Assembly: GCA_000723505.1 (NCBI GenBank)
Contig: HG934468.1
Span: forward strand, 1,458,798 to 1,522,797
Source: Mucinivorans hirudinis
GTDB lineage: Bacteria > Bacteroidota > Bacteroidia > Bacteroidales > Rikenellaceae
Direction: 5' to 3'
DNA length: 64,000 nucleotides
Shown: positions 1-64,000 of the stretch, one piece after another
Layout: every line of letters starts with the position of its first letter
How positions within the stretch are numbered: position 1 is the stretch's first letter
Notes under the pieces: generated by a model
The model's input: only the letters and a program-made list of their open reading frames with translations
Told to the model about the DNA's origin: nothing
Databases searched by the model: none
Program-made: the position numbers and the translations under genes

Positions 1-2
1 AT

Positions 3-122
3 CCTCGTTATACCCCCGTTTTGGACAGTGGTGGAGAAATTATAGATGTAAAGATTGAATACCCCGCCAACTACACCGAACAGATGTTGGAATATTCCAA
101 AAATCACTCATTTCTCAAATAG
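3..122 (+). CDS. 3' end of an unidentified protein (partial)
   Basis: An open frame runs in from the left edge and stops at TAG 120-122, giving about 39 C-terminal residues that begin PRYTPVLDSG and end NHSFLK. The gene starts outside the window. The fragment is too short for me to assign a family. It is followed 55 bases later by an intrinsic terminator (178-202), which fits the end of a transcription unit. Confidence 0.6.
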   Translation, partial: PRYTPVLDSGGEIIDVKIEYPANYTEQMLEYSKNHSFLK

Positions 123-177
123 CCGTGGGGCGCATCCCCGCAGCTATACGTCCCTGTGAACAAGTAGGATTTAGTTT

Positions 178-202
178 GTTGTTTGTTCCAAACAACTTTT
201 TT
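178..202 (+). terminator. Rho-independent terminator
   Basis: Perfect 8-bp stem GTTGTTTG / CAAACAAC with a 3-base loop, followed directly by six T residues. It closes the transcript of the partial gene ending at 122. Its left stem also supplies the TTTG (182-185) of the next promoter. Confidence 0.8.
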
Positions 203-212
203 GATATCTTTG
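182..212 (+). promoter_or_regulatory. Promoter of the aminotransferase gene
   Basis: TTTG (182-185), 19-base spacer, TATCTTTG (205-212), matching the Bacteroidota housekeeping sigma consensus TTTG/TAnnTTTG. Transcription would start near 217 and leave a leader of about 110 bases before ATG 328. The stretch 213-327 shows no gene. A second weaker TTTG (near 286) plus TAAATTTTG (near 305) could be an additional promoter. Confidence 0.65.
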
Positions 213-327
213 TTTGGACACTGTAATAATTCGGAGATGAGGGTGAAGGGGGGTTATAAAAATTCCGAAATTCTTAACGAACCATTTGTATTCGGAAATA
301 GTTTAAATTTTGTTTTCTAGTTTTAAT

Positions 328-1635
328 ATGGAGACCATTTACAGCAAAGAGTTAGTGGAGCAGGTGGTTGCCGAACTCGGCATCACTGACCTCTCGCGGG
401 CAACCATTGGTCAGGTGGTGCTTTTGGCGGTGCGGCTACAGGAGCTTACGGGCATAAAATTTATAAGGATGGATCAGGGTGTGCCCGGTCTCGACCCCAA
501 CGTTATTGGGCGCGAGGCTGAAAAAGCAGCACTCGACACCCACTGTGCGGCAATGTATCCGGCTGCCGAGGGTATTCCACCGCTCAAAAACGAAAGCTCG
601 AGATTTATTAAAGCATTTCTCGACATAGACATTCCCGCCAAGTGTTGCATCCCCGTTGTGGGTTCGGTGCAGGGTTCTTATGGTTCGTTTATAGCTGTAA
701 ATCAGCTTGATGCAGAGAAAGATACGGTGCTGTTCATAGACCCGGGTTTCCCCATTCAGAAGTCTCAGTTGAGAATAATGGGAGGAAAGTGGGAGGCTTT
801 TGATATTTTTGAGTTCCGCGGCGAAAAACTTCGCAGCAAATTAGAGAGTTACCTTGCAAAGGGCAATATCTCTTCGATTATATATTCAAATCCGAACAAT
901 CCTGCGTGGATATGTTTGGATGAGAGTGAATTACAAATAATCGGAGAGTTGGCGACAAAATACGACGTGATTGTGCTGGAGGATTTGGCATACTTCTGTA
1001 TGGATTTTCGCAAGGACCTTTCCAGACCTTTTCAAAAGCCGTTTGCCGCAAGCGTGGCGCGATATACGGATAACTACATTTTGATGCTATCGGGCTCAAA
1101 AATATTTAGTTATGCCGGTCAGCGCATTGGCATTCTTGCCATTGGCGAAAAGCTGTTCAACACCAAATATCCATTGCTGGCGGAGCGTTACGGCACTTCG
1201 GGGCTTTTTGGACAGACCCTTTCCGCCTCCATACTATATATGATAACCTCGGGCGCAACCCACACCACGCAATTTGCGTTGGCAGCAATGATGAGGGCGG
1301 CTTCGGATGGTGAGCTTAATTTTGTGGAAGAGACGCGCGAGTATGAACGCCGTGCGGCGAGGATGAAGCAAATATTTGAGGCTAATGGGTTTTACGTGGT
1401 ATATGATGAGGATGTGAACGAAAAGGTGGGTGACGGTTTTTTCTTTACCATCGGCTACCCCGGTATGACGAGCGGTGAGTTGATGCGCGAGTTGATTTAC
1501 TATGGCATAAGCTCCATAACACTCACAACCACAGGCAGCGAGCGCGAGGGAATACGAGCCTGCTGCTCGCGGATGAAGCCCGAGCGGTTCGGCGTGTTGG
1601 AGGAGCGGTTGAGAAAATTCAGAGAAAATCATTAA
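328..1635 (+). CDS. PLP-dependent aminotransferase, class I/II (fold type I)
   Basis: The protein (435 aa) has the aspartate-aminotransferase fold signature. SNPNNPAW (about residue 190) is the NPNNP cofactor loop. VLEDLAYFCMD carries the Asp/Tyr that contact the PLP ring. SGSKIFSYAGQRIG carries the Schiff-base lysine and the phosphate-binding arginine. It should transfer an amino group between an amino acid and a 2-oxo acid in the cytoplasm; the substrate cannot be read from sequence. ATG 328 is preferred over the in-frame TTG at 310. It has its own promoter at 182-212 and is followed by an unrelated gene 70 bases downstream, so context gives no pathway. Confidence 0.85.
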   Translation: METIYSKELVEQVVAELGITDLSRATIGQVVLLAVRLQELTGIKFIRMDQGVPGLDPNVIGREAEKAALDTHCAAMYPAAEGIPPLKNESSRFIKAFLDIDIPAKCCIPVVGSVQGSYGSFIAVNQLDAEKDTVLFIDPGFPIQKSQLRIMGGKWEAFDIFEFRGEKLRSKLESYLAKGNISSIIYSNPNNPAWICLDESELQIIGELATKYDVIVLEDLAYFCMDFRKDLSRPFQKPFAASVARYTDNYILMLSGSKIFSYAGQRIGILAIGEKLFNTKYPLLAERYGTSGLFGQTLSASILYMITSGATHTTQFALAAMMRAASDGELNFVEETREYERRAARMKQIFEANGFYVVYDEDVNEKVGDGFFFTIGYPGMTSGELMRELIYYGISSITLTTTGSEREGIRACCSRMKPERFGVLEERLRKFRENH

Positions 1636-1705
1636 GAAGGAAAGAGCGCCACCTGAATGTGAACTTCGGGGAACAAGCCTGACGAACCTTAAAAACAATC
1701 ACAAA

Positions 1706-3166
1706 ATGTTGAAACGAGTAACCGGAAAAAAAACAATCAAGATGCAGGATTGGATGAACCTGCACCTATACAGCAACACCAGTTACATTGATCAGGAGTA
1801 TTTGGATGTGGCAAACGAGATATACTCCACCTTGCGCGCGTTGTGTCCTGCGGAGTATAAGAATGATCTTATCAAGGATATCGCCCTGATGAGCACAGCC
1901 TATTTAGAGGATGTGGTCTCCGACTTTGGGATATGGAACTCTTTTGGGGAGTTAAACCAAAAAAAGTATGGTAGGCGCTTGCCATTCTTTGATGTTGATG
2001 AGGGTGACTATCTTAAAGATAATATCAACCTTGTTGATGTGAAATTTATTGTTTGGTATGTGACGCAGCAGGCACATAGTATGCAAACAGAGGATTTGAT
2101 GAATCCGTGGGGGCTGAATATAAATGCAATAGCGATAGATATCTACACAATATTTGTCGATAAATTTGAGGATTTGCCAATCAATGATTGCTGGGCTTAC
2201 CTGAGGGATGAATCGAAAAAATATCACCAATGGTATCCCTTTAGAGAGATGTGCAAGGCGTTCTTCTATTCCAACTACCTCTTTATCTATCAGTCGCGCC
2301 GCGCAAAGAGCGAGTTGTCGAAGTCCATTAATAAGGGAGCTAATCACAGACTTGAGTATCTGTTGGTGGAGGCGACCACCTTCAATGTCAAGGTGGGTCC
2401 GGTGGACGAGTATGTATATCAATGGCTCGCTAAGATGTTTGATGACAAGAAATTGTCGTCTGCTTTGGAGAATATGCAGAGTCGTTTTTCGAACTACTTC
2501 CAAATCGTTGATAAAACCGAGGACGGTTATCTGTTCATTGACCGAGACGATGACAGTGAATATATGGTTGCACAGGAGTCCATCATTCTGAAAAAGTGGA
2601 GCGCCGATGAATACTATTTCACACATTTGGTACTCTTCGATGGTAAGTGGTATCTCAATGGCGCATTAGGAAACAGTACGGGAAAGAACATAGAGCAAGA
2701 TATTGAGCAAAGGAAGGCGACACGGGAGAATGCACGGATTAACTACTCTACATTTTTGGAAGACAATGGTAGACCAATCTTTTTTTTCAAAACTTTCGAC
2801 GAGGTTATCGCCTTTTTTTCTAAAAATACCGATAAATTTGACGCTTCAGGGTGCGCTAAAGAGTTTTTAGAGGGAGATTATTATGTTGTTTTTGCCCACC
2901 CCAAAATCGGAATTGCCATATATCCAAATATCGCGCTGCTCATAAAACACAAAGAGAACCCCTACTACAAAAAGTCGGAGGCGGAGAGGATGTCCTTAGC
3001 CCTCTTGTGCGGTTCTATTATTAAGGATAAATATTTGATTGAATATTTAGCAACCAATAAACTCCTTCCCGATGCTCGCTTGGAATCTATTCAAATGCGT
3101 GCGGTGAATTGCAGAAAAGTTGTTCAAGAAAACTTGTTGTATATTGCAAAATTGTTCCAAAAATGA
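1706..3166 (+). CDS. Uncharacterised protein, possibly DUF3843-like
   Basis: A 486-aa soluble protein with no signal peptide or membrane segment. The N-terminal stretch around MQDWMNLHLY, followed by a helical region with many acidic and aromatic residues, recalls the Bacteroidota family DUF3843, but this is a memory-based resemblance and not a confirmed match. There is no recognisable catalytic motif. The start ATG 1706 is the only good candidate. The gene overlaps the next by four bases (ATGA at 3163-3166), so it is probably translated together with the DUF308 membrane protein. AT content is a little higher than in its neighbours. Confidence 0.7.
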   Translation: MLKRVTGKKTIKMQDWMNLHLYSNTSYIDQEYLDVANEIYSTLRALCPAEYKNDLIKDIALMSTAYLEDVVSDFGIWNSFGELNQKKYGRRLPFFDVDEGDYLKDNINLVDVKFIVWYVTQQAHSMQTEDLMNPWGLNINAIAIDIYTIFVDKFEDLPINDCWAYLRDESKKYHQWYPFREMCKAFFYSNYLFIYQSRRAKSELSKSINKGANHRLEYLLVEATTFNVKVGPVDEYVYQWLAKMFDDKKLSSALENMQSRFSNYFQIVDKTEDGYLFIDRDDDSEYMVAQESIILKKWSADEYYFTHLVLFDGKWYLNGALGNSTGKNIEQDIEQRKATRENARINYSTFLEDNGRPIFFFKTFDEVIAFFSKNTDKFDASGCAKEFLEGDYYVVFAHPKIGIAIYPNIALLIKHKENPYYKKSEAERMSLALLCGSIIKDKYLIEYLATNKLLPDARLESIQMRAVNCRKVVQENLLYIAKLFQK

Positions 3167-3681
3167 AAAATTACATTCAAATCAACTCACTGCTCTGGGG
3201 TGTGTGTACCCTGCTGGTGGGGCTATTTATGGTCTTTAACTCCGAACAGGCGATGGCTATCATTGTGGAGATACTCGGGGTGATGCTCACAGTTGTGGGT
3301 GCTATTCAGGTTGTTGCGCAGTTGATGCAGAACCGCAAAGCGGGTGTTAATACCTTTCCGCTGGGTGCGGTGGTGATGCTCGTGGTGGGTGTGCTGCTGT
3401 TGGTGCGTCCGATGCTCTGGATTGGGATGTTGATGTTGGTTATCGGCGTGGTGATGTTACTCCTATCGCTTAATCAGATAGTAACTTACGTCCGTCTCTC
3501 GCGTAGCGGTATTCGCGTTGCGTGGGGCTACTATGTCGTTCCTGTGCTCTTTGCGGTGGCGGGGGCGATGACCATTTTAGAGCCTGCCTTCCTTGCCAAC
3601 TTTATCGTTGTATTCGTAGGATTCTCGCTTATTTTCTACGGTGCAAGCTCGCTATTTAGCTATTTTTCCTTAAAAAAATAA
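3163..3681 (+). CDS. DUF308/HdeD-like membrane protein
   Basis: A 172-aa, very hydrophobic protein with about six membrane helices arranged as two similar halves (WGVCTLLVGLFMVF, then LGAVVMLVVGVLLLV, then YYVVPVLFAVAGAMTIL). This is typical of the HdeD/DUF308 family, which is linked to acid or envelope stress in enterobacteria; the role here is unknown. The start is placed at ATG 3163, overlapping the preceding stop codon, and not at the upstream ATG at 3109, because the extra 18 residues are charged and lie inside the previous gene. Confidence 0.75.
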   Translation: MKNYIQINSLLWGVCTLLVGLFMVFNSEQAMAIIVEILGVMLTVVGAIQVVAQLMQNRKAGVNTFPLGAVVMLVVGVLLLVRPMLWIGMLMLVIGVVMLLLSLNQIVTYVRLSRSGIRVAWGYYVVPVLFAVAGAMTILEPAFLANFIVVFVGFSLIFYGASSLFSYFSLKK

Positions 3682-3684
3682 ACA

Positions 3685-5226
3685 ATGAAACCCCAACAAC
3701 TAACCCTACTACTGCCATTGATTCCCGCTGCGATATCCTGTGGCGCGCAGGAGATGCCCAAACCGGTCAATATCATATATATTATGACCGATGACCACTC
3801 CTACCAAACAGTCTCGGCGTATGACACACGCTACATCAAAACCCCCAACATAGACCGCATAGCGGCACAGGGGGTGCTATTTGAAAATAGCTTTGTGGCA
3901 AACTCTATTTCGGGACCCTCGCGCGCCTGCCTGCTCACGGGTAAGCACAGCCACATAAACGGTTTTACAGACAACACAAAACGTTTCGACACCACGCAGA
4001 TGACCGTTGCCCGCCTGCTCAAAGAGGGCGGTTATCAGACTGCTATGATTGGTAAATGGCACTTGGGCGGACACCCCTCGACGGATTTCGACTATTGGCG
4101 GGTTGTCCCCGGGCAGGGCAACTACTATAATCCCGACTTCATCACGCCCGAGGGCAATATCGTTGTGGAGGGTTATGCTACCGATATCATCACAGATATG
4201 GGTATCGACTACCTTAGCAGTGTCCGCGACAAGGAGAAGCCCTTTATGCTCTTTCTTCACCACAAGGCACCCCACCGCAACTGGATGGGTAATACGCCCG
4301 ATTTGGATGCCTTCGAGGATGTGACGTTCCCTATTCCGGATAATTACTATGATGATTACCGGGGGCGCGAGGCGGCACAGGTCAATGAGATGAGCATCAT
4401 CAAGGATATGGTGGTGGCAAGCGATTTGAAGATGGTGCACGAGCAGATTCCCGACAAATATGGCTCAGCACGCTCCGAAATTAGACGTATGAATCCCGCA
4501 CAACGCGCAGCGTGGGAGGCACAATACAACCCTATCACCGAAAAATTCCTCAAGGATAATTTGCAGGGTAATGAGCTGGCTGAGTGGAAATTCCAACGAT
4601 ATATGCGCGACTACCTCAAATGTATCAAATCGGTGGACGACAACATTGGTCGCCTGATGGCATATTTAGAGAGGGAGGGGTTATTGGAAAATACCTTGGT
4701 GATTTACACCTCTGACCAAGGCTTCTATATGGGCGAACACGGTTGGTTCGACAAGCGTTTTATCTATGAAGAGTCCCTACGTACGCCATTGGTGGCGCGG
4801 ATGCCAAACTCGATGAAGGATGCGCCACGCGGGGTTAAAGTCAGCGAGATGGTGCAAAACATAGACCACGCGCCCATGTTTTTAGCGATGGCAGGTTTGG
4901 AAATACCCGCTGAAATTCAAGGTGTTTCATACAAATCCCTATTGGAGGGCAAGCACCCTGCCAATTGGCGCAAGAGCATCTACTATCACTACTATGAGCA
5001 CCCGGGAGAGCACAACGTTCACCGCCACTACGGAGTTCGTTCGGCAGATAATTTTACGCTGGTTCACTTCTACAGCGGTACAATGGACACGTGGGAGCTT
5101 TACGATATGAACAAAGATAAGGCGCAGATGCACAACGTATACGGCAAACCCGAGTATGCCGCAAAGCAGGCAGAACTGCACGCGGAGCTTGATAGGCTCA
5201 GAGAACAATACAAAGCAACGGAATAA
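3685..5226 (+). CDS. Sulfatase, Ser-type (S1 family), lipoprotein
   Basis: The protein (513 aa) hydrolyses a sulfate ester, probably on a host or dietary glycan. The N-terminus has a lipobox ending in Cys19, so it is likely anchored to the outer or periplasmic face. MTDDHS (35-39) gives the metal-binding aspartates. SGPSRACLLTGK (76-87) is the S-x-P-S-R sulfatase signature whose first Ser is oxidised to formylglycine, in Bacteroidota by an anaerobic radical-SAM maturase. Further metal-ligand regions appear at SDQGFYMGEHG. It resembles N-acetylglucosamine-6-sulfatases of subfamily S1_11, but substrate is inferred only. No maturase or glycan locus lies next to it. Confidence 0.88.
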   Translation: MKPQQLTLLLPLIPAAISCGAQEMPKPVNIIYIMTDDHSYQTVSAYDTRYIKTPNIDRIAAQGVLFENSFVANSISGPSRACLLTGKHSHINGFTDNTKRFDTTQMTVARLLKEGGYQTAMIGKWHLGGHPSTDFDYWRVVPGQGNYYNPDFITPEGNIVVEGYATDIITDMGIDYLSSVRDKEKPFMLFLHHKAPHRNWMGNTPDLDAFEDVTFPIPDNYYDDYRGREAAQVNEMSIIKDMVVASDLKMVHEQIPDKYGSARSEIRRMNPAQRAAWEAQYNPITEKFLKDNLQGNELAEWKFQRYMRDYLKCIKSVDDNIGRLMAYLEREGLLENTLVIYTSDQGFYMGEHGWFDKRFIYEESLRTPLVARMPNSMKDAPRGVKVSEMVQNIDHAPMFLAMAGLEIPAEIQGVSYKSLLEGKHPANWRKSIYYHYYEHPGEHNVHRHYGVRSADNFTLVHFYSGTMDTWELYDMNKDKAQMHNVYGKPEYAAKQAELHAELDRLREQYKATE

Positions 5227-5230
5227 AAAG

Positions 5231-5752
5231 ATGATTACTTTCAAATTCAGACTTCTGAGTGACGAGGTCGATGATTTCCTTTTAGATGTGGAAGTGCCCT
5301 ACGATATGACACTTCTCGAGTTTCATAATTTTCTGAATGAGTGCCTGAATTACGAAAAATTTGAGATGTGCTCGTTCTTCTATTCGGATGTAGAGTGGGA
5401 GAAATTACAGGAGTTTACGCTTTTGGATATGGGTGTGGAGGGTGCAATTATCGACCCCGATAATGAGCTTGCTCCGCCCGTACCGATGAGCCAAGTGAAA
5501 CTCTCGCACATTGTTGTCGATAAATTCGAGCGACTAATATATGAGTTCGATTTGTTGAACGAACGGCAACTCTTTGTCGAACTTTTGGAGAGTAAAATTG
5601 CTGATGGCAGCGAAAAGTTACCGCGCATTATCGACAGAAAAGGGACAACGCCCGAGCAGTTTCCTGCCGAGCAGCAAAAGGAGGATATTTTCGGCGAGGC
5701 GATGAGCGACTTCAACGAGTTCGCCGGAGATGATAGCTACGATGACCAATAA
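5231..5752 (+). CDS. Plasmid pRiA4b ORF-3-like protein
   Basis: A 173-aa acidic, soluble protein beginning MITFKFRLLSDEVDDF. The beta-rich N-terminal half with TLLEFHNFLNECLNYE and the later YEFDLLNERQLFVELLE segment fit the PRiA4_ORF3 (IS1096 TnpR-like) family, which is common in Bacteroidota. Its function is not known. The start is set at ATG 5231, five bases after the sulfatase stop; an upstream in-frame ATG lies inside the sulfatase gene. Its 3' end overlaps miaA by a few codons, indicating co-transcription with miaA and the glycosyltransferase. Confidence 0.72.
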   Translation: MITFKFRLLSDEVDDFLLDVEVPYDMTLLEFHNFLNECLNYEKFEMCSFFYSDVEWEKLQEFTLLDMGVEGAIIDPDNELAPPVPMSQVKLSHIVVDKFERLIYEFDLLNERQLFVELLESKIADGSEKLPRIIDRKGTTPEQFPAEQQKEDIFGEAMSDFNEFAGDDSYDDQ

Positions 5753-6668
5753 CAGACGACTAATCGTAATATACGGGGCAACGGGCGTGGGCAAGACGGC
5801 ACTAAGCATCGCTCTTGCCCAGAGGCTTGCTGCCCCGATTATTTCGTGCGATTCGCGACAGGTTTTTCGGGAAATGCGCATCGGGACAGCTGTCCCCTGT
5901 GAGAGTGAGCTTGCCGCCGCTGAGCACCATTTCATACAGGACCGTTCGGTGAGGGATGGTTTTTCGGCAGGGGAGTTCGAGAGTGAGGCACTTGCGCTAT
6001 TGGATGAGTTGTTCAAGGTCAATGAAAATGTGATATTGGCGGGTGGTTCGAATCTATATATTAATGCTCTACTCTGTGGTTTCGATGCACTGCCCGGCGA
6101 TGAGGGGATTCGTCGAATGCTCAACCAAAAGTATAAAGCAGAGTTGGTTGATATGCTCCAAGAGTTAGACCCCGACTATCATAAGATTGTTGATTTGAAC
6201 AACACGGCACGGGTTAAGCGTGCACTGGAGGTCTGTTTGGCGAGTGGGCAAAAGTATTCTCAGCTAAGGACGGGTAGGGCGAAAAAACGCAACTTTTCGG
6301 TCTATAAAATTGGGGTTTTTCGCACTCGCGAGGAGCTGTATGAGAGGATAAACCGTCGAGTGGATATTATGGTCGGCGAGGGTTTGGAAGAGGAGGCACG
6401 CTCCGTGTTGCCCTATCGCGCATTACCCGCACTCCAAACGGTGGGCTACCGCGAGTTTTTTGAGTTTTTTGATGGACACATCTCCCGCGAGCAGGCAATC
6501 GAGTTAATCAAGCAGAAGACTCGCAACTATGCAAAGCGACAACTCACTTGGCTGCGGGCGGAGAAGATGGATTACGAACTGAACCTATCAACCGACGAAC
6601 AAATCAACATCGAAGAGATAATCTGCCACCTCTCCCAACCACTCCACACCTCCCACCAACAGCAATGA
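5742..6668 (+). CDS. miaA: tRNA dimethylallyltransferase MiaA
   Basis: Transfers a dimethylallyl group to N6 of adenosine-37 in tRNAs that read codons starting with U. The P-loop GATGVGKT lies near residue 15. SCDSRQVF, the substrate-binding segment, and the central GGSNLYINALL region follow in the usual order, and the C-terminal QKTRNYAKRQLTW motif is present. Length of 308 aa is normal. ATG 5742 is chosen because it puts the P-loop at the usual distance; ATG 5730 would add four residues. It overlaps the preceding gene and ends in an ATGA overlap with the glycosyltransferase. Confidence 0.95.
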   Translation: MTNNRRLIVIYGATGVGKTALSIALAQRLAAPIISCDSRQVFREMRIGTAVPCESELAAAEHHFIQDRSVRDGFSAGEFESEALALLDELFKVNENVILAGGSNLYINALLCGFDALPGDEGIRRMLNQKYKAELVDMLQELDPDYHKIVDLNNTARVKRALEVCLASGQKYSQLRTGRAKKRNFSVYKIGVFRTREELYERINRRVDIMVGEGLEEEARSVLPYRALPALQTVGYREFFEFFDGHISREQAIELIKQKTRNYAKRQLTWLRAEKMDYELNLSTDEQINIEEIICHLSQPLHTSHQQQ

Positions 6669-7771
6669 AAATCATAATAATAGGTCCGGCACACCCATAC
6701 AGGGGCGGGATTGCAAAGTTTAACGAGGTTCTTGCCGAGAATTTTTCGAGAGCAGGAAATGATGTATTGATCCTAAATTTCACGATGCAGTACCCCTCAT
6801 TCCTCTTTCCCGGCAAGACCCAATATACGGACACGGCAGCTCCGGCACTCAATATCAGGCGAGTGATAAGCTCGGTGAATCCCTTTTCGTGGCTTGGGGC
6901 AAGGCGAATGCTTCGCCGCGAAAAGCCCGATTTGGTGGTTGTGCGCTACTGGATGCCATTTTTTGCGCCCGCTCTTGGTAGCATTGTTCGCGGCGCGGAG
7001 TGTCCGGTCATAGCTCTCACGGACAACATCATACCTCACGAAAAACATTTTTATGACACACCTTGCACCAAATACTTTTTGGGTGGTGTAGATGGGGTAA
7101 TCTATATGTCATCGGAGGTAGGGCGTACACTCGAACATTTTAATTACAAAGGTGTTAGTGCTTTTTCACCTCATCCGCTCTATGATACCTATGGCGAAAG
7201 TGTACCTCGCGAAGAGGCACTCGAAAAATTAAACCTTGACCCCACCAAGCGATATGCCCTCTTTTTCGGATTCATTCGCGACTATAAAGGGCTGGATTTG
7301 TTGTTGGAAGCATTTAATAAATTAAATAACAAAGATTTAAGACTGATTGTGGCGGGAGAATATTATGGAAATAGAGAGAAGTACGAGTCTCTGATACGTG
7401 CGCTTGGGGAGCGGGTGGTAGTTTTCGACAACTACATTCCGGAGGAGGAGGTACGCCTCTACTTTTCGGCTGCCGACATCGTTGTACAACCCTACAAGTC
7501 GGCAACGCAAAGCGGTGTCACTCAGGTGGCTTACCATTTCAATAAGCCAATGATTGTCACCCGTGTCGGGGGTCTGCCCGAGATTGTGCCCGATGGCAAG
7601 GTGGGTTATGTGGTCGGATGCGACAGCACAGAAATTGCCGCCGCAATAGAAGATTTTTATGATAATTCTCGCTCAGAAGAGTTTTTAGAACATATCTTGC
7701 AGGAGAAAAAGCGATTTGAGTGGAGTGCAATGGTTGAGACTTTTATGGATATATTCCGAAAAATTAACTAA
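6665..7771 (+). CDS. Glycosyltransferase family 4
   Basis: A 368-aa GT-B enzyme. The N-terminal acceptor domain starts MKIIIIGPAHPYRGGIAKFN, with the glycine-rich loop of GT4. The C-terminal donor domain has FGFIRDYKGLDLLLEAF and the E-x7-E type segment, here QSGVTQVAYHFNKP and GGLPEIV. It transfers a sugar from a nucleotide donor, probably in cell-surface glycan synthesis; donor and acceptor are unknown. No signal peptide, so cytoplasmic or peripheral. Start ATG 6665 overlaps the miaA stop by four bases, so translation is probably coupled. Confidence 0.85.
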   Translation: MKIIIIGPAHPYRGGIAKFNEVLAENFSRAGNDVLILNFTMQYPSFLFPGKTQYTDTAAPALNIRRVISSVNPFSWLGARRMLRREKPDLVVVRYWMPFFAPALGSIVRGAECPVIALTDNIIPHEKHFYDTPCTKYFLGGVDGVIYMSSEVGRTLEHFNYKGVSAFSPHPLYDTYGESVPREEALEKLNLDPTKRYALFFGFIRDYKGLDLLLEAFNKLNNKDLRLIVAGEYYGNREKYESLIRALGERVVVFDNYIPEEEVRLYFSAADIVVQPYKSATQSGVTQVAYHFNKPMIVTRVGGLPEIVPDGKVGYVVGCDSTEIAAAIEDFYDNSRSEEFLEHILQEKKRFEWSAMVETFMDIFRKIN

Positions 7772-7787
7772 CTTTGTCGGTCAAGAG

Positions 7788-9425
7788 ATGATACGCGAAC
7801 TGAGAATAGAAAATTATGCGATAATAGACTCACTGTCAATAGATTTTGCCGCTCGGCTCAACACCATTACAGGTGAGACCGGGGCGGGTAAATCCATATT
7901 GCTCGGTGCGTTGGGGCTGCTTGCGGGGGGGCGGGCGGAATCTGCCGCCTTTGCCGATAACGAAAAAAATTGTGTGATTGAGGGTGTTTTTGAGATTGCG
8001 GGCGAAGAGGATTTTTTGAGAGATAATGACATCGAATTAATAGGTAATGAGTTGATTGTAAGACGTGTGATTTCCCCGCAGGGCAGAAGTCGCGCCTTTA
8101 TAAATGATGAGCCGGTTTCTTTGTCTGTCTTGAAAGAGCTTAGTAGCCGTTTGGTGGACATTCACTCTCAGCACCAAACGCTGCTGCTTAATGACGAGAA
8201 TTTTCAAATCAATATCATCGACCAGATAACAGGTTATTCAACAGATAATTATAAGATTTTATACAAGAAGTTAAAGGCAACAGGGAAGGAGTTGAAATTA
8301 CTCAAAGAGCAGGCTACGGCGGGTGAGACGCGTGCCGAATTTCTGCGTTACCAGATTGAGCAAATTGAGGCTGGGGGGGTTAATCCGCTCAAAATAAGCG
8401 AACAAGAGGAGCGAATGAGGCTTTTGGAGAATGCGACAGAGATTGCGGCAGCATTGGGTTATACGGTTGGAGCGTTGGATGATGAGGAGCACGGAGTGAT
8501 TATTGCCATCAAAAATTCACTGCAAGCACTTTCACGAATTCGGAAAAATTTTACCCGTGCCGACCAGTTTTACGAGCGGTTAAACTCGCTCTACTTAGAG
8601 GCAAAGGATCTGCTGAGCGAGATTGAGCAGGCGGCAGAGGGTATCGAAATAAACCCTGCGGAATTGGAAACCATACAGGGTCAGTTAGATAGCGTCTACA
8701 AACTTTTTCACAGGCACAATGTCGAGACTGCCGAGCAGCTTTTGGACTTTTCGCGAGCTATGCAGGCAGAGTTAGATGGTTTTGAGAATATTGATGAGCG
8801 AGTCGAAAAGTTAGAGAAAGAGTTTTTAATAGTTAATAATCAGGCGTTTGCAGAGGCAGAAAGGTTAAATAAAGTGCGGCGTGGCGCGTGCGAAAAAATC
8901 GAGAAAGAGGTTGTTGCCGTGCTCTGCGAATTGGGTATAAAGGATGCTCGCTTTGCCATTGAGATTTCCGACACCGAGGAGCTGACCTCCACGGGTAGAA
9001 ACTCGGTGCGGATGTTGTTCTCAGCCAATGCGGGTAGGGCTTTGCAGGGGATTGAGAGTGTGGCTTCGGGCGGTGAAATGTCGCGCGTGATGTTGGCAAT
9101 CAAGGGTTTGGTAAGCCGTTCGACGGAGCTTACCACAATAGTTTTCGACGAGATAGACACGGGCGTTTCCGGCGCGGTAGCCCATAAAATGGGCGAGATA
9201 ATCGAGCGGATGAGTGCGCGGATGCAGGTTTTGAACATCACCCACCTGCCCCAAGTGGCAAGCAAGGGAGAGAATCACTACTTGGTCTACAAGGATGGCA
9301 GTGGGACGCACATTCGCAAACTCGGTGTGCAGGAGCGCATAGACCACATCGCAGCAATGCTTAGCGGCTCCACAGTAACGGAGGCGGCACGGGCACAGGC
9401 ACGACAACTGTTGGGATGGGAGTAG
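7788..9425 (+). CDS. recN: DNA repair protein RecN
   Basis: SMC-like ATPase that helps hold and process double-strand breaks. Walker A is GETGAGKS near residue 30; a long coiled-coil region with heptad-like EEQ/ELK segments follows; the C-terminal head has the ABC signature SGGEMSRVML, Walker B FDEIDTGVSG and the ITHLPQVA switch. The 545-aa length is usual for RecN. ATG 7788 gives the canonical start MIRELRIENYAI; an upstream in-frame ATG lies in the preceding gene. Sixteen bases separate it from the glycosyltransferase. Confidence 0.95.
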   Translation: MIRELRIENYAIIDSLSIDFAARLNTITGETGAGKSILLGALGLLAGGRAESAAFADNEKNCVIEGVFEIAGEEDFLRDNDIELIGNELIVRRVISPQGRSRAFINDEPVSLSVLKELSSRLVDIHSQHQTLLLNDENFQINIIDQITGYSTDNYKILYKKLKATGKELKLLKEQATAGETRAEFLRYQIEQIEAGGVNPLKISEQEERMRLLENATEIAAALGYTVGALDDEEHGVIIAIKNSLQALSRIRKNFTRADQFYERLNSLYLEAKDLLSEIEQAAEGIEINPAELETIQGQLDSVYKLFHRHNVETAEQLLDFSRAMQAELDGFENIDERVEKLEKEFLIVNNQAFAEAERLNKVRRGACEKIEKEVVAVLCELGIKDARFAIEISDTEELTSTGRNSVRMLFSANAGRALQGIESVASGGEMSRVMLAIKGLVSRSTELTTIVFDEIDTGVSGAVAHKMGEIIERMSARMQVLNITHLPQVASKGENHYLVYKDGSGTHIRKLGVQERIDHIAAMLSGSTVTEAARAQARQLLGWE

Positions 9426-9467
9426 ATGGTAGTTTTGGAAAATTTTGATAAGTATAAAAAGGAAAAT

Positions 9468-9914
9468 ATGAATCGCTATTTTATTCGTGTGGCAAAAGCC
9501 ATCGTACAGTACGCTGTGCTGTTTACCGTATTCTTCTCGTTTATGAACGTGATTGGATACAGCAAATCGTCTATTGCGGACGTTGTTACCTCCGAAAGGG
9601 GCTATCTGATGTTGATAGTTGTTGGCATCTTCTCGTTTATCTACCCCTTTATGAGCTTTGCGAAGAAGACTCTGCTCTTCGACGCACAAAAACGAGTGGA
9701 AGATGTTGAGCGTGTGATGGGTATGTGCGGTTACAAGGCAGAGAGTCGTGAGGGTGGCGTTATGAAATTTCGTGCCTCGACAACCTCGAAAAAGGTACTT
9801 CTGATGTGGGAGGATGAAATTACCATTACCACTGTTGATGGTATCTCCGTGATGCAGGGTCCGCGTAAGGAGATTGTAAAGATTTATTTCCGCTTCGGAA
9901 CGTTCGTTGGATAG
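9468..9914 (+). CDS. Small membrane protein of unknown function
   Basis: A 148-aa protein with two N-terminal hydrophobic helices (AIVQYAVLFTVFFSFMNVIG and YLMLIVVGIFSFIYPFMSF) followed by a soluble domain of about 80 residues. The tail ends with a beta-rich stretch (WEDEITITTVDGISVMQGP) that could be a small PH-like domain. I do not recognise the family. ATG 9468 is chosen because AAGGA precedes it at good spacing; an ATG at 9426 directly after the recN stop would add 14 residues. It probably shares the recN transcript. Confidence 0.65.
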   Translation: MNRYFIRVAKAIVQYAVLFTVFFSFMNVIGYSKSSIADVVTSERGYLMLIVVGIFSFIYPFMSFAKKTLLFDAQKRVEDVERVMGMCGYKAESREGGVMKFRASTTSKKVLLMWEDEITITTVDGISVMQGPRKEIVKIYFRFGTFVG

Positions 9915-9958
9915 ACCAGAGAAAAGGTCACTTTCCCACTAAACCATTGCCCGATAAA

Positions 9959-11284
9959 ATGAAAATTAATCGAATACATATCAGAAACTTCAAAGGTTTT
10001 GAAGATAGAAGTTTTGATTTTGACCCTACATTCAATGTTGTTGTGGGGAAAAATGCAACGGGTAAATCTACTGTTGTCAATGCGCTTGAGGTAGCTCTTG
10101 GGGGATATTTACAGTGTTTAGGCATTCCTGCTACACCACAATATCGCAGGCAATTTCGTGCTGAAGAACGCCTCATAAAGTGGAATCCTAAAGAAAAAGA
10201 TTACTTTTATAACAAGGAAAACACTTCTATCAGCGCAACAGCAACGTTCGATTTGGGTAACATTCCAAATATGTTTAATCCAATAGAATGGACAAGGGAG
10301 CTGTTAAAAAATAACACGACCAGTCATAACAGAAGATTGGTAGGTGATTTGATTGATATTAGCGAGAAAATAAAAGAACATAAAGACTCAATTCCTATGC
10401 CTATTGTTTTAGGTTTTGGAACGAAACGGACAAACTCGCAAATAAGAAAAGGCAAGGAAAAACAAGAAAAGAGAAGACGACTCGACAAAGCCTTTTTGGC
10501 GGCACTAAACGACAAGGTGGATTACGACGGTGTTATCGAATGGATTCATAATTACGAAAAAAATCTCAAGTATGGAAAAGAGTTTGAAAGAACTAAGGAA
10601 GCGGTGTTTAGTGCTATTCACACCGCAATACCATATCTGAAAAATATTGAATACAATAATTATTATTTGCAATTAGAAGCTGATATTGAAATCGATGGGT
10701 ATAATTACGGTACAACGCTTCAATCAAATATGAGTGATGGATTGCGTGTTATGTTAAAAATGGTTGCAGAAATTGCCTATCGTTGTGCTGTTTTGAACGG
10801 TTTCTTGGGAGAAAGGGCTGTGCTCGAAACCCCTGGCGTGGTTCTTATTGATGAGATTGATATGCACTTACATCCTAATTGGCAACGCAGAGTGATTTCT
10901 GATTTGAAAGCAGCTTTTCCTAAGATACAATTTATCACAACAACACACTCGCCATTCATTATTCAAAGCCTTCAACGAAATGAACTGCTGATACTTGACG
11001 ATTCAAGGGAAAGAGTAATTGATTTTGAAAACCCTTATGGAAGCGGTATTGAGGATATTTCACAGGTAATGGGGGTAGAGGAAGTGCCAAGAAGCAAGCA
11101 ATTTATCGAATACTCAAAAACGGCTGAAGCCTATTTCAATCTGATTGAGCAAGGAGTGAAAATAATAGACCCGGGTGAACTTCAAGCATTAAAAGAGAAA
11201 TTGAGAGAGTATGAAGATAGATTTTCCGACAATCCTGTCTATGTAGCCCTTATGAGGGCAGAAAGGAGTCGTGTGAAGTTATGA
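9959..11284 (+). CDS. ptuA: AAA family ATPase, PtuA-like (Septu defence)
   Basis: A 441-aa SMC/OLD-type ATPase. Walker A GKNATGKST lies at residues 30-38, a charged helical insert follows, an ABC-like signature region (NMSDGLRVML) is near 260, Walker B VVLIDEIDMHLHP near 293 and TTHSPFI near 327. No TOPRIM domain is visible. The next gene, overlapping by four bases, is an HNH nuclease with the TIGR02646/PtuB pattern. This pairing is that of Septu (PtuA-PtuB), where the ATPase assembles with the nuclease and blocks phage. Start is ATG 9959; a TTG at 9947 is in frame. The two genes are clearly more AT-rich than recN and ctpA on each side, suggesting transfer. Other AAA/HNH defence pairs cannot be excluded. 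Confidence 0.75.
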   Translation: MKINRIHIRNFKGFEDRSFDFDPTFNVVVGKNATGKSTVVNALEVALGGYLQCLGIPATPQYRRQFRAEERLIKWNPKEKDYFYNKENTSISATATFDLGNIPNMFNPIEWTRELLKNNTTSHNRRLVGDLIDISEKIKEHKDSIPMPIVLGFGTKRTNSQIRKGKEKQEKRRRLDKAFLAALNDKVDYDGVIEWIHNYEKNLKYGKEFERTKEAVFSAIHTAIPYLKNIEYNNYYLQLEADIEIDGYNYGTTLQSNMSDGLRVMLKMVAEIAYRCAVLNGFLGERAVLETPGVVLIDEIDMHLHPNWQRRVISDLKAAFPKIQFITTTHSPFIIQSLQRNELLILDDSRERVIDFENPYGSGIEDISQVMGVEEVPRSKQFIEYSKTAEAYFNLIEQGVKIIDPGELQALKEKLREYEDRFSDNPVYVALMRAERSRVKL

Positions 11285-11964
11285 GACCCGTAAAAAAGTG
11301 GCAACCTAACGACGACAGCACGCCCGTAAAAATCTTAGAAGATTATATTCCCTACCAAAAAGCAAAAGAGGATTTAGTAAAAAATATTGGAGATTATTGC
11401 TCCTATTGCGAGAGAAAATTACTTTTAGACACCATTCACATTGAGCATATAAAATGCAGAGAGTTATATCTTGAATTGGAGACCAAATGGACGAACCTAT
11501 TGTTGAGTTGCCCGACTTGCAATGGGACAAAACGAACAAAAGAGGTAAAACCAGAGCAGACACATTTGCCTGATAGAGATAATACTTTGCTGTCATTTAG
11601 TTATTTAGAAGGAGGAGTTATAGTAGTAAATAGTTCGCTGCCTGAGACTGAGCAAAGCAAAGCAAAGAATTTGATAGAGTTGGTTGGACTTGATCGCAGA
11701 CCCGGGCATCCCAAGCATACATCAAAGGACAAAAGATGGGAAAAAAGAATGGAGATTTGGGAATATGCAAATCGCTATATAGAGAATGACACACAAACAA
11801 TTATTGATTTGGCTACCTTGTCCGGTTGTTGGTCAATATGGTATAATGTTTTCAAAGATAACGCGCAAGTAAGAAAGTTGCTGATTGAGAAATTTCCCGG
11901 CACAAATCGTGATTGCTTTAATGAATCCGGTGAACCGACTGCACTTGACAGAGATTGTTTATAA
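11281..11964 (+). CDS. ptuB: HNH endonuclease, PtuB-like (Septu defence)
   Basis: A 227-aa protein with a zinc-finger HNH core: CSYCE (40-44), HIEHIK (53-58, catalytic His region), LLLSCPTCNGTK (73-84). The CxxCE...HIEH...NLL.SC..CN..K order is the one seen in PtuB and TIGR02646 proteins. The remaining C-terminal half is helical and unassigned. It is predicted to cut DNA or RNA when activated by the upstream ATPase. It overlaps that ATPase by ATGA and ends four bases before the ctpA-like gene, so the pair sits inside a housekeeping block without flanking transposase or integrase genes. Confidence 0.75.
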   Translation: MRPVKKWQPNDDSTPVKILEDYIPYQKAKEDLVKNIGDYCSYCERKLLLDTIHIEHIKCRELYLELETKWTNLLLSCPTCNGTKRTKEVKPEQTHLPDRDNTLLSFSYLEGGVIVVNSSLPETEQSKAKNLIELVGLDRRPGHPKHTSKDKRWEKRMEIWEYANRYIENDTQTIIDLATLSGCWSIWYNVFKDNAQVRKLLIEKFPGTNRDCFNESGEPTALDRDCL

Positions 11965-11968
11965 TTTT

Positions 11969-13597
11969 ATGAGGAGACTATTTTTATTGATTTTACTGGC
12001 TCCCGCCTTGGCGTGGGGACAAGGGGAGGCTAAGTGGGACTATCGACTCGGCAAATCTATGGAGGAGCTGATGGCGGTTTTCCGCGAGGCAAACCTCTAC
12101 TATGTTGATTCGACTAACCCCGAGAGGATGTTGAAAGCGGCTGCCAAAGCTATGCTCAGCGGGTTAGACCCCTATACGGTCTACCTATCGGATGATGATA
12201 TGGCTGATTTCGAGACGCTTATCACGGGAAAATATGCCGGCGTGGGCGCGATGATTCGTCAAAAGGGGGATTGGGTGGAAATATCTGAGCCTAAGCGCGG
12301 TACGCCCTCGGACAAGGCAGGATTGAAAGCGGGCGACAGGTTGCTATATATCAATGACACCGACCTCAAAGGGCTCGGCTCAGAGAAGGTGAGTTCACTC
12401 CTCAGGGGTGAGCCCGGGACTTTTTTTGTCTTGAAATACAGGCCGTTGGCAGACACAGCCAAGACTAAAGAGGTTACAATCAAGCGCGAGACCATCACTC
12501 AGCCGAGTGTGCCTTACTTCGGATATGCGGCTGATAGTGTGGGATATATCCGTTTTGACAGCTTTACGGAGGATTGCTCAAAGGAGGTTCGCGAGGCAAT
12601 AGTGCAACTCGGTGAGGGGGGGATGAAGGCGCTGATTCTCGATTTGACCAGCAACGGCGGGGGCAGCGTGGGTGAGGCAATAAATATTGCGTCGTTCTTT
12701 CTGCCGCGGGGTAGTGAGGTGGTCTCGCTCAGGGGTAAGATTAAGGAGATGGATGCCAAATACACAACGAAAAACGCGCCGATTGAGCCAACAATTCCGC
12801 TTGCGGTGTTGATGGGACGCGAGAGTGCTTCGGCTTCCGAAATTTTGGCGGGAGCGCTACAGGACTTAGACCGCGCCGTGATTATCGGTGAACGGAGCTT
12901 TGGTAAAGGGCTGGTACAAAGTCCGCGACAAATTGGTAGTAACTCTATTTTGAAGGTTACAACGGCGAAGTATTACACCCCCTCGGGTCGTTGCATCCAA
13001 GCGCTAGACTACACCCACAGACGGGAGGATGGTAGCGTGGACAGCATTCCCGAGGTTATGCGCAAAGTGTTCACTACCAAGAATGGACGCATCGTGAAGG
13101 ATGGCGGCGGAATCGACCCCGACATATATATATCACCCGAATTTTTGGCAAATTTCACGGGATTGTTGTTGGCTTACGGTTACTTAGAGGATTTTGCAAA
13201 CCAATATGCAGCACACAATACTCACAGCAAAGAGTTTCGGGTTACTGACGCTCTCTACGATGATTTTATAGAGTTTATGCGCCACAAGGAGATGAGGTAT
13301 GAGTCGGCAACTGCCGTAAAGTTCGAAGAGCTAAGGCAATGGGCTGAGCGTGAAAAATATGCAGAGAGGCTGACCGAGGAATTTGCGGCAATAGAGCGAA
13401 AGATAAAGGAGGATAAAATCAAGGAGCTAAACACTTTTTCGAAGGAGATTAAGAACGTGTTGGAAAACGAGATTATCCGCCGCTGGTATTATGAGTGGGG
13501 TGCAATAGAACGCTCTTTGGAGCAGAACAAAGAGGTGAAGCGAGCGGTGGAAATTTTAGAGGACAAGGCGGAATACGAAAAATTGTTGGGAAGATAA
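11969..13597 (+). CDS. C-terminal processing peptidase, S41 family (CtpA/Prc type)
   Basis: A secreted or periplasmic serine protease of 542 aa. A signal peptide (MRRLFLLILLAPALAWGQG) is followed by a helical domain, a PDZ domain around GVGAMIRQKGDWVEI and GLKAGDRLLYIN (residues 90-160), and the S41 core. The catalytic Ser is in ESASASEIL and the Lys in GERSFGKGLVQ, the Ser/Lys dyad of tail-specific proteases. The C-terminal extension is charged and helical. ATG 11969 is chosen because it begins the signal peptide; longer starts lie inside ptuB. Confidence 0.92.
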   Translation: MRRLFLLILLAPALAWGQGEAKWDYRLGKSMEELMAVFREANLYYVDSTNPERMLKAAAKAMLSGLDPYTVYLSDDDMADFETLITGKYAGVGAMIRQKGDWVEISEPKRGTPSDKAGLKAGDRLLYINDTDLKGLGSEKVSSLLRGEPGTFFVLKYRPLADTAKTKEVTIKRETITQPSVPYFGYAADSVGYIRFDSFTEDCSKEVREAIVQLGEGGMKALILDLTSNGGGSVGEAINIASFFLPRGSEVVSLRGKIKEMDAKYTTKNAPIEPTIPLAVLMGRESASASEILAGALQDLDRAVIIGERSFGKGLVQSPRQIGSNSILKVTTAKYYTPSGRCIQALDYTHRREDGSVDSIPEVMRKVFTTKNGRIVKDGGGIDPDIYISPEFLANFTGLLLAYGYLEDFANQYAAHNTHSKEFRVTDALYDDFIEFMRHKEMRYESATAVKFEELRQWAEREKYAERLTEEFAAIERKIKEDKIKELNTFSKEIKNVLENEIIRRWYYEWGAIERSLEQNKEVKRAVEILEDKAEYEKLLGR

Positions 13598-13679
13598 GCA
13601 GCGAAAAATATTGAAATAATTATTTTTCACTACTTCAGTGATAGTAAAGAATAATCATATTGCTTGGGAAGGGGACAAC

Positions 13680-13697
13680 TCCTGCCCCCCCCCCTAT
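13680..13697. repeat. Ten-base poly-C tract upstream of leuS
   Basis: An uninterrupted run of ten C residues (13685-13694) about 20 bases upstream of the leuS start. It is intergenic. Homopolymers this long are prone to slippage and to sequencing error, so its exact length is uncertain. The rest of 13598-13715 holds no gene; an imperfect AT-rich inverted repeat surrounds CACTACTTCAGTG. Confidence 0.6.
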
Positions 13698-13715
13698 ACA
13701 GAGCTATAAATACTT

Positions 13716-16397
13716 ATGGAATACAACTTCAAAGAGATTGAGAGTAAGTGGCAACAAAGGTGGATTGCCGACAATACCTATAAAGTGGAGGTGGATGAGA
13801 GTCGCCCGAAATTCTATGTGCTCGATATGTTCCCCTACCCCTCGGGTGCGGGGCTGCACGTGGGACACCCACTCGGATACATAGCCTCAGACATTTACAG
13901 TCGCTACAAGCGTCAGAAAGGGTTCAATGTGCTCCACCCGATGGGGTACGATGCCTTTGGTCTGCCGGCGGAGCAGTATGCGATTCAGACGGGACAGCAC
14001 CCCGCTGTTACCACCGAGAAGAACATTGCGCGCTATCGCGAACAGATGGATAAAATCGGCTTTTCGTACGACTGGTCGCGAGAGGTGCGAACCTGTGACC
14101 CCGAGTACTACAAATGGACGCAATGGGCTTTCACTGAAATGTTTAACTCATACTACGACAAGGAGTTGAACAAGGCTATGCCCATTACTCACTTGGTTGA
14201 AAAGTTTGAGCGAGAGAATTTTTGTGGCTGGAACTCACTGGGCGAAGCTGAGCGTGAGGAGATTCTTGGGCGTGACTATCGTTTGGCATATCAGGCTGTT
14301 ACCACTGTGAATTGGTGCGAGGCGCTGGGCACAGTCTTGGCAAATGACGAGGTGAAGGATGGTCTTTCGGTTCGCGGCGGGCATCCCGTGGAGCAGAAGC
14401 CTATGAAACAGTGGTTGTTACGTGTGTCGGCATATGCACCCCGCTTGGTTGATGGGTTGGATAATTTGGAGTGGAGTGACTCTTTGAAAGAGATTCAGCG
14501 CAACTGGATTGGCAAATCCGAGGGGGCGACTATGTTCTTTCCCATTGAGGGTTCTCACAAAAAGTTGGAGATTTTTACAACCCGCGCCGATACCGTTTTC
14601 GGAGTTACATTTATGGTGCTTGCCCCTGAACACGAATGGGTTGGCGAATTGACCACACGTGAGCAGAAAGCGGCAATCGACGACTATATAGAGCAGACAA
14701 ACAAACGTTCCGAACGCGAGCGTATCGCCGAAACTAAGCGTGTGAGCGGCTGTTTTACGGGTTCTTACGCTCTCAACCCATTCAATGGAGTGCGAATTCC
14801 GATTTATATAAGCGACTATGTGCTTGTGGGTTACGGCACAGGAGCTATTATGGCAGTGCCTGCACACGACTCGCGCGACTATGCTTTTGCGAAATTTTTC
14901 AATTTACCAATTACGCCCATCATAGAGTGTGATATTTCGACACAAAGTTACGATGCGAAAGAGGGCAAACTCATCAATAGTGAGTTCTTGACGGGCTTAG
15001 AGGTGAGGGATGCTATCAAGCGGATGTTCGAGCAGATAGAGGAGCAAGGCGTTGGTTACAAGAAAATTAACTACCGTCTGCGGGATGCTATCTTCAGCCG
15101 TCAGCGTTACTGGGGTGAGCCGTTTCCTGTGAAGTACGAGGAGGGAATTGCGAGGGTGCTACCCATCGAGCAGTTACCTTTGGAGCTTCCTGCCATTGAG
15201 AATTTCAGCCCTACTTCGGATGGTCAGCCGCCCTTGGCGCGCGTTGAGGGGTGGGAGTATGAGACCTCCACAATGCCCGGCTTTGCCGGCTCGTCGGCAT
15301 ACTATCTGCGATATATGGACCCGCGCAACAATCAGGCTCTGGTTAGCCGCCGAGCGAATGAATACTGGGAGAATGTAGATTTATATGTCGGAGGAATTGA
15401 GCACGCTACGGGACACCTCATCTACTCGCGCTTCTGGAATAAGTTCCTCTATGACCTAGGCTATATATGCAAGGATGAGCCCTTCAAAAAACTTGTCAAT
15501 CAAGGTATGATTCAGGGACGCTCAAACTTTGTGTATAGAATCAAGGGAACTAATAGATATGTATCTCTTGGATTGAAAGGCGATTACGACACTCAGGAGA
15601 TACACGTCGATGTTAATATCGTTCGCAACGACGTTTTGGATTTGGAGGCGTTCCGTGCTTGGTCGCCCGACAACAAGGATGCGGAGTTTATTCTCGAGGA
15701 TGGAAAGTATGTCTGCGGTTGGGCTGTGGAAAAGATGTCCAAGTCGATGTACAATGTTGTCAATCCCGATATGATTGTGGAGAACTATGGTGCTGATACT
15801 CTGCGTATGTACGAGATGTTTCTCGGTCCATTACAGCAGAGTAAACCGTGGGATACTAATGGTATTGACGGTGTGCACAAGTTTTTGAAACGTCTGTGGC
15901 GAATTTGCGAAAACGCCACTGAGGTTGCGCCTACGGCGGTGGAGTTGAAAATACTTCATAAGACCATAAAAAAGGTTACGGAAGATATAGAAAACTTCTC
16001 GTTTAATACAGCCGTGAGTGCCTTTATGATTTGTCTGAATGAGCTTTACGACCAAAAGACAACTTCAAAAGAGATATTAAGAGAGCTTATTATTTTGATT
16101 GCCCCCTTCGCGCCCCACATTGCCGAGGAGATTTGGCAACAATTAGGTGGCGGCGGCACTGTTTGCGATGCTAAGTACCCTGTTTACGACGAAAAATATT
16201 TGGTAGAAAACTCGTTTAACTACCCTGTTTCCTTCAATGGTAAGACCCGTTTCAACCGTGAATTTGCGGTGGATATGGCTATTTCAGAGATTGAAGCGGC
16301 AGTGAAAGCAGACTCACAAACGGAAAAATATACAGAGGGACGAGCAATTAAAAAGGTGATAATCGTTCCCGGTAAAATCATTAATGTGGTGAGTTAA
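13716..16397 (+). CDS. leuS: Leucyl-tRNA synthetase
   Basis: Class I aminoacyl-tRNA synthetase charging tRNA-Leu. The HIGH-type motif is LHVGHPLGY (about 47-55), the editing domain (CP1) contains [19 protein letters not shown], and KMSKSMYN lies near residue 673. The C-terminal anticodon-binding and tail domains are present; 893 aa is typical. There is an insert between roughly 600 and 660 with repeated charged turns, common in Bacteroidota enzymes. Start ATG 13716 follows a 118-base intergenic gap. Confidence 0.97.
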
Positions 16398-16403
16398 AAT
16401 AGT

Positions 16404-17001
16404 ATGGCTAAATTGAAAGTTCTGCAGACAGAAATAGTAATTCTCAAGAAAGAACAAGAGGATTATATCTCACTGACCGATATTGCCAAGGTTCGCGATA
16501 GGGACAATCCCTCTCAAATAATAAGCTTATGGCTAAGGACTTATAACACAATAGAGTATATCGGATTGTGGGAGAAACTAAATAATCCACAGTTTAACCC
16601 CCACATTTATGAGGGGTTTAAGAGGGAGGCGGCAAAACCACATTTTTGGATGTCGCCGCAGAAATGGATTGTTGAGACGAATTCAATAGGAATCAATTCC
16701 TAATGAACTTAACCCTGCTCAAACTTCAATCATTTATGCCAACGAGGCTGATGTACTCAATGTGGCATTATACGGAATCACGGCAAGGCAGTGGAGAGAA
16801 TCAAACCCGGATTTGAAAGGAAACATAAGAGACTACTCGACTATTAATGAGTTGATTTGCTTGTCAAATATGGAGAATATTAATGCGGTTTTGATTAATG
16901 AAGGTGTTGAGCAAAAGGCTCGGCTCGTTAGACTAAACCAAATTGCAATCCAGCAGATGAGGGTGTTGCAAGAATTTGAAGATAGAAAATTTATTAAATA
17001 A
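16404..17001 (+). pseudogene. KilA-N domain protein, internally deleted
   Basis: The first frame (16404-16703, 99 aa) has a KilA-N DNA-binding start: ISLTDIAKVRD, a conserved WLRTYNTIEYIGLWE, and SPQKWIVETNSIGI, then stops at TAA 16701. A second frame, open from about 16696 to 17001, reads IPNELNPAQTSIIYANEADV, then LNVALYG and NPDLKGNIRDYSTINEL, which is the conserved C-terminal half of the same family. In intact relatives, as I remember them, about 100 residues separate these parts. The gene has therefore lost its middle and the frame. KilA-N proteins are common in phages and mobile elements. Confidence 0.8.
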
Positions 17002-17020
17002 CATCGTCTTTCGAGATAAA

Positions 17021-17911
17021 ATGAAAGCAAATAAAATTTTGAGCGAATTTCGTTCATTTCTAATCATCTCCGTGGGGCTGATGATATATTCATTTGCGTA
17101 TACAACACTCCTTATCCCCGCCAAGGTTATGGGCGGCGGTGCTACGGGTGTGGGTGTAATTGTCTATTACCTAACGGGTGGCGAGGCAGGTGGCGGCTTG
17201 CCTGTGGGTATGACCTACCTGCTCTTTAATGCTGTCCTGCTCACCATTGCGATGTTTGTGGTGGGTCCGAAATTCGGCATTAAAACAATCTATGCCATCG
17301 GTTTTAACTCTGTGGCACTGACGATGATGCAGAAGTTTATTCCCATAACCTTGCTCGGACTACAGGGCGACCCGCTGCTCTCGGCTATTCTGGGTGGTGC
17401 GCTTGCAGGGTTGGGCATTGCCATATGTTTCTCGCAGGGTGGCTCGTCGGGCGGCACGGATATTATCGCAATGATTGTCAATAAGTATCGCGATATTTCG
17501 CTTGGGCGAGTGATTATGATGGTCGATGTGGTGATTATAGGATGCTCCTACTTCGTATTCTATGAGCTGAGCACCATCATCTATGGTTATGTGACAATGG
17601 GCGTGCTGGGCTATACGATAGATTTGGTGATGAATGGCAATAAGCAGTCGGTACAGATTATGATTTTTTCTACAAAATCGGAAGAGATTGCGCAGGTGAT
17701 TATAGGCTCTTCAACGCGTGGGGTAACACTCTTGGACGGCGTGGGGGCTTACACCAAGAATCCCCAAAAAGTGGCTGTTCTGGTTTGTCGCAAAAATGAG
17801 GCTAACATTTTTTATAAAATTATTAAAGAGGTAGACCCGCACGCTTTCATCACCTCGGCAAGCGTTATGGGAGTCTATGGTAAAGGCTTTGAGCCACTGA
17901 GAACTAAGTGA
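17021..17911 (+). CDS. YitT family (DUF161/DUF2179) membrane protein
   Basis: The 296-aa protein has five or six membrane helices in the first 200 residues (LIISVGLMIYSFAYTTLLIP, VGMTYLLFNAVLLTIAMFVV and others). The GGSSGGTDIIAMIVNKY motif is typical of YitT proteins. A C-terminal cytosolic DUF2179 domain follows (about 210-290, VTLLDGVGAYTKNPQKVAVLVC). Function is unknown; transport of a small ligand has been suggested for the family. Start ATG 17021. The GTG start of the next gene overlaps its stop codon, so both are likely co-translated. Confidence 0.85.
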   Translation: MKANKILSEFRSFLIISVGLMIYSFAYTTLLIPAKVMGGGATGVGVIVYYLTGGEAGGGLPVGMTYLLFNAVLLTIAMFVVGPKFGIKTIYAIGFNSVALTMMQKFIPITLLGLQGDPLLSAILGGALAGLGIAICFSQGGSSGGTDIIAMIVNKYRDISLGRVIMMVDVVIIGCSYFVFYELSTIIYGYVTMGVLGYTIDLVMNGNKQSVQIMIFSTKSEEIAQVIIGSSTRGVTLLDGVGAYTKNPQKVAVLVCRKNEANIFYKIIKEVDPHAFITSASVMGVYGKGFEPLRTK

Positions 17912-19185
17912 AAAAAAGAGTCTATTTAATTGTTTTGGCAGCACTCGCGCTTGCGATTTTTATTGCAGGCACGGGGCTGATTATTCGTGGATGCGACAGG
18001 AATTCTGCTGCCGATGTTGCCCTTGGGGGCGGCGTTGAGCGTTTAGAGAAAATTTTATTGCCCGAAAATCAATCGCTTCTGTATGGCTTGCCGGTGGAGG
18101 ATTTCGAGATTGAGGAGGGTGAGATAGAGCGCGGCGAGACTTTTTCTAAGTTGCTCAATGGCAGATATGGTTTGCCGATGGGAACTGTCAACCGGTTGGT
18201 GGAGCTGGCAAAAGGGGTATTCGACCTCAGGGATATGCGAGCGGGCAACAGCTATACTGCTTTTATATCATATGACAGGGATAGTGTGCAGTCAATCAGT
18301 TATTTGGTGTATGACAAAAGCAATACAGAGTATCTGCTTTTTGATTGCGTAGCTCCGTCGGTAAAGGTTATTAAGCGCGAGGTGCGTGTGGTGGAGCGCG
18401 CAGCCTCGGGGGTGATAAACTCGAACCTCTATCAGACAATTTTTGACAATAAATTGCCATATGAATTGGCGAATCGCCTCGACAATATTTTCAAGTATTC
18501 GATTGATTTCTATGCACTTCAAAAGGGCGATAGCTTCAAGGTCATCTACGAAGAGATACTTTCGGACACCACCGTCATAGGCGTTGGCAGGATTTATGGT
18601 GCTGAGTTTTCGCACGGCGGAAAGTCTTATCTGGCAGTTAGTTTCGAGCAGGGTTCGGAAAAAGGCTACTGGGATGCAAACGGTGTCAATCTACGCAAAG
18701 ACCTGCTCAAGTCGCCACTTAGCTTCTCGGCACGCATAAGCTCTAAATTCGGAATGCGCATCCACCCGATTCGGCGTATACCGCAGAAACACAACGGTGT
18801 AGACTATGCCTGCCCGATGGGTACGCCTGTTCTTGCGGTGGCGAATGGTACGGTCGTTTCGGCGGGCTGGGACAAGGGCGGGGGAGGAAATACGCTCAAA
18901 GTGCAACACTCTCAGGGGCTTACCTCCGGCTATCTGCATTTGAGAAATTTTGCGAGCGGCATAAAGCGCGGGGTGCGGGTCTCTCAGGGGCAGGTTATTG
19001 GTTATGTGGGTAGTACGGGGCAGAGTACGGGACCTCACCTTGATTTTAGAATTTGGAAGAGTGGCACTCCCGTGAACCCTCTTTCGATGCAGGGTGCGCC
19101 TGCTGAGCCTATTAGCGGCGCAAACAAGGTGGCATTCAACAGAATGCGCGATGATGTGATAAAGGAATTGAAAATTGATAATTAA
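17908..19185 (+). CDS. M23 family metallopeptidase (LytM/peptidoglycan hydrolase type)
   Basis: A 425-aa membrane-anchored protein: one N-terminal hydrophobic segment (LIVLAALALAIFIAGTGLII), a middle region with an OapA/LysM-like stretch, then a C-terminal M23 domain. HNGVDYACPMGTPV supplies the first zinc-ligand His and Asp, and GYLHLRN plus GPHLDFRIW supply the remaining His residues. It probably cleaves peptidoglycan cross-links in the periplasm. The start is GTG 17908, overlapping the previous TGA. Confidence 0.88.
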   Translation: MKKRVYLIVLAALALAIFIAGTGLIIRGCDRNSAADVALGGGVERLEKILLPENQSLLYGLPVEDFEIEEGEIERGETFSKLLNGRYGLPMGTVNRLVELAKGVFDLRDMRAGNSYTAFISYDRDSVQSISYLVYDKSNTEYLLFDCVAPSVKVIKREVRVVERAASGVINSNLYQTIFDNKLPYELANRLDNIFKYSIDFYALQKGDSFKVIYEEILSDTTVIGVGRIYGAEFSHGGKSYLAVSFEQGSEKGYWDANGVNLRKDLLKSPLSFSARISSKFGMRIHPIRRIPQKHNGVDYACPMGTPVLAVANGTVVSAGWDKGGGGNTLKVQHSQGLTSGYLHLRNFASGIKRGVRVSQGQVIGYVGSTGQSTGPHLDFRIWKSGTPVNPLSMQGAPAEPISGANKVAFNRMRDDVIKELKIDN

Positions 19186-19206
19186 AAGTCGTCTAATTTA
19201 GCTCAA

Positions 19207-19635
19207 ATGCCACAAACGTCTCACCACACTCACATATGCAGCTTCCTGAAAAAACATCACGTTGCCACCCTTGCAACAGTTGATGCTCAGGGGTTTCCGT
19301 GGTGTTCCAACCTGTTTTATGCCTTTGATGAGCAGGAGATGGAGCTGATTTTCACTTCGGACGAGGCGACACGGCACGTGAGGGATTTCACGGAAAACGC
19401 GGCGGCGGTGGCGGCAAGCGTGGTTTTGGATAGTAAGATTGTGGGCAAATTACAGGGAATACAAATTACCGGAGTGGTGAAAAAGGCTGATGACGAACGT
19501 TATAAAGAGCAGTATTTGAAGCGTTTCCCCTACGCTGTTTTTATGCTAAAAGAGTTGTGGGTCTTGCGCATCGACACTGCAAAATATACGGATAACCGCC
19601 TTGGCTTTGGCAAAAAACTTTACTATGAACGTTAA
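19207..19635 (+). CDS. Pyridoxamine 5'-phosphate oxidase-like flavin-binding protein (YhbP type)
   Basis: A 142-aa protein with the split-barrel fold start KKHHVATLATVDAQGFPWCSNLFY, then a hydrophobic strand (MELIFTSDEATRHVRDF) and the KLQGIQITGVV strand. This matches the PNPOx-like/YhbP group that binds FMN, F420 or heme; cofactor and substrate are not evident. It overlaps the metX start by 11 bases, so the two are probably co-transcribed, but a link to methionine synthesis is not established. Confidence 0.75.
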   Translation: MPQTSHHTHICSFLKKHHVATLATVDAQGFPWCSNLFYAFDEQEMELIFTSDEATRHVRDFTENAAAVAASVVLDSKIVGKLQGIQITGVVKKADDERYKEQYLKRFPYAVFMLKELWVLRIDTAKYTDNRLGFGKKLYYER

Positions 19636-20650
19636 TCCATACACAGAATATTTCGGCACCAATCCGCAATTTCTACACTCCGAGCAACCGTTTGCTTTGG
19701 AGAGTGGTTACGTATTACCCTCTCTAAGAATATGTTATCACACCTACGGGACTCTTTCACCCTCAAGAGATAATGTGATTTGGATTTGCCACGCTCTCAC
19801 TGCAAATTCGGATGTGGCTGATTGGTGGCAAGGGACAGTTGTAGGGGGTGGGGTGTTCGACCCTGCGAAGTATTTTGTGGTATGTGCCAATAAGTTAGGC
19901 TCTTGTTATGGCTCAACTTCGCCGGTGGACTGGCAGCAGCCAATGGACTTTCCATTGGTCACAATTCGCGATATGGTAGGTGCTCATCAGCTTCTTGCTC
20001 AGGCACTTGGTGTCGAACAGATAAAATTATTAATTGGAGGCAGCACCGGAGGTGCGCAGGCTATGGAGTGGGCAATAATGGAGCCGGAGCGATTTGGAAA
20101 TCTTGCTCTTACTGTAACTCTTCCAAAGTGTACGCCGTGGATAACGGCTGATAATGAGGCGCAGCGAATGGCGCTCAGAGCCGACAAAACGCTATATAAC
20201 AATCAGGCTCACGGTGGTGGTGACGGGTTGATGGCGGCACGTGCTTTTTCGATGTTGATATATCGTAATGCGGTGGCTTTCAATTTCACTCAGAGGGATG
20301 ATGCTGAAAAATTAACAGATTTCCGTGCTGCGTCCTACCAACGCTATCAGGGCGAAAAGTTGAGCAAACGGTTCGATGCTCGCAGCTACTACAAGATGTT
20401 GGATGCGCTCGACACCCACGATGTTGGCAGGGGGCGTGGTGGCGTAGGAGCTGCATTGGCACGGATTAAGGCACGTACTGTGGTGATGAGTGTAGACACG
20501 GATATAATGTTCCCCGCCGCTGATGTAGAGCTTTTTGCAGGGCAGATACCCGGAGCGATTTACCACTGCATCCATTCAGACTTTGGACACGACGGCTTTT
20601 TGATTGAGACCGCCCAATTGGCACAAATATTGAGGGAGCACTTATTGTAG
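19625..20650 (+). CDS. metX: Homoserine O-acetyltransferase
   Basis: Alpha/beta-hydrolase fold enzyme (341 aa) that activates homoserine with acetyl-CoA (or succinyl-CoA) for methionine synthesis. Evidence: NVIWICHALTANSDV, GSCYGSTSP, the nucleophile elbow GGSTGGAQAMEW with Ser140, the Asp near SVDTDIMFP and the His in SDFGHDGFL. The elbow differs from the commoner GGSMGG by T for M. Start ATG 19625. Acyl-donor choice cannot be read safely. Confidence 0.92.
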   Translation: MNVNPYTEYFGTNPQFLHSEQPFALESGYVLPSLRICYHTYGTLSPSRDNVIWICHALTANSDVADWWQGTVVGGGVFDPAKYFVVCANKLGSCYGSTSPVDWQQPMDFPLVTIRDMVGAHQLLAQALGVEQIKLLIGGSTGGAQAMEWAIMEPERFGNLALTVTLPKCTPWITADNEAQRMALRADKTLYNNQAHGGGDGLMAARAFSMLIYRNAVAFNFTQRDDAEKLTDFRAASYQRYQGEKLSKRFDARSYYKMLDALDTHDVGRGRGGVGAALARIKARTVVMSVDTDIMFPAADVELFAGQIPGAIYHCIHSDFGHDGFLIETAQLAQILREHLL

Positions 20651-20696
20651 CAAAAAATATTTCAACAATTAATCTTCCGCAAAAAAAAACAAAGCA

Positions 20697-21551
20697 ATGA
20701 GACTAACGCGAATTTTAGAGCCCACCCTGCACCCGCATCCCGAACAGAAGATTGCGCGAGCGGTACTCTTTTTCGCCGTTATGCTTGGTATGGTTAGTGT
20801 GATAGTGTCTGGTTTTGACACCAGTCGCCAATATCGCAACATTACAGGAGTGGTTGGTTACTTTCTCGGGGTCATCTTTTTGGCTGAGTATTTGCTCAGA
20901 ATACTCAGTGCGCTCAATCATCGCCGGGGCAAGGGTACTCTCAGAAGATACCTCTTTTCGTTTTTGGGAGTCATTGACTTTATCGCCATCCTACCCTTCG
21001 TACTCCCCTTTTTATTTCCCATTGATGAGGAGCTTAAACTCATTATCAACTTCTCTCGAGTGCTGCTTATCTTCAAGATTACGCGTTACTCCAAGGCTTT
21101 CAATATGTTGGGCGAGGTGCTCAATTCAGTAAAAACGCCACTGACACTCTCCATCATCATCCCGATTGTCTTTATGTTTTTTGCTGCCACACTCGTTTTC
21201 TATGTCGAGCATCAGGCTCAACCCGACATCTTCCGGAACATAGGCGATGGCTTTTGGTGGGCTGTAATCACGATGACTACAACCGGCTACGGAGACATAT
21301 ACCCCATTACCCCGTTGGGGAAGGTTATTGGCGGGCTCACCGCACTTATCGGAGTTTTTATCATCGCCCTGCCCACGGGTATTGTTACTTCGGCTTTTGT
21401 GAGCCGAATGAATCGTGACCGCTTGGTTGCGACATCGGAAAAAGAGAAGAGCTCCGACAAAGTCGGCGGCATACCCAACAGCTTGCGCTCCTATTACAGA
21501 AACCGCCACAAGGCAACCTTACGCAATTTTACGAAGAACTATGAAAAATAG
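20697..21551 (+). CDS. Voltage-gated-like potassium channel
   Basis: A 284-aa membrane protein with six transmembrane segments: S1 (VLFFAVMLGMVSVIVSGF), S2, S3 (FLGVIDFIAILPFVLPFLF), a short S4 with Arg/Lys (FSRVLLIFKITRYSKAF), S5, the pore loop with TMTTTGYGDIYP selectivity filter and S6 (GVFIIALPTGIVTSAFV). It should conduct K+ across the inner membrane. A charged C-terminal tail follows. The stop overlaps the start of the next gene by 11 bases. Confidence 0.92.
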   Translation: MRLTRILEPTLHPHPEQKIARAVLFFAVMLGMVSVIVSGFDTSRQYRNITGVVGYFLGVIFLAEYLLRILSALNHRRGKGTLRRYLFSFLGVIDFIAILPFVLPFLFPIDEELKLIINFSRVLLIFKITRYSKAFNMLGEVLNSVKTPLTLSIIIPIVFMFFAATLVFYVEHQAQPDIFRNIGDGFWWAVITMTTTGYGDIYPITPLGKVIGGLTALIGVFIIALPTGIVTSAFVSRMNRDRLVATSEKEKSSDKVGGIPNSLRSYYRNRHKATLRNFTKNYEK

Positions 21552-22005
21552 CATCTTAATCAGCCTCTTATTGATACTTTGCAGCTGCTCGGTGAATGGC
21601 AAAATATATTTGGAGAATATCACCGAACTACGCGTTACCCAGATCAATGCAGCCGGCATCTCTGCTCAAACAAAGATGGTGGTTACTAATGACTTATCGC
21701 ATAACATCGAGGTTCTTTCGATTGATTATGAGCTGTTTAGGGGCAAACAAAAATTGGGTGTCGGTTCACTCGATGGGAAGATTACCATTGCTAGAAAGAG
21801 TAGTCGCGAGTATGAAGTGCCGTTGAGGCTGGTTTTGGAGAAAGGTTTATTGTCAAAGATTCCGGCACTGCTCGCCGACCATTCTCCGCTTGAATTGCAG
21901 GCTGTTATCCTTGTCAAGACGGGTTTGCTGAAAAAGCGAATCAAGTTCACGCAGATATTTTCAGGCGAAGCGTTGGGTGAGCTGTTTCCGAGTTTCGGGC
22001 TCTAG
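21541..22005 (+). CDS. Small lipoprotein with WHy/LEA2-like domain
   Basis: A 154-aa protein. Lipobox LILCSC places Cys at 16 or 18 after a short hydrophobic signal. The mature part is beta-rich (MVVTNDLSHNIEVLSIDYELF, LGVGSLDGKITIARKSSREYEVPL), the pattern of LEA14/WHy domains found in stress proteins. Function is unknown. The start ATG 21541 overlaps the end of the K+ channel gene; the upstream in-frame ATG lies in the channel gene and lacks a signal. Confidence 0.65.
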   Translation: MKNSILISLLLILCSCSVNGKIYLENITELRVTQINAAGISAQTKMVVTNDLSHNIEVLSIDYELFRGKQKLGVGSLDGKITIARKSSREYEVPLRLVLEKGLLSKIPALLADHSPLELQAVILVKTGLLKKRIKFTQIFSGEALGELFPSFGL

Positions 22006-22034
22006 AGTGAAGCCTTACCCGAGATTTAGCCCAA

Positions 22035-22628
22035 TCACCTGAGTTTGTTGCCCTCGCAAAAGAGGTAATCGACTATGGATAGATTTTGGGCAAAGGGGAT
22101 TCTGTCGGCAAACACTTGATAGTATCGAGGTGGAATAAAGCTTGGGTCGTCACCCCGCAACCTTGGTTTGGGGCTGATTGAGTTGCGAAAATCGTTGGGC
22201 ACGTTCACACTATACTCCGACGTAAAAATCAGATTATCATCCAACTTGAAAATGCGCAGCAGTACCCTAAGCAAGTCGTTATTGAGTTCCCAGAGATGGT
22301 GATAATTTTTCAGAAGAAATGGCTCGAGCTGCGGGAAAAAGTGGTCGAAGTAGGGCGAAGATTTGTAGGCGGCAGTGAGCGCCCTACGGTGAGTGCGCTG
22401 CCAGGGCGAAGAGTTGTCTATTCGTACTTCTCGTATGGGCATCTTTTCGTGGTGATTCCACTGAATGGGGACAGTGAGCGACAGAGTGCCGTTAGCACTC
22501 ATAATATCGCACCGATTGCGAAAAGTCTGCTTTAGAAAATTTTCACAAGCCTCAATCTGTGGTCTCTCCTCGCCGAGGAATTTGGTGATATACTGTATGT
22601 TGGGCAGGTATGCTGTGGAAAGCGTCAT
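22035..22628 (-). CDS. WbqC-like family protein
   Basis: A 197-aa protein opening MTLSTAYLPNIQYITKFL and containing LTVPIQWNHHEKMPIREVRI, then WQRTHRRALTAAYKSSPYFD, the conserved block of the WbqC family. Members are often near O-antigen or exopolysaccharide genes, but the activity is not established. It lies convergent to the preceding lipoprotein gene and downstream of the iron alcohol dehydrogenase on the same strand. Confidence 0.82.
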   Translation of the reverse strand: MTLSTAYLPNIQYITKFLGEERPQIEACENFLKQTFRNRCDIMSANGTLSLTVPIQWNHHEKMPIREVRIDNSSPWQRTHRRALTAAYKSSPYFDHFFPQLEPFLLKNYHHLWELNNDLLRVLLRIFKLDDNLIFTSEYSVNVPNDFRNSISPKPRLRGDDPSFIPPRYYQVFADRIPFAQNLSIVDYLFCEGNKLR

Positions 22629-22686
22629 AGGTGATAATTAGGAGTCAAGGGGCTTATGAAAATTATCCGCTGGTTATAGCCCACTT

Positions 22687-22747
22687 AAACTATTACGATT
22701 TTGTGGGAGCAGGAGCAAGCCCAACCCCCACAAAATCACAATAGTTT
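22687..22747. repeat. Imperfect 21-bp inverted repeat (hairpin)
   Basis: Left arm 22687-22707 and right arm 22727-22747 pair over 21 bases with two adjacent mismatches; the loop is 19 bases. The arm reads AAACTATT..GATTTTGTGGG. It lies just 3' of the alcohol dehydrogenase gene and upstream of the WbqC-like gene. There is no T-run after it on either strand, so it is not a standard terminator; it may be a processing site or a short palindromic repeat. Nothing else is seen in 22629-22802. Confidence 0.6.
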
Positions 22748-22802
22748 ACGCCATAAATAATTCTTTTTCGCTACTCAGGTCAGTGTGGGAGCATCCCCTC
22801 TC

Positions 22803-23954
22803 CTATTTCACCCTATTGAGTATCTCCCCCACTTTCTCGGGAGTGACGATACCACCCTCGCCAAGCAACGCGCCGCGCTCTGTAAAGCGACGAACAATCT
22901 CGGCAATGGTTGCCTCGCCTATATTGTGCTCGCCCAAACGGGTTGCCACACCAAGGGAGCGATAAAATTGTTCTGTTGCGTTAATTGCGCCCTCGATTTT
23001 CTCTAAATCAGTTCCTTTGGTGATTCCGAAAACTCGCTCGGCATACTGCACCAACTTTGTCCATTTTGCCTCGCGCATTACGCTCATTACGCCCGGGTGA
23101 ACAATCGCCAGCGTCACCCCGTGGTCGAGCCCGTGGAGCGCCGTTAGCTCGTGCCCAATCATATGCGTAGCCCAATCCTGCGCCACACCCATCGCAATAA
23201 AACCGTTCAGACCCATCGTCGCCGCGTACATAAAGTTGGCACAAGTGTCGTAATCCTGCTGATTCTCCATTAACTTAGGGGCAATCTCAATAAGAGTTTT
23301 CAGGATTCCCTCAGCCCAGTAATCTTGGATAAGAGCTTTATTATCGAATGTTAGATATTGTTCGAGGGTATGAGCAAATGTGTCTATGATGCCGTTTGCC
23401 ACCTGCTTTGCGGGAAGCGAGTAGATAGCCGTAGGGTCGAGAATCGAGAATACCGGGAAGCAGGCGGGGTTATGAAAAGCGAACTTCTCGTTACGTTCGC
23501 GGCGACTGACAACTGCGCCGTTGTTCATCTCCGAGCCTGTGGCAGGCAGTGTCAGCACCGATGCCAAGGGCACTGCCGAGTGAGTGATACCCGGTTTAAT
23601 CATAAACTCCCACGGGTCACCCTCCCACTTCAGGGCGGTGGCGATGAACTTTGTACCATCAATAACCGAGCCTCCGCCCACTGCCAATAGGAAGTCCACC
23701 CCCTTGCTCTTGCACTCTACCACGCATCTCATCAGCGTATTATACTCCGGATTGGGTTCAATGCCGCCAAACTCTGTAACGTTGTGATTTACGAGCGCCT
23801 CTTTCACCTGTTCATAGATACCGTTTTTGAAAATAGAGCCGCCACCATAGGTCATCATCACCTTTGCATCGGCGGGAACTAACTTTGCAAGGCGCGCTAT
23901 TTCGCCCTTGCCAAATACCAATTTGGTAGGGTTTTGGAATGTAAAGTTTTGCAT
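22803..23954 (-). CDS. Iron-containing alcohol dehydrogenase (YqhD/BdhA-like)
   Basis: NAD(P)H-dependent group III alcohol dehydrogenase (383 aa) that reduces aldehydes. The N-terminal Rossmann-like domain has MMTYGGGSIFKNG and AVGGGSVIDGTKF. The C-terminal helical domain carries the iron ligands: Asp in NGIIDTFAHTLEQY, His in that motif, and His in GHELTALHGLDHG. The TYGGGS motif is typical of the butanol-dehydrogenase/YqhD branch, which usually prefers NADPH. Start ATG 23954 (MQNFTF) is preferred to upstream in-frame codons. A -7 box TACATTTG lies upstream at 23979-23986. Confidence 0.92.
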   Translation of the reverse strand: MQNFTFQNPTKLVFGKGEIARLAKLVPADAKVMMTYGGGSIFKNGIYEQVKEALVNHNVTEFGGIEPNPEYNTLMRCVVECKSKGVDFLLAVGGGSVIDGTKFIATALKWEGDPWEFMIKPGITHSAVPLASVLTLPATGSEMNNGAVVSRRERNEKFAFHNPACFPVFSILDPTAIYSLPAKQVANGIIDTFAHTLEQYLTFDNKALIQDYWAEGILKTLIEIAPKLMENQQDYDTCANFMYAATMGLNGFIAMGVAQDWATHMIGHELTALHGLDHGVTLAIVHPGVMSVMREAKWTKLVQYAERVFGITKGTDLEKIEGAINATEQFYRSLGVATRLGEHNIGEATIAEIVRRFTERGALLGEGGIVTPEKVGEILNRVK

Positions 23955-23988
23955 TTTGTATCGTTTTTTCTTTGACCACAAATGTAGT

Positions 23989-24029
23989 AAAAAAAAGGGT
24001 AGTGTAAAAACAAATTTTCACACTACCCC
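23989..24029 (-). terminator. Rho-independent terminator of the phage-head cluster
   Basis: On the minus strand, stem GGGTAGTGT (24028-24020) pairs with ACACTACCC (24005-23997), then runs into eight T residues (complement of A 23989-23996). It lies just after the last small gene of the cluster and before the alcohol dehydrogenase, isolating the two units. Confidence 0.85.
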
Positions 24030-24037
24030 TACTCATT

Positions 24038-24220
24038 TTACCCCTGCCCGTCGCAAAACTTCACATATCTCAAATAGGCGCGATAGCCGATTCCGAACTT
24101 CGGGAAAATATGCCGTCGCCACACCTGCTTCAGGCAGCGGTCTGCTCTGCCCTTTTCGTAGTATTGCTCCGTGATTTGCGCAATGTTGCGGGCGCGAATT
24201 TCGTAACCCTTGCTACTCAT
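24038..24220 (-). CDS. Small protein at the end of the phage-head cluster
   Basis: A 60-aa basic protein (MSSKGYEIRARNIAQITEQ). The motif-like stretch RCLKQVWRRHIFPKFGIGY is rich in Arg, Lys and aromatics, suggesting nucleic-acid or protein contact, but the family is not recognised. The start overlaps the end of the preceding gene by eight bases. An in-frame ATG ten codons upstream is possible. Confidence 0.6.
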   Translation of the reverse strand: MSSKGYEIRARNIAQITEQYYEKGRADRCLKQVWRRHIFPKFGIGYRAYLRYVKFCDGQG

Positions 24221-24578
24221 TCTCCACCTCTCTTTCTGCACAATCGGCACGGCGACAGGTGCTCATCTTCAACTTTTTGCGAATGGTCTCTTGGTTGAGC
24301 AAATCAATCTCCAACTGATTGGTACGGCGCAACATATCGAGGATTTGCAGCCGCTTGTCGTTGATTATATCCTGCATACGGTCAATTTCGGTGTAAGCCT
24401 CCGAGAGCTGGCGGCTGAGAAACTCGACCGACTGACGGTGAATGTCAAACTCATTGCGGCGCACATCCAACTCTGCCGACGAAGCCTCGGCTGCCTGCTT
24501 GCGTTTGTGCTGCGAGTAGAAGAGTATCAACCCGCTCCCCAGAAGCAGGTTCAATATTAACGAAACTATCTCTATCAT
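24213..24578 (-). CDS. Membrane-anchored coiled-coil protein of the phage-head cluster
   Basis: A 121-aa protein: one N-terminal membrane helix (IVSLILNLLLGSGLILFY), then a long charged helix with heptad spacing (residues about 30-105), ending in CRRADCAEREV. The topology resembles small phage membrane proteins (holin-associated or spanin-like), but that is only an analogy. It overlaps the preceding gene by four bases (ATGA), so it belongs to the same transcript. Confidence 0.65.
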   Translation of the reverse strand: MIEIVSLILNLLLGSGLILFYSQHKRKQAAEASSAELDVRRNEFDIHRQSVEFLSRQLSEAYTEIDRMQDIINDKRLQILDMLRRTNQLEIDLLNQETIRKKLKMSTCRRADCAEREVENE

Positions 24579-25714
24579 AGCACTATGCCTCTTGCAGCAC
24601 GCGACTGCGGTTCATACTCGGGAAACAGCTCCGCATTTCTTTCCACATAACGTATAGCCCGCGTGAGGAGGATATTGGCATCGGCAAAGGCGCGCGATTT
24701 TATTATCCTGCGTTGGAAGTCTGTGGCGGCGCGGCGGTTGCGGGTTTGGGAGCTGCGGCGGTTGTCGTCGGTGAGCTTGCCTTCGCGCGTCTCTGATTGG
24801 GTGCGGGTGGAGTGGAGCTCGCGGTTGCGGGTGTCGTTATTCTCGGCTGTGACGGTTTCGGTGGAGCTCTGCTCTGCACTCTCGGTAACAGTTTGGTTGT
24901 CAGTCTGTTCGGTGGTAGTGTTTTTGGAGTTGTTTGCCGTCTCTTTGGTTTCGGCGCTCTCGTTGCTGCCGCCGTCGTGGTTGCCGCTCACCTCAATGTC
25001 GCGGTTGTTGTTGTCGGTGCCGTTCTTCACCAATTTGTTGGTCTCGTCATTGTAATCCATCGAATAGCCCACTGTGCTCACGCCGACCGAAACCGGACCC
25101 TCATTGAACTGATAATCCCGCACCTTGTCATAACGAATGGTGGTATTATCGGTGGCATTGTGAGACCTCTTTTCCACCTCTTCGGTAACGTTACGCGTAA
25201 AATCGCTGAAATCCTTAGTCGCAGTCACATTTACGGTCGATGAGATTTTATCAGCCTGCAACTCACTCTTATCCAGCGTTGTCTCCACATCTTTCGATGC
25301 TGTTTTGTCGGCTGTAGCCTCTGTCGTTTTCGTGGACTCCGCCTGAGATTGAGTTTTAGCTGTTTCGTCTCGTTCGGCATCAACCTGTGCCTGAGCGCTT
25401 TGCAGCTGTTCGCGGGTGAGGTTGCTTTCGGATTCGCGAGCATCGAAGGTTACTGCTCCGTTATCGCTCATCTGGATAGATAGCTCATCCACAATCGAAT
25501 AGCGAACATAGTGAGCCAATGCGGGTTTGATATACTCCGCAACAAAGGGGGCATACTCTCCTTCATTAAATCTCTCGAAGAGTTCATCGCCAAATCGCGG
25601 GCGGATATATTTTTCGGCAGCCACTGCAATTTTTGCATCGCGAATGGCTTGGTGTGTAATATCTTCTGAAGGCGAGAATGCTAATTCCCGCACTTCACTT
25701 GCTGTGATTATCAT
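24575..25714 (-). CDS. Putative head-tail connector protein with large low-complexity insert
   Basis: The 379-aa protein has an N-terminal helical domain (residues 1-95, EDITHQAIRDAKIAVAAEKY, YIKPALAHYVRYSIVDEL) and a short C-terminal helical domain (NILLTRAIRYVERNAELFPEY), which together look like a phage connector or adaptor. Between them lie about 240 residues rich in S, T, N, E, D and K, with many threonine- and asparagine-rich stretches, probably disordered. It follows the portal gene, which suits a connector role; the identification is inferred from position and helical pattern. Start ATG 25714 is used; an in-frame GTG is three codons upstream. Confidence 0.6.
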   Translation of the reverse strand: MIITASEVRELAFSPSEDITHQAIRDAKIAVAAEKYIRPRFGDELFERFNEGEYAPFVAEYIKPALAHYVRYSIVDELSIQMSDNGAVTFDARESESNLTREQLQSAQAQVDAERDETAKTQSQAESTKTTEATADKTASKDVETTLDKSELQADKISSTVNVTATKDFSDFTRNVTEEVEKRSHNATDNTTIRYDKVRDYQFNEGPVSVGVSTVGYSMDYNDETNKLVKNGTDNNNRDIEVSGNHDGGSNESAETKETANNSKNTTTEQTDNQTVTESAEQSSTETVTAENNDTRNRELHSTRTQSETREGKLTDDNRRSSQTRNRRAATDFQRRIIKSRAFADANILLTRAIRYVERNAELFPEYEPQSRAARGIVL

Positions 25715-25740
25715 TTTTAACACTGATTATTAGTTCCAAC

Positions 25741-25812
25741 CTAAATGTCCTAAATGTCCTAAATGTCCTAAATGTCCTAAATGTCCTAAATGTCCTAAAT
25801 GTCCTAAATGTC
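25741..25812 (-). repeat. 9-bp tandem repeat array, 8 units
   Basis: Eight perfect copies of CTAAATGTC (minus strand GACATTTAG). On the minus strand the array starts immediately after the portal stop TAG (25815-25813), and each unit recreates TAGGACATT, so an in-frame TAG recurs every nine bases. It fills almost all of the gap between the portal and connector genes. Confidence 0.95.
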
Positions 25813-26991
25813 CTACCGTCCTATAAACGCTTGCTCCGCCGCATCCTCCGGGTCATAATCGAGTCCATCTTCGCGCCGCGCCTCCCAGATTCGCATATAG
25901 GGGGCTTTGGTGGAGAAGGGCGGCTTGTTGATAAAGGCGAGCGATGAGCAATCAGTGCCTAATATCTTCTTTACCACTGTTTTAATAGGCTCAATTAGTT
26001 CCGATTGTTCGACGGTGATAACCGAATTGAGCGCAATATTATACTCATTGATAATACGTTCCGCCGAAAATCCGGTCGAGTAGTTGAGCCCGCTCAGGGT
26101 AATGAACCACGAATGAGCAACGACAATGTCATAGGTCGCCTGCTCGTGTAGCCCGCGCCAATCGCCCTCGGTGGCGGCGGTCAGGGGTACAAATTTTGTG
26201 GTGTCGCCCTCGGCGGCGTTTTTTACTATGAACATCACCTGCCCCGGCTTGCCCGCAAATTTCTTCTCAGCCTGCCGCGCAATCTGCACAGCCTCCTCCT
26301 CGGTATCAACCTCGCCGTCGAGCACCATTATGCCCGAGGGTTGGAACGAATTATCCAACCGCGACACATTCCAACGGTCTGTCTTATAGGCTATCGATGC
26401 CGCGCCGAGTGCGGCGATATACTTGGGCAGCCCATAGTTCTCTGCCATTGGCTCGTAGTCCTTGTAGTGGAGCATAGCGCGTAGAGTGCCGTCCGTCATC
26501 TTCGTAAAGAGCGGGTAGAGGGATATTTGCGCCGCCTCACCCTTTTTGAATTTGCTCCAATCGTGGTGTAGGACAACATATTTTCTGTCTTTACTCAATC
26601 GACATTTCGATGCGTCTTGGTGGTAGAGGGACAAAAAGCTACCCGTGCTGTCGGTCACAATCTCTACAAAAGCGTTGCCGAAAAGGCACTTATCGAACGC
26701 CACCTTTTGGAGTACATTTCTCAGGGTTTCACGTTGTCCGTTAGCGTTTTTCACCAGAAAGTCGAGTCGCGGATTGCTCTCGTCTGCCGAAAAACCGCGT
26801 CCGGCGATGTAGTCCGCCTTATCGTTGATTATGCGTCGATGGGTGGCAGATTGTCGTGCAAGGTTTGCAAGGGCTACGGGCAGCAGGTTGTCACTCCCCC
26901 ACTTCCACACCTCATTCACCGCCACACCCTTAGAGAGTGTCATTAACGCGCCGCTCGTTTGGTTTATGGGTAATATTATTGATTTTTTCAT
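25813..26991 (-). CDS. Phage portal protein
   Basis: A 392-aa protein with the portal pattern: an N-terminal region WGSDNLLPVALANLARQSAT followed by HRRIINDKADYIAGRGF, a central beta/helix part (GNAFVEIVTDS, SLYPLFTKM), a YGLPKYIAALGAASIAYK segment, and a C-terminal helix with YNIALNSVITVEQSELIEPI. Portals form the 12-subunit ring through which DNA enters the capsid. It appears full length and free of internal stops. In this cluster it follows the capsid gene, whereas many phages place it before the protease and capsid. The stop TAG merges into the 9-bp repeat array. Confidence 0.82.
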   Translation of the reverse strand: MKKSIILPINQTSGALMTLSKGVAVNEVWKWGSDNLLPVALANLARQSATHRRIINDKADYIAGRGFSADESNPRLDFLVKNANGQRETLRNVLQKVAFDKCLFGNAFVEIVTDSTGSFLSLYHQDASKCRLSKDRKYVVLHHDWSKFKKGEAAQISLYPLFTKMTDGTLRAMLHYKDYEPMAENYGLPKYIAALGAASIAYKTDRWNVSRLDNSFQPSGIMVLDGEVDTEEEAVQIARQAEKKFAGKPGQVMFIVKNAAEGDTTKFVPLTAATEGDWRGLHEQATYDIVVAHSWFITLSGLNYSTGFSAERIINEYNIALNSVITVEQSELIEPIKTVVKKILGTDCSSLAFINKPPFSTKAPYMRIWEARREDGLDYDPEDAAEQAFIGR

Positions 26992-27010
26992 TTCGTAGTT
27001 TCGATTTCTC

Positions 27011-27124
27011 GTTTTTCTTTTGGTTCATTTCTTTTTAAGAAAATAACGATTAGAGCTTGTAACAGTAACTAATCGTTCTTTTTCTTTTTTTGAAAAAAAA
27101 GAAAAAGAACCAAAAAGAAAAAAA
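27011..27124. repeat. Nested inverted repeats between capsid and portal genes
   Basis: Three overlapping inverted repeats: an outer pair GTTTTTCTTTTGGTTC (27011-27026) with 27106-27124; an inner pair AACGATTAG (27045-27053) with CTAATCGTT (27069-27077); and a near-perfect 17-bp pyrimidine/purine palindrome 27075-27091 with 27093-27110. The outer arm and the palindrome share the GAAC segment, so they compete. Runs of T and A dominate. This occupies most of the 149-base gap between the capsid and portal genes. Confidence 0.75.
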
Positions 27125-27140
27125 CTTTAATGAGCAGTAA

Positions 27141-28124
27141 CTACACCGAGAATGATGCCACAATCAGCTCAGGCAACAAGTAGTCGCACCCCGCAGCAAA
27201 GATTGCACGCTGACGATTCTCGATTTGGTCGGGGTTATACCACATCGAAACCTCCGAACCCGGAAAATCCGCCGTATTGACAGCCACAGCCATATTGCGA
27301 CGGTCGGTGAGTATTGCCCACGACTTTGGTAGGTCACTTAAATCAGCAAGATATGTATCTGCCTGAATATCAACCACGGGAATGCCGCGGTAGTATAGCT
27401 TATCGATGCCGCTAATCTTCGCCAAACGCGCCGAATCCAAGTTGCCATCCAGCAACCCCGCCTCATAATTCTCATACACATCACGCGTTACCAAGAAGAC
27501 GAGTTGTCCCTCGGCTTTCATCGAGCGAAGCTCGGGCAAACTCTTGTCATATAGGGCTTTGAATAGCTTTTCGGCATTGCCGGCAGTGGTCATCGAGGTC
27601 ATCGCAACCGTTTTTACATCGTCCGCACCCGCTCCTGCATCGGCTTTGATTTTCTTCAAAAATCCGTCAAAGGTATTGTAACCATTAGCACGAGAGGTGT
27701 TTCCCACCCACATTGTGGCGCGAATGCTCTCTACGATTGCCTTCTTAAATAGCTCGGTCTCGGCGGTTTCGAGCTCTGTTCCCTCCAAGTTGTCGAAATC
27801 GACATCGCTGCGCCCGGTGATTTGCTCATAAACCATTCCGAAGTAGTCCGAAGCCGAGTAGCCCATCTCTGCCTTAACCTTGCTCAGGTCGATGGTTTTT
27901 TGGAATTTTTGCGATGCACTGTCTGTACCCGCCCAACCCTTTGCATACTTTTTTAGCAGGTCTGACCCCTGCTTCCAAAAGTTTAGAGTCGTGGGCACAG
28001 GCATATTATATAGCACTTTAACTCCCAAATCAACAGCCGATTGACCCATAAGCACCGGGCGGAAAAATATTTTTTCAAGGTCGCTGCCCTGATAGTTTTT
28101 TGAATTTGAAATTATTTTTGTCAT
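27141..28124 (-). CDS. Putative major capsid protein
   Basis: The 327-aa protein starts MTKIISNSKNYQGSDLEKIF. Its features fit an HK97-fold capsid: an early loop region, a long central helix area (ETAETELFKKAIVESIRATMWVG), a beta-rich C-terminal part (YYRGIPVVDIQADTYLADL, SWAILTDRRNMAVAVNT, then MWYNPDQIENRQRAIFAAGC). Located after the ClpP-like protease, where capsid genes usually sit. No scaffold domain is visible. The family is assigned by position and fold pattern, not by a clear motif. Confidence 0.72.
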   Translation of the reverse strand: MTKIISNSKNYQGSDLEKIFFRPVLMGQSAVDLGVKVLYNMPVPTTLNFWKQGSDLLKKYAKGWAGTDSASQKFQKTIDLSKVKAEMGYSASDYFGMVYEQITGRSDVDFDNLEGTELETAETELFKKAIVESIRATMWVGNTSRANGYNTFDGFLKKIKADAGAGADDVKTVAMTSMTTAGNAEKLFKALYDKSLPELRSMKAEGQLVFLVTRDVYENYEAGLLDGNLDSARLAKISGIDKLYYRGIPVVDIQADTYLADLSDLPKSWAILTDRRNMAVAVNTADFPGSEVSMWYNPDQIENRQRAIFAAGCDYLLPELIVASFSV

Positions 28125-28204
28125 TGTTTTTTTTGAATGTTAGTTCCGTCATTGCCGCGGAAGCGACAAAGACAGTAAATGTTAATAGTTTGTTAATACC
28201 TTGT

Positions 28205-29059
28205 TCAGACCACCGTCGAACGAAACGCCTCAATATCCTGACTGTAAGCCATCTGATTAGCTGAAAAGGTATTTGTTAATAACTCCACGGCAGGGTCTTC
28301 TTTTGCCAAAGTGGGAGTAGGCAAAGCCTTGGCTTGTGCGTCGGGCATCTCCACGGCGGGTGCTGCATTCTGCACATCCCACTCCTGGGAACTTCGGGAG
28401 TAGAAGCCACGTGGGTTGCGCGGCAGAATCCAGTCGCGAATCTTCTTACCCATACGCGTAAGGTACGAAATATCGACAACCTCGTCCGCCAACCCTGCCG
28501 CAAGAACCTCCTGCGGTGTGAGCCACTCGCCGGCGCCGGCATTCATCTGCATCAAGCTGTTGAACTCCTCGCTGCTCTTACCCGAGCGTGAGGCATAGAG
28601 GGCGGCAATACGCTCATCTGTCTTGCTGAGCAGCCGCGAGGCTTGCTCTATCTCGCCCGCGTTACCATCGACGCTCATAGTAGCCTGATGGACAAGGTAT
28701 AGCGTATCGCTGGTAACCTTGCGAACATCGCCCGCCTGTGCTATGATTGTTGCAGCCGAGGCTACATATCCGTGGCAAATGGTCTCGATGGTGGCATTCT
28801 CGAGCGAGCGCAACGCCTCGTATATCAACAGCGCATCTTCCACACTGCCCCCTCGCGAGCGAATGTTTACGCGCACGTGGTTCGCTCTGAGTTCGCGAAT
28901 CTCGCCCAAGAGGGTGCGAAACCGCTCATATGTTGCCACTCTTTCATCCTCCGAGGGGAACTGCCACGTCTCAGGCGTGCCGATAACTCCCTCAATATCA
29001 ATTACGACCATTCCCGCCGTGCGGTGGTACATCTTTATTATGTTTTCGTTTTGGTTCAT
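28205..29059 (-). CDS. ClpP-like prohead (head maturation) protease
   Basis: The 284-aa protein has a ClpP/S14 fold in its first 200 residues. IRSRGGSVEDALLIYEAL is the classical G-G-S-V region, Ser101 in GYVASAATIIAQAG is the nucleophile, His124 in YLVHQAT the base. The C-terminal 80 residues, after VVDISYL, are unlike ClpP and may be a scaffold, as in many HK97-type protease-scaffold fusions. It overlaps the upstream gene by four bases and sits 80 bases before the capsid gene. Confidence 0.85.
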   Translation of the reverse strand: MNQNENIIKMYHRTAGMVVIDIEGVIGTPETWQFPSEDERVATYERFRTLLGEIRELRANHVRVNIRSRGGSVEDALLIYEALRSLENATIETICHGYVASAATIIAQAGDVRKVTSDTLYLVHQATMSVDGNAGEIEQASRLLSKTDERIAALYASRSGKSSEEFNSLMQMNAGAGEWLTPQEVLAAGLADEVVDISYLTRMGKKIRDWILPRNPRGFYSRSSQEWDVQNAAPAVEMPDAQAKALPTPTLAKEDPAVELLTNTFSANQMAYSQDIEAFRSTVV

Positions 29060-29292
29060 TGTATAACGTTGGCGTTAATGTAGTTTTCGTAGAGCATCTC
29101 ACCCATCTCGCGCGAGCGAATGGTACGAATTATGGCAACCCTTTTGTCTGCTAACTGGTCAGTTGATAGTACGCCTATGTTGTAGGCTACTAATATTTTG
29201 GCGTAGTCGGCTACGCAAAGCGTCAAGTAAGGGTCTTGCTCTGTGTGGCAAATGTTTTGGCACAGAAAATCGAGAAATGATATATTTTCCAT
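29056..29292 (-). CDS. Small protein between TerL and the prohead protease
   Basis: The 78-aa protein starts MENISFLDFLCQNICHTEQD and is mostly helical (YLTLCVADYAKILVAYNIG). Not recognised. ATG 29292 is preferred because the in-frame extension up to 29331 is encoded by AAATCAC heptamer repeats. It overlaps the protease start by four bases, so it is translated as part of the head cluster. Confidence 0.65.
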   Translation of the reverse strand: MENISFLDFLCQNICHTEQDPYLTLCVADYAKILVAYNIGVLSTDQLADKRVAIIRTIRSREMGEMLYENYINANVIQ

Positions 29293-29295
29293 AGA

Positions 29296-29327
29296 GTTGT
29301 GATATGTGATTTGTGATTTGTGATTTA
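29296..29327 (-). repeat. 7-bp tandem repeat AAATCAC, about 3 units
   Basis: The plus strand shows GTGATTT three times, with a fourth degenerate unit (GTGATAT), directly upstream of ATG 29292 of the small head-cluster gene. Minus-strand unit AAATCAC. Seven bases is not a multiple of three, so a change in copy number would alter spacing or frame of any upstream start. Confidence 0.7.
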
Positions 29328-29335
29328 GCACCGAC

Positions 29336-29418
29336 CTACCCGTCCTACCCGTCCTACCCGTCCTACCCGTCCTACCCGTCCTACCCGTCCTACCCGTCCT
29401 ACCCCGTCCTACCCCGTC
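29336..29418 (-). repeat. 9-bp tandem repeat array, 7 perfect units plus two 10-bp variants
   Basis: Seven perfect copies of CTACCCGTC (29336-29398) followed by two CTACCCCGTC units with one extra C (29399-29418). On the minus strand the unit is TAGGACGGG and the first TAG is the terminase stop codon (29421-29419). It has the same 9-bp period, TAGGAC core and position relative to a stop codon as the array after the portal gene. Confidence 0.95.
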
Positions 29419-30882
29419 CTAAAAACCCACCAAAAACACCTTTCGTTTTGCGTGTGTAATTTCGGTTTCGATGATTCCGGTGAGGGTGTCGGCGGCATCG
29501 TCGTGTGCATTGGCACGAAAGTTGCGGCGCAGGCAGGTGAGTTCATCGGCAAACTCACGCCACCGCTGCTGCCAACCTTCGGGCATTAATATTCGGCTCA
29601 TCACTGCCGAGGCGTTGGTTAGGATTCGCGACTCCTTGTTCGCCCCTTGGTGAAAGCATTTGATGAGGGTGGCGGGTGCAAGTTTTTGCACGGCTCTGGC
29701 AAAGCCTCGCCCGCCGTTGTTGCTCTCTATCACGGCAGTGGCAACGCGGTTTCGGCTAAGCATTGCGGCAACTTCAAGCTCGGTAACCTCCATCGGTTCG
29801 GGGGAGTAGATAACGTCAATAATCCGAATAAACCCTTCATCGTCCACCGCATAGCAGACCGAGCATAGGCGGTCGTTGCCCGTGTCTGCAACGTCGGTGT
29901 AGTTCAGTATTTTTTCGTAGTAACCACCACTCTCATACGTTTGGAAATGGCTATACAAAAATCCCTCTTTGCTTCGCGGATTTCCTTGGTAAAGTGCCTC
30001 AAAAACGGAGGGGTCTAAGCGGCGTTTTTGCTCTAATAGCTCTAATGAGTGGCGCTCCTTCCACAGTGGTTCTGAGCGTGGACGACTGTCCAGCTCCGTG
30101 GGGGCACTCTCCTTGATAGCCTCAAAGTTTACTCGCGCCCATTCGTCGGGTTGCAATCGCGAAATATCACTAAATGATACTATGTCAATAATCTTTTCGG
30201 ACTTTGCGAGCCGCCCAATCAAATCATCTTCGTGCCAGCGGGTAAAGACCACAATCTCGCGCGAGTTGTTGTGTAGCCTTGTACGCACCACGGAGGTGTA
30301 CCAATCCCACGCCGCCTCCCGCACAAGGGGTGAGTTTGCCTCGGCAGCATCCTTGTAGAGGTCGTCCAAAATCATCACATCCACGCGGTTACCCGTGAGT
30401 GAGCACTCACGTCCGACAAGTCGAAGACCACCCTCCGCCCCCACGATATCGAACTCGTCTGCCGTTCTGAGTGCCGTTTCACCCTTCTCCGTCTGCCTCA
30501 TCCCCTTGAGGAAGGTTTGCGGAAAAATCTTTTCGTACTCCGGACTGTCTATCACTCGTTGCACCGATAGTCCGAATCGCCGCGCGAGAGAGAAGGAGTA
30601 TGAGCCGATACAGATTCTCAGATTGGGGTCTAAACCAAGCATATAAGCGGGTAGCAGTGTGGATGTTCCGAGGCTTTTGCCGTGCTGCGGCGGGACGGAA
30701 ATCATTAGTTTGCAAATTTCACCACGTGCAAAGTGGTCTAACAACTGATAAAAGTTGCGGTGAAAATCAGTTAGTGATAACCTTGGCACGACTTTTGCTG
30801 CAAACTCTGTGAATGACCGCCTAAGTAGCTCGCGTTCTAATTCCTGTTTAGTTATTTTTATTTTGTTTGTCTTGTTTGTCAA
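29419..30882 (-). CDS. Phage terminase large subunit
   Basis: A 487-aa packaging motor. The ATPase half has Walker A PPQHGKS (64-70) and Walker B VDVMILDD (about 168-174) with FTRWHEDDLIGR after it. The nuclease half has DVADTGND (near 325), IESNNGGRGFARA and the final acidic AHDDAADTLTG. All expected acidic residues appear intact, so the enzyme looks functional. It overlaps the upstream gene by four bases. Its length and motif set fit the TIGR01630-type terminases found in Bacteroidota prophages. Confidence 0.9.
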   Translation of the reverse strand: MTNKTNKIKITKQELERELLRRSFTEFAAKVVPRLSLTDFHRNFYQLLDHFARGEICKLMISVPPQHGKSLGTSTLLPAYMLGLDPNLRICIGSYSFSLARRFGLSVQRVIDSPEYEKIFPQTFLKGMRQTEKGETALRTADEFDIVGAEGGLRLVGRECSLTGNRVDVMILDDLYKDAAEANSPLVREAAWDWYTSVVRTRLHNNSREIVVFTRWHEDDLIGRLAKSEKIIDIVSFSDISRLQPDEWARVNFEAIKESAPTELDSRPRSEPLWKERHSLELLEQKRRLDPSVFEALYQGNPRSKEGFLYSHFQTYESGGYYEKILNYTDVADTGNDRLCSVCYAVDDEGFIRIIDVIYSPEPMEVTELEVAAMLSRNRVATAVIESNNGGRGFARAVQKLAPATLIKCFHQGANKESRILTNASAVMSRILMPEGWQQRWREFADELTCLRRNFRANAHDDAADTLTGIIETEITHAKRKVFLVGF

Positions 30883-31145
30883 TTAATTTGTTGTAAAATG
30901 TCTTTGAGTGTTGTTTCGGAGAGTTGTTTGAGGTCGATTGTGATTGTGCGTTCTTCGGTTACGGGGGCGGCCGCCTGTGTCTTGCCGTCATAGCCTAATA
31001 GTTTCATACGCAGTTCTATGCAGCGTTCGACACCTTGCAGTAGTCTGACATCCTCACTCTGTGAGAAACTTTGCCGATAAAGCTCCTCGAGTGTGTCCAA
31101 TCGCTGGATAAGGTCTTTGACCTGTGGGGGATATTTCAGAGCCAT
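30879..31145 (-). CDS. Small protein upstream of TerL, candidate small terminase subunit
   Basis: An 88-aa helical protein (PPQVKDLIQRLDTLEELYRQ, GVERCIELRMKLLGYDGK). Its place directly before terL with a 4-base overlap is the usual one for the DNA-recognising small terminase subunit, and the helical pattern is compatible, but there is no diagnostic motif or obvious helix-turn-helix. Identification is therefore positional. It overlaps the first gene of the cluster by ten bases. Confidence 0.6.
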   Translation of the reverse strand: MALKYPPQVKDLIQRLDTLEELYRQSFSQSEDVRLLQGVERCIELRMKLLGYDGKTQAAAPVTEERTITIDLKQLSETTLKDILQQIN

Positions 31146-31372
31146 TTTAGTAGAGTGTCTATGTTAAATTCTACTCCGCATCGGTGTCCGTCCTCGAAAC
31201 CGATTGTGCACCACTGTTGAAGGAAACCTTGTGCGAGGTCGAAACCGAATAGTAGCTCCTTGCTGCCGATAGCAAGCTCCACCACCCCGCAGCAGAGGTC
31301 GTCGCCCGCCGCCGCCTGCTTTGTAATCTCTATTGCCAACTCTTCGTAGAGTTTATCATCAAAAACTATCAT
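31136..31372 (-). CDS. First gene of the phage-head cluster, unknown
   Basis: A 78-aa acidic protein starting MIVFDDKLYEELAIEITKQ. It has several Cys residues (DDLCCGVVELA) and a repeating hydrophobic pattern. No family is recognised. It is the promoter-proximal gene of the leftward operon and is divergent from the repressor gene 31528-32220. Confidence 0.6.
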   Translation of the reverse strand: MIVFDDKLYEELAIEITKQAAAGDDLCCGVVELAIGSKELLFGFDLAQGFLQQWCTIGFEDGHRCGVEFNIDTLLKWL

Positions 31373-31391
31373 TGTTTGATAAATTTTTTGT

Positions 31392-31399
31392 TACCTTTG
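31392..31399 (+). promoter_or_regulatory. Possible promoter of the repressor gene
   Basis: TACCTTTG on the plus strand with TTG about 17 bases upstream. A transcript from here would cross the degenerate 9-bp repeats and operators before the repressor ATG at 31528. The -33 match is weak. Confidence 0.4.
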
Positions 31400-31407
31400 T
31401 GTGTCTA

Positions 31408-31461
31408 TTGGGACATTTTGGACTTTTAAGTCTTTTAGGACTTTTGGGTCTTTTGATGGGA
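31408..31461 (+). repeat. Degenerate 9-bp repeat array in the divergent intergenic region
   Basis: Read on the plus strand in 9-base steps: TGGGACATT, TTGGACTTT, TAAGTCTTT, TAGGACTTT, TGGGTCTTT, TGATGGGAC. The consensus is close to TAGGACTTT, the same core as the arrays after terL and the portal gene, but on the opposite strand and diverged. It lies between the divergent promoters. Confidence 0.6.
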
Positions 31462-31493
31462 CAAAGATAATATCAATTAATGATATTTGCAAA
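31462..31493 (-). promoter_or_regulatory. Promoter of the phage-head cluster
   Basis: On the minus strand TTTG (31493-31490), spacer of exactly 20, TATCTTTG (31469-31462). This is a full match to the Bacteroidota consensus. It drives the leftward operon 31372-24038. The spacer is filled by a palindrome (31470-31486), so repressor binding would block it. Confidence 0.75.
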
Positions 31494-31505
31494 TCATTCA
31501 ATGAT
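31470..31505. promoter_or_regulatory. Operator-like palindromes
   Basis: ATATCA-N5-TGATAT (31470-31486) lies inside the promoter spacer, and ATCATTCAATGAT (31493-31505), a perfect palindrome, lies just upstream of the -33 box. Both share the half-site TGAT and sit between the cluster and the CI/LexA-like regulator, the usual place for repressor operators. Confidence 0.6.
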
Positions 31506-31527
31506 ATTTTTATAATTATTTTTTGAG

Positions 31528-32220
31528 ATGAGTTCCGATTCCCGATTCCCGATTCCCGATTCTCGCCTCCTTCAAGCGCGTAAGTTTCTGGGAATGACTC
31601 AGAAGCAGATGTCCGAGATTTTGCAAATCGGGCAGAATGCCTATTCTATGATTGAGAACGGTAAAATAAAACTTACCGACCGCAACCGCCATATCCTCAC
31701 CGACCGTCTAAAAATCAACCCCATTTGGTTGGACACGGGCATCGGCGATATGATGTTGGACACCACTCCGCGCCGCGCAATGGTGCAGACCTGCAATGCA
31801 GAGCAACATCGCGGAGTCCCCTTTTTCAACAAACCTGTAACAGGCTCGCTCCTCATATCATTCGATGATATGGCACGCGATACGCCCGAGTATAATATTG
31901 ACTACAAACCTTTTAACGATTGTACATTCTATCGTCCCGTCTATGGCGAGAGTATGTCGCCAAAGTTTAATTCGGGCGACGTGGTGGCTTGTAAGCGGGT
32001 TGTGAACAAGGAGTTAATCCTCTATGGAGAGACCTATCTCTGTATGGTGAAGTTGGACAGCGACTTCTACGAGACCATAAAAATCCTTCGCAAGCACAAG
32101 CAGCAACCCGAAAAAATAATACTGAAACCTCTCAACCCCAACTACGACGAGACCGAAGTTCCTCTTGATGCCATCATAGACCTATATATAATAAAGGGGA
32201 AAATCGAACGTAATTTGTAA
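31528..32220 (+). CDS. XRE/S24 phage-type repressor (CI/LexA-like)
   Basis: The 230-aa protein has an N-terminal helix-turn-helix (about 14-62, RKFLGMTQKQMSEILQIGQN, AYSMIENGK) and a C-terminal S24 peptidase-like domain: nucleophile Ser142 in YGESMSP and a Lys-containing ETIKIL strand. Such proteins repress a lytic operon and cleave themselves after RecA activation. A canonical Ala-Gly cleavage site is not obvious. Its first 12 residues are encoded by heptamer repeats TCCCGAT. It is divergent from the phage-head operon and five bases upstream of a DUF2148 gene. Confidence 0.85.
   Translation: MSSDSRFPIPDSRLLQARKFLGMTQKQMSEILQIGQNAYSMIENGKIKLTDRNRHILTDRLKINPIWLDTGIGDMMLDTTPRRAMVQTCNAEQHRGVPFFNKPVTGSLLISFDDMARDTPEYNIDYKPFNDCTFYRPVYGESMSPKFNSGDVVACKRVVNKELILYGETYLCMVKLDSDFYETIKILRKHKQQPEKIILKPLNPNYDETEVPLDAIIDLYIIKGKIERNL
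31533..31561 (+). repeat. 7-bp tandem repeat TCCCGAT inside the repressor start
   Basis: Four units (the first TTCCGAT, then three TCCCGAT) begin six bases into the repressor coding sequence. As the unit is 7 bp, gain or loss of one copy shifts the reading frame. The repeats encode the stretch SDSRFPIPDS. Confidence 0.85.
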
Positions 32221-32225
32221 ATGCT

Positions 32226-32756
32226 ATGATTATCAACGAAAAAACCAATCGCTCAGCCTACTTAGAGCAGGTAGCCGCTGCAATGATGACCGCTGCCCGC
32301 ACAGCTCCCAAAGCCAAGGGCAGCGACCAATTAGAGATAGTCGCCCTAACCGGCTGTGACATCAAAGAGCTATCCAACAAGATGATAGAGCTTTCGCCCA
32401 TTCTCAACAAGAAGTTTTTCTTGCGCGATGCCGACAACATTCTCCAAGCCGAAGCCGTTGTGCTAATCGGTACTCGCCTCCACAATCAGGGGCTCGATTG
32501 CGGATATTGCGGTTGGGCAACCTGTTCTGAAAAGCCTGTGCAAGCTCCCTGTGCCTTTGTGATGAACGATTTGGGCATAGCCATAGGCTCGGCGGCGGCT
32601 AAAGCCGCTGATATGAGAGTAGATAGCCGCGTGATGTTCTCCGTTGGCGTTGCCGCACGCGCAATGGGCATACTTGCCGAGTGCCACGCAGTGATGGCAA
32701 TCCCCATAAGCTGCACCGGCAAAAGCCCATTCTTCGACCGCGTCGTGGCGAAATAG
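32226..32756 (+). CDS. DUF2148 ferredoxin-domain protein
   Basis: A 176-aa protein with the DUF2148 cysteine cluster, DCGYCGWATC plus APCAF and a distal Cys in SCTGKSP, suited to an iron-sulfur cluster. Middle region LQAEAVVLIGTR is the hydrophobic strand typical of the family. Function is unknown. The start is five bases after the repressor stop, so read-through from the repressor promoter is possible although the protein looks like a chromosomal core gene. Confidence 0.82.
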   Translation: MIINEKTNRSAYLEQVAAAMMTAARTAPKAKGSDQLEIVALTGCDIKELSNKMIELSPILNKKFFLRDADNILQAEAVVLIGTRLHNQGLDCGYCGWATCSEKPVQAPCAFVMNDLGIAIGSAAAKAADMRVDSRVMFSVGVAARAMGILAECHAVMAIPISCTGKSPFFDRVVAK

Positions 32757-32889
32757 CAACAATTTTGCCTTGAAGAGTTGAGCAGTACCACTGGTTAATT
32801 GCTTGGTTTATTGAATGATAGACTGAGCAGATTTTTTTTGGATATAGTAGCATTCAACTTGAAAATTATTTTTATATCTTCCACCAACG

Positions 32890-32897
32890 TAACTTTG
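32890..32897 (+). promoter_or_regulatory. -7 box of the leuA promoter
   Basis: TAACTTTG ends 29 bases before the leuA ATG. A clear TTTG at the usual -33 distance is not seen. The remaining intergenic sequence 32757-32889 shows no leader peptide rich in leucine and no terminator, so no leu attenuator is evident. Confidence 0.5.
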
Positions 32898-32926
32898 CAT
32901 CACTAAATACGTTTTTATAGAGAGAT

Positions 32927-34435
32927 ATGGCAGACAGATTATATATTTTCGACACCACGCTGCGCGATGGCGAGCAGGTGCCCGGTTGTCAGTTGAACAC
33001 CGTAGAAAAAATTGAGGTCGCACAAGCGCTCGAACTGCTTGGCGTGGACGTTATCGAGGCGGGTTTTCCCGTATCTAGTCCAGGTGATTTTCAATCGGTT
33101 ATAGAAATATCCAAGGCTGTTTCTATGCCCACCATCTGCGCTCTGACGCGGGCAGTGGAAAAGGACATTGAGGTGGCTGCCGACGCTCTGCGCTATGCAA
33201 AGCGAGGGCGGATACACACAGGCATCGGCGTTTCGGCGGAGCATATTCGCTATAAATTCAACTCCACTCCAGAGGAGATAATCGAGCGCGCCATCAAGGC
33301 GGTCAAGTACGCAAAGCGGTTTGTGGAGGATGTTGAGTTCTATGCCGAAGATGCCGGCAGGGCTGATAATGAGTATCTTGCTCGTGTCGTGGAAGCCGTA
33401 ATTGCAGCCGGTGCAACGGTGGTTAATATCCCCGACACCACGGGCTACTGCCTACCGTCGGAATATGGGGCAAAGATAAAGTACCTCTTTGAGAATGTCA
33501 GCGGCATTCAGAATGCCATCATCGCCACCCACTGCCACAACGACTTGGGTATGGCTACGGCTAATTCCATTGCCGGTGTGATGAATGGCGCACGTCAGGT
33601 TGAGTGCACAATAAATGGCATTGGCGAGCGGGCGGGCAACACCTCTTTGGAAGAGGTTGTGATGATACTTAAATGTCATAAAGAGCTTGATATTGAAACC
33701 AATATAAACACCCAACGAATCATCAAAAGTTCGCGTTTGGTGAGCAATCTTATGAATATGCCTATTCAGCCCAACAAGGCTATTGTGGGGCGGAACGCTT
33801 TTGCCCACTCCTCGGGCATTCATCAGGATGGCGTACTCAAAAATCGTGACAGTTATGAGATTATGAACCCCGTGGATGTGGGATTGGACAACAACGCCAT
33901 CGTTCTGACAGCCCGTTCGGGGCGTGCAGCACTCAAGAACCGCTTCGAGCAGATGGGCATCGTGCTGGAAAATGGCGACTTGGACTCGGTTTACGAAAAG
34001 TTCTTGAAATTAGCCGATACCAACAAAAATATTCAGGACGAGGATTTATTGAAGCTCACGGGGGACATCACCGACGCTCGCGCCTCTCGCAAGATAAAGC
34101 TACGTTACTTACAGGTGTTGTCAGGCTCAGTAGTCCCTTGTTCGATGGTACGCTTGGAGATTGGCGGGGTCGAGTTTACGGCTACCGCTACGGGCAATGG
34201 TCCCATTGATGCCTCCATTAATGCTATTCGCACGATTATCAAAGACCAGATTACCATCCAAGAGTTCTTGATTCAGGCAATGACTCGTGGTTCGGATGAT
34301 TTGGGGCGCGTCCATATGCAGTTGGAATTCAACGGCACATCGGTTCACGGCTTTGCCGTGAATACGGACATTATCACCGCCTCGATTGAGGCTTACATTG
34401 ATGGTGTGAATAAAGCATTGACGCAGAAACAGTAA
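32927..34435 (+). CDS. leuA: 2-isopropylmalate synthase
   Basis: First committed step of leucine synthesis: acetyl-CoA plus 2-oxoisovalerate. The catalytic barrel has [12 protein letters not shown] at the start (metal Asp, substrate Arg), and [13 protein letters not shown] with the metal-binding His pair; NGIGERAGN follows. The C-terminal regulatory domain (about 390-500) is present, so leucine feedback is expected. Length 502 aa. A citramalate or homocitrate synthase would look similar, but [13 protein letters not shown] and the overall layout favour LeuA. leuB, leuC and leuD are not in the window. Confidence 0.9.
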
Positions 34436-34449
34436 CTTGAGTTAATGAC

Positions 34450-34488
34450 AACAGCCCCGCGCCTGCACATATCAGACGCGGGGCTGTT
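34450..34488. terminator. Bidirectional terminator between leuA and thiL
   Basis: Perfect 12-bp inverted repeat AACAGCCCCGCG (34450-34461) / CGCGGGGCTGTT (34477-34488) with a 15-base loop. It sits between convergent genes and can end both transcripts; T-runs are short. Confidence 0.75.
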
Positions 34489-34494
34489 GCAAAA

Positions 34495-35481
34495 TCACAT
34501 TTGATTGACAAAGTCGGGTGATTGTAGTCGAATCTCGCTTCCATCAGGGGTCACCATTGCTGCCCCCTCGTCCACCGCGACCACGTGCCCAATGACATCT
34601 ACTCCCGCCATTGTCAATATCTCCTTGTGGTGCTCCAAGGGGACGGTAAAGAGCAACTCGAAGTCATCACCGCCGTTGAGCGCAGCCACCACAGGGTCTA
34701 TCTGCAACTCTTGGGCTAACTTAAACACCTCTGAGGCAATCGGTATTCGCTCCAAATATATCCGTGCTCCGCACTGCGAACTTTGGCACAGGCTCAGCAT
34801 AGCCGATGCCAGCCCGTTCGTAATATCTATCATAGCCGTTGGCACGACTCCCTCCGTCGCAAGATTTTTGACAACCGAAATGGGAGCTGTCGGTTGAAGC
34901 TGCCTCCTCAACAGATAGTTATACCCCTCCAATTGGGGCATAATGCCGCTTTTGCCCACGGCGCGTTTTTCTCTCTCGAGCAGTTGCATCCCCATATACG
35001 CCGCCCCTAGGTTGCCCGTAATACACAACAAATCCGTTGTCTTTGCCCCACTACGGCGCACAATGTTATCACCCGTACCGATGCAGGTTGTGGCTATGAC
35101 CAAGCCACTCATCGAAGCGGAGGTGTTGCCGCCAATCAGGCGAATGCCGTATTGGTCGAGCGCATAGTGCACCCCCTTGTAGAGTGCCTCACTCTCCTCC
35201 ACCGAAAAACGCGCCGACAGCCCGAGGCTGATTGTAATCTCCTTGGGCATTGCATTCATTGCCAGAATATTAGACGCCGCCGCCGTGACCGCCTTATATC
35301 CGAGATGTTCCAGCGGGGTATACTGGAGGTCGAAATCGACACCCTCCAATAGCATATCGCTTGCAATGACTCTGTTGTTGTCCAAAATTGCGGCATCATC
35401 CGCCTCGATGGCGAATGGGGAGGTGAGTTTTTCTATGAAATTGACCTTGCCTAGTTCTGCTATTTGGGTGCGTGTCTGCAT
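34495..35481 (-). CDS. thiL: Thiamine-monophosphate kinase
   Basis: Phosphorylates thiamine monophosphate to thiamine diphosphate. The 328-aa protein has the PurM-like ATP-grasp-type fold: ADDAAIL near residue 28 for Mg/ATP, ASDMLLEGVDFD, GGNTSAS, and GGDDFELLFTV near the C-terminal quarter. The usual DISDGL motif reads DITNGL here, losing one acid. ATG 35481 is preferred to an upstream in-frame ATG. A -7 box TAAATTTG lies at 35510-35503 on the minus strand. Confidence 0.88.
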   Translation of the reverse strand: MQTRTQIAELGKVNFIEKLTSPFAIEADDAAILDNNRVIASDMLLEGVDFDLQYTPLEHLGYKAVTAAASNILAMNAMPKEITISLGLSARFSVEESEALYKGVHYALDQYGIRLIGGNTSASMSGLVIATTCIGTGDNIVRRSGAKTTDLLCITGNLGAAYMGMQLLEREKRAVGKSGIMPQLEGYNYLLRRQLQPTAPISVVKNLATEGVVPTAMIDITNGLASAMLSLCQSSQCGARIYLERIPIASEVFKLAQELQIDPVVAALNGGDDFELLFTVPLEHHKEILTMAGVDVIGHVVAVDEGAAMVTPDGSEIRLQSPDFVNQM

Positions 35482-35502
35482 AATAATTTCTAAAATATAG
35501 CA

Positions 35503-35510
35503 CAAATTTA
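35503..35510 (-). promoter_or_regulatory. -7 box of the thiL promoter
   Basis: TAAATTTG on the minus strand, 21 bases upstream of ATG 35481. No convincing -33 element was found. Confidence 0.45.
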
Positions 35511-35592
35511 GTTGTTTTTTCTCTATTTATCAACACTCCGTCACAAACCCGCTAAATGGGCTGACGTAAATCAGCGTAATAAAATTCAAAAT

Positions 35593-35610
35593 CTATTATT
35601 AACTCGGCAT
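35593..35610 (+). repeat. Left 18-bp inverted repeat flanking butyrate kinase
   Basis: CTATTATTAACTCGGCAT. An exact reverse-complement copy lies at 36742-36759, so the buk gene and its promoter are bracketed. A variant forms a hairpin at 39411-39457. Confidence 0.85.
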
Positions 35611-35644
35611 TAAACAATTTATTTTTATTTCCCTTGATTTGCAT

Positions 35645-35652
35645 TATATTTG
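35645..35652 (+). promoter_or_regulatory. -7 box of the buk promoter
   Basis: TATATTTG, 19 bases upstream of ATG 35672. The upstream AT-rich region lacks a clean TTTG at 19-20 bases. Confidence 0.5.
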
Positions 35653-35671
35653 TATAATAAAACATTTCGCA

Positions 35672-36742
35672 ATGAGTAAAATTCTCGCCATTAACCCCGG
35701 CTCAACTTCGACAAAAATAGCAGTATACGAGGGTGAGACACCCCTTTTTGTACAAAACATCAACCACTCCAACGATATTTTGGAGCAGTTCCCGCTGATT
35801 GCAGACCAGTATGATTTTCGTAAGAAAGCAATTTTGGACACTCTCTTGCAGAACGGTATTGCCTTGAGTGACATCGCAATAATTGTGGGGCGCGGTGGTT
35901 TGATACATCCTTTGGAGTCGGGTGTTTATAGGGTGAACGAGCGAATGAAACACGACTTGCACAACTCACCCATCGGCTCGCACGCCTCGAATCTCGGCGG
36001 ATTGATAGCCGATGACCTTGCCCAAACAATTGGCGGCACAGTTCGGGCGTATATTGCCGATCCGGTGGTGGTGGACGAGATGGAAGATGTTGCACGCCTC
36101 ACGGGACTTCGCGAGATTAAACGGCGCTCTATTTTTCACGCACTCAATCAAAAAGCCGTTGCCCGTAATTGGGCTTCACAGGTTGGCAAGCGCTACGAGG
36201 ATGTCAATGTTATCGTTGCTCACCTTGGCGGCGGCATCTCGGTGGGTGCTCACCGCCGCGGACGGGTGGTGGATGTTAATAACGCTCTGGATGGTGACGG
36301 ACCATTCTCGCCCGAGCGTGCCGGCTCGTTGCCCGTCGGCGATTTGATTTCATTGATTTACGACAACAACCTATCTAAGGCGCAGATTCGCAAGATGATA
36401 AAGGGCAATGGCGGTTTCGTGTCGCTGCTCGGGGAGAATAGTGCCAAAAGTGCAACAGAGAAGATGGAGCAGGGCAGTAGCGCGGCAAAGGAGGTTGTGG
36501 ATGCGATGAGTTATAATGTGGGCAAGTGGATTGGTCAGATGGCGGCAGCCCTTTGTGGAGAGGTGGATGTAGTCATCGTTACGGGAGGCATCGCTCACAA
36601 CAAATACATTACGGAGTATATCAAGCGTATGGTCGGTTTCATTGCGCCGCTTGTTGTCATTCCGGGTGAGGACGAGATGAGTGCCTTGGCGATGAACGGA
36701 TTGAGGGTTCTCAGGGGTGAGGTGGTCACGCGGGAGTATTGA
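35672..36742 (+). CDS. buk: Butyrate kinase
   Basis: Acetate/sugar-kinase fold enzyme (356 aa) that converts butyryl phosphate and ADP to butyrate and ATP, or acts on a branched-chain acid. Evidence: KILAINPGSTSTKIAVYEGE (phosphate 1), HLGGGISVGAH (phosphate 2), SLPVGDL and VTGGIAHNKY near the end. ATG 35672 fits the family start. The usual partner, phosphate butyryltransferase, is not adjacent, so the gene stands alone between thiL and rodA. It is enclosed by perfect 18-bp inverted repeats. Confidence 0.9.
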   Translation: MSKILAINPGSTSTKIAVYEGETPLFVQNINHSNDILEQFPLIADQYDFRKKAILDTLLQNGIALSDIAIIVGRGGLIHPLESGVYRVNERMKHDLHNSPIGSHASNLGGLIADDLAQTIGGTVRAYIADPVVVDEMEDVARLTGLREIKRRSIFHALNQKAVARNWASQVGKRYEDVNVIVAHLGGGISVGAHRRGRVVDVNNALDGDGPFSPERAGSLPVGDLISLIYDNNLSKAQIRKMIKGNGGFVSLLGENSAKSATEKMEQGSSAAKEVVDAMSYNVGKWIGQMAAALCGEVDVVIVTGGIAHNKYITEYIKRMVGFIAPLVVIPGEDEMSALAMNGLRVLRGEVVTREY

Positions 36743-36759
36743 TGCCGAGTTAATAATAG
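36742..36759 (-). repeat. Right 18-bp inverted repeat flanking butyrate kinase
   Basis: ATGCCGAGTTAATAATAG on the plus strand, the exact reverse complement of 35593-35610. It starts on the last base of the buk stop codon and ends 16 bases before the rodA stop. Confidence 0.85.
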
Positions 36760-36775
36760 GAGGTTCTCGGAAGAA

Positions 36776-38188
36776 CTACTCGGTGAGCTCGGGTTGTTTA
36801 GAGTCTAACCTGATAGCAATAAAGAGCAGAATGGTAAAGGCGAGTAGCGACGAGCCGCCGTAGCTGAAAAACGGCAACGGAATACCCACAACGGGGAAGA
36901 TTCCGATGGTCATCGAAATGTTTATGACAAAGTGGAATAGCAGAATCGAGGCAACCGAGTAGCAGTATACCCGTCCAAAAGCCTCTTGCTGTCGTTCTCC
37001 CATTCGGATAAGGCGGTAGATGAGCACTCCGAATAGGGAAATTACGACCATCGAACCCACAAAGCCCCACTCCTCGCCCACGGTGCAGAATATAAAGTCC
37101 GTATCCTGCTCGGGCACGAAACTGAGTCGTGTTTGAGTGCCGTTCAAGAAACCTTTGCCGTTTAAGCCTCCCGAGCCTATTGCAATCTTGGATTGTATGA
37201 CATTATAGCTCCATCCCTTTGGGTCGTGCTCAATTCCCAGCAGGTCTAAAATCCGTTTTTGTTGGTGTAATTGCAATATATTATCGAAGGCATAATCAAC
37301 AAAAAAGGTGAAGGCGACTGCTCCGAAAAAGGTTGCAAGAATGACCAGCGTGCTATTGCTCATCTTGCGATGGGCATACACCAGCACAAAGGGTGTTGAT
37401 ACGGTGATGGCGACAACTAGCGACCAGTATGGGTGCATAAACAACAAAAGGGGCAGTGTCAGCAGAGAGACCGCCGCCACGTAGCGCACCGTCAGCTGCC
37501 AGTTACCATTGACCACAACCTGGGCAACAAGGCACAGGGTGAATATGATGAGCAGTATGGTAAAGGGTTCGAGCAAGAAAGCCAAAACACCCAGCAGTAC
37601 AATGAATCCCAGTAGGATGTAGATAATTTTGTTGAATCCCTCGCGATACAACATAATGAAGAGGCTCAAAAAGACCAGTGCCGAGCCTGTTTCGTTCTGC
37701 AAGACAACTATCAATATCGGCAGGGTGATTATCATAGCTATATTCGCCAAGCTCCGCCTGCTGCTGATGTTGAAATTATGGGAGCTCAGACATCGTGCAA
37801 TGGCGAGTGCGGCTGCAACTTTCATAAACTCGACCGGTTGAATCTTAATGCTGTTTGTGATTTTCAGCCACGATTTCGAACCGTTGGTTTCGTTGCCGAA
37901 AAAAAGCACGAACAGCATCACGGCAATCATAAACCAAAAGAGGGGATATGCAAAGATGTGATAGTACTTGGTGTCTATGAGCATCAGGGAGATGGCAAAA
38001 AATAGGCTCACCCCAATCCACACCAACTGCATACCGTATCTTTGCGATACGTCGAGAATCGAATTGTGGTCGTCCGAATAGATTGCGGCATATATATTAA
38101 TCCAGCCAAAAAAGACCAAGAGCAGATAGATGAGCACTGTCCACCAATCTGTTCTAAATCTGCTTGTCTCTAATCTTGCGATGCCCAT
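36776..38188 (-). CDS. rodA: Rod shape-determining protein RodA (SEDS family)
   Basis: A 470-aa SEDS glycosyltransferase polymerising peptidoglycan with a class B PBP during elongation. About ten membrane helices; conserved NGSKSWLKI, a central periplasmic-loop segment with GSGGLNGKGFLNGTQTRLSFVPEQDTDFIF and the C-terminal GIPLPFFSYGGSS signature. The family Asp/Glu (EQDTDF) is present. No mreCD or pbp2 genes lie in the window upstream, so the usual mre cluster ends just outside or is split. It is transcribed away from the rluF leader. Confidence 0.93.
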   Translation of the reverse strand: MGIARLETSRFRTDWWTVLIYLLLVFFGWINIYAAIYSDDHNSILDVSQRYGMQLVWIGVSLFFAISLMLIDTKYYHIFAYPLFWFMIAVMLFVLFFGNETNGSKSWLKITNSIKIQPVEFMKVAAALAIARCLSSHNFNISSRRSLANIAMIITLPILIVVLQNETGSALVFLSLFIMLYREGFNKIIYILLGFIVLLGVLAFLLEPFTILLIIFTLCLVAQVVVNGNWQLTVRYVAAVSLLTLPLLLFMHPYWSLVVAITVSTPFVLVYAHRKMSNSTLVILATFFGAVAFTFFVDYAFDNILQLHQQKRILDLLGIEHDPKGWSYNVIQSKIAIGSGGLNGKGFLNGTQTRLSFVPEQDTDFIFCTVGEEWGFVGSMVVISLFGVLIYRLIRMGERQQEAFGRVYCYSVASILLFHFVINISMTIGIFPVVGIPLPFFSYGGSSLLAFTILLFIAIRLDSKQPELTE

Positions 38189-38197
38189 TCGGAAAAG

Positions 38198-38229
38198 TTT
38201 GCAAATTGCGCATTAATGTTGTACCTTTG
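38198..38229 (+). promoter_or_regulatory. Promoter reading toward rluF
   Basis: TTTG (38198-38201), 20-base spacer, TACCTTTG (38222-38229): a full consensus match. The predicted start near 38234 gives a leader of about 305 bases before rluF. Confidence 0.7.
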
Positions 38230-38539
38230 GCGTAAATAATTATTGTACACAGTTTTAATGGACACTCTGTTGAAAATTAAATTACACTGCTCAGTTGGTA
38301 TTTATTCACAAAAGTACAAAAAAACTACCACAATGTTCGGTTTTTCACCCGAGGGCAAGAAAAAAATGACTCAATCAGGGTAAATCTACAGATGGGGCTT
38401 CTGAAAATTCCAAAAGCACAACGGAACATTCCTGTGAACAACCCCAAGAAGATGGTTAATTAATTTTTAGAATCCTCCGCAGGTGGATAGGGGCGGAGTT
38501 TAGCCCTGTCCTCAACAAACGTTTCGATTTTCGATTGAT
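38230..38539 (+). other. Long leader upstream of rluF with two tiny ORFs
   Basis: A stretch without a recognised gene. It contains a 16-codon ORF (38333-38383, MFGFSPEGKKKMTQSG) and a 23-codon ORF (38392-38463, starting MGLLKIPKAQRNIP), and then a stem CTCCGC (38476-38481) / GCGGAG (38494-38499) shortly before the rluF start. The ORFs lack strong ribosome-binding sites. It may be a regulatory leader, a small RNA or decayed coding sequence; I cannot tell which. Confidence 0.35.
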
Positions 38540-39391
38540 ATGAAAGTAAGATTAAATAAATTTATTAGTGACTCGGGTTACTGCTCGCGCCGCGAGGCGG
38601 ATACCTACATAGAACAGGGGCGTGTCACCGTAAACCGTGCCGACTGCACCGAGAAGGGTACTCTGATTGAGCCCACCGACCGCATCGAGGTGGACGGTGA
38701 GTTGATAAAAGTTGCCTCGAACAAGATATATATTGCTCTTAATAAACCGGTTGGCATCACCTGCACGACAGACACTGAGGATAAAACCAACATTGTCGAT
38801 TTTGTGGGACATCGCCAGCGTATTTTTCCAATCGGCAGACTGGACAAGCAATCGCAGGGGCTGATTCTGCTAACCAACGATGGCGACATTGTAAACAAAG
38901 TACTTCGCGCGGGCAACAACCACCAAAAGGAGTACCTTGTCACGGTTGATAAAGCAATAACGGAGGACTTCCTAAAAAAGATGAGCAGCGGCGTACGGCT
39001 TGATGACGGCGTGCGCACCGAGCCGTGTAAAATCACGCGTGAAGCCGATACCAAGTTCCGAATAATCCTCACGCAGGGTCTCAATCGTCAAATCAGACGA
39101 ATGTGTAATGCGCTGGATTACAATGTCAAAAAGTTGGTGCGCGTCCGTATTATGAACATCACTCTCCGCGGAATAGAGGAGGGTAAGTGGCGTTACTTGA
39201 GCGGCGAAGAGGTTCGTGAATTGATGAAATCGACGGAGAATTCCATTGGCACTAAACAGGCATCTCCACCTCCGCCAAAAGCCTATAAATCAAAGATTAC
39301 CCCTGCGCGCCATAGCCATAGCCATAGCGACGAAGTAAAGGGGAATAAAAAGAGTTTTAATGAATATAGACGTGCCGGCAAGAAACGGTAG
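38540..39391 (+). CDS. rluF: Pseudouridine synthase, RsuA/RluF family
   Basis: The 283-aa protein has an N-terminal S4 RNA-binding domain (RLNKFISDSGYCSRREADTYI) and a catalytic domain with the key aspartate in GRLDKQSQGLILLTNDG. Later QGLNRQIRRMCNAL and VRVRIMNITL match the RluF/RsuA pattern. It should isomerise uridine in 23S rRNA; RluF versus RluB/RluE cannot be fixed by eye. A basic, proline- and His-rich tail (HSHSHSDE) follows the domain. Confidence 0.88.
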   Translation: MKVRLNKFISDSGYCSRREADTYIEQGRVTVNRADCTEKGTLIEPTDRIEVDGELIKVASNKIYIALNKPVGITCTTDTEDKTNIVDFVGHRQRIFPIGRLDKQSQGLILLTNDGDIVNKVLRAGNNHQKEYLVTVDKAITEDFLKKMSSGVRLDDGVRTEPCKITREADTKFRIILTQGLNRQIRRMCNALDYNVKKLVRVRIMNITLRGIEEGKWRYLSGEEVRELMKSTENSIGTKQASPPPPKAYKSKITPARHSHSHSDEVKGNKKSFNEYRRAGKKR

Positions 39392-39410
39392 TGAAAACGA
39401 GGGGGTCTGA

Positions 39411-39457
39411 ATTATTAACTCGGCTTTAATCAAATTGTTCAAAGCCGAGTTAATAAT
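39411..39457. terminator. Bidirectional terminator between rluF and hisIE
   Basis: Perfect 17-bp inverted repeat ATTATTAACTCGGCTTT (39411-39427) / 39441-39457 with a 13-base loop, located between convergent genes. Its arm is a variant of the 18-bp repeats flanking buk, so the same sequence family appears here as a compact hairpin. Confidence 0.75.
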
Positions 39458-39489
39458 ATCATCCCGACACCCCAATAATTAATCGTGGG

Positions 39490-40074
39490 TTATTTATGCC
39501 GCCTTGCCAACTCTTCTTCGAGGCTGGCAAGCGAGTAGCCCTTAGATGTGAGCAGCACCAGCAGGTGATAAATTAAATCCGAAGCCTCGTAAATCAACCG
39601 CTCGTCATTACCCGCCACAGCCTCTATCACCGTCTCAACAGCCTCTTCACCAACCTTTTGAGCCATCTTGCCGACTCCCTTATTAAAGAGGTGTGTCGTG
39701 TAAGAGCCCTCGGGCATATCGCGATACCGTTCTTTGATAACTCGTTGCAGGTGACCGATAAAGCCCTCATTGTCATCCGTTGGAAAGCACGCCTTTGCAC
39801 CCGTGTGGCAGACCGCTCCGGTGGGTGTCGCCTTTATTAGGAGTGTGTCTTGGTCGCAATCCTCAAAAATTTCGTCCACTTTCAGGAAATTACCCGATGT
39901 TTCGCCCTTTGTCCAGAGGCGCTCTTTCGTGCGACTGAAGAATGTTACCACCCCCTCGCGCACGGTTTTTTCATAAGCCTCAGGGTTCATATACCCGAGC
40001 ATCAACACTTTAAGTGTCGCACTGTCTTGAATTATGACGGGCATCAATCCGTCCGAGTTTTTTTGGAAATTCAT
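39490..40074 (-). CDS. hisIE: Bifunctional phosphoribosyl-AMP cyclohydrolase / phosphoribosyl-ATP pyrophosphatase
   Basis: Steps 2 and 3 of histidine synthesis in one 194-aa polypeptide. The HisI part (1-105) has [13 protein letters not shown], the metal-site motif [12 protein letters not shown] and DCDQDTLL. The HisE part (110-194) has the nucleotide-cleaving [16 protein letters not shown] and LIYHLLVLL. It is the last gene of the his operon and overlaps hisF by four bases. Confidence 0.95.
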
Positions 40075-40826
40075 AATCTTATGGCTATATTTTGTTTTGC
40101 AAGTGCCTGTTTCAGAACAGGTATCGGTATTTCTTCGTAGTGAAAAATGGAGGCGGCGAGTGCTGCATCAGCCCGCCCAAGGGTTAGAACCTGAGCAATA
40201 TGGTCAATGGTGCCCGCCCCGCCCGAGGCTACAATAGGGATAGTGAGTTCGTCGCTCAAACGTGCGTAAGTATCACAGGCATAACCGCTTTTTGTGCCGT
40301 CATTGTTCATCGAAGTGAACAGTATTTCGCCCGCTCCGCGCTCTTGTGCCTCGCGCGCCCAGCTGTGTAACTCTCTGTTGGTGAGCGAGCTGCCCCCGTG
40401 GGTGGTAACCTTCCAAATGCCATCCGTCTCTTTGGCATCAATGGCTACAACCAGAAATTGCGAACCGTACTTTGCGGCTATATCTGTGATTAATTGAGGA
40501 TTGCGCACAGCTGCGCTATTGATTGTAACCTTGTCCGCCCCGGCGCGAAGTAGCCGTGCAGCATCCTCCACCGATGATATACCTCCGCCCACGGTAAAGG
40601 GTATATTGATGTTGGCAGCAATCTTCTCAACAAGCTCCGCAAAGGTGCGTCGCCCCTCTATCGTTGCGCTAATATCCAGATATACAAGCTCATCAGCCCC
40701 TTGTTCGGCATATGTTCGCCCCATCTCAACGGGGTCACCCACGCTACGAATCCCAAGGAAATTTACCCCCTTGACCGTGCATCCGTCCCGAATGTCCAAG
40801 CACGGAATTATCCTCTTAGCAACCAT
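40071..40826 (-). CDS. hisF: Imidazole glycerol phosphate synthase, cyclase subunit
   Basis: TIM-barrel partner of HisH, 251 aa. It takes ammonia from HisH to close the imidazole ring. Catalytic Asp in PCLDIRDG near residue 11 and Asp in [11 protein letters not shown] (near 130) are present, with [10 protein letters not shown] and [12 protein letters not shown] phosphate sites. It overlaps hisA by 19 bases, the longest overlap in the operon. Confidence 0.96.
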
Positions 40827-41530
40827 TGTTTTAAGTCTTTAACCGTTATTCTTCCTTCGTAAATCGCCTTGCCCACAACCACGGCACGCGTTCCCTGAGC
40901 ATCAAGTTCCTCAATATCACCCATATCGGAAATGCCACCGCTCGCTATTATCTCCACAGCGGGGAACGCAGCCTGTAACTCTCTGTATAGCTCGCAATTA
41001 GCCCCCTGCAACATCCCATCCCTGCCAATATCCGTGCAGATAACCTGCTCCAAAGAGGCGAAACTCCCTATCAAATCCGCAGCCGAAAGCTCCACATCCT
41101 CCTGCCAGCCATTTACCGCCACCCGTCCATTGCGAACATCAGCTCCAAGAATGATTTTTGCGCCCGAGAATTTCTCCAGCCACTCATTAAATAATTGACC
41201 ATCAGAGACTGCAATACTGCCGCAAATGGCATATCGCGCCCCCGCGTTGAATACATCGCTGAGCGATTGAGTACTCTTGACCCCTCCGCCCCACTGAACT
41301 TTTAGCGAAGTTTTCACAGCAATGCTCTCCAAAATTTTGAGGTTTTTTGGGGCAGAACTTTTCGCACCGTCCAAGTCCACAACGTGCAGGCGGGTGATGC
41401 CCATATCCTCGTATTGCTTTGCAACATCGGTGGGGTTTTTGGCATATATTTTCACTTGGGCGTAGTCCCCTTGCGTAAGCCTTACGCACTGCCCCTCAAT
41501 AATATCTATTGCCGGAATTATCGTTATCAT
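40808..41530 (-). CDS. hisA: Phosphoribosylformimino-5-aminoimidazole carboxamide ribotide isomerase
   Basis: The 240-aa TIM barrel with [13 protein letters not shown] at the start (catalytic Asp8), VQWGGGVKS and [13 protein letters not shown] (second catalytic Asp), then ASGGISDM. It converts ProFAR to PRFAR before the HisF/HisH step. It overlaps hisH by four bases. Confidence 0.96.
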
Positions 41531-42111
41531 ATCTTCAAAAAATTACTAAAAATTCTCTCGCCCACCCCGCCACTCTTTTCGGGGTGGAACTGGCAGCCAA
41601 AAAAGTTATCACGCCCCAGCGCACCGCTAAAATCGGTGCCGTGGTTTGTTGTGGCTATGGTGAAGCCGTTAATATCAGCCGCATAGGAGTGAACGTAATA
41701 TACATAATCACCTTCGGCAACACCTGTCATAAGTTTGGTTTTCAGCGAGCTAATCCTATTCCACCCCATATGCGGGATTTTTATCCCCGCGGCTGCCGTC
41801 AGCCTGCGCACGCGATTCGGAAAAATGCCAAGACACTCACTATCACCCTCTTCGCTATGACTGCACAGCAGTTGCATCCCGAGGCATATACCCAATACGG
41901 GTTGCGTTGCACCTCTAATCACCTCCGCCAGAGACCTTTCGCGCAGCTTCTCCATAGCCGTTGCCGCTTCGCCAACGCCGGGCAGCAAGATTTTCTCAGC
42001 CACTGAAATCTCTTGTGCCGAAGAGCTCAAGCGATACTGCGCTCCGAGTTTTCGTAGCGCGTTTTCCACCGAACGCAAATTGCCGGTGTCGTAATCCACA
42101 ATCGTTATCAT
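41527..42111 (-). CDS. hisH: Imidazole glycerol phosphate synthase, glutaminase subunit
   Basis: Class I glutamine amidotransferase of 194 aa. The nucleophile Cys is in [10 protein letters not shown]; His and Glu are in [11 protein letters not shown]; the oxyanion strand LLPGVGEA is present. It feeds ammonia to HisF. Start ATG 42111 overlaps hisB by four bases; a longer in-frame start lies inside hisB. Confidence 0.95.
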
Positions 42112-43205
42112 AGCAGTCCTTTGCTTGAGGGCAGTTTGACATTGAGTGCATCGCGACGAATGGCGCACTTCAACGCCCGTGCAAATGCCTTGAAAATTGC
42201 CTCAATTTTGTGATGTTCGTTCTCCCCGCGAGCCTCGATATGTAGGTTGCAGCGTGCCCCTTGCGCAAAACTTTTGAAGAAGTGGGCAAACATCTCCGTT
42301 GGCACGTCTCCGATGCGTTCGCGCTGAAAATCAGCGCGCCACGCAAAATCTATGCGCCCACCGAAATCGAGCATCACCAAGGCGTCGCACTCATCCATAG
42401 GCAGGCAAAAACCGTATCGCTCCAGCCCCCGTTTGTCGCCAAGCGCCTGAGCCATAGCCTCGCCAAGCAGAATGGCGGTATCCTCAATGGTGTGGTGTTC
42501 ATCCACATAGCTGTCGCCCCGAGCCTCGATTTGCAACCCAATGCCACCGTGGTGGACAATCTGCTCAATCATATGGTCGGCAAAGCCATAGCCGGTTGAT
42601 ATGGAGCTTTGCAGTGCACCGTCTAAGTCCAAGGTCAGCGAAATATCCGTTTCGCGCGTTGTCCTGCGCAGCGATACTCTTCGCTTTCCAAGCCTTAGAA
42701 ACTCGTAAATCTTTCGCCAGTCGTTAGTCACAAGTGCCGCATCGACACCCTGCTGACCGCTCTCGTTGAAGTAGATAGCCCCGCACCCAAGGTTTGCGGC
42801 AAGCTGCACATCGCTCAATCTATCGCCAATGACATAGGAGTTAGCCAAGTCATATTCACCTGTCATATAACTCGTTAGCATAGCTGTGCCGGGTTTTCTC
42901 GTGGGCAGATTTTCCTCGGGCAGCGAGGGGTCTATGTGGAGGGCATCGAATTTAACCCCCACACTCTCAAATGCTTCAAGCATCTTATTTTGTGCAGGAT
43001 AGAAAGTCTCCTCGGGAAACGACTCCGTGCCAAGCCCGTCTTGGTTCGAGACCATAACCAGCTCATAATCAAGCTCCGCAATGCGACTCATCGCCACCAA
43101 CGCCCACGGAACGAAACTCAGCTTTTCGAGCGAATCAATCTGATATGTCACCGGCGGCTCAATAATAAGTGTGCCGTCGCGGTCTATAAAAAGTACCTTT
43201 TTCAT
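42108..43205 (-). CDS. hisB: Bifunctional histidinol-phosphatase / imidazoleglycerol-phosphate dehydratase
   Basis: The 365-aa fusion has an N-terminal HAD phosphatase (FIDRDGTLI with nucleophile Asp; [10 protein letters not shown]) and a C-terminal dehydratase (from about 170) with [34 protein letters not shown] and [16 protein letters not shown] metal motifs. Such fusion is standard in enterobacteria and Bacteroidota. It overlaps both hisC and hisH by four bases. Confidence 0.96.
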
Positions 43206-44227
43206 TGATAATCACCAAGTATTTCTAACAGTTTACTATTCTCTTCTGGTGTTCCGACAGTTACTCGCAAACACCCCTCGCACCCCGCAATCCGCGAACG
43301 GTCGCGCACGATAACGCCCCTATCTATAAGCCTGTCGTACAGCTTGCGCGGCTCTTCAACCTTTATTAGTAGGAAGTTAGCATCCGATGGAAAAACCGTT
43401 TTTATGAAATCAAATTTAGAAAATTCTTGCCTAAGTCGCTCACGTTCTGAAACAATGACAGTTAATTGCGAGTCAATGGAGTACAAATTTTCGAGTGCCA
43501 CGCGATTGGTCAGCACATTTATGTTGTAAGGGTATTTCACGCGGTTCATAGTGCTGATTATCAACTCCGAAGCAAAAGCCAACCCAAGTCGTATTCCCGC
43601 CATTCCCCAAGCTTTGGATAGAGTTTGGAGAACCACAAGGTTCTCATAATCAACAATCTTTGAAAGGAACGAGCTACCCTGCGCCGCAAAATCAATATAC
43701 GCCTCATCAAGAACGACGATGCCGTGAAATTCTCTCAGAACTCTCTCTATATCACTGCCTGATAGCAGATTACCCGAAGGGTTGTTTGGCGAACAGAGAA
43801 AAACGAGTTTGGTTTGCGCGGTGACGGCTTCGAGGATTTTGGCAGCTGAGAGCGCAAAGTCCTCATCCAAAGCCACCTCCACCAACTTAACATCGTTTAT
43901 TGCAGCGGCAACCTTGTACATACCATAGGTCGGAGCAATGGATATTGCCTCGTCCACCGAGGGGGTGCAAAATATTCTGAACATCAAGTCGATAGCCTCA
44001 TCGCTACCATTTCCCGTGAAAATCATAGAGGGGCTCACACCCTTGATTTGTGCCAGCCTTTCTTTGAGAGAGCGTTGGTGAGGGTCGGGGTAGCGGTTGA
44101 TGCCGCTGTCGAATGGGTTTTCGTTGGCATCCAAGTAGATACCCAAGTTACCGGAGTATTCGTCCCGTGCGGTGGAGTAGGGGGCGAGGTTGCGAATATT
44201 TTCGCGAATAAGGGATTCTATCTTCAT
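43202..44227 (-). CDS. hisC: Histidinol-phosphate aminotransferase
   Basis: Class I/II PLP aminotransferase, 341 aa. [18 protein letters not shown] is the typical HisC start; [13 protein letters not shown] is the PLP loop; [11 protein letters not shown] and [16 protein letters not shown] (PLP Lys) follow. It acts between the dehydratase and phosphatase activities of HisB. It overlaps hisD and hisB by four bases each. Confidence 0.96.
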
Positions 44228-45480
44228 AATCTGATTGTTACAGCCTTTTTGTGAGCCTCCAAACCCTCAGCATCGGCTATTGCGCAAATCGCAGGCGCGA
44301 GCAGGTTAAGCCCCTCTTGTGTAATATGTTGAATCGTAATTTTCTTAGTAAATGAGTCCACACCTACGCCACTTATCGAACGTGCCCAACCATTCGTGGG
44401 CAACGTGTGATTTGTCCCCGAGGCGTAATCTCCGGCACTTTCGGGCGAGTAGTTCCCCAAGAAAATTGAACCTGCACTCTCGACTCGCCCTACGATATTT
44501 TCTGCCTCGGCAACCGATAGAATCAAATGCTCCGGAGCATAATAATTGATGATATTCAATGCCTTGTCAATGTCATCAACCACTATCACCCGACTGTTGT
44601 CGGCTGCACTCTCAGCAATCTCGCGCCGCGACAAAAGCCGTAACTGCTCCCCAAAGGTGCGAACGAGCTCCCCCGCAAAATCATCCGAAAAAACCACCGC
44701 AATAGCCTGACTGTCACCTCCGTGCTCTAATTGTGAAAGCATATCGGCAGCCACAAACCGTGCCTGAGCCGTGGTGTCTGCCACAATCATCACCTCGGAC
44801 GGACCGGCAGGCATATCAATAGCCACATCCCGAGAAACCAACTGCTTAGCGGTGGTAACATAGCGGTTACCCGGTCCGAAAATCTTATCCACCTTTGCCA
44901 CTGACTCTGTCCCGTAAGCCATCGCCGCCACGGCAATTGCTCCGCCAAGGCGATAGACCTTATCGACTCCGCATAGTTGCGCCGCATATAGAATTTCGGG
45001 TGCAACATTGGGTGGTGTGCAGATTATCAACTCCTTGCACCCTGCAATTCGTGCAGGCAGTGCCAACATCAAGACTGTGGAGACCAGCGGTGCAGAGCCG
45101 CCCGGCACATAAAGTCCCACGCGCCGAATCGCCCGTCGCTCCTGCCTGCAACGTACGCCAGTCATAGTCTCAACGTCTACACCTTCTGTCAGTTGCGCCC
45201 TGTGAAAGAGTTCTATATTCCTCTTGGCAACCGCCAGCGCACCCTTCAACTCATCGCTCACGGCAGAGCAGGCTGCCGCTATCTCCTCATCGCTTACTTC
45301 AAACTCCTCTAAATCAATCCCTTCCACGCGCAATGTAAGTTCGCGCAAAGCTCTGTCCCCCCTCCTGCGCACATTGTCGATTATATCACACACTCGACTC
45401 TCTATCAGAGAATCATCCATCTGAGGGCGCGCAAAAATGGAGTCCCAACTTTCCGCCGCCGGATTTTTTATGATTTTCAT
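44224..45480 (-). CDS. hisD: Histidinol dehydrogenase
   Basis: Last two oxidations of histidine synthesis. The 418-aa protein has YVPGGSAPLVSTVLMLALPA and FGPGNRYVTTAKQLV near 230, DMPAGPSEVMIVADTTA, and the Zn-binding/catalytic SQLEHGGDSQAI and the later NHTLPTNGWARSISG. It overlaps hisG and hisC by four bases. Confidence 0.97.
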   Translation of the reverse strand: MKIIKNPAAESWDSIFARPQMDDSLIESRVCDIIDNVRRRGDRALRELTLRVEGIDLEEFEVSDEEIAAACSAVSDELKGALAVAKRNIELFHRAQLTEGVDVETMTGVRCRQERRAIRRVGLYVPGGSAPLVSTVLMLALPARIAGCKELIICTPPNVAPEILYAAQLCGVDKVYRLGGAIAVAAMAYGTESVAKVDKIFGPGNRYVTTAKQLVSRDVAIDMPAGPSEVMIVADTTAQARFVAADMLSQLEHGGDSQAIAVVFSDDFAGELVRTFGEQLRLLSRREIAESAADNSRVIVVDDIDKALNIINYYAPEHLILSVAEAENIVGRVESAGSIFLGNYSPESAGDYASGTNHTLPTNGWARSISGVGVDSFTKKITIQHITQEGLNLLAPAICAIADAEGLEAHKKAVTIRL

Positions 45481-46328
45481 AGCACCATTTTTTCGAGTGA
45501 AAGCACCAAAATATCCTCAGCACCAATCGCTTTGAGTGCGCCGACAACCTCCCACAACTCCCCCTCTCCCACAACCGTGTGAATCGAGCACCACCCGTTT
45601 TGAGCCAATGGTAATACCGTCGGGCTTTTCATCCCCGGAAGTATCGAGACAGCTTCATCAATACGTTCCTGCGGAATATTTATCATCAAATATTTCTTGC
45701 CGCGGCTACGCTCCACAGCCCCTAATCTGAATAGCAATCGGCTGAGAATCTCGCCCTTTTCGCCCCCGAGTCCCGGTGTGGCAATGAGTGCTGCTTCGGA
45801 GTAGAAAACCTTCTCAACCTCCTTTAACCCATTGCTAATGAGCGTTCCACCACTGCTGACTATATCAAAAATAGCATCCGCGATGCCCACTGCGGGCGCA
45901 ATTTCCACAGAGCCCGCAATCTCTTCAATATCAGCATTTATGCCATTGGATGTAAAAAATTCCCCCAATATATTCGGGTATGAAGTTGCAATGCGCTTAC
46001 CCCGGAAATAGCTCAAATCTTGGTACGACTCTCCCTTGGGAATAGCCAGCGAGATGCGGCACTTTCCAAAGCCGAGTTTCTGCAAAACGTCCACCTTGAA
46101 CCCCTTTTCGGCAACCTCATTTTCGCCCACAATGCCAATGTCGGCAATGCCGGCTGCGACGGCGTGCGGAATATCATCATCGCGTAAATACAAGATTTCC
46201 AACGGGAAATTACTCGCACGCGAGAGCAGTTTGCGTTTACTATCCTCTACTTTAATGCCCGCCTCGCGAATAATTGCGAGGCTCTCTTCATTGAGCCGAC
46301 CCTTGGTCTGCAATGCCAATCTTATCAT
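45477..46328 (-). CDS. hisG: ATP phosphoribosyltransferase, long form
   Basis: First step of histidine synthesis and the usual feedback target. The 283-aa length with a C-terminal regulatory domain (about 200-283, GKKYLMINIPQERIDEAVSI) marks the long HisG type, which needs no HisZ. The catalytic part has LALQTKGRLNEES and ADIGIVGENEVAE. First gene of the his operon, eight bases after the leader terminator region. Confidence 0.96.
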   Translation of the reverse strand: MIRLALQTKGRLNEESLAIIREAGIKVEDSKRKLLSRASNFPLEILYLRDDDIPHAVAAGIADIGIVGENEVAEKGFKVDVLQKLGFGKCRISLAIPKGESYQDLSYFRGKRIATSYPNILGEFFTSNGINADIEEIAGSVEIAPAVGIADAIFDIVSSGGTLISNGLKEVEKVFYSEAALIATPGLGGEKGEILSRLLFRLGAVERSRGKKYLMINIPQERIDEAVSILPGMKSPTVLPLAQNGWCSIHTVVGEGELWEVVGALKAIGAEDILVLSLEKMVL

Positions 46329-46336
46329 AATGTTAC

Positions 46337-46373
46337 AAAAAAAGGAGCTTGACGCAACGATGCGGCAAGCTCC
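46337..46373 (-). terminator. his operon attenuator terminator
   Basis: On the minus strand GGAGCTTG (46373-46366) pairs with CAAGCTCC (46351-46344), extended by an inner GCA/TGC stem, and seven T residues follow (46343-46337). It lies between the leader peptide stop and the hisG start, the place of a transcription attenuator. Confidence 0.85.
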
Positions 46374-46399
46374 CGGTATATTGGTTATTTATTTGTTTA

Positions 46400-46474
46400 C
46401 TATATAACCACATACAAAACGCTCACCGTGTCGCAGGCGTGATGGTGGGCGTGGTGTTGTATGGATAGTATCAT
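46400..46474 (-). CDS. hisL: his operon leader peptide
   Basis: A 24-codon ORF, ATG 46474 to TAG 46400, with five histidine codons in a block of six (HHAHHH, codons 7-12). It is too short to encode an enzyme and stands between the his promoter and the intrinsic terminator 46337-46373. In enterobacterial his operons the ribosome stalls at such His codons when charged tRNA-His is scarce, letting transcription continue. The same mechanism is inferred here. The start codon is only seven bases after the -7 box, so the mRNA may be nearly leaderless. Confidence 0.85.
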   Translation of the reverse strand: MILSIQHHAHHHACDTVSVLYVVI

Positions 46475-46481
46475 TTCGGGA

Positions 46482-46512
46482 CAAAGGTATGCAAAAAGTA
46501 TCTGTGGAGCAA
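46482..46512 (-). promoter_or_regulatory. his operon promoter
   Basis: On the minus strand TTG (46512-46510), 20-base spacer, TACCTTTG (46489-46482). Transcription would start at about the leader-peptide ATG. Confidence 0.7.
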
Positions 46513-46556
46513 CTTTTTTTTGTTAAAACTTGAACATATTTATATCTGTCAGCCTC

Positions 46557-48032
46557 TTACATTACCTCCCAATCCGCCGCCCCATCCTTACGGTCTTTTA
46601 CGCGGATGCCCGCCTCGGTCAATCGATTACGGATAAGGTCTGCCGTTGCCCAGTCTTTAGAACCTTTTGCTTGGTTACGAATTTCCAGAATCAGCGACAT
46701 TACATCGGATAATTTTTCGTCCGCACCGCCTGCCGCCTCTTCTCCACTCAAACCGAGTAGCTCACCCAACACTGTATCGAAGACCTTTTTGAGCTCGGCA
46801 ATCTCGTGGGCAGTTGCCCTCATCGAGCCATCATACAGTGAATTTACAATGCGCACCCAATCAAATAGATAGGATATTGCTATCGGGCTATTCAAGTCGT
46901 CTGAGAGTGCCAAGGTGCAATCTTCGAGAAGGGACAATGGTGCTCTTTCGAGTGTTGAAACCTCCGATGGAGTAATTTTTTCGACTGTCGCCCACGCCTT
47001 CATTAGTCGTTCGAGTCCCTTCTCAGCCCCCTGCAACGCCTCGTTAGAAAAATCAAGGGTTGAGCGATAGTGTGCCTGCAAGATGAAGAAACGAATGGTC
47101 ATCGGCGAATAGGCTTGCGTCAATGCCGGATTACTGCCCGTGAAAAACTCTTCGAGGGTAATGAAATTACCCAGCGACTTACCCATCTTCTGCCCGTTGA
47201 TGGTAATCATATTGTTATGCACCCAATAGCGTGCCGAGCCCGACCCCACCGCTGTGGATTGGGCAATCTCGCACTCGTGGTGGGGGAAAATCAAGTCCAT
47301 ACCCCCGCCGTGAATGTCGAAACTCTCGCCCAGGTACTTTTCGCTCATCGCCGAGCATTCGCAGTGCCAACCCGGGAAGCCCTCGCCCCAGGGTGACTCC
47401 CAGCGCATAATATGTTCCGGAGCAGCCTTTTTCCATATGGCAAAGTCTGCCGAGGAGCGTTTCTCGGACACGTAATCGTCCGAGCGTCCGCCACTTATCA
47501 TATCCTCCAGATTCCTGCCGCTCAACTTTCCGTATCTGTGAGCAAGGTTATACTTCTCCACATCGAAGTAGACAGAGCCGTTACTCTCATAGGCAAAACC
47601 CGCCTGAAGAATCCGCTCCACAAGTTTGATTTGCTCGGGAATATGCCCGCTGGCGAGCGGCTCAATAGAGGGTTCTAACACGCCCAACTTGTTCATATAC
47701 TTGTGATAGCGATTTGTATAATATTGCGCCACCTCCATTGGTTCTATCTTTTCGACACGCGCTTTTTTCGCAATTTTGTCTTCGCCCGAGTCGGCATCAT
47801 TCTCCAAGTGCCCCACGTCGGTGATATTGCGCACATAACGCACTTTGTAACCTGCATATTTGAGCAGTCGAAACAGCAAATCGAAGGTTACAGCCGGGCG
47901 TGCGTGCCCCAAGTGCGGGTCGCCGTAGACGGTCGGTCCGCAGACATAAAGTCCTGCAAAGGGGGGATTTAACGCTTCAAACTTCTCCTTATTCCTTGTG
48001 AGGGTGTTATACAAATGAATCACAGTTTCCAT
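46557..48032 (-). CDS. cysS: Cysteinyl-tRNA synthetase
   Basis: Class I synthetase of 491 aa. The HIGH motif is [10 protein letters not shown] with the zinc-binding Cys in YVCGPTVYG and the HECEIAQ / [11 protein letters not shown] ligands; KMGKSLGN is the KMSKS-type motif. The end [11 protein letters not shown] is typical of the enzyme. It charges tRNA-Cys. A minus-strand -7 box TAAATTTG at 48064-48057 fits its promoter; the gene is divergent from the next one. Confidence 0.96.
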
Positions 48033-48056
48033 ACCCGATAATTAGTTTTATTCACG

Positions 48057-48073
48057 CAAATTTACTAATTTTG
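48057..48073. promoter_or_regulatory. Overlapping divergent -7 boxes (cysS and the periplasmic protein)
   Basis: Minus strand TAAATTTG (48064-48057) for cysS; plus strand TAATTTTG (48066-48073) for the gene starting at 48098. The two sit back to back within 17 bases, so polymerases would compete for the site. Confidence 0.5.
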
Positions 48074-48097
48074 AGCCGAAAACAAAAAATATTCCAA

Positions 48098-48655
48098 ATG
48101 AAGAGTTTTTTTACAATACTAATAACCCTTTGTACACTCTCGACTTGGGCACAGCCGAGATTTACCACAATAGAGGAGGTTGTTGAGGTAATAAATTCCA
48201 AGAAATTTATGATTCAAATAGATAGAATCAATGGCGTCTCCAACTCTCTCTACGAGCAGTTTGGGGGGCAATACTTTCGAGTAAAGCCCGATGTTATGGA
48301 CGTGCGATTGGCATATCTCACCCGCGAACAGATGATGGGCGAGAATCTTAGCGACTTTTTTAGTGCTCCAATGATTGAGCAGATGGGTGAAGAGTATAAA
48401 ATGAAGGAGTGTGCCATTGCCAAAAACAGGATGTCTGCCACAACAACTCTGTCGAGCAACGCACGGGTTCGGGGTTACTACTTCACCGTTTCATATCAGA
48501 TAGTGGCTTACGCCAACGGCACGGTAGATTTGACGGCGAGCTCCATTTGGTCGTCACTGAGAATAAGCTACCGTGGTAAACTCGTCAAAATAGAGTCCGC
48601 GGAGCAGCCTCAGCTCGAAATTCGGATTGAGGAGGTAATAAATATTGAAAGATAA
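48098..48655 (+). CDS. Secreted protein, possibly DUF4251-like
   Basis: A 185-aa protein with a signal peptide (MKSFFTILITLCTLSTWAQ). The mature part contains INSKKFMIQID, the pattern FRVKPDVMDVRLAYL and YYFTVSYQIVAYANGTVDLTASS, then SLRISYRGKL. This alternation recalls the Bacteroidota family DUF4251, but I hold that assignment lightly. Start ATG 48098 is preferred to 48071, which lacks a proper signal. It is 10 bases upstream of rluD. Confidence 0.6.
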   Translation: MKSFFTILITLCTLSTWAQPRFTTIEEVVEVINSKKFMIQIDRINGVSNSLYEQFGGQYFRVKPDVMDVRLAYLTREQMMGENLSDFFSAPMIEQMGEEYKMKECAIAKNRMSATTTLSSNARVRGYYFTVSYQIVAYANGTVDLTASSIWSSLRISYRGKLVKIESAEQPQLEIRIEEVINIER

Positions 48656-48665
48656 TTAAAGAGTT

Positions 48666-49715
48666 ATGATTGAATTAGATGACGAATTAGAGCAGGAGGG
48701 TCAGAGCGAAGAGCTATACGAACACTACACCGTGACCGCCGACCGCGGGCAGGGATTGATGCGTATCGACAAGTTCCTCACGGCTCGTTTAGAGCACACC
48801 TCGCGCAACCGCATACAGGCGGCTGCCGACAACGATTGTATATTGGTGAATGGCAAGGCTGTAAAGTCGAGTTACAAGATAAAGCCGTCTGATGTTGTCT
48901 CCATTGTGATGCCCTATCCCAAGCGGGAAATTGAGCTTATCGCCCAGGATATACCCATCAATATAGTATATGAGGATGACGATTTGGTGATTATCAACAA
49001 GGAGGCGGGCTTGGTGGTGCATCCCGGACACGGCAATTACCAAGGTACGTTGATGAATGCGTTGATGTACCATTTCCGTGATTTGCCCCTTTTTAAGAGT
49101 GGCGAGCAACGTCCGGGCTTGGTGCACCGAATCGACAAGGATACATCGGGACTGCTCGTGATTGCCAAGACCGAGCGGGCGCACACAAAACTTGCAAAGC
49201 AATTTTTCGACCACACCATCGAGCGTCGCTACCACGCCTTGGTATGGGGCAATGTGGTTGAGCAGGAGGGCACTATCCGCGGCAACATCGGGCGTTCGGT
49301 GCGAGACAGACTCCAGATGGCGGTCTATGCTGAAGGGTCAGAGGAGGGGAAGCACGCGGTGACGCACTATAAAGTTATTGAGCGGTTTGCCTACACCACG
49401 TTGGTGGAGTGCAGATTGGAGACCGGGCGAACACACCAGATACGGGCGCATTTTCGACATATCGGTCACCCGCTCTTCAATGACGAGCGTTATGGCGGTG
49501 ATAGGATTTTGAAGGGGACGACCTTTACGAAATATAAGCAGTTTGTTGAGAACTGTTTTGCGGCTATGCCACGGCAGGGTCTACACGCGCTGAGCCTTGG
49601 TTTCGCTCACCCCTCAACGGGCGAGAGGGTCTTCTTCGAGAGTGAATACCCTGCCGACTTTGCCGCCTGCCTGACCAAGTGGAGAAACTATCTCGACAAC
49701 CGCAATCAGGAGTAG
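48666..49715 (+). CDS. rluD: Pseudouridine synthase RluD family
   Basis: The 349-aa protein has an N-terminal S4 domain (RIDKFLTARLEHTSRNRIQA) and the catalytic HRIDKDTSGLLVIAK with the key Asp. RLETGRTHQIRAHF and GHPLFNDERYGG complete the family signature. It modifies 23S rRNA (helix 69) in RluD; closely related RluC cannot be excluded by eye. It follows a secreted protein gene by ten bases. Confidence 0.9.
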   Translation: MIELDDELEQEGQSEELYEHYTVTADRGQGLMRIDKFLTARLEHTSRNRIQAAADNDCILVNGKAVKSSYKIKPSDVVSIVMPYPKREIELIAQDIPINIVYEDDDLVIINKEAGLVVHPGHGNYQGTLMNALMYHFRDLPLFKSGEQRPGLVHRIDKDTSGLLVIAKTERAHTKLAKQFFDHTIERRYHALVWGNVVEQEGTIRGNIGRSVRDRLQMAVYAEGSEEGKHAVTHYKVIERFAYTTLVECRLETGRTHQIRAHFRHIGHPLFNDERYGGDRILKGTTFTKYKQFVENCFAAMPRQGLHALSLGFAHPSTGERVFFESEYPADFAACLTKWRNYLDNRNQE

Positions 49716-49740
49716 TGTTACAGGCTGCTCTGCAACAAAT

Positions 49741-49779
49741 TGCCCTTGCGGACAACGACACCGGGGCGTTTTTTTTTTG
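49741..49779 (+). terminator. Possible terminator after rluD
   Basis: A short GCCC...GGGC stem followed by CG and nine T residues. The stem is weak (four pairs), but the T-run is strong. It precedes the gene at 49832 by about 50 bases. Confidence 0.45.
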
Positions 49780-49831
49780 CAAATTGATGTTTTTTTTCAA
49801 TTTTCCACACTAAACCGATAGAACTACCTCG

Positions 49832-50863
49832 ATGAAACCACTCTTGATCACTCTTCTGACCTTTTTTTTGCAGGTGCTCGCCGCGCAGAACCTTGCCCTT
49901 TGCGTGAGGGATAGCAGAGGGGCGGTGCCATATGCCTATGTATCTATCAACGGTCAAATGCAGACAGCAACCGACTCGGTGGGACGGTGCGAAATTCGGC
50001 TCTCGAAATTGAGCTCGGGTGACACCCTTTCGGCATATTATGTCGGTTATTCTCCGGCATACACCATCTTTTCGGATTCTATTCGGCGGGCAGGCATTTG
50101 CGAGATAGTGTTCGACAATTCGGCCTACAACCTTGCCGTGGGCGAGGTGGAGGTTAGTGGCAACATCGAGCGTTTTTTTGCCAAAAAGGTTGCCACAACC
50201 TACTCCGTCTGGAATGGAGTAGCCACGGGTACGTTGAATGCCAAAATCAGACCCTATGTCGGGGCGCAGGAGTATCGCGTGATAGGTTCGTTCAGTTGCG
50301 AAAATAAAATCTCCGGCAAGGGAATGGAGATGGAAGAGTTCGGTTACTTTCACCTGCCGTGCAAGATTACCACAAAAAGTGATACCAGCTTCGTCGGACG
50401 ACAGTTAGACGGCGCTATGCACACGCTTCTGGGGTATGGTTTCATCAATACGGCGCGTGTGTCGTCAGCCTACGTGCGCCGCTATTGGCGCAAAAATGCC
50501 GACTTGAAGCTCGAATATCTCGGCAAGGAGGATGGTGTTTTGACCTTTACTGCCGTTCACAACGCTTGGCTTAAATCCAAACGGGGCAAGATAATTCGTA
50601 GATCGGGCTACCCCATCCACCAGATTATTCGCGTGGACGAGAGTAGTCGCGACATCAACTCGGCAGACTATTACTTTGTCGTTGAGGACTATCCGGACTA
50701 TAAGGTAGAATACAAAATGCACGTTGAGTTTGCCAAAGGGCACAAAGGAAAACTAGGATTCAGGATGTTGATGCCCTCTCTAATTAGTTATAAGGTGGCA
50801 GTAAACGGGCAACAGATTTATGACATTACAATCGATAATATTATATTTGTGCTAAAAAGATAG
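49832..50863 (+). CDS. Secreted protein with CarboxypepD_reg-like N-terminal domain
   Basis: The 343-aa protein begins with a signal peptide (MKPLLITLLTFFLQVLAAQ). Residues about 20-95 look like the carboxypeptidase regulatory-like fold (LCVRDSRGAVPYAYVSINGQ, GDTLSAYYVGYSPAYTIF), as seen at the start of many Bacteroidota outer-membrane proteins. The remaining 240 residues, with many aromatic beta-strand patterns, are of unknown family, and there is no TonB-dependent plug. Probably periplasmic or outer-membrane associated. Confidence 0.75.
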   Translation: MKPLLITLLTFFLQVLAAQNLALCVRDSRGAVPYAYVSINGQMQTATDSVGRCEIRLSKLSSGDTLSAYYVGYSPAYTIFSDSIRRAGICEIVFDNSAYNLAVGEVEVSGNIERFFAKKVATTYSVWNGVATGTLNAKIRPYVGAQEYRVIGSFSCENKISGKGMEMEEFGYFHLPCKITTKSDTSFVGRQLDGAMHTLLGYGFINTARVSSAYVRRYWRKNADLKLEYLGKEDGVLTFTAVHNAWLKSKRGKIIRRSGYPIHQIIRVDESSRDINSADYYFVVEDYPDYKVEYKMHVEFAKGHKGKLGFRMLMPSLISYKVAVNGQQIYDITIDNIIFVLKR

Positions 50864-50943
50864 CTTTTTTGGCTGGAGTCGAAAATTGGGAGTCAGAAGA
50901 GTGTTTGTGCACGCCCACTCCCACCACCCCTGATAACACTACT

Positions 50944-51540
50944 ATGAAACTAGACATAATACTATCCGGCGTAGGAGGACAAGGAATCCTCTCAATAGCC
51001 GCCATTATCGCAGAGGCATCGTTACGCGCGGGTCTCAATATCAAGCAAGCCGAGGTTCACGGTATGAGCCAGCGCGGCGGTGATGTGCAGTCTCATTTGC
51101 GTATTTCGTCTGAAGAGATTTTCTCGGATTTGATTCCACGCTCTCAGGCAGATGTCATTATCGCACTCGAACCTATGGAGGCACTTCGTTATGTGCCGTT
51201 CCTATCTGCGAACGGATGGATAATCAGCAACACCGCACCATTCAAAAATATTGTAAACTATCCACCTCAGGAGCACATTATCAACGAATTGGCATCGTAC
51301 AAGAACTCCATATTGCTCAATGTCGATGACCTGGCACGGGAGAACGGAGTCGCCAAGGGTGCTAATATGGTTCTGTTGGGAGCTGCTTCATTGGTGTTGG
51401 GTATTGATTACGAGCAACTGGATCAGAGCATACGCAACCACTTCTCGCCCAAGGGTGAAGAGGTTGTCAGAATGAACCTAAAGGCATTGGAGCTGGGCAA
51501 AGATAGCGCCGTGAATATGGCAATTAAGGAAGTGGAGTAA
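50944..51540 (+). CDS. iorB: Indolepyruvate ferredoxin oxidoreductase, beta subunit
   Basis: The 198-aa protein has the gamma-type domain of 2-oxoacid ferredoxin oxidoreductases: LSGVGGQGILSIAAIIAEA at the start, EVHGMSQRGGDVQSHLRIS (CoA/TPP-enzyme contact) and ALEPMEALRYVPFL. It works with IorA in oxidising arylpyruvates to aryl-acyl-CoA. The alpha subunit gene, usually adjacent, is not next to it here. Start ATG 50944 gives the normal MKLDIILSGVG start. Confidence 0.88.
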   Translation: MKLDIILSGVGGQGILSIAAIIAEASLRAGLNIKQAEVHGMSQRGGDVQSHLRISSEEIFSDLIPRSQADVIIALEPMEALRYVPFLSANGWIISNTAPFKNIVNYPPQEHIINELASYKNSILLNVDDLARENGVAKGANMVLLGAASLVLGIDYEQLDQSIRNHFSPKGEEVVRMNLKALELGKDSAVNMAIKEVE

Positions 51541-51578
51541 CCCACTGCGCCCGCCGTATGGCTCTCCACGTTGCAAAA

Positions 51579-51626
51579 GTAGAATGACTTGAGAATGGAC
51601 TCAAATTCTTCTACTTGCCCGTTTTT
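51579..51626. terminator. Terminator between iorB and parE
   Basis: Imperfect inverted repeat 51579-51593 / 51600-51614 (12 of 15 pairs, loop of 6), followed by CCCG and TTTTTT at 51621-51626 on the plus strand. It suits the convergent genes. Confidence 0.6.
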
Positions 51627-51628
51627 TG

Positions 51629-53455
51629 TTATGCAATTTCCTCCTCAACTTTCAGATTATCAATAATAAAATCTTGCCGCTCCATCGTGTTTTTGCCCAT
51701 ATAGAATTCCAGCAGGTCGTGAATGGGGTCAGCTTTGGTCATCCGTACCCGCTCCAAACGAATATTTTCTCCTATAAACTCGCGAAATTCATCGGGCGAA
51801 ATTTCACCGAGACCCTTAAAGCGAGTAATTTCAGCGGTAGCTCCGCATTTCTTGAGTGCTGCTATCCGCTCCGCATCGGTGTAACAATAGTGGGTCTCCT
51901 TCTTGTTGCGCACCCGAAAGAGGGGTGTTTGCAGTATATATAGGTGACCATTGCGGATGAGGTCGGGGAAGAACTGCAAAAAGAATGTGATGAGTAGCAG
52001 TCGAATGTGCATTCCGTCCACGTCGGCATCGGTGGACACAATCACCTTGTTGTATCGCAATCCCTCCATATCTTCCTCAATGTTTAGTGCCGCTTGGAGC
52101 AGGTTAAACTCCTCATTCTCGTAGACTACTTTCTTTGTAAGTCCGTAAGTATTAAGAGGTTTTCCTCTAAGCGAGAAGACCGCCTGCGTATTCACGTCTC
52201 GCGATTTGGTTATCGAACCCGATGCCGAGTCGCCCTCGGTGATAAAGATTGAGCTTTCGTCTGCCCGCTCGTTTTTATCGCCAAGGTGGAGGCGACAATC
52301 CCGTAACTTCTTGTTGTGGAGCGATGCTTTTTTGGCAAACTCACGCGCCTTTTTTTGGATGCCGCTGATTGCCTTGCGCTCTTTTTCAGCCTCTTGAATC
52401 TTTTTGAGTAAAACTTCTGCCGTGACAGGATTTTTGTGGAGATAGTTATCGAGTGCCTCTTTCAAAAAGTCGATTATAAAGGTGCGCACCGAGATTCCGC
52501 CCGGAGCCATCTCCTTCGAGCCGAGCTTGGTCTTGGTCTGCGACTCAAAGACAGGCTCTTCCACCTTCACCGATACAGCCGCAATAATGGAGCTGCGAAT
52601 ATCAAGCGCGTCAAAATCCTTCCTGTAGAACTCGCGGATAACCTTCACTATCGCCTCGCGAAAAGCCACCTGATGCGTCCCCCCCTGTGTGGTATGCTGC
52701 CCGTTTACAAAGCTGAAATATGACTCTCCGTATCCCGAGCCGTGAGACATAGCCACCTCAATATCTTCACCTTTGAGATGAATCGGCGGATAGATAAACT
52801 CCTCACCTACGGTCTCATTCAACAAGTCCAAGAGTCCATTTTTGCTCACAAACGGCACGCCGTTCAGGCGCATCACCAAACCCGAATTGAGGTAAGTGTA
52901 GTTTTTGAGCATCGTCTCTATGAAGTCGAAGTTGTAGGAGTAATCTCCAAAGAGCTCATCGTCAGCCAAAAAGGTTGTGGTTACCCCATTTTTTGCCGCC
53001 ACCTCGCCGCTCTCCTCTCTTACCTTCATCCCTTTCGAGAACCAAATTTTCCGCTCGAAGTTATCTCTGACAGAGCTAATCACGAACGACGATGACAGAG
53101 CATTCACCGCTTTGATACCCACACCATTAAGCCCTACCGATTTTTTGAAAGCCTTATTGTCGTACTTCGCACCGGTGTTCATACGGCTTGCCACCTCCTC
53201 CAACTTTCCAATGGGTATACCGCGCCCGTAGTCGCGCACGGTAACCTGCCGTCCCGCCACTGTGATTTCAATCTGCTTGCCGTGCCCCATCATATACTCG
53301 TCCACCGAGTTATCCAACACCTCCTTGATAAGTATATATATACCGTCATCGGGCTGCGAGCCATCGCCCAATTTCCCGATGTACATCCCCGGACGGCGGC
53401 GTATATGCTCCTGCCAATCAAGGGTTTTTATATCTTCTTCCGAATAATCCATCAT
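51629..53455 (-). CDS. parE: DNA topoisomerase IV subunit B (ParE-type)
   Basis: Type IIA topoisomerase ATPase subunit, 608 aa. GHKL ATPase: [15 protein letters not shown] (Glu base), DYGRGIPIG and [37 protein letters not shown] and [14 protein letters not shown]. The absence of the long insert found in GyrB and the shorter length favour ParE. Its usual partner parC does not follow in this strand, since the next gene is the convergent iorB. The start may be ATG 53455 or 53452. Confidence 0.92.
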
Positions 53456-53516
53456 ATTGTTATCGCTTCTTTATATTCACTTGTTTATTGCCGAGCTAAT
53501 ATATCTGTGTAGTCCA

Positions 53517-54386
53517 TCATTGTTCTTCAAAAAAGTGGAGTATCGCCTCCACCGGCGCATCTTTCAGGATTACCTTTTTATCTCTATCCAAGAGGTAGAG
53601 CGTGGGTATTGCCCTCAGGTCATAGCTCTTATCCTTGTTTATTGTGTGGTTGTTGCCGTTGATCCAGGCGGCGGGGTACTCTGCCGCACGCCACATTTGC
53701 AAATCTTCGTCAGGGTATATGGCAACCACCTTTACCCGCTCATCTTGCCACTCCCACAGTAGAGCCTTCACCCGTTTGCAATCCGCACAATCGGGATTGT
53801 TGAAAAACAGAATCGTGTATTGAGCCTTTATATCGCTTAGGCTCATTTCCTTGCCCTTGTCGGTGGTGAAAGAGAAATTGGTCGCCACCTCACCCGGGCG
53901 ATTCTTTAGTGCCATCGTCAGCAAATATTGGGGGCGTATCTTTTCGAGCTCACCAATGCTATCGCTGTCAATAATATATCTTAGCACCGGTATAAAATAA
54001 TCCTCGCGTCTAAAGGGTGAATTTGGGTCGTAGAGATATTTTTCGCAAAGCTCCACGAAATGTTCGAACATTAGACTATCGCCGCCCAACGACTTGTCCA
54101 GCATATTCTTAATGCCTGTTTCGGCTTTGGGAAGGGTTGTTTCCTGCAAAATATCAATGAAATCGACAAAAGCCTGTTCTGTGATTTCGGGTTTAGTGAT
54201 AAGCGAGGTATCGGCAAAGTCGAAGTTGTTCCAATAGTTCTCGCTAAGAAAGGCTGCACGTTGCTCAGGTGTGGTTAGCATCGAGGGTATTTTGGGCAGT
54301 ATAAATTTTTTGGTGCTCTTCTGGGGCAAACTATTCGACCCACAGGCAACCACCAAGAATAATAAACCGGTAAGCAGATGTTTCAT
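53517..54386 (-). CDS. DUF5106 thioredoxin-like lipoprotein
   Basis: The 289-aa protein has a lipobox ending in Cys15 (LVVACGS), a helical N-terminal domain of about 130 residues (DUF5106 type) and a C-terminal thioredoxin fold: NFSFTTDKGKEMSLSDI, then TILFFNNPDCADCKRVK with a C-A-D-C redox site near residue 200, and RAIPTLYLLD, the cis-Pro segment. Likely a periplasmic thiol-disulfide protein. It overlaps the hexosaminidase gene by four bases. Confidence 0.82.
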   Translation of the reverse strand: MKHLLTGLLFLVVACGSNSLPQKSTKKFILPKIPSMLTTPEQRAAFLSENYWNNFDFADTSLITKPEITEQAFVDFIDILQETTLPKAETGIKNMLDKSLGGDSLMFEHFVELCEKYLYDPNSPFRREDYFIPVLRYIIDSDSIGELEKIRPQYLLTMALKNRPGEVATNFSFTTDKGKEMSLSDIKAQYTILFFNNPDCADCKRVKALLWEWQDERVKVVAIYPDEDLQMWRAAEYPAAWINGNNHTINKDKSYDLRAIPTLYLLDRDKKVILKDAPVEAILHFFEEQ

Positions 54387-55528
54387 TTTACTGTATAAAG
54401 GGGAGTTCTAAAAATTGACAATCTCTCTTTGAGTCTCACAATTCGTGCAAAGGCTTGGTCGATGGTCTTGGGTGCGATTCGCCCATCTCGGAGAGCCTTT
54501 TCGATAATCTCAACAGTCTCACCCACAGAGACATTATCGCCAAGAACAATCATCAAAATATCCGCACCCGAATTTACCCCCAAAACGATGGCATCCTCGT
54601 ATTTATAGTTCTGAGTTATTGCCGCCATATTGAGCGCATCGGTAATGATAACACCCTCGAAACCAAGTTCTTTGCGAAGCATACCATCAATTGTTTTTTT
54701 CGAGAGCGAGGCGGGGTAATTCTTGTCAATCCTCTCGTTGAAGAGGTGTCCGACCATAATCATCTCAGAAAAACCATTGTCAATCAGCTTTTTATATGGT
54801 ATCAGCTCTCGTTGATTCCAAGTGTTGGTTACGTCCGTGAGTCCGTTGTGGCTATCCACAAGCGAGCTACCGTGCCCCGGGAAATGTTTTGGGGCACTCA
54901 AAACTCTCTCTTTACCAAACTCTTCTATCCACCACTGCGCCTGCAAAGCGACCGAGTCGGCATTGCCCGAAAAGCAACGTCCTCGTGCCGAAATAGTATT
55001 GCGCGGGTCAATAATCATATCCACCGTGGGCGCATAATTGAGGTTTACACCTATCTCTTTCAGCGTTTTAGCATAGCCTCTTGCCCATTTGCGCGTTGAG
55101 TCCTGCGAGTGGTACTCGGCGAGTTGATGCGCGGAAATCGCCGGAGGAAAGTCGTAAGGCGCTTTCAGGCGATTGACCAATCCCCCCTCGTGGTCTATTG
55201 AGATAAACAACGGGTATTTACTCGCCAACTGCTGCATTTTGCTGTGACGTTCGGCGAGTTGTCGTTTAGCTTGCGGGTTTGGCTCACCGAGTGGGGCAGA
55301 AATATTTTTCTCGAAGAGCACCACCCCACCCACGCCGTACTCAACTATTGCCTGCTGCGTGAGCGGCGTAATCTCCACCGTTCCATCCATCGAGGTCATA
55401 ATCATTTGACCTATCTTCACCCTCATACACTCCCCGCAGTGACACGTAGCCACATTCGGGTGAGGCTGCTGTGCTCGGGCACCAAATATGCCGAGCAGCA
55501 GAATAATTACAAGGGCGTTTTTTTTCAC
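54383..55528 (-). CDS. nagZ: Beta-N-acetylhexosaminidase, GH3 (NagZ-like)
   Basis: The 381-aa secreted enzyme has a signal peptide (MKKNALVIILLLGIFGARAQ) and GH3 core motifs: ISIDHEGGLVNRL, LSAPKHFPGHGSSLVDSHNGL (catalytic His/Asp region in NagZ) and VIITDALNM with the nucleophile Asp. Unlike enterobacterial NagZ it appears exported, so it would recycle muropeptides or cut GlcNAc in the periplasm. GTG 55528 is the start. It overlaps the DUF5106 gene. Confidence 0.88.
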   Translation of the reverse strand: MKKNALVIILLLGIFGARAQQPHPNVATCHCGECMRVKIGQMIMTSMDGTVEITPLTQQAIVEYGVGGVVLFEKNISAPLGEPNPQAKRQLAERHSKMQQLASKYPLFISIDHEGGLVNRLKAPYDFPPAISAHQLAEYHSQDSTRKWARGYAKTLKEIGVNLNYAPTVDMIIDPRNTISARGRCFSGNADSVALQAQWWIEEFGKERVLSAPKHFPGHGSSLVDSHNGLTDVTNTWNQRELIPYKKLIDNGFSEMIMVGHLFNERIDKNYPASLSKKTIDGMLRKELGFEGVIITDALNMAAITQNYKYEDAIVLGVNSGADILMIVLGDNVSVGETVEIIEKALRDGRIAPKTIDQAFARIVRLKERLSIFRTPLYTVK

Positions 55529-55588
55529 TTTTTGTGGGTAGGAGGGAGTTTTTGGTATAGGTAAAATGGGTCAATTCCCGGTTCAAGT

Positions 55589-56212
55589 CTATGGAATTTT
55601 CATAAATTTATGGGTTTGAACCGAGACATTCCATCGCGGATTTTGCTTCGCATACTCCACAATGGCGGGGGTGATTTCGCGAAAAACACTCCACTCCGGT
55701 TGCAAAAAGAGCAGACATCTATCCGAGACTTTTTTTGAGTTCTCCTCAGCCCACTCCAGGTCGCTTTGGGACTCAACAATTATTTTCAACTCATCAGCCC
55801 GTAACAAAACCTCTTGCAATGGTGGTTGCTGAGGTTTGGGCGAGAGGCAAACCCAGTCGATGGTGCCCGTCAGAGGGTTTGTGCCCGAGGTTTCGATAAA
55901 AATCTCAAAATCCTCTTTTTTTAGCTCTTCAGTCAATTTCCCTAGCGGATATAAGGTTGGTTCTCCCCCTGTTATCACTATAGCTTTCGCCTGGCAGGCA
56001 ACCGCCCTGCGCACAATCTCTTCCACCGCCACCGGTGGAAACTTCCGTGGATTCCACGTAAATTTAGCATCACACCAACCACACCCCACATCGCACCCGC
56101 CCAAGCGAATGAAATATGCGGGCTTGCCGGTGTGAAAACCTTCACCCTGAATTGTATAAAAGTCCTCAACCAAGGGAAGCAGTGCTCCTTGTCGTAAAAT
56201 ATCTTTGCTCAT
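55589..56212 (-). CDS. queE: 7-carboxy-7-deazaguanine synthase (radical SAM)
   Basis: Radical SAM enzyme of the queuosine pathway, 207 aa. The cluster motif is C-x3-C-x2-C at Cys40, Cys44 and Cys47 (GGCDVGCGWCDAKFTW), with the early TIQGEGFHTGKPAYFIRL typical of QueE and ITGGEPTLYP as the SAM-binding strand. It makes CDG from carboxytetrahydropterin. No queC, queD or queF gene lies beside it. Promoter: TTG-N20-TATCTTTG at 56253-56223. Confidence 0.93.
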   Translation of the reverse strand: MSKDILRQGALLPLVEDFYTIQGEGFHTGKPAYFIRLGGCDVGCGWCDAKFTWNPRKFPPVAVEEIVRRAVACQAKAIVITGGEPTLYPLGKLTEELKKEDFEIFIETSGTNPLTGTIDWVCLSPKPQQPPLQEVLLRADELKIIVESQSDLEWAEENSKKVSDRCLLFLQPEWSVFREITPAIVEYAKQNPRWNVSVQTHKFMKIP

Positions 56213-56222
56213 AATAATTACG

Positions 56223-56253
56223 CAAAGATAACAAAAAAGTCCGCATTTTTCAA
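56223..56253 (-). promoter_or_regulatory. queE promoter
   Basis: On the minus strand TTG (56253-56251), 20-base spacer, TATCTTTG (56230-56223). The -33 element lies in the loop/arm of the hairpin 56234-56265. Confidence 0.65.
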
Positions 56254-56265
56254 TGCGAACTTTTT
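56234..56265. terminator. Terminator hairpin overlapping the queE promoter
   Basis: 14-bp stem AAAAAGTCCGCATT (56234-56247) / AATGCGAACTTTTT (56252-56265) with one mismatch and a 4-base loop; A/T runs flank both ends. On the minus strand it ends the thioredoxin-ruvC transcript just before queE. Confidence 0.65.
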
Positions 56266-56279
56266 GGGTTGGTTGTTAA

Positions 56280-56363
56280 AAACTGTTTAAATTTTATATT
56301 TTGGTTCTATTATGGCTCTTTGTTATCCATATTTTAAGGCTGAAAATAAAACTTAAACAGTTT
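56280..56363. repeat. Long inverted repeat downstream of the thioredoxin gene
   Basis: AAACTGTTTAA..TTTTAT (56280-56302) pairs with its copy at 56342-56363 (18 of the first 19 bases). The 39-base loop contains no gene. It lies between the stop of the thioredoxin-like gene and the queE terminator hairpin, and on the minus strand is followed by T5. Confidence 0.6.
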
Positions 56364-56372
56364 CTTAAAAGA

Positions 56373-57377
56373 TTATTTTTTCTTTCCAAGTCTCTCTTCG
56401 AGGAATTCTCCGAGTGCCTCTTCCTTCACATTGCGTGCAACGATGATGCCATCGGGCGAAATCATAACGTTCGATGGAATCGAGCCTACGCCATACATTG
56501 TAGCGGGTGCACAGTTCCAGAATGCAAGGTCGGTAACATTTGTCCATTCCAAGCCATCCTTTTCGATGGCATCCAACCACTGTTCGCGAGTGCGGTCTAG
56601 CGACACTCCGAATACGGTGAAGCCTTTGTCGCCCCACTTTTTGTAGTTGGCAACAACATTGGGATTCTCTCTGCGACAAGGTCCGCACCAACCTGCCCAG
56701 AAGTCCAATAACACATATTTACCCTTGCCGGCAACGTCCGACAACTTCACCATATTACCCTGTGCGTCAGGCAGTTCAAAATCAACAAAAGGCTGACCTA
56801 CTGCCACTTTATCCAAAACGTCGGCACGGTCGGCAACCTGTTGCAGGTAGACGATTTTAGTTAGCGAGGTGTCAAACTTGGCGATACCCTCACGCATTTG
56901 AGCAGCCTCTAGGTATGGAACGCGTTGACGGAAAAATAGATACGCTGCCGCAACACTCTTAGGATTGGCAAACGAAAGGCTGTCCATCACCTCCATACGG
57001 TTACCACCGGCATTTTTTAGAACCTCGGTAAAGTGCTCAAAAAGAGCATTTTCCGCCGAGCCATTAACCTTTACACTATCCATCTGCTCCATATCACCGG
57101 TGAGGGTAATCATCGCATTTTCTATGAAGAATCTCATAATCATCTTCTTATCCTCACTCTGAAGTTCAGCATACATCGGAGTTTTCAACACTCCCTTAAA
57201 CTCGAATTTTCCATCCGAGGCAGTTGTAGAGTCCACTATCTCAGGCATTTTACCCTGTAGGAAGGCTAGATAGACCTTTCCTTCAACGCCCGTAATGTTG
57301 CCCGTCACGGTGTAGCTCTGCGATATTGGTTTGCAAGCAAATAGCACTGCTGCAAGCAATGGTAGTAGTAGTTTCAT
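56373..57377 (-). CDS. TlpA/ResA-like thiol-disulfide protein with DUF4369 domain
   Basis: The 334-aa lipoprotein has a lipobox in LLAAVLFAC, an N-terminal beta-sandwich DUF4369 (about 20-110, VTGNITGVEGKVYLAFLQGK), a helical middle part, and a C-terminal thioredoxin fold with AGWCGPCRRE (active-site CGPC near residue 227). It probably reduces disulfides or cytochrome c apoproteins in the periplasm. It overlaps ruvC by four bases, an unusual partner for a redox protein. Confidence 0.88.
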   Translation of the reverse strand: MKLLLPLLAAVLFACKPISQSYTVTGNITGVEGKVYLAFLQGKMPEIVDSTTASDGKFEFKGVLKTPMYAELQSEDKKMIMRFFIENAMITLTGDMEQMDSVKVNGSAENALFEHFTEVLKNAGGNRMEVMDSLSFANPKSVAAAYLFFRQRVPYLEAAQMREGIAKFDTSLTKIVYLQQVADRADVLDKVAVGQPFVDFELPDAQGNMVKLSDVAGKGKYVLLDFWAGWCGPCRRENPNVVANYKKWGDKGFTVFGVSLDRTREQWLDAIEKDGLEWTNVTDLAFWNCAPATMYGVGSIPSNVMISPDGIIVARNVKEEALGEFLEERLGKKK

Positions 57378-57985
57378 TTGATGATTTTATTAGGATTTTG
57401 GTTTATAAAAGTTTGCCAACTCGATTTTGTTGTGCACCGTGTAGCCGTGGGCGAACTCTGGGTATAGTGGTGACAGAGCGCCACCGCCAGAGCATCCGTG
57501 GCATCCAACTTATCGGGCGTATCAACACCCAATAACCTCCCCAAAAGTGCTGCCACCTGCTCCTTGGATGCCCTTCCGTTGCCGGCGATTGCCTGTTTAA
57601 CACGCGTTGGTGCATACTCGAACACATCGACATTTTGCGCCAAGGCTGCTGCCATTGCTACCCCCTGCGCACGCCCCAGTTTCAACATACTCTGAACGTT
57701 AGTGCCATAAAATGGTGCTTCCAGAGCCATCTCCGCCGGTTTGTACTCTTTGATTAGTGCCGTGAGTCGTTCAAAAATGTGAGCCAGTTTTTGGTATGGG
57801 TCGCCAAATTTCCCCAGCGTTATCACCCCCATCACCACCACAACAGGGTTGTTGTCAACAATTTTGACAACCGAGTAGCCCATAAGATTTGTTCCGGGGT
57901 CTATGCCCATCACAACAAACCCCTCCCGCTCACCATCTCTTGTTTCGGGTTTGGCTCTTTGAGATATGGGCATACGCTTAATCAT
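57374..57985 (-). CDS. ruvC: Crossover junction endodeoxyribonuclease RuvC
   Basis: Holliday-junction resolvase, 203 aa. Catalytic acids are seen in VMGIDPGTN, MALEAPFYGTN and the late KLDATDALAVALCHH; the fold's KQAIAGNGRASKEQV segment, involved in junction binding, is present. The start may be ATG 57985 or 57973, as family members often begin near the VMGIDPGT strand. It precedes the thioredoxin-like gene. Promoter TTTG-N19-TACCTTTG lies at 58030-58000. Confidence 0.92.
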   Translation of the reverse strand: MIKRMPISQRAKPETRDGEREGFVVMGIDPGTNLMGYSVVKIVDNNPVVVVMGVITLGKFGDPYQKLAHIFERLTALIKEYKPAEMALEAPFYGTNVQSMLKLGRAQGVAMAAALAQNVDVFEYAPTRVKQAIAGNGRASKEQVAALLGRLLGVDTPDKLDATDALAVALCHHYTQSSPTATRCTTKSSWQTFINQNPNKIIK

Positions 57986-57999
57986 ACTTACCGTAGGGT

Positions 58000-58030
58000 C
58001 AAAGGTATATATTTGTATCGAAATAACAAA
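58000..58030 (-). promoter_or_regulatory. ruvC promoter
   Basis: On the minus strand TTTG (58030-58027), 19-base spacer, TACCTTTG (58007-58000). TTTG is formed by the last four bases of the susD terminator stem. Confidence 0.7.
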
Positions 58031-58072
58031 TAATTTGAGCAGTTGTTTGGGAACAACTGCTCAAATTATTTG
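58027..58072. terminator. Strong terminator of the susCD operon
   Basis: Perfect 21-bp stem (58027-58047 with 58052-58072) and a 4-base loop, six bases after the susD stop. The arm contains AACAACTGCTCAAATTATTTG on the susD strand, followed by TTATTT. Confidence 0.85.
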
Positions 58073-58077
58073 TCCAC

Positions 58078-59682
58078 TTAGTAACCCGGAGTCTGCTCCA
58101 ACAGCGGGTCGTTGTTTAGGGTGGTAATATCCACGGGCCACAGGAGTTTGAACTTTTCGTTCGTGCCTATAACGGGCAGATTTGCCGGTTGAACAGGGTA
58201 AGCCTCCGTGAAGTTCACAACAGCAGAGAAGGCTAGAGGTTGTTGGGCGGCATCCTGCATACGAACGATGTCGAACCAGCGTTTACCCTCGGCGACAAAT
58301 TCGCAATCTCTCTCTTTGAGAATGGCAAGTTCGTTTGCCGCAAACCCTTGGTTGGTGTGGACGTGTTTTTGGTAGTTTGCACCGTAGGCACGCTCGCGCA
58401 CTTTATTGATCCAAGGGGAGGGGTCGTTACCGAGTTTGTTCTCAATTTCAGCCATCATCAAGTAGGCTTCAGCCAATCGATACACTTGCCAATCTGTGTT
58501 GTACACTCGGTTTGCTTCCGAGTTGATTTCGCCCATAAGTTTGAGCGTGACCACACCACCGTTGTTGAAGGTTTTGCCGCCGTCCGAGCTGGTGTAGACA
58601 TCCACAAAGGTGGCATCGCGCCGCAGGTCTTCGGGGTCGAAGTATGCAAAGAAGCTGTATTTATATGCCTCTCGCAGCAGACCCGTGCTTTTGGCATTAA
58701 TCATCTGCACCTCTTTTTCGGGGGTCATCAATGTGTGGTCTCTAAGGTACACTTGGTTGACAAATACGTTGTCTGCCGACACGAACGATGAGCCGAAGTT
58801 CGTAGCCTCCTTGTCCATAAAGCGCAGAGCAAAAATAGTCTCGGTGTTAGCTGCATTTTTGATACGGAATACGTTGATGAAGTCGGGCATCAATTTATAC
58901 TGCGTTCCATTGACTATCGGGTCTAGCGCCGTCTTGGCTATGTTCAGGTCTGCCGTTGCGCCTGCCGCTTGGTCGCCCACGGAGACTTTTGCCGCCCAGA
59001 GGTAGACATCGGCTTTGAGCATCAAGGTTGCATATTTGCTCCACAGAGAGTGAGTTGTCTCGTACTGCGTATTGTCGCCGTATGCTGCTTCCGACTTTGC
59101 AATATCAGATTTTATGAATGCAAGAATCTCGCTCGCCTTGGCACGTGGTTGATAGAGTTTTTCCGCATAAATTTTGCCATCGAGAATCTTCACTTTATCA
59201 ACCAGAGGCACGCCGCCGTAGGTTTTGTATAGCATAAAATACCACAAAGCACGGATGCCGTATGCTGTGCCGAGGAATTTATTGCGTTCTTGCGTTGTCA
59301 GGAATGTGCAACCTGTCTCCAACTCTGTGATGGCAAGGTTCACTTGCATCAGCGAGCCGTAGATACCCGCCCAACTTGTATAGCCGGTGCTGTTGGCTGT
59401 GAAGGCGTTATTTTTTTGTGGAGACGCATAGTTGGGGGAGGTATTAACGATGGAGTTCCCGGAGACCATCGTGCCGCCTCGCACCTCGCCCAGCAGGTAG
59501 AATCGCGTGTAGTTGCTGCGCATATCCGTGTGCAGACCGGTGATGAAACCGTTCACCTGAGCTTCACTTTTCCAAAAAGTGCCCACCGCATAGTAGTCCT
59601 CGGGGGTGAGGTTCAGAATGTTGCAACTCGCCATAGGCAAAAATAGGAGCGCAAATATCATATATTTTTTATATTTTTTCAT
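58078..59682 (-). CDS. SusD/RagB family nutrient-binding lipoprotein
   Basis: A 534-aa outer-membrane lipoprotein. The lipobox is MASC with Cys20. TPR-like helices dominate (SLMQVNLAITELETGCTFL, GTAYGIRALWYFMLYKTYGGVPLV, the classical RagB stretch), and the C-terminal part has the RLAEAYLMMAEIENKLG helix. It caps the SusC-type transporter for glycan or peptide uptake. It lies 26 bases downstream of susC. No glycoside hydrolase, peptidase or sigma/anti-sigma gene follows in this window. Confidence 0.93.
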   Translation of the reverse strand: MKKYKKYMIFALLFLPMASCNILNLTPEDYYAVGTFWKSEAQVNGFITGLHTDMRSNYTRFYLLGEVRGGTMVSGNSIVNTSPNYASPQKNNAFTANSTGYTSWAGIYGSLMQVNLAITELETGCTFLTTQERNKFLGTAYGIRALWYFMLYKTYGGVPLVDKVKILDGKIYAEKLYQPRAKASEILAFIKSDIAKSEAAYGDNTQYETTHSLWSKYATLMLKADVYLWAAKVSVGDQAAGATADLNIAKTALDPIVNGTQYKLMPDFINVFRIKNAANTETIFALRFMDKEATNFGSSFVSADNVFVNQVYLRDHTLMTPEKEVQMINAKSTGLLREAYKYSFFAYFDPEDLRRDATFVDVYTSSDGGKTFNNGGVVTLKLMGEINSEANRVYNTDWQVYRLAEAYLMMAEIENKLGNDPSPWINKVRERAYGANYQKHVHTNQGFAANELAILKERDCEFVAEGKRWFDIVRMQDAAQQPLAFSAVVNFTEAYPVQPANLPVIGTNEKFKLLWPVDITTLNNDPLLEQTPGY

Positions 59683-59708
59683 AACTAGTTCTTATTATTA
59701 TTATCGAA

Positions 59709-62700
59709 TTAGAAAGTGATACTCAGACCAATGATAACGGTTTTTGGGTTCGGATATCCTCCGCCGAAAGTGTCGGTACTCCGACCCGCCATCCAAGCGT
59801 TCTTCATTGCCGAGAGGAAACCGAGGTTTTGTCCCGTCACCGACACATCCACGCGACTCATCTTAATCTTGGTTATCCACTCCTTGGGGAGGGAGTACGA
59901 GAGGGACACTTCGCGGAAGTTGAGGTAGTCGCCCCTGTGGTAGAATAGTGATGATTGGCGTGAGTAGTTTCGTTTATTGAGTTGGTCAGCCCAAATGTAG
60001 ATTGGCATATCGCCGTTGGGATTTGTTTCGCTCCAAGTCCGAAGGGCATCGGTGGTGGCGTTGTAAGTTCCCTGAGTGGCTCCGACAAACCACTGCGTTG
60101 TGTGGTCTACCACCCAGAAACCGAGTGCATAATCCATACTCGCCCATAGGGATAGCCCCCTCCACGATGCGTTGATATTCAAACCGCCCGTCCAGCGCGG
60201 ACGAGAGTTCCCGATTCGCACCTTGTCGAAGTCGTCGATGACGCCGTCTCCATTGACATCCAGCCATTTTGCATCACCCGCCGAGAGCGGAAATGCCTCG
60301 CCCTTGTTCTCAAGTTTTGCCCACTCATCCGGTGAGTAGAGCACTCGATTGTTCGAGCCGTTGATACCCGTTGAGCGGTCGATAAGATTGGCGGGAATCT
60401 CGCTCTCGGATTTGTATACACCCAAATATTTGAAAGCATAGTACACACCCGGCTCTTTTCCCTGCTGATATCCGCCTACCCACTCTTTCTCGTCACCATT
60501 GCCCGTGTAGACCTGAATGGCATTCTGACGGTTTCTCTCCAAACCGTTGTGGGGAAGTTCCACAATTTTGTTGATATTATATGCGCCGTTAATCCCCACC
60601 GATACCTGCCAATCGGGTGTGTCGATGATTCTGGCTTGGAGGTCAAATTCAAAGCCTTGATTTTGAATCTTACCGTTGTTGGAGAGTATGCTCGAGATGC
60701 CCGAGGATACGGGCAGAGTGATGCCGGCAAATTTGTCGAGTGTCAGTCGGTTATAGTAGGTCATATTGATATTGAAGCGGTTTTGGAGCAATCCGATATC
60801 GATACCGACTTCTGCTGTGCGCGATTTTTCCCAAGTGAGATAGGGGTTAGGAATACCGCTCAGCAGATAACCGACACCACCTCCATAGCGATTCGCCCCA
60901 TATTGACCCTGCACCGTATACGAACCGACGTAGTCATCGGACACGTTGCCATTCAGACCGAAGCTCGCACGAATCTTGGCAAAGGAGACAATGTCTCTCA
61001 TTGAGTCAAAGAAATCTTCCTTGGTCATAATCCAGCCGGCAGAGACCCCGGGGAAGAGACCCCATCTGTTCTGTTGGGACAATCGTGAGTAACCATCCTG
61101 ACGGACGACCCCCGAAATGAGATATTTACCCAGATAGTCGTAGTTTACGCGCCCAAAGAATGAGAGTATGCGTTGATGGCTGTGTCGGTTGCTCATCTGA
61201 CGCATATTTTCTTTATTTTCTGTGAGCGAGAGGTTGCCCAGGTCATCGGTTGGAGCGCCCGAACCGGAGGCTGCCAAACTGATGTAAGAGTAGTTGTAGT
61301 ACTCACTACCGACCATTGCCGAAATATAGTGGTCCTTGATTTGTTTGTCGTAGCTCAACACGGCATTGTAAGTTTCGCTAAGCTCACGCCACCAAGAGGC
61401 GGAGGCATTTCGGGCGCGATTCCAGTTGTCGCCCGGAGCCGTCTGATAGTCCCTATTAAAGGATTCCGCATTAGCCTCCTCATACATCCAAATGGCGTTG
61501 ATTTTCAGACTCAATCCATCTGCAAATTTCACATTGAAACCTTGGTTTATCGTAAATTTATCGGATTGGTTTTTGCGTATAAATTTTTCGATTTGATACT
61601 GTTGGTTGCCATCACCCGTGTTTGCACCCAGAAGCATCTCACCATCCGCATTGTATCCGCGGAAGGTGGGAGGTACCGAGAGTACGCGCCCAAAGTAATT
61701 TGCCTCTGAACCCTGAGTGGGCGGCAGTCCGTTCCACTTGGCTTCGGCGAATTGGAAGCCGGAGATAGACTTCAACCAAGGCGTTATGTTATAATCGCCG
61801 TTAAAGGTGAAGTTCAGGCGGTTGTAGTACGTACCCACGGGCATACCCTTTTGGTAGTTGTAGCCAAGGCTTGCGTAGTAAGAGCCCTTGTCGTTACCGC
61901 CGTTCATTGCAAGGTTATAGTCCTGTGAGGTGGTGGGAGTAATAATGTTGAAGTCACCCATATAGGACTCCTTGAATATAAGTTTGTCGCCATACACGGG
62001 GTCGGTCATAGTTTTCCAGCCCTGATTGAGGAGGAATGCGAGATCTTCCGTATACTTCATCGTGCTCCACACGGCGCGCGAATCCAAGTTGCCGTTGAGC
62101 GTGGTGGATGGGCTATCCGGATTCCACCACAGGTTGCCCGTGCCGTAGGGGGTGGCAGTTGTCAGGCTCGCCATAGTTGTCGAGCCGACCCACTTGCCGG
62201 AGGCATCCTTGTAAATCTGCGAGGCGTTTTTGTATCCGGTGCGCATATAATAGAGATAGTCCTGTGCGCTAAGGAAATCGAGGAACGGGGTGAGGAAGTT
62301 TACGGCTACCTTTGCCTTAGCCGTGATTTGGGACGTGCCCTCTTTACCGCGTTTTAGTGTGATAAGGATAACGCCGTTGTTGGCGCGGGCGCCATAAATA
62401 GCCGTAGCACCGGCATCCTTGAGCACCTCCATAGATTCGATGTCCTCGGGATTCAGGTCGTTCATCGAACGCACCTGACCATCCACAACCGTCAGGGGAG
62501 AGCCCGACCCGTCCAGGTTAGTCCCCCCCCGTAGAATGATTGTAGGAGAAGAGCCCGGATTGCCCGAGTTTGAGATGATGCGAAGACCGGGAACAGCACC
62601 CGCCAGAGCCTGAGCCGGATTGGAGTAGAGACCCGTTGTGAGGGTCTGGGAGGTAACCTTGGATATGGAGTTTGTCACCTTGGAACGGAGCTGGGTGCCG

Positions 62701-63071
62701 CCATAGCCAGTAACAACAACCTCTTGAAGACCAACGGCATCGGACTTCATAACAACATCAATTCTAGTTTGATTGTTGATGGAGACCTCCGTGGTTTGCA
62801 TTCCCAGAAACTCTATTACTAACGTTCCGTCCGGTGGAAGAGACTTAATCTCGCAGATGCCGTCCACGCCGACCATTGACGCTTTCTGCGGATTACTTTT
62901 GAGATAGACAGCGGCGCCGATAACTGCTTCCCCTGCTTCATCAAGAACTTTCAACGTAACGTCAATGCCCCCTTTCTGTTGAGCAAATACGCCGGTTAAA
63001 ACAAATACGCTCAGCAAAGCAACCAAAATGTGCTTTGACGCCGAACGCCAAAGTGGTAAAGTTTTGTCCAT
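59709..63071 (-). CDS. SusC/RagA family TonB-linked outer-membrane transporter
   Basis: A 1120-aa TonB-dependent receptor. It has a signal peptide, a CarboxypepD_reg-like domain (about 36-110, KVLDEAGEAVIGAAVYLKSN), the SusC plug (GYGGTQLRSKVTNSISKVTSQ, ALAGAVPGLRIISNSG, TIILRGGTNLDGSGSPL, and the SusC signature YGARANNGVILITLKRGKEG), and a 22-strand barrel to the terminal TVIIGLSITF. Imports an unknown oligosaccharide or peptide with its SusD partner. An eight-base G run sits in the plug-domain coding sequence. Confidence 0.95.
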   Translation of the reverse strand: MDKTLPLWRSASKHILVALLSVFVLTGVFAQQKGGIDVTLKVLDEAGEAVIGAAVYLKSNPQKASMVGVDGICEIKSLPPDGTLVIEFLGMQTTEVSINNQTRIDVVMKSDAVGLQEVVVTGYGGTQLRSKVTNSISKVTSQTLTTGLYSNPAQALAGAVPGLRIISNSGNPGSSPTIILRGGTNLDGSGSPLTVVDGQVRSMNDLNPEDIESMEVLKDAGATAIYGARANNGVILITLKRGKEGTSQITAKAKVAVNFLTPFLDFLSAQDYLYYMRTGYKNASQIYKDASGKWVGSTTMASLTTATPYGTGNLWWNPDSPSTTLNGNLDSRAVWSTMKYTEDLAFLLNQGWKTMTDPVYGDKLIFKESYMGDFNIITPTTSQDYNLAMNGGNDKGSYYASLGYNYQKGMPVGTYYNRLNFTFNGDYNITPWLKSISGFQFAEAKWNGLPPTQGSEANYFGRVLSVPPTFRGYNADGEMLLGANTGDGNQQYQIEKFIRKNQSDKFTINQGFNVKFADGLSLKINAIWMYEEANAESFNRDYQTAPGDNWNRARNASASWWRELSETYNAVLSYDKQIKDHYISAMVGSEYYNYSYISLAASGSGAPTDDLGNLSLTENKENMRQMSNRHSHQRILSFFGRVNYDYLGKYLISGVVRQDGYSRLSQQNRWGLFPGVSAGWIMTKEDFFDSMRDIVSFAKIRASFGLNGNVSDDYVGSYTVQGQYGANRYGGGVGYLLSGIPNPYLTWEKSRTAEVGIDIGLLQNRFNINMTYYNRLTLDKFAGITLPVSSGISSILSNNGKIQNQGFEFDLQARIIDTPDWQVSVGINGAYNINKIVELPHNGLERNRQNAIQVYTGNGDEKEWVGGYQQGKEPGVYYAFKYLGVYKSESEIPANLIDRSTGINGSNNRVLYSPDEWAKLENKGEAFPLSAGDAKWLDVNGDGVIDDFDKVRIGNSRPRWTGGLNINASWRGLSLWASMDYALGFWVVDHTTQWFVGATQGTYNATTDALRTWSETNPNGDMPIYIWADQLNKRNYSRQSSLFYHRGDYLNFREVSLSYSLPKEWITKIKMSRVDVSVTGQNLGFLSAMKNAWMAGRSTDTFGGGYPNPKTVIIGLSITF

Positions 63072-63143
63072 TTACTAAAAAAAATTAAAAGATTATAAAA
63101 AAGTCGAAAAATAATTAACGAAATATTGCCTGATTCCACCCTA

Positions 63144-63151
63144 CAAATGTA
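63144..63151 (-). promoter_or_regulatory. -7 box of the susC promoter
   Basis: TACATTTG on the minus strand, about 73 bases upstream of the susC start, with TTG 16 bases further upstream, a little short of the usual spacing. The leader 63143-63072 is AT-rich and holds no gene. Confidence 0.5.
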
Positions 63152-63268
63152 AATATTTTTCCGTATACAACGAAATTTTAGTAAAAATTTAATACTTCCT
63201 CTCTCCCCTTGATGACTTGTGAAATGAAAACTTAACCCGCGTGAAGGTGATAAAGCAAAAAAAATGTC

Positions 63269-63276
63269 TACTTTTG
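63269..63276 (+). promoter_or_regulatory. -7 box of the era promoter
   Basis: TACTTTTG, 17 bases before ATG 63294. No clear -33 element. It is divergent from the susC promoter; the 190-base stretch between them shows no gene. Confidence 0.45.
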
Positions 63277-63293
63277 CAGAAAATTAACCATCT

Positions 63294-64000
63294 ATGCACC
63301 GAGCCGGATTTGTAAATATCGTAGGCAACCCCAATGTGGGTAAGTCTACACTGATGAATCTGCTGGTGGGCGAACGTCTCTCGATTATAACGAGTAAGGC
63401 ACAGACCACCCGCCACCGAATTATGGGAATTGTCAATGGGGAGGATTACCAGATTGTCTACTCGGACACGCCCGGTGTACTCCGCCCTTCGTACCGTTTG
63501 CAGGAGTCGATGCTCAACTTCAGCGAGGGGGCGTTGGTGGATGCCGATGTGATTCTCTATGTAACGGACACGGTGGAGCGCCCCGAAAAAAACAGCGACT
63601 TCCTGATAAAAGTTGCCGCAACCAAAGTGCCCACTGTGTTAATAATAAATAAAATAGACCTCTCCACGCCCGAGAAATTAGAGGAGCTCTTCGACCTCTG
63701 GCAGCAGATTTTGCCACAGGCACAGATTGTGCCTATTTCGGCACTCGAGCACTTCAATACGGAACGCATCATCGAACGCATCGTCAAGTTGTTGCCCGAG
63801 TCGCCTCCCTTTTTCGAGAAGGATAGACTCACAGACCGCTCCCTACGTTTTTTTGCCGGCGAAATCATCCGCGAAAAGATATTGACCAACTACGACAAGG
63901 AGATACCCTATTCCACGGAGGTTGTTATCGAGAAATATGAGGAGGGCGATGGTTTGGATCGTATCAGCGCCACCATACACGTTGCCCGAAAGTCTCAAAA
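63294..64000 (+). CDS. era: GTPase Era (3' truncated by the window)
   Basis: Ribosome-assembly GTPase that binds the 3' end of 16S rRNA. G1 GNPNVGKST lies at residues 11-19, the switch TTRHRI, G3 DTPGV near 60, G4 NKID near 120 and G5 SAL near 150. The start of the KH domain (LRFFAGEIIREKILTNYDKEIPYSTEV) is visible. About 235 residues are present; the rest lies beyond the right edge. Confidence 0.96.
   Translation, partial: MHRAGFVNIVGNPNVGKSTLMNLLVGERLSIITSKAQTTRHRIMGIVNGEDYQIVYSDTPGVLRPSYRLQESMLNFSEGALVDADVILYVTDTVERPEKNSDFLIKVAATKVPTVLIINKIDLSTPEKLEELFDLWQQILPQAQIVPISALEHFNTERIIERIVKLLPESPPFFEKDRLTDRSLRFFAGEIIREKILTNYDKEIPYSTEVVIEKYEEGDGLDRISATIHVARKSQ

Follow-up and report, generated by a model that had tools for sequence, protein, structure and literature searches.

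The 64,000-nucleotide stretch of Mucinivorans hirudinis DNA analyzed here (the window) contains ten open reading frames between positions 24038 and 31372, all leftward, as confirmed by the ORF list and by HMM matches (Table 1). A first-pass annotation had described these as ten tightly overlapping leftward genes; the number and direction stand, although the tightness is slightly overstated because four of the nine junctions are gaps of 80–149 nt, the other five being overlaps of 4–38 nt. HMM matches were obtained for all five of the functions it had named (TerL, ClpP-like protease, capsid candidate, portal and connector candidate), the domains of the divergent gene bear out an XRE/S24 repressor, and its operator and terminator have plausible counterparts in the inverted repeat and in the hairpin behind the last gene.

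Table 1. Features of the head and packaging unit, in window coordinates.
Feature	Coordinates	Strand	Evidence
Divergent repressor, HTH + Peptidase_S24	31528..32220	+	PF12844 2.7e-10, PF00717 3.8e-9
Inverted repeat between repressor and operon, candidate operator	31469..31508	.	16-nt arms, 88% complementary
78-aa ORF	31136..31372	-	no Pfam match
88-aa ORF	30879..31145	-	no convincing family match
Large terminase (TerL)	29419..30882	-	phrog_38 5.9e-91
91-aa protein	29056..29331	-	no family match
ClpP-like prohead protease	28205..29059	-	phrog_94 9.9e-36, PF00574 4.5e-24
Major capsid protein candidate	27141..28124	-	phrog_1623 7.2e-9
Portal protein	25813..26991	-	phrog_11226 1.1e-24, PF04860 7.9e-13
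DUF6712 protein, candidate head completion/connector	24575..25723	-	PF20459 8e-11
121-aa protein	24213..24578	-	hydrophobic N-terminal stretch and coiled coil (by eye)
70-aa protein	24038..24250	-	ORF; HMM search without assigned function
Terminator-like hairpin behind last gene	23997..24028	.	14-nt arms, then T run in leftward direction

The 78-aa ORF occupies the position of a conserved gene of ~95 aa that precedes TerL at 27 other loci, a correspondence drawn from position and by eye. The adjacent 88-aa ORF shares 25–34% identity with four loci from the same genus and a sister genus, and is possibly a small-terminase remnant without the DNA-binding domain. By eye, the ClpP-like protease has a scaffold-like tail at its C-terminus; the DUF6712 protein has a long low-complexity insertion, and the 121-aa protein has a counterpart in a locus of the same genus (L037).

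None of the ten proteins convincingly matched tail, lysis, integrase or replication families in HMM searches, in keeping with the first-pass annotation, which had seen no tail, lysis or integrase genes. No lysis gene was recognised by HMM in the window, and the set that a complete prophage would carry in one locus (tail, replication, integration and lysis genes) was not recognised in the unit. The flanking genes tested have housekeeping-type family matches, with no integrase recognised among them. Flanking att repeats had also been reported missing, and the best direct-repeat pair that brackets the unit (19 nt, 89%, two copies, at 22235 and 32848) is taken as chance because neighbouring genes fall between its copies, one of which is within a WbqC-like gene; nothing better was listed.

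The Rikenellaceae, to which this genome belongs, are a family of gut bacteria that includes Alistipes. Relatives of the head and TerL genes are mostly single copy, are nearly confined to this one family and are present in most of it, as expected of a gene transfer agent (GTA): TerL relatives occur in 52 of 61 Rikenellaceae genomes and none of 40 genomes of other families, portal relatives in 49 and one, and capsid relatives in 49 and none. TerL and capsid are kept or lost jointly although they usually lie at separate loci (49 genomes with both, three with TerL only, none with capsid only and nine with neither; p=1.3e-8), and several of the nine genomes without them are incomplete. In most Rikenellaceae genomes TerL and the S24 gene are located away from the head genes; at the 40 TerL places read there are 33 divergent S24 homologues, and the portal gene adjoins TerL at only four. 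Replication and integration genes were not recognised at these dispersed loci, judged by HMM for the window genes and by eye for the flanks of the other loci, as is also characteristic of GTAs. The scan of genome contigs covers the best 80 of 227 loci, and the gene-family profiles for TerL and head loci were built from the same loci on which they were run.

A conserved site lies between the S24 gene and TerL, with at least 24 of 32 positions matching in many of the 33 loci for which it was scored; there is no convincing copy before the head genes, nor does a TGTATAA element found near TerL recur there. A shared regulon of the TerL and head loci was considered and rejected, as no common operator was found. 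In Rikenella and Millionella an AraC-type regulator replaces the S24 repressor.

Most Rikenellaceae encode a tail-tube-like protein (f8) and a tail-hub-like protein (f3) beside the head genes, with no tape measure there. The predicted tube fold of f8 falls in the same fold class as the tail tube of RcGTA (Z 7.5), an assignment resting on a uniform list of tube proteins because all Foldseek matches are above E 0.001. A hub fold is predicted for f3, and the hub of most relatives has a knob-like domain. The loss of f3, f6 and f8 is graded across the family: f8 is absent from three of 20 other head loci, and a genome search of the window genome found none of f3, f6 and f8. The protease domain is absent at four of 20 head loci. 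Searches for tape measures, f8 and DUF6549 covered 37 family genomes, with G041, G048 and G055 outside the genome-wide f8 search. Partial tape measure matches were found elsewhere in nine of the 37, none of them on the head locus and with no single-copy orthologue, using a profile built from four phage tape measures that could miss a diverged one. Some structural clusters of the family include lysis genes; DUF6549 was tried as a lysis marker and discarded, the window genome having a full copy and a truncated one, neither of them in the window. The first-pass annotation had looked to relatives embedded in full prophages with tails as the sign of a remnant; the outcome is mixed, as tail-type genes do adjoin the head genes in most relatives, but no locus among those read has the look of a full prophage.

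Trees were compared for 34 genomes with all four genes, after G009 (split TerL) and L072 and L073 (divergent TerL) had been set aside in advance. The head and TerL trees each have 16 of 31 splits in common with LeuS, against maxima of 2 and 3 with random relabelling, and their Mantel correlations with LeuS (r = 0.69 and 0.64) were reached by none of 2000 permutations. Congruence is partial (nRF 0.48; capsid versus TerL Mantel r 0.29), and inheritance of these genes within the Rikenellaceae, as read from the sequences, appears to be largely vertical, a further property of GTAs.

The structural and packaging genes are also under purifying selection, as those of a GTA should be. Family-wide median dN/dS is 0.16–0.20, for pairs with protein identity of 0.72–0.995 and dS of 0.05–1.6 in which some genomes appear twice under two locus ids. 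Values for the tail-less clade were taken from the Rikenella and Millionella loci of the sister genus (capsid 0.05–0.09, portal ~0.10, TerL 0.15–0.21), because most pairs that include the window are saturated at silent sites; the check on terL and portal proposed at the outset favours constraint. The TerL motifs and protease residues said to be intact are so across the family: Walker A is identical in 38 of 38 proteins, the nuclease acids in 37 of 37 with letters there, and the catalytic Ser and His are nearly invariant in a comparison whose cut-off excluded short ClpP copies. Reading frames, likewise described as intact, are so in nearly all family genomes, with stops inside the TerL match in five of 52 (G009 being clearly split) and inside the capsid and portal matches in one of 49 each; in G029 the frames are still open although repeats separate the genes.

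These data bear on three other readings. The stops, the missing protease domains and the graded loss of f3, f6 and f8 are what an old prophage remnant, shrinking and on its way out, would display, but dN/dS of 0.05–0.2 at dS near 1, near-universal intact frames (those of G029 included) and the co-retention of separated loci make this improbable. Capsid-forming satellites (cfPICIs) have their own heads and packaging genes but no tail genes, and are described as mobile and integrase-bearing. A satellite of this type, the first suggestion made for the locus, would explain a repressor-controlled head and packaging unit without tails that borrows those of a helper phage, and further phage genes at other places in the window genome, of terminase and tape-measure-like type, could belong to helpers. 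However, no integrase was recognised among the window genes tested, the unit having housekeeping flanks, and there are no convincing att repeats; in place of the single mobile locus of a cfPICI, the genes are family-wide, mostly single copy and, in relatives, split over loci, their phylogeny is largely host-like, and relatives have tail-type genes of their own. The satellite reading was dropped because of this distribution, the trees and the dispersal, and we consider it very improbable. The third reading, a capsid unit domesticated for a role other than transfer, is the least improbable of these but still unlikely. Host DNA would be removed, stored or released at death, or the head would serve as a compartment; tails would be dispensable and lineages would therefore lose them, as with the tail-type genes of the window clade, whose head genes are still constrained, and with f8 at the three other head loci. 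A plain compartment would not need the TerL, protease and portal that are all kept, however, and the knob-like domain on the hub of most relatives suggests contact with another cell.

Scattered, selected head and packaging genes without recognised tail genes point instead to an undescribed gene transfer agent. We favour, with a probability of roughly 65%, a family-wide, dispersed and domesticated GTA-like system that in the window genome is reduced to a tail-less head; the domesticated DNA-packaging unit also proposed in the first-pass annotation is upheld by the occurrence of these genes across the family and their joint loss, by trees that largely follow the host and by purifying selection. 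Its ancestor would have been a tailed Bacteroidales phage, since deprived of the tape measure and of the genes for integration and replication. The uncultivated Bacteroidales-type phage contigs L200 and L192–L195 (IMG/VR) have the same structural gene order for the genes they contain, but differ in a tape measure gene of ~1000 aa, located between f3 and f7 and confirmed by profile in two cases, and, in L200, the one contig checked, in the presence of an integrase. The TerL and S24-repressor pair and the structural cluster (tail hub, tail tube, protease, capsid, portal and connector, with lysis genes in some) would now form one or two chromosomal loci. Release by the repressor, or by the AraC-type regulator in Rikenella and Millionella, would allow particles to form, with capsids assembling with portal and protease; in the absence of a phage genome marked for packaging, TerL would load them with host DNA, and cell lysis would deliver that DNA to kin cells.

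With tube, hub and f6 gone, the particle of the window clade would be a tail-less DNA-filled head. Because these are lost while capsid, portal and terminase are strongly constrained, we tentatively suggest, as a possibility somewhat short of even odds, that the Rikenella clade keeps a tail-less DNA-packaging capsid as a bacterial machine whose useful product is the DNA-filled head rather than a phage-style injector. It might serve tail-free DNA export to kin, perhaps by another uptake route, or DNA disposal.

The GTAs of alphaproteobacteria (RcGTA and relatives) similarly have domesticated, largely vertical head and packaging genes (PMC7947584). A second likeness to RcGTA is the fold class of f8 noted above. 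RcGTA keeps a complete tail cluster of its own, whereas tube, hub and f6 are gone from the window genome. FpGTA of Faecalibacterium has about ten genes, among them those for TerL, capsid and portal; more structural genes, together with lysis genes, lie at a second locus, its proteins are described as podovirus-like, and no tails could be identified on its particles (PMC12946183). The Rikenellaceae system resembles it by that description in a set of about ten genes with TerL, portal and capsid and in a second separate locus, a likeness that favours the GTA reading; it differs in phylum, in its span of a whole family, in how the parts are dispersed, and in an ancestor that would have had tape measure, tube and hub. 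The same source describes a gut virus-particle study of three donors in which Rikenellaceae are abundant in total DNA and are not among the GTA events (PMC12946183), a point we count against the GTA reading. The lack of a common operator, the partial tree congruence, the nine genomes with neither TerL nor capsid, the stops in some genomes and the failure to recognise a lysis gene in the window also weigh against it.

Searches of an open-access paper library turned up no report of a GTA from the Rikenellaceae, from Alistipes or from Bacteroidales at large. If the GTA reading is true, it would give Alistipes and its relatives, which are common in the gut, a further way to exchange genes. The graded loss of tail genes around a selected head is a natural experiment on the particle's need for a tail, and the separate, co-inherited terL and capsid loci offer simple knock-out targets in cultured strains.

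The ten leftward open reading frames and the divergent S24 repressor gene reported in the first-pass annotation are present in the window, and profile searches identify in the unit a large terminase (TerL), a ClpP-like head protease, a capsid candidate, a portal and a DUF6712 protein. The framing elements are likewise confirmed, with an inverted repeat of 16-nt arms separating the S24 gene from the operon and a terminator-like hairpin behind the last gene. The genes tested on one flank match an ion channel, an LEA_2-like protein, WbqC and an iron alcohol dehydrogenase, and those on the other a DUF2148 protein, a LeuA-type synthase, an AIR-synthase-related protein and a member of the acetate kinase family. 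Both the GC content of the unit (0.503 vs 0.481 for the window) and its codon use (correlation with eight further window genes, r = 0.895) are near the values of the host, whose genome is a single contig of 3.149 Mb. Tandem repeats occupy two gaps within the operon, and a pair of equally scoring TerL_ATPase matches elsewhere in the genome suggests a duplicated ordinary prophage.

Coordinates of the unit and of associated sequence features
Feature	Location	Strand
Ten-gene head and packaging operon	window 24038-31372	leftward
S24 repressor gene	window 31528-32220	+
9-bp tandem repeat arrays (CCTAAATGT, CCTACCCGT)	window 25731-25811, 29335-29397	
TerL_ATPase matches in M. hirudinis (L001, L002)	G000:C1:82461, G000:C1:453564	
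Recurring repeat-like sequence between head genes, each ORF still open	locus L042 (genome G029) 8426-18505	

At 20 head loci of relatives (L080-L099) the gene order is (f10) f5 f6 f3 f7 ClpP capsid f8 portal DUF6712, f denoting gene families, and at some loci genes for a holin (PF05105), an endolysin-like protein (phrog_873) and DUF6549 come next. The f3, f6, capsid, portal and DUF6712 genes are present at all 20 loci, f5 at 19 and f8 at 17; f3, f5, f6, f8 and f10 matched no Pfam or PHROG family. ClpP is also matched at all 20, four of the matches being short (about 100-150 aa; L080, L081, L087 and L099, in G056, G011, G035 and G030), and these four seem to have lost the protease domain and retained a C-terminal tail that by eye is scaffold-like. 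RNase HII, as read by eye, is a neighbour common to 11 of the 20 loci, in four genera.

The structural model of f8 (pLDDT 82) resembles tail tubes (SPP1, Z 8.6; lambda gpV, Z 8.3-8.4; RcGTA, Z 7.5), with no Foldseek match reaching E 0.001, and that of f3 (pLDDT 87) resembles tail hubs (phage 7-7-1 baseplate, Z 12.1; a Mu baseplate chain, Z 11.1) and contains an inserted knob-like domain (phi812 spike knob, Z 10.3; C1q/TNF-like, Z 8-9). Genome-wide searches covered f3, f6 and f8 and gave no matches to these three in M. hirudinis and the three other genomes of its genus. Within the neighbouring genus, f6 was not matched in five genomes nor f8 in the two drawn, and f3 was not matched in two genomes, three having weak N-terminal matches only, at other places. 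The window's clade is without recognised tail genes among the three families searched. At one locus of the window's genus (L037) an M23 peptidase and a DUF6549 gene lie behind a 121-aa gene, and both are missing there in the window.

Five phage contigs (L192-L195 and L200, the last with an integrase) follow the head-locus gene order in the parts they cover, with f3 and f7 separated by a gene of ~1000 aa, which is a tape measure by profile in both contigs tested. Rikenellaceae head loci have <1 kb between f3 and the next gene, and the tape-measure profile gave partial matches in nine of 37 family genomes, none of them on a head locus.

TerL relatives were found in 52 of 61 Rikenellaceae genomes vs none of 40 from other families of the order, capsid relatives in 49 vs none, and portal relatives in 49 vs one, the latter at 30% identity. 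TerL and capsid occur together (both in 49 genomes, TerL only in three, capsid only in none, neither in nine; Fisher p = 1.3e-8), with one capsid match per genome. Two similar TerL copies are present in G036, and G011 and G059 each have a distant second (L072 and L073, about 35% identical and without an S24 partner) that probably belongs to an ordinary prophage. When 393 genomes were drawn evenly across the order, eight capsid matches resulted, five in Rikenellaceae and three outside (one strong 96-residue fragment and two weak matches). Among the best 80 of 227 genome loci, record titles give Rikenella, Millionella, Alistipes, Tidjanibacter or Rikenellaceae in every case but one, a 'Bacteroidales bacterium'. 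A 7.4 kb contig from human faeces deposited as Bacteriophage sp. (MT838736.1) carries f5-f6-f3-f7-ClpP-capsid-f8-portal and is probably Rikenellaceae DNA.

In trees of 34 genomes, 16 of 31 splits are common to the head genes and LeuS (Mantel r 0.69; at most 2 on random relabelling), TerL and LeuS likewise have 16 of 31 in common (r 0.64; at most 3), and the head and TerL trees share 17 of 31 (r 0.54; capsid alone vs TerL, r 0.29). Each of the three trees places the window with the Rikenella/Millionella genus (0.99-1.00). As the trees agree only in part (nRF 0.45-0.48), exchange or poor resolution may be involved.

Purifying selection on terL and portal, a check proposed in the first-pass annotation, is indicated by median dN/dS values (NG86) of 0.198 (18 pairs) and 0.195 (268 pairs); medians are 0.163 for capsid (122), 0.199 for f3 (12), 0.177 for DUF6712 (18) and 0.184 for the protease (35), and the highest value of any single pair is 0.48. 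Among Rikenella/Millionella loci the values are 0.05-0.09 for capsid, about 0.10 for portal, 0.15-0.21 for TerL and 0.17-0.33 for the protease. All 38 TerL proteins have the same Walker A motif, and the nuclease acids are the same in all 37 with letters at those positions; internal stops fall within the match in five of 52 genomes for TerL and one of 49 each for portal and capsid.

Taken together, the results fit a gene-transfer-agent (GTA)-like system. They speak against a cfPICI-type satellite, one of the two readings initially drawn from a tail-less, repressor-controlled head and packaging cluster (the other being a domesticated DNA-packaging unit), and against a decaying prophage. For the Rikenellaceae system, particle formation, contents and delivery are predictions. 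The nearest described case found is the Faecalibacterium GTA (PMC12946183). Its operon has ten genes, one of them for a possible TerS that has no DNA-binding domain; a further locus lies about 125 kb off in one strain, and the particles contain 8.4-8.9 kb of host DNA and have no identifiable tails. The same paper mentions Rikenellaceae once, as abundant in total DNA. Searches of open-access papers, preprints and most subscription titles aside, yielded no such system for Rikenellaceae, Alistipes or Bacteroidales.

Neighbourhoods of 12-20 kb were read at 40 TerL places. The portal adjoins TerL, as in the window, at four (G041, G002, G010 and G029), all in the window's genus or the neighbouring one; at the others TerL is accompanied by a divergent S24 gene, which 27 loci combine with a conserved ~95-aa gene. 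Where one contig holds both, TerL lies from about 9 kb (G058) to >700 kb (G049) from the head locus. An S24 homologue was found at 33 of the 40 places; at L036 and L042, of the Rikenella/Millionella genus, an AraC-family regulator replaces it, and at L039 a related N-terminal domain is matched. Ahead of the ~95-aa gene, many TerL loci have a strongly conserved site in the S24-TerL interval (TTGAACTTATATTTG-N4-GCAAAGTTAAACAATTT) and likewise a promoter-like TGTATAA-N-TTTG element. Most S24 proteins of the family's TerL loci contain an EGTAGL stretch, GDSM and a TVK lysine, which we take to be LexA-like self-cleavage features, and the window protein and the G002 copy lack the Ala-Gly.
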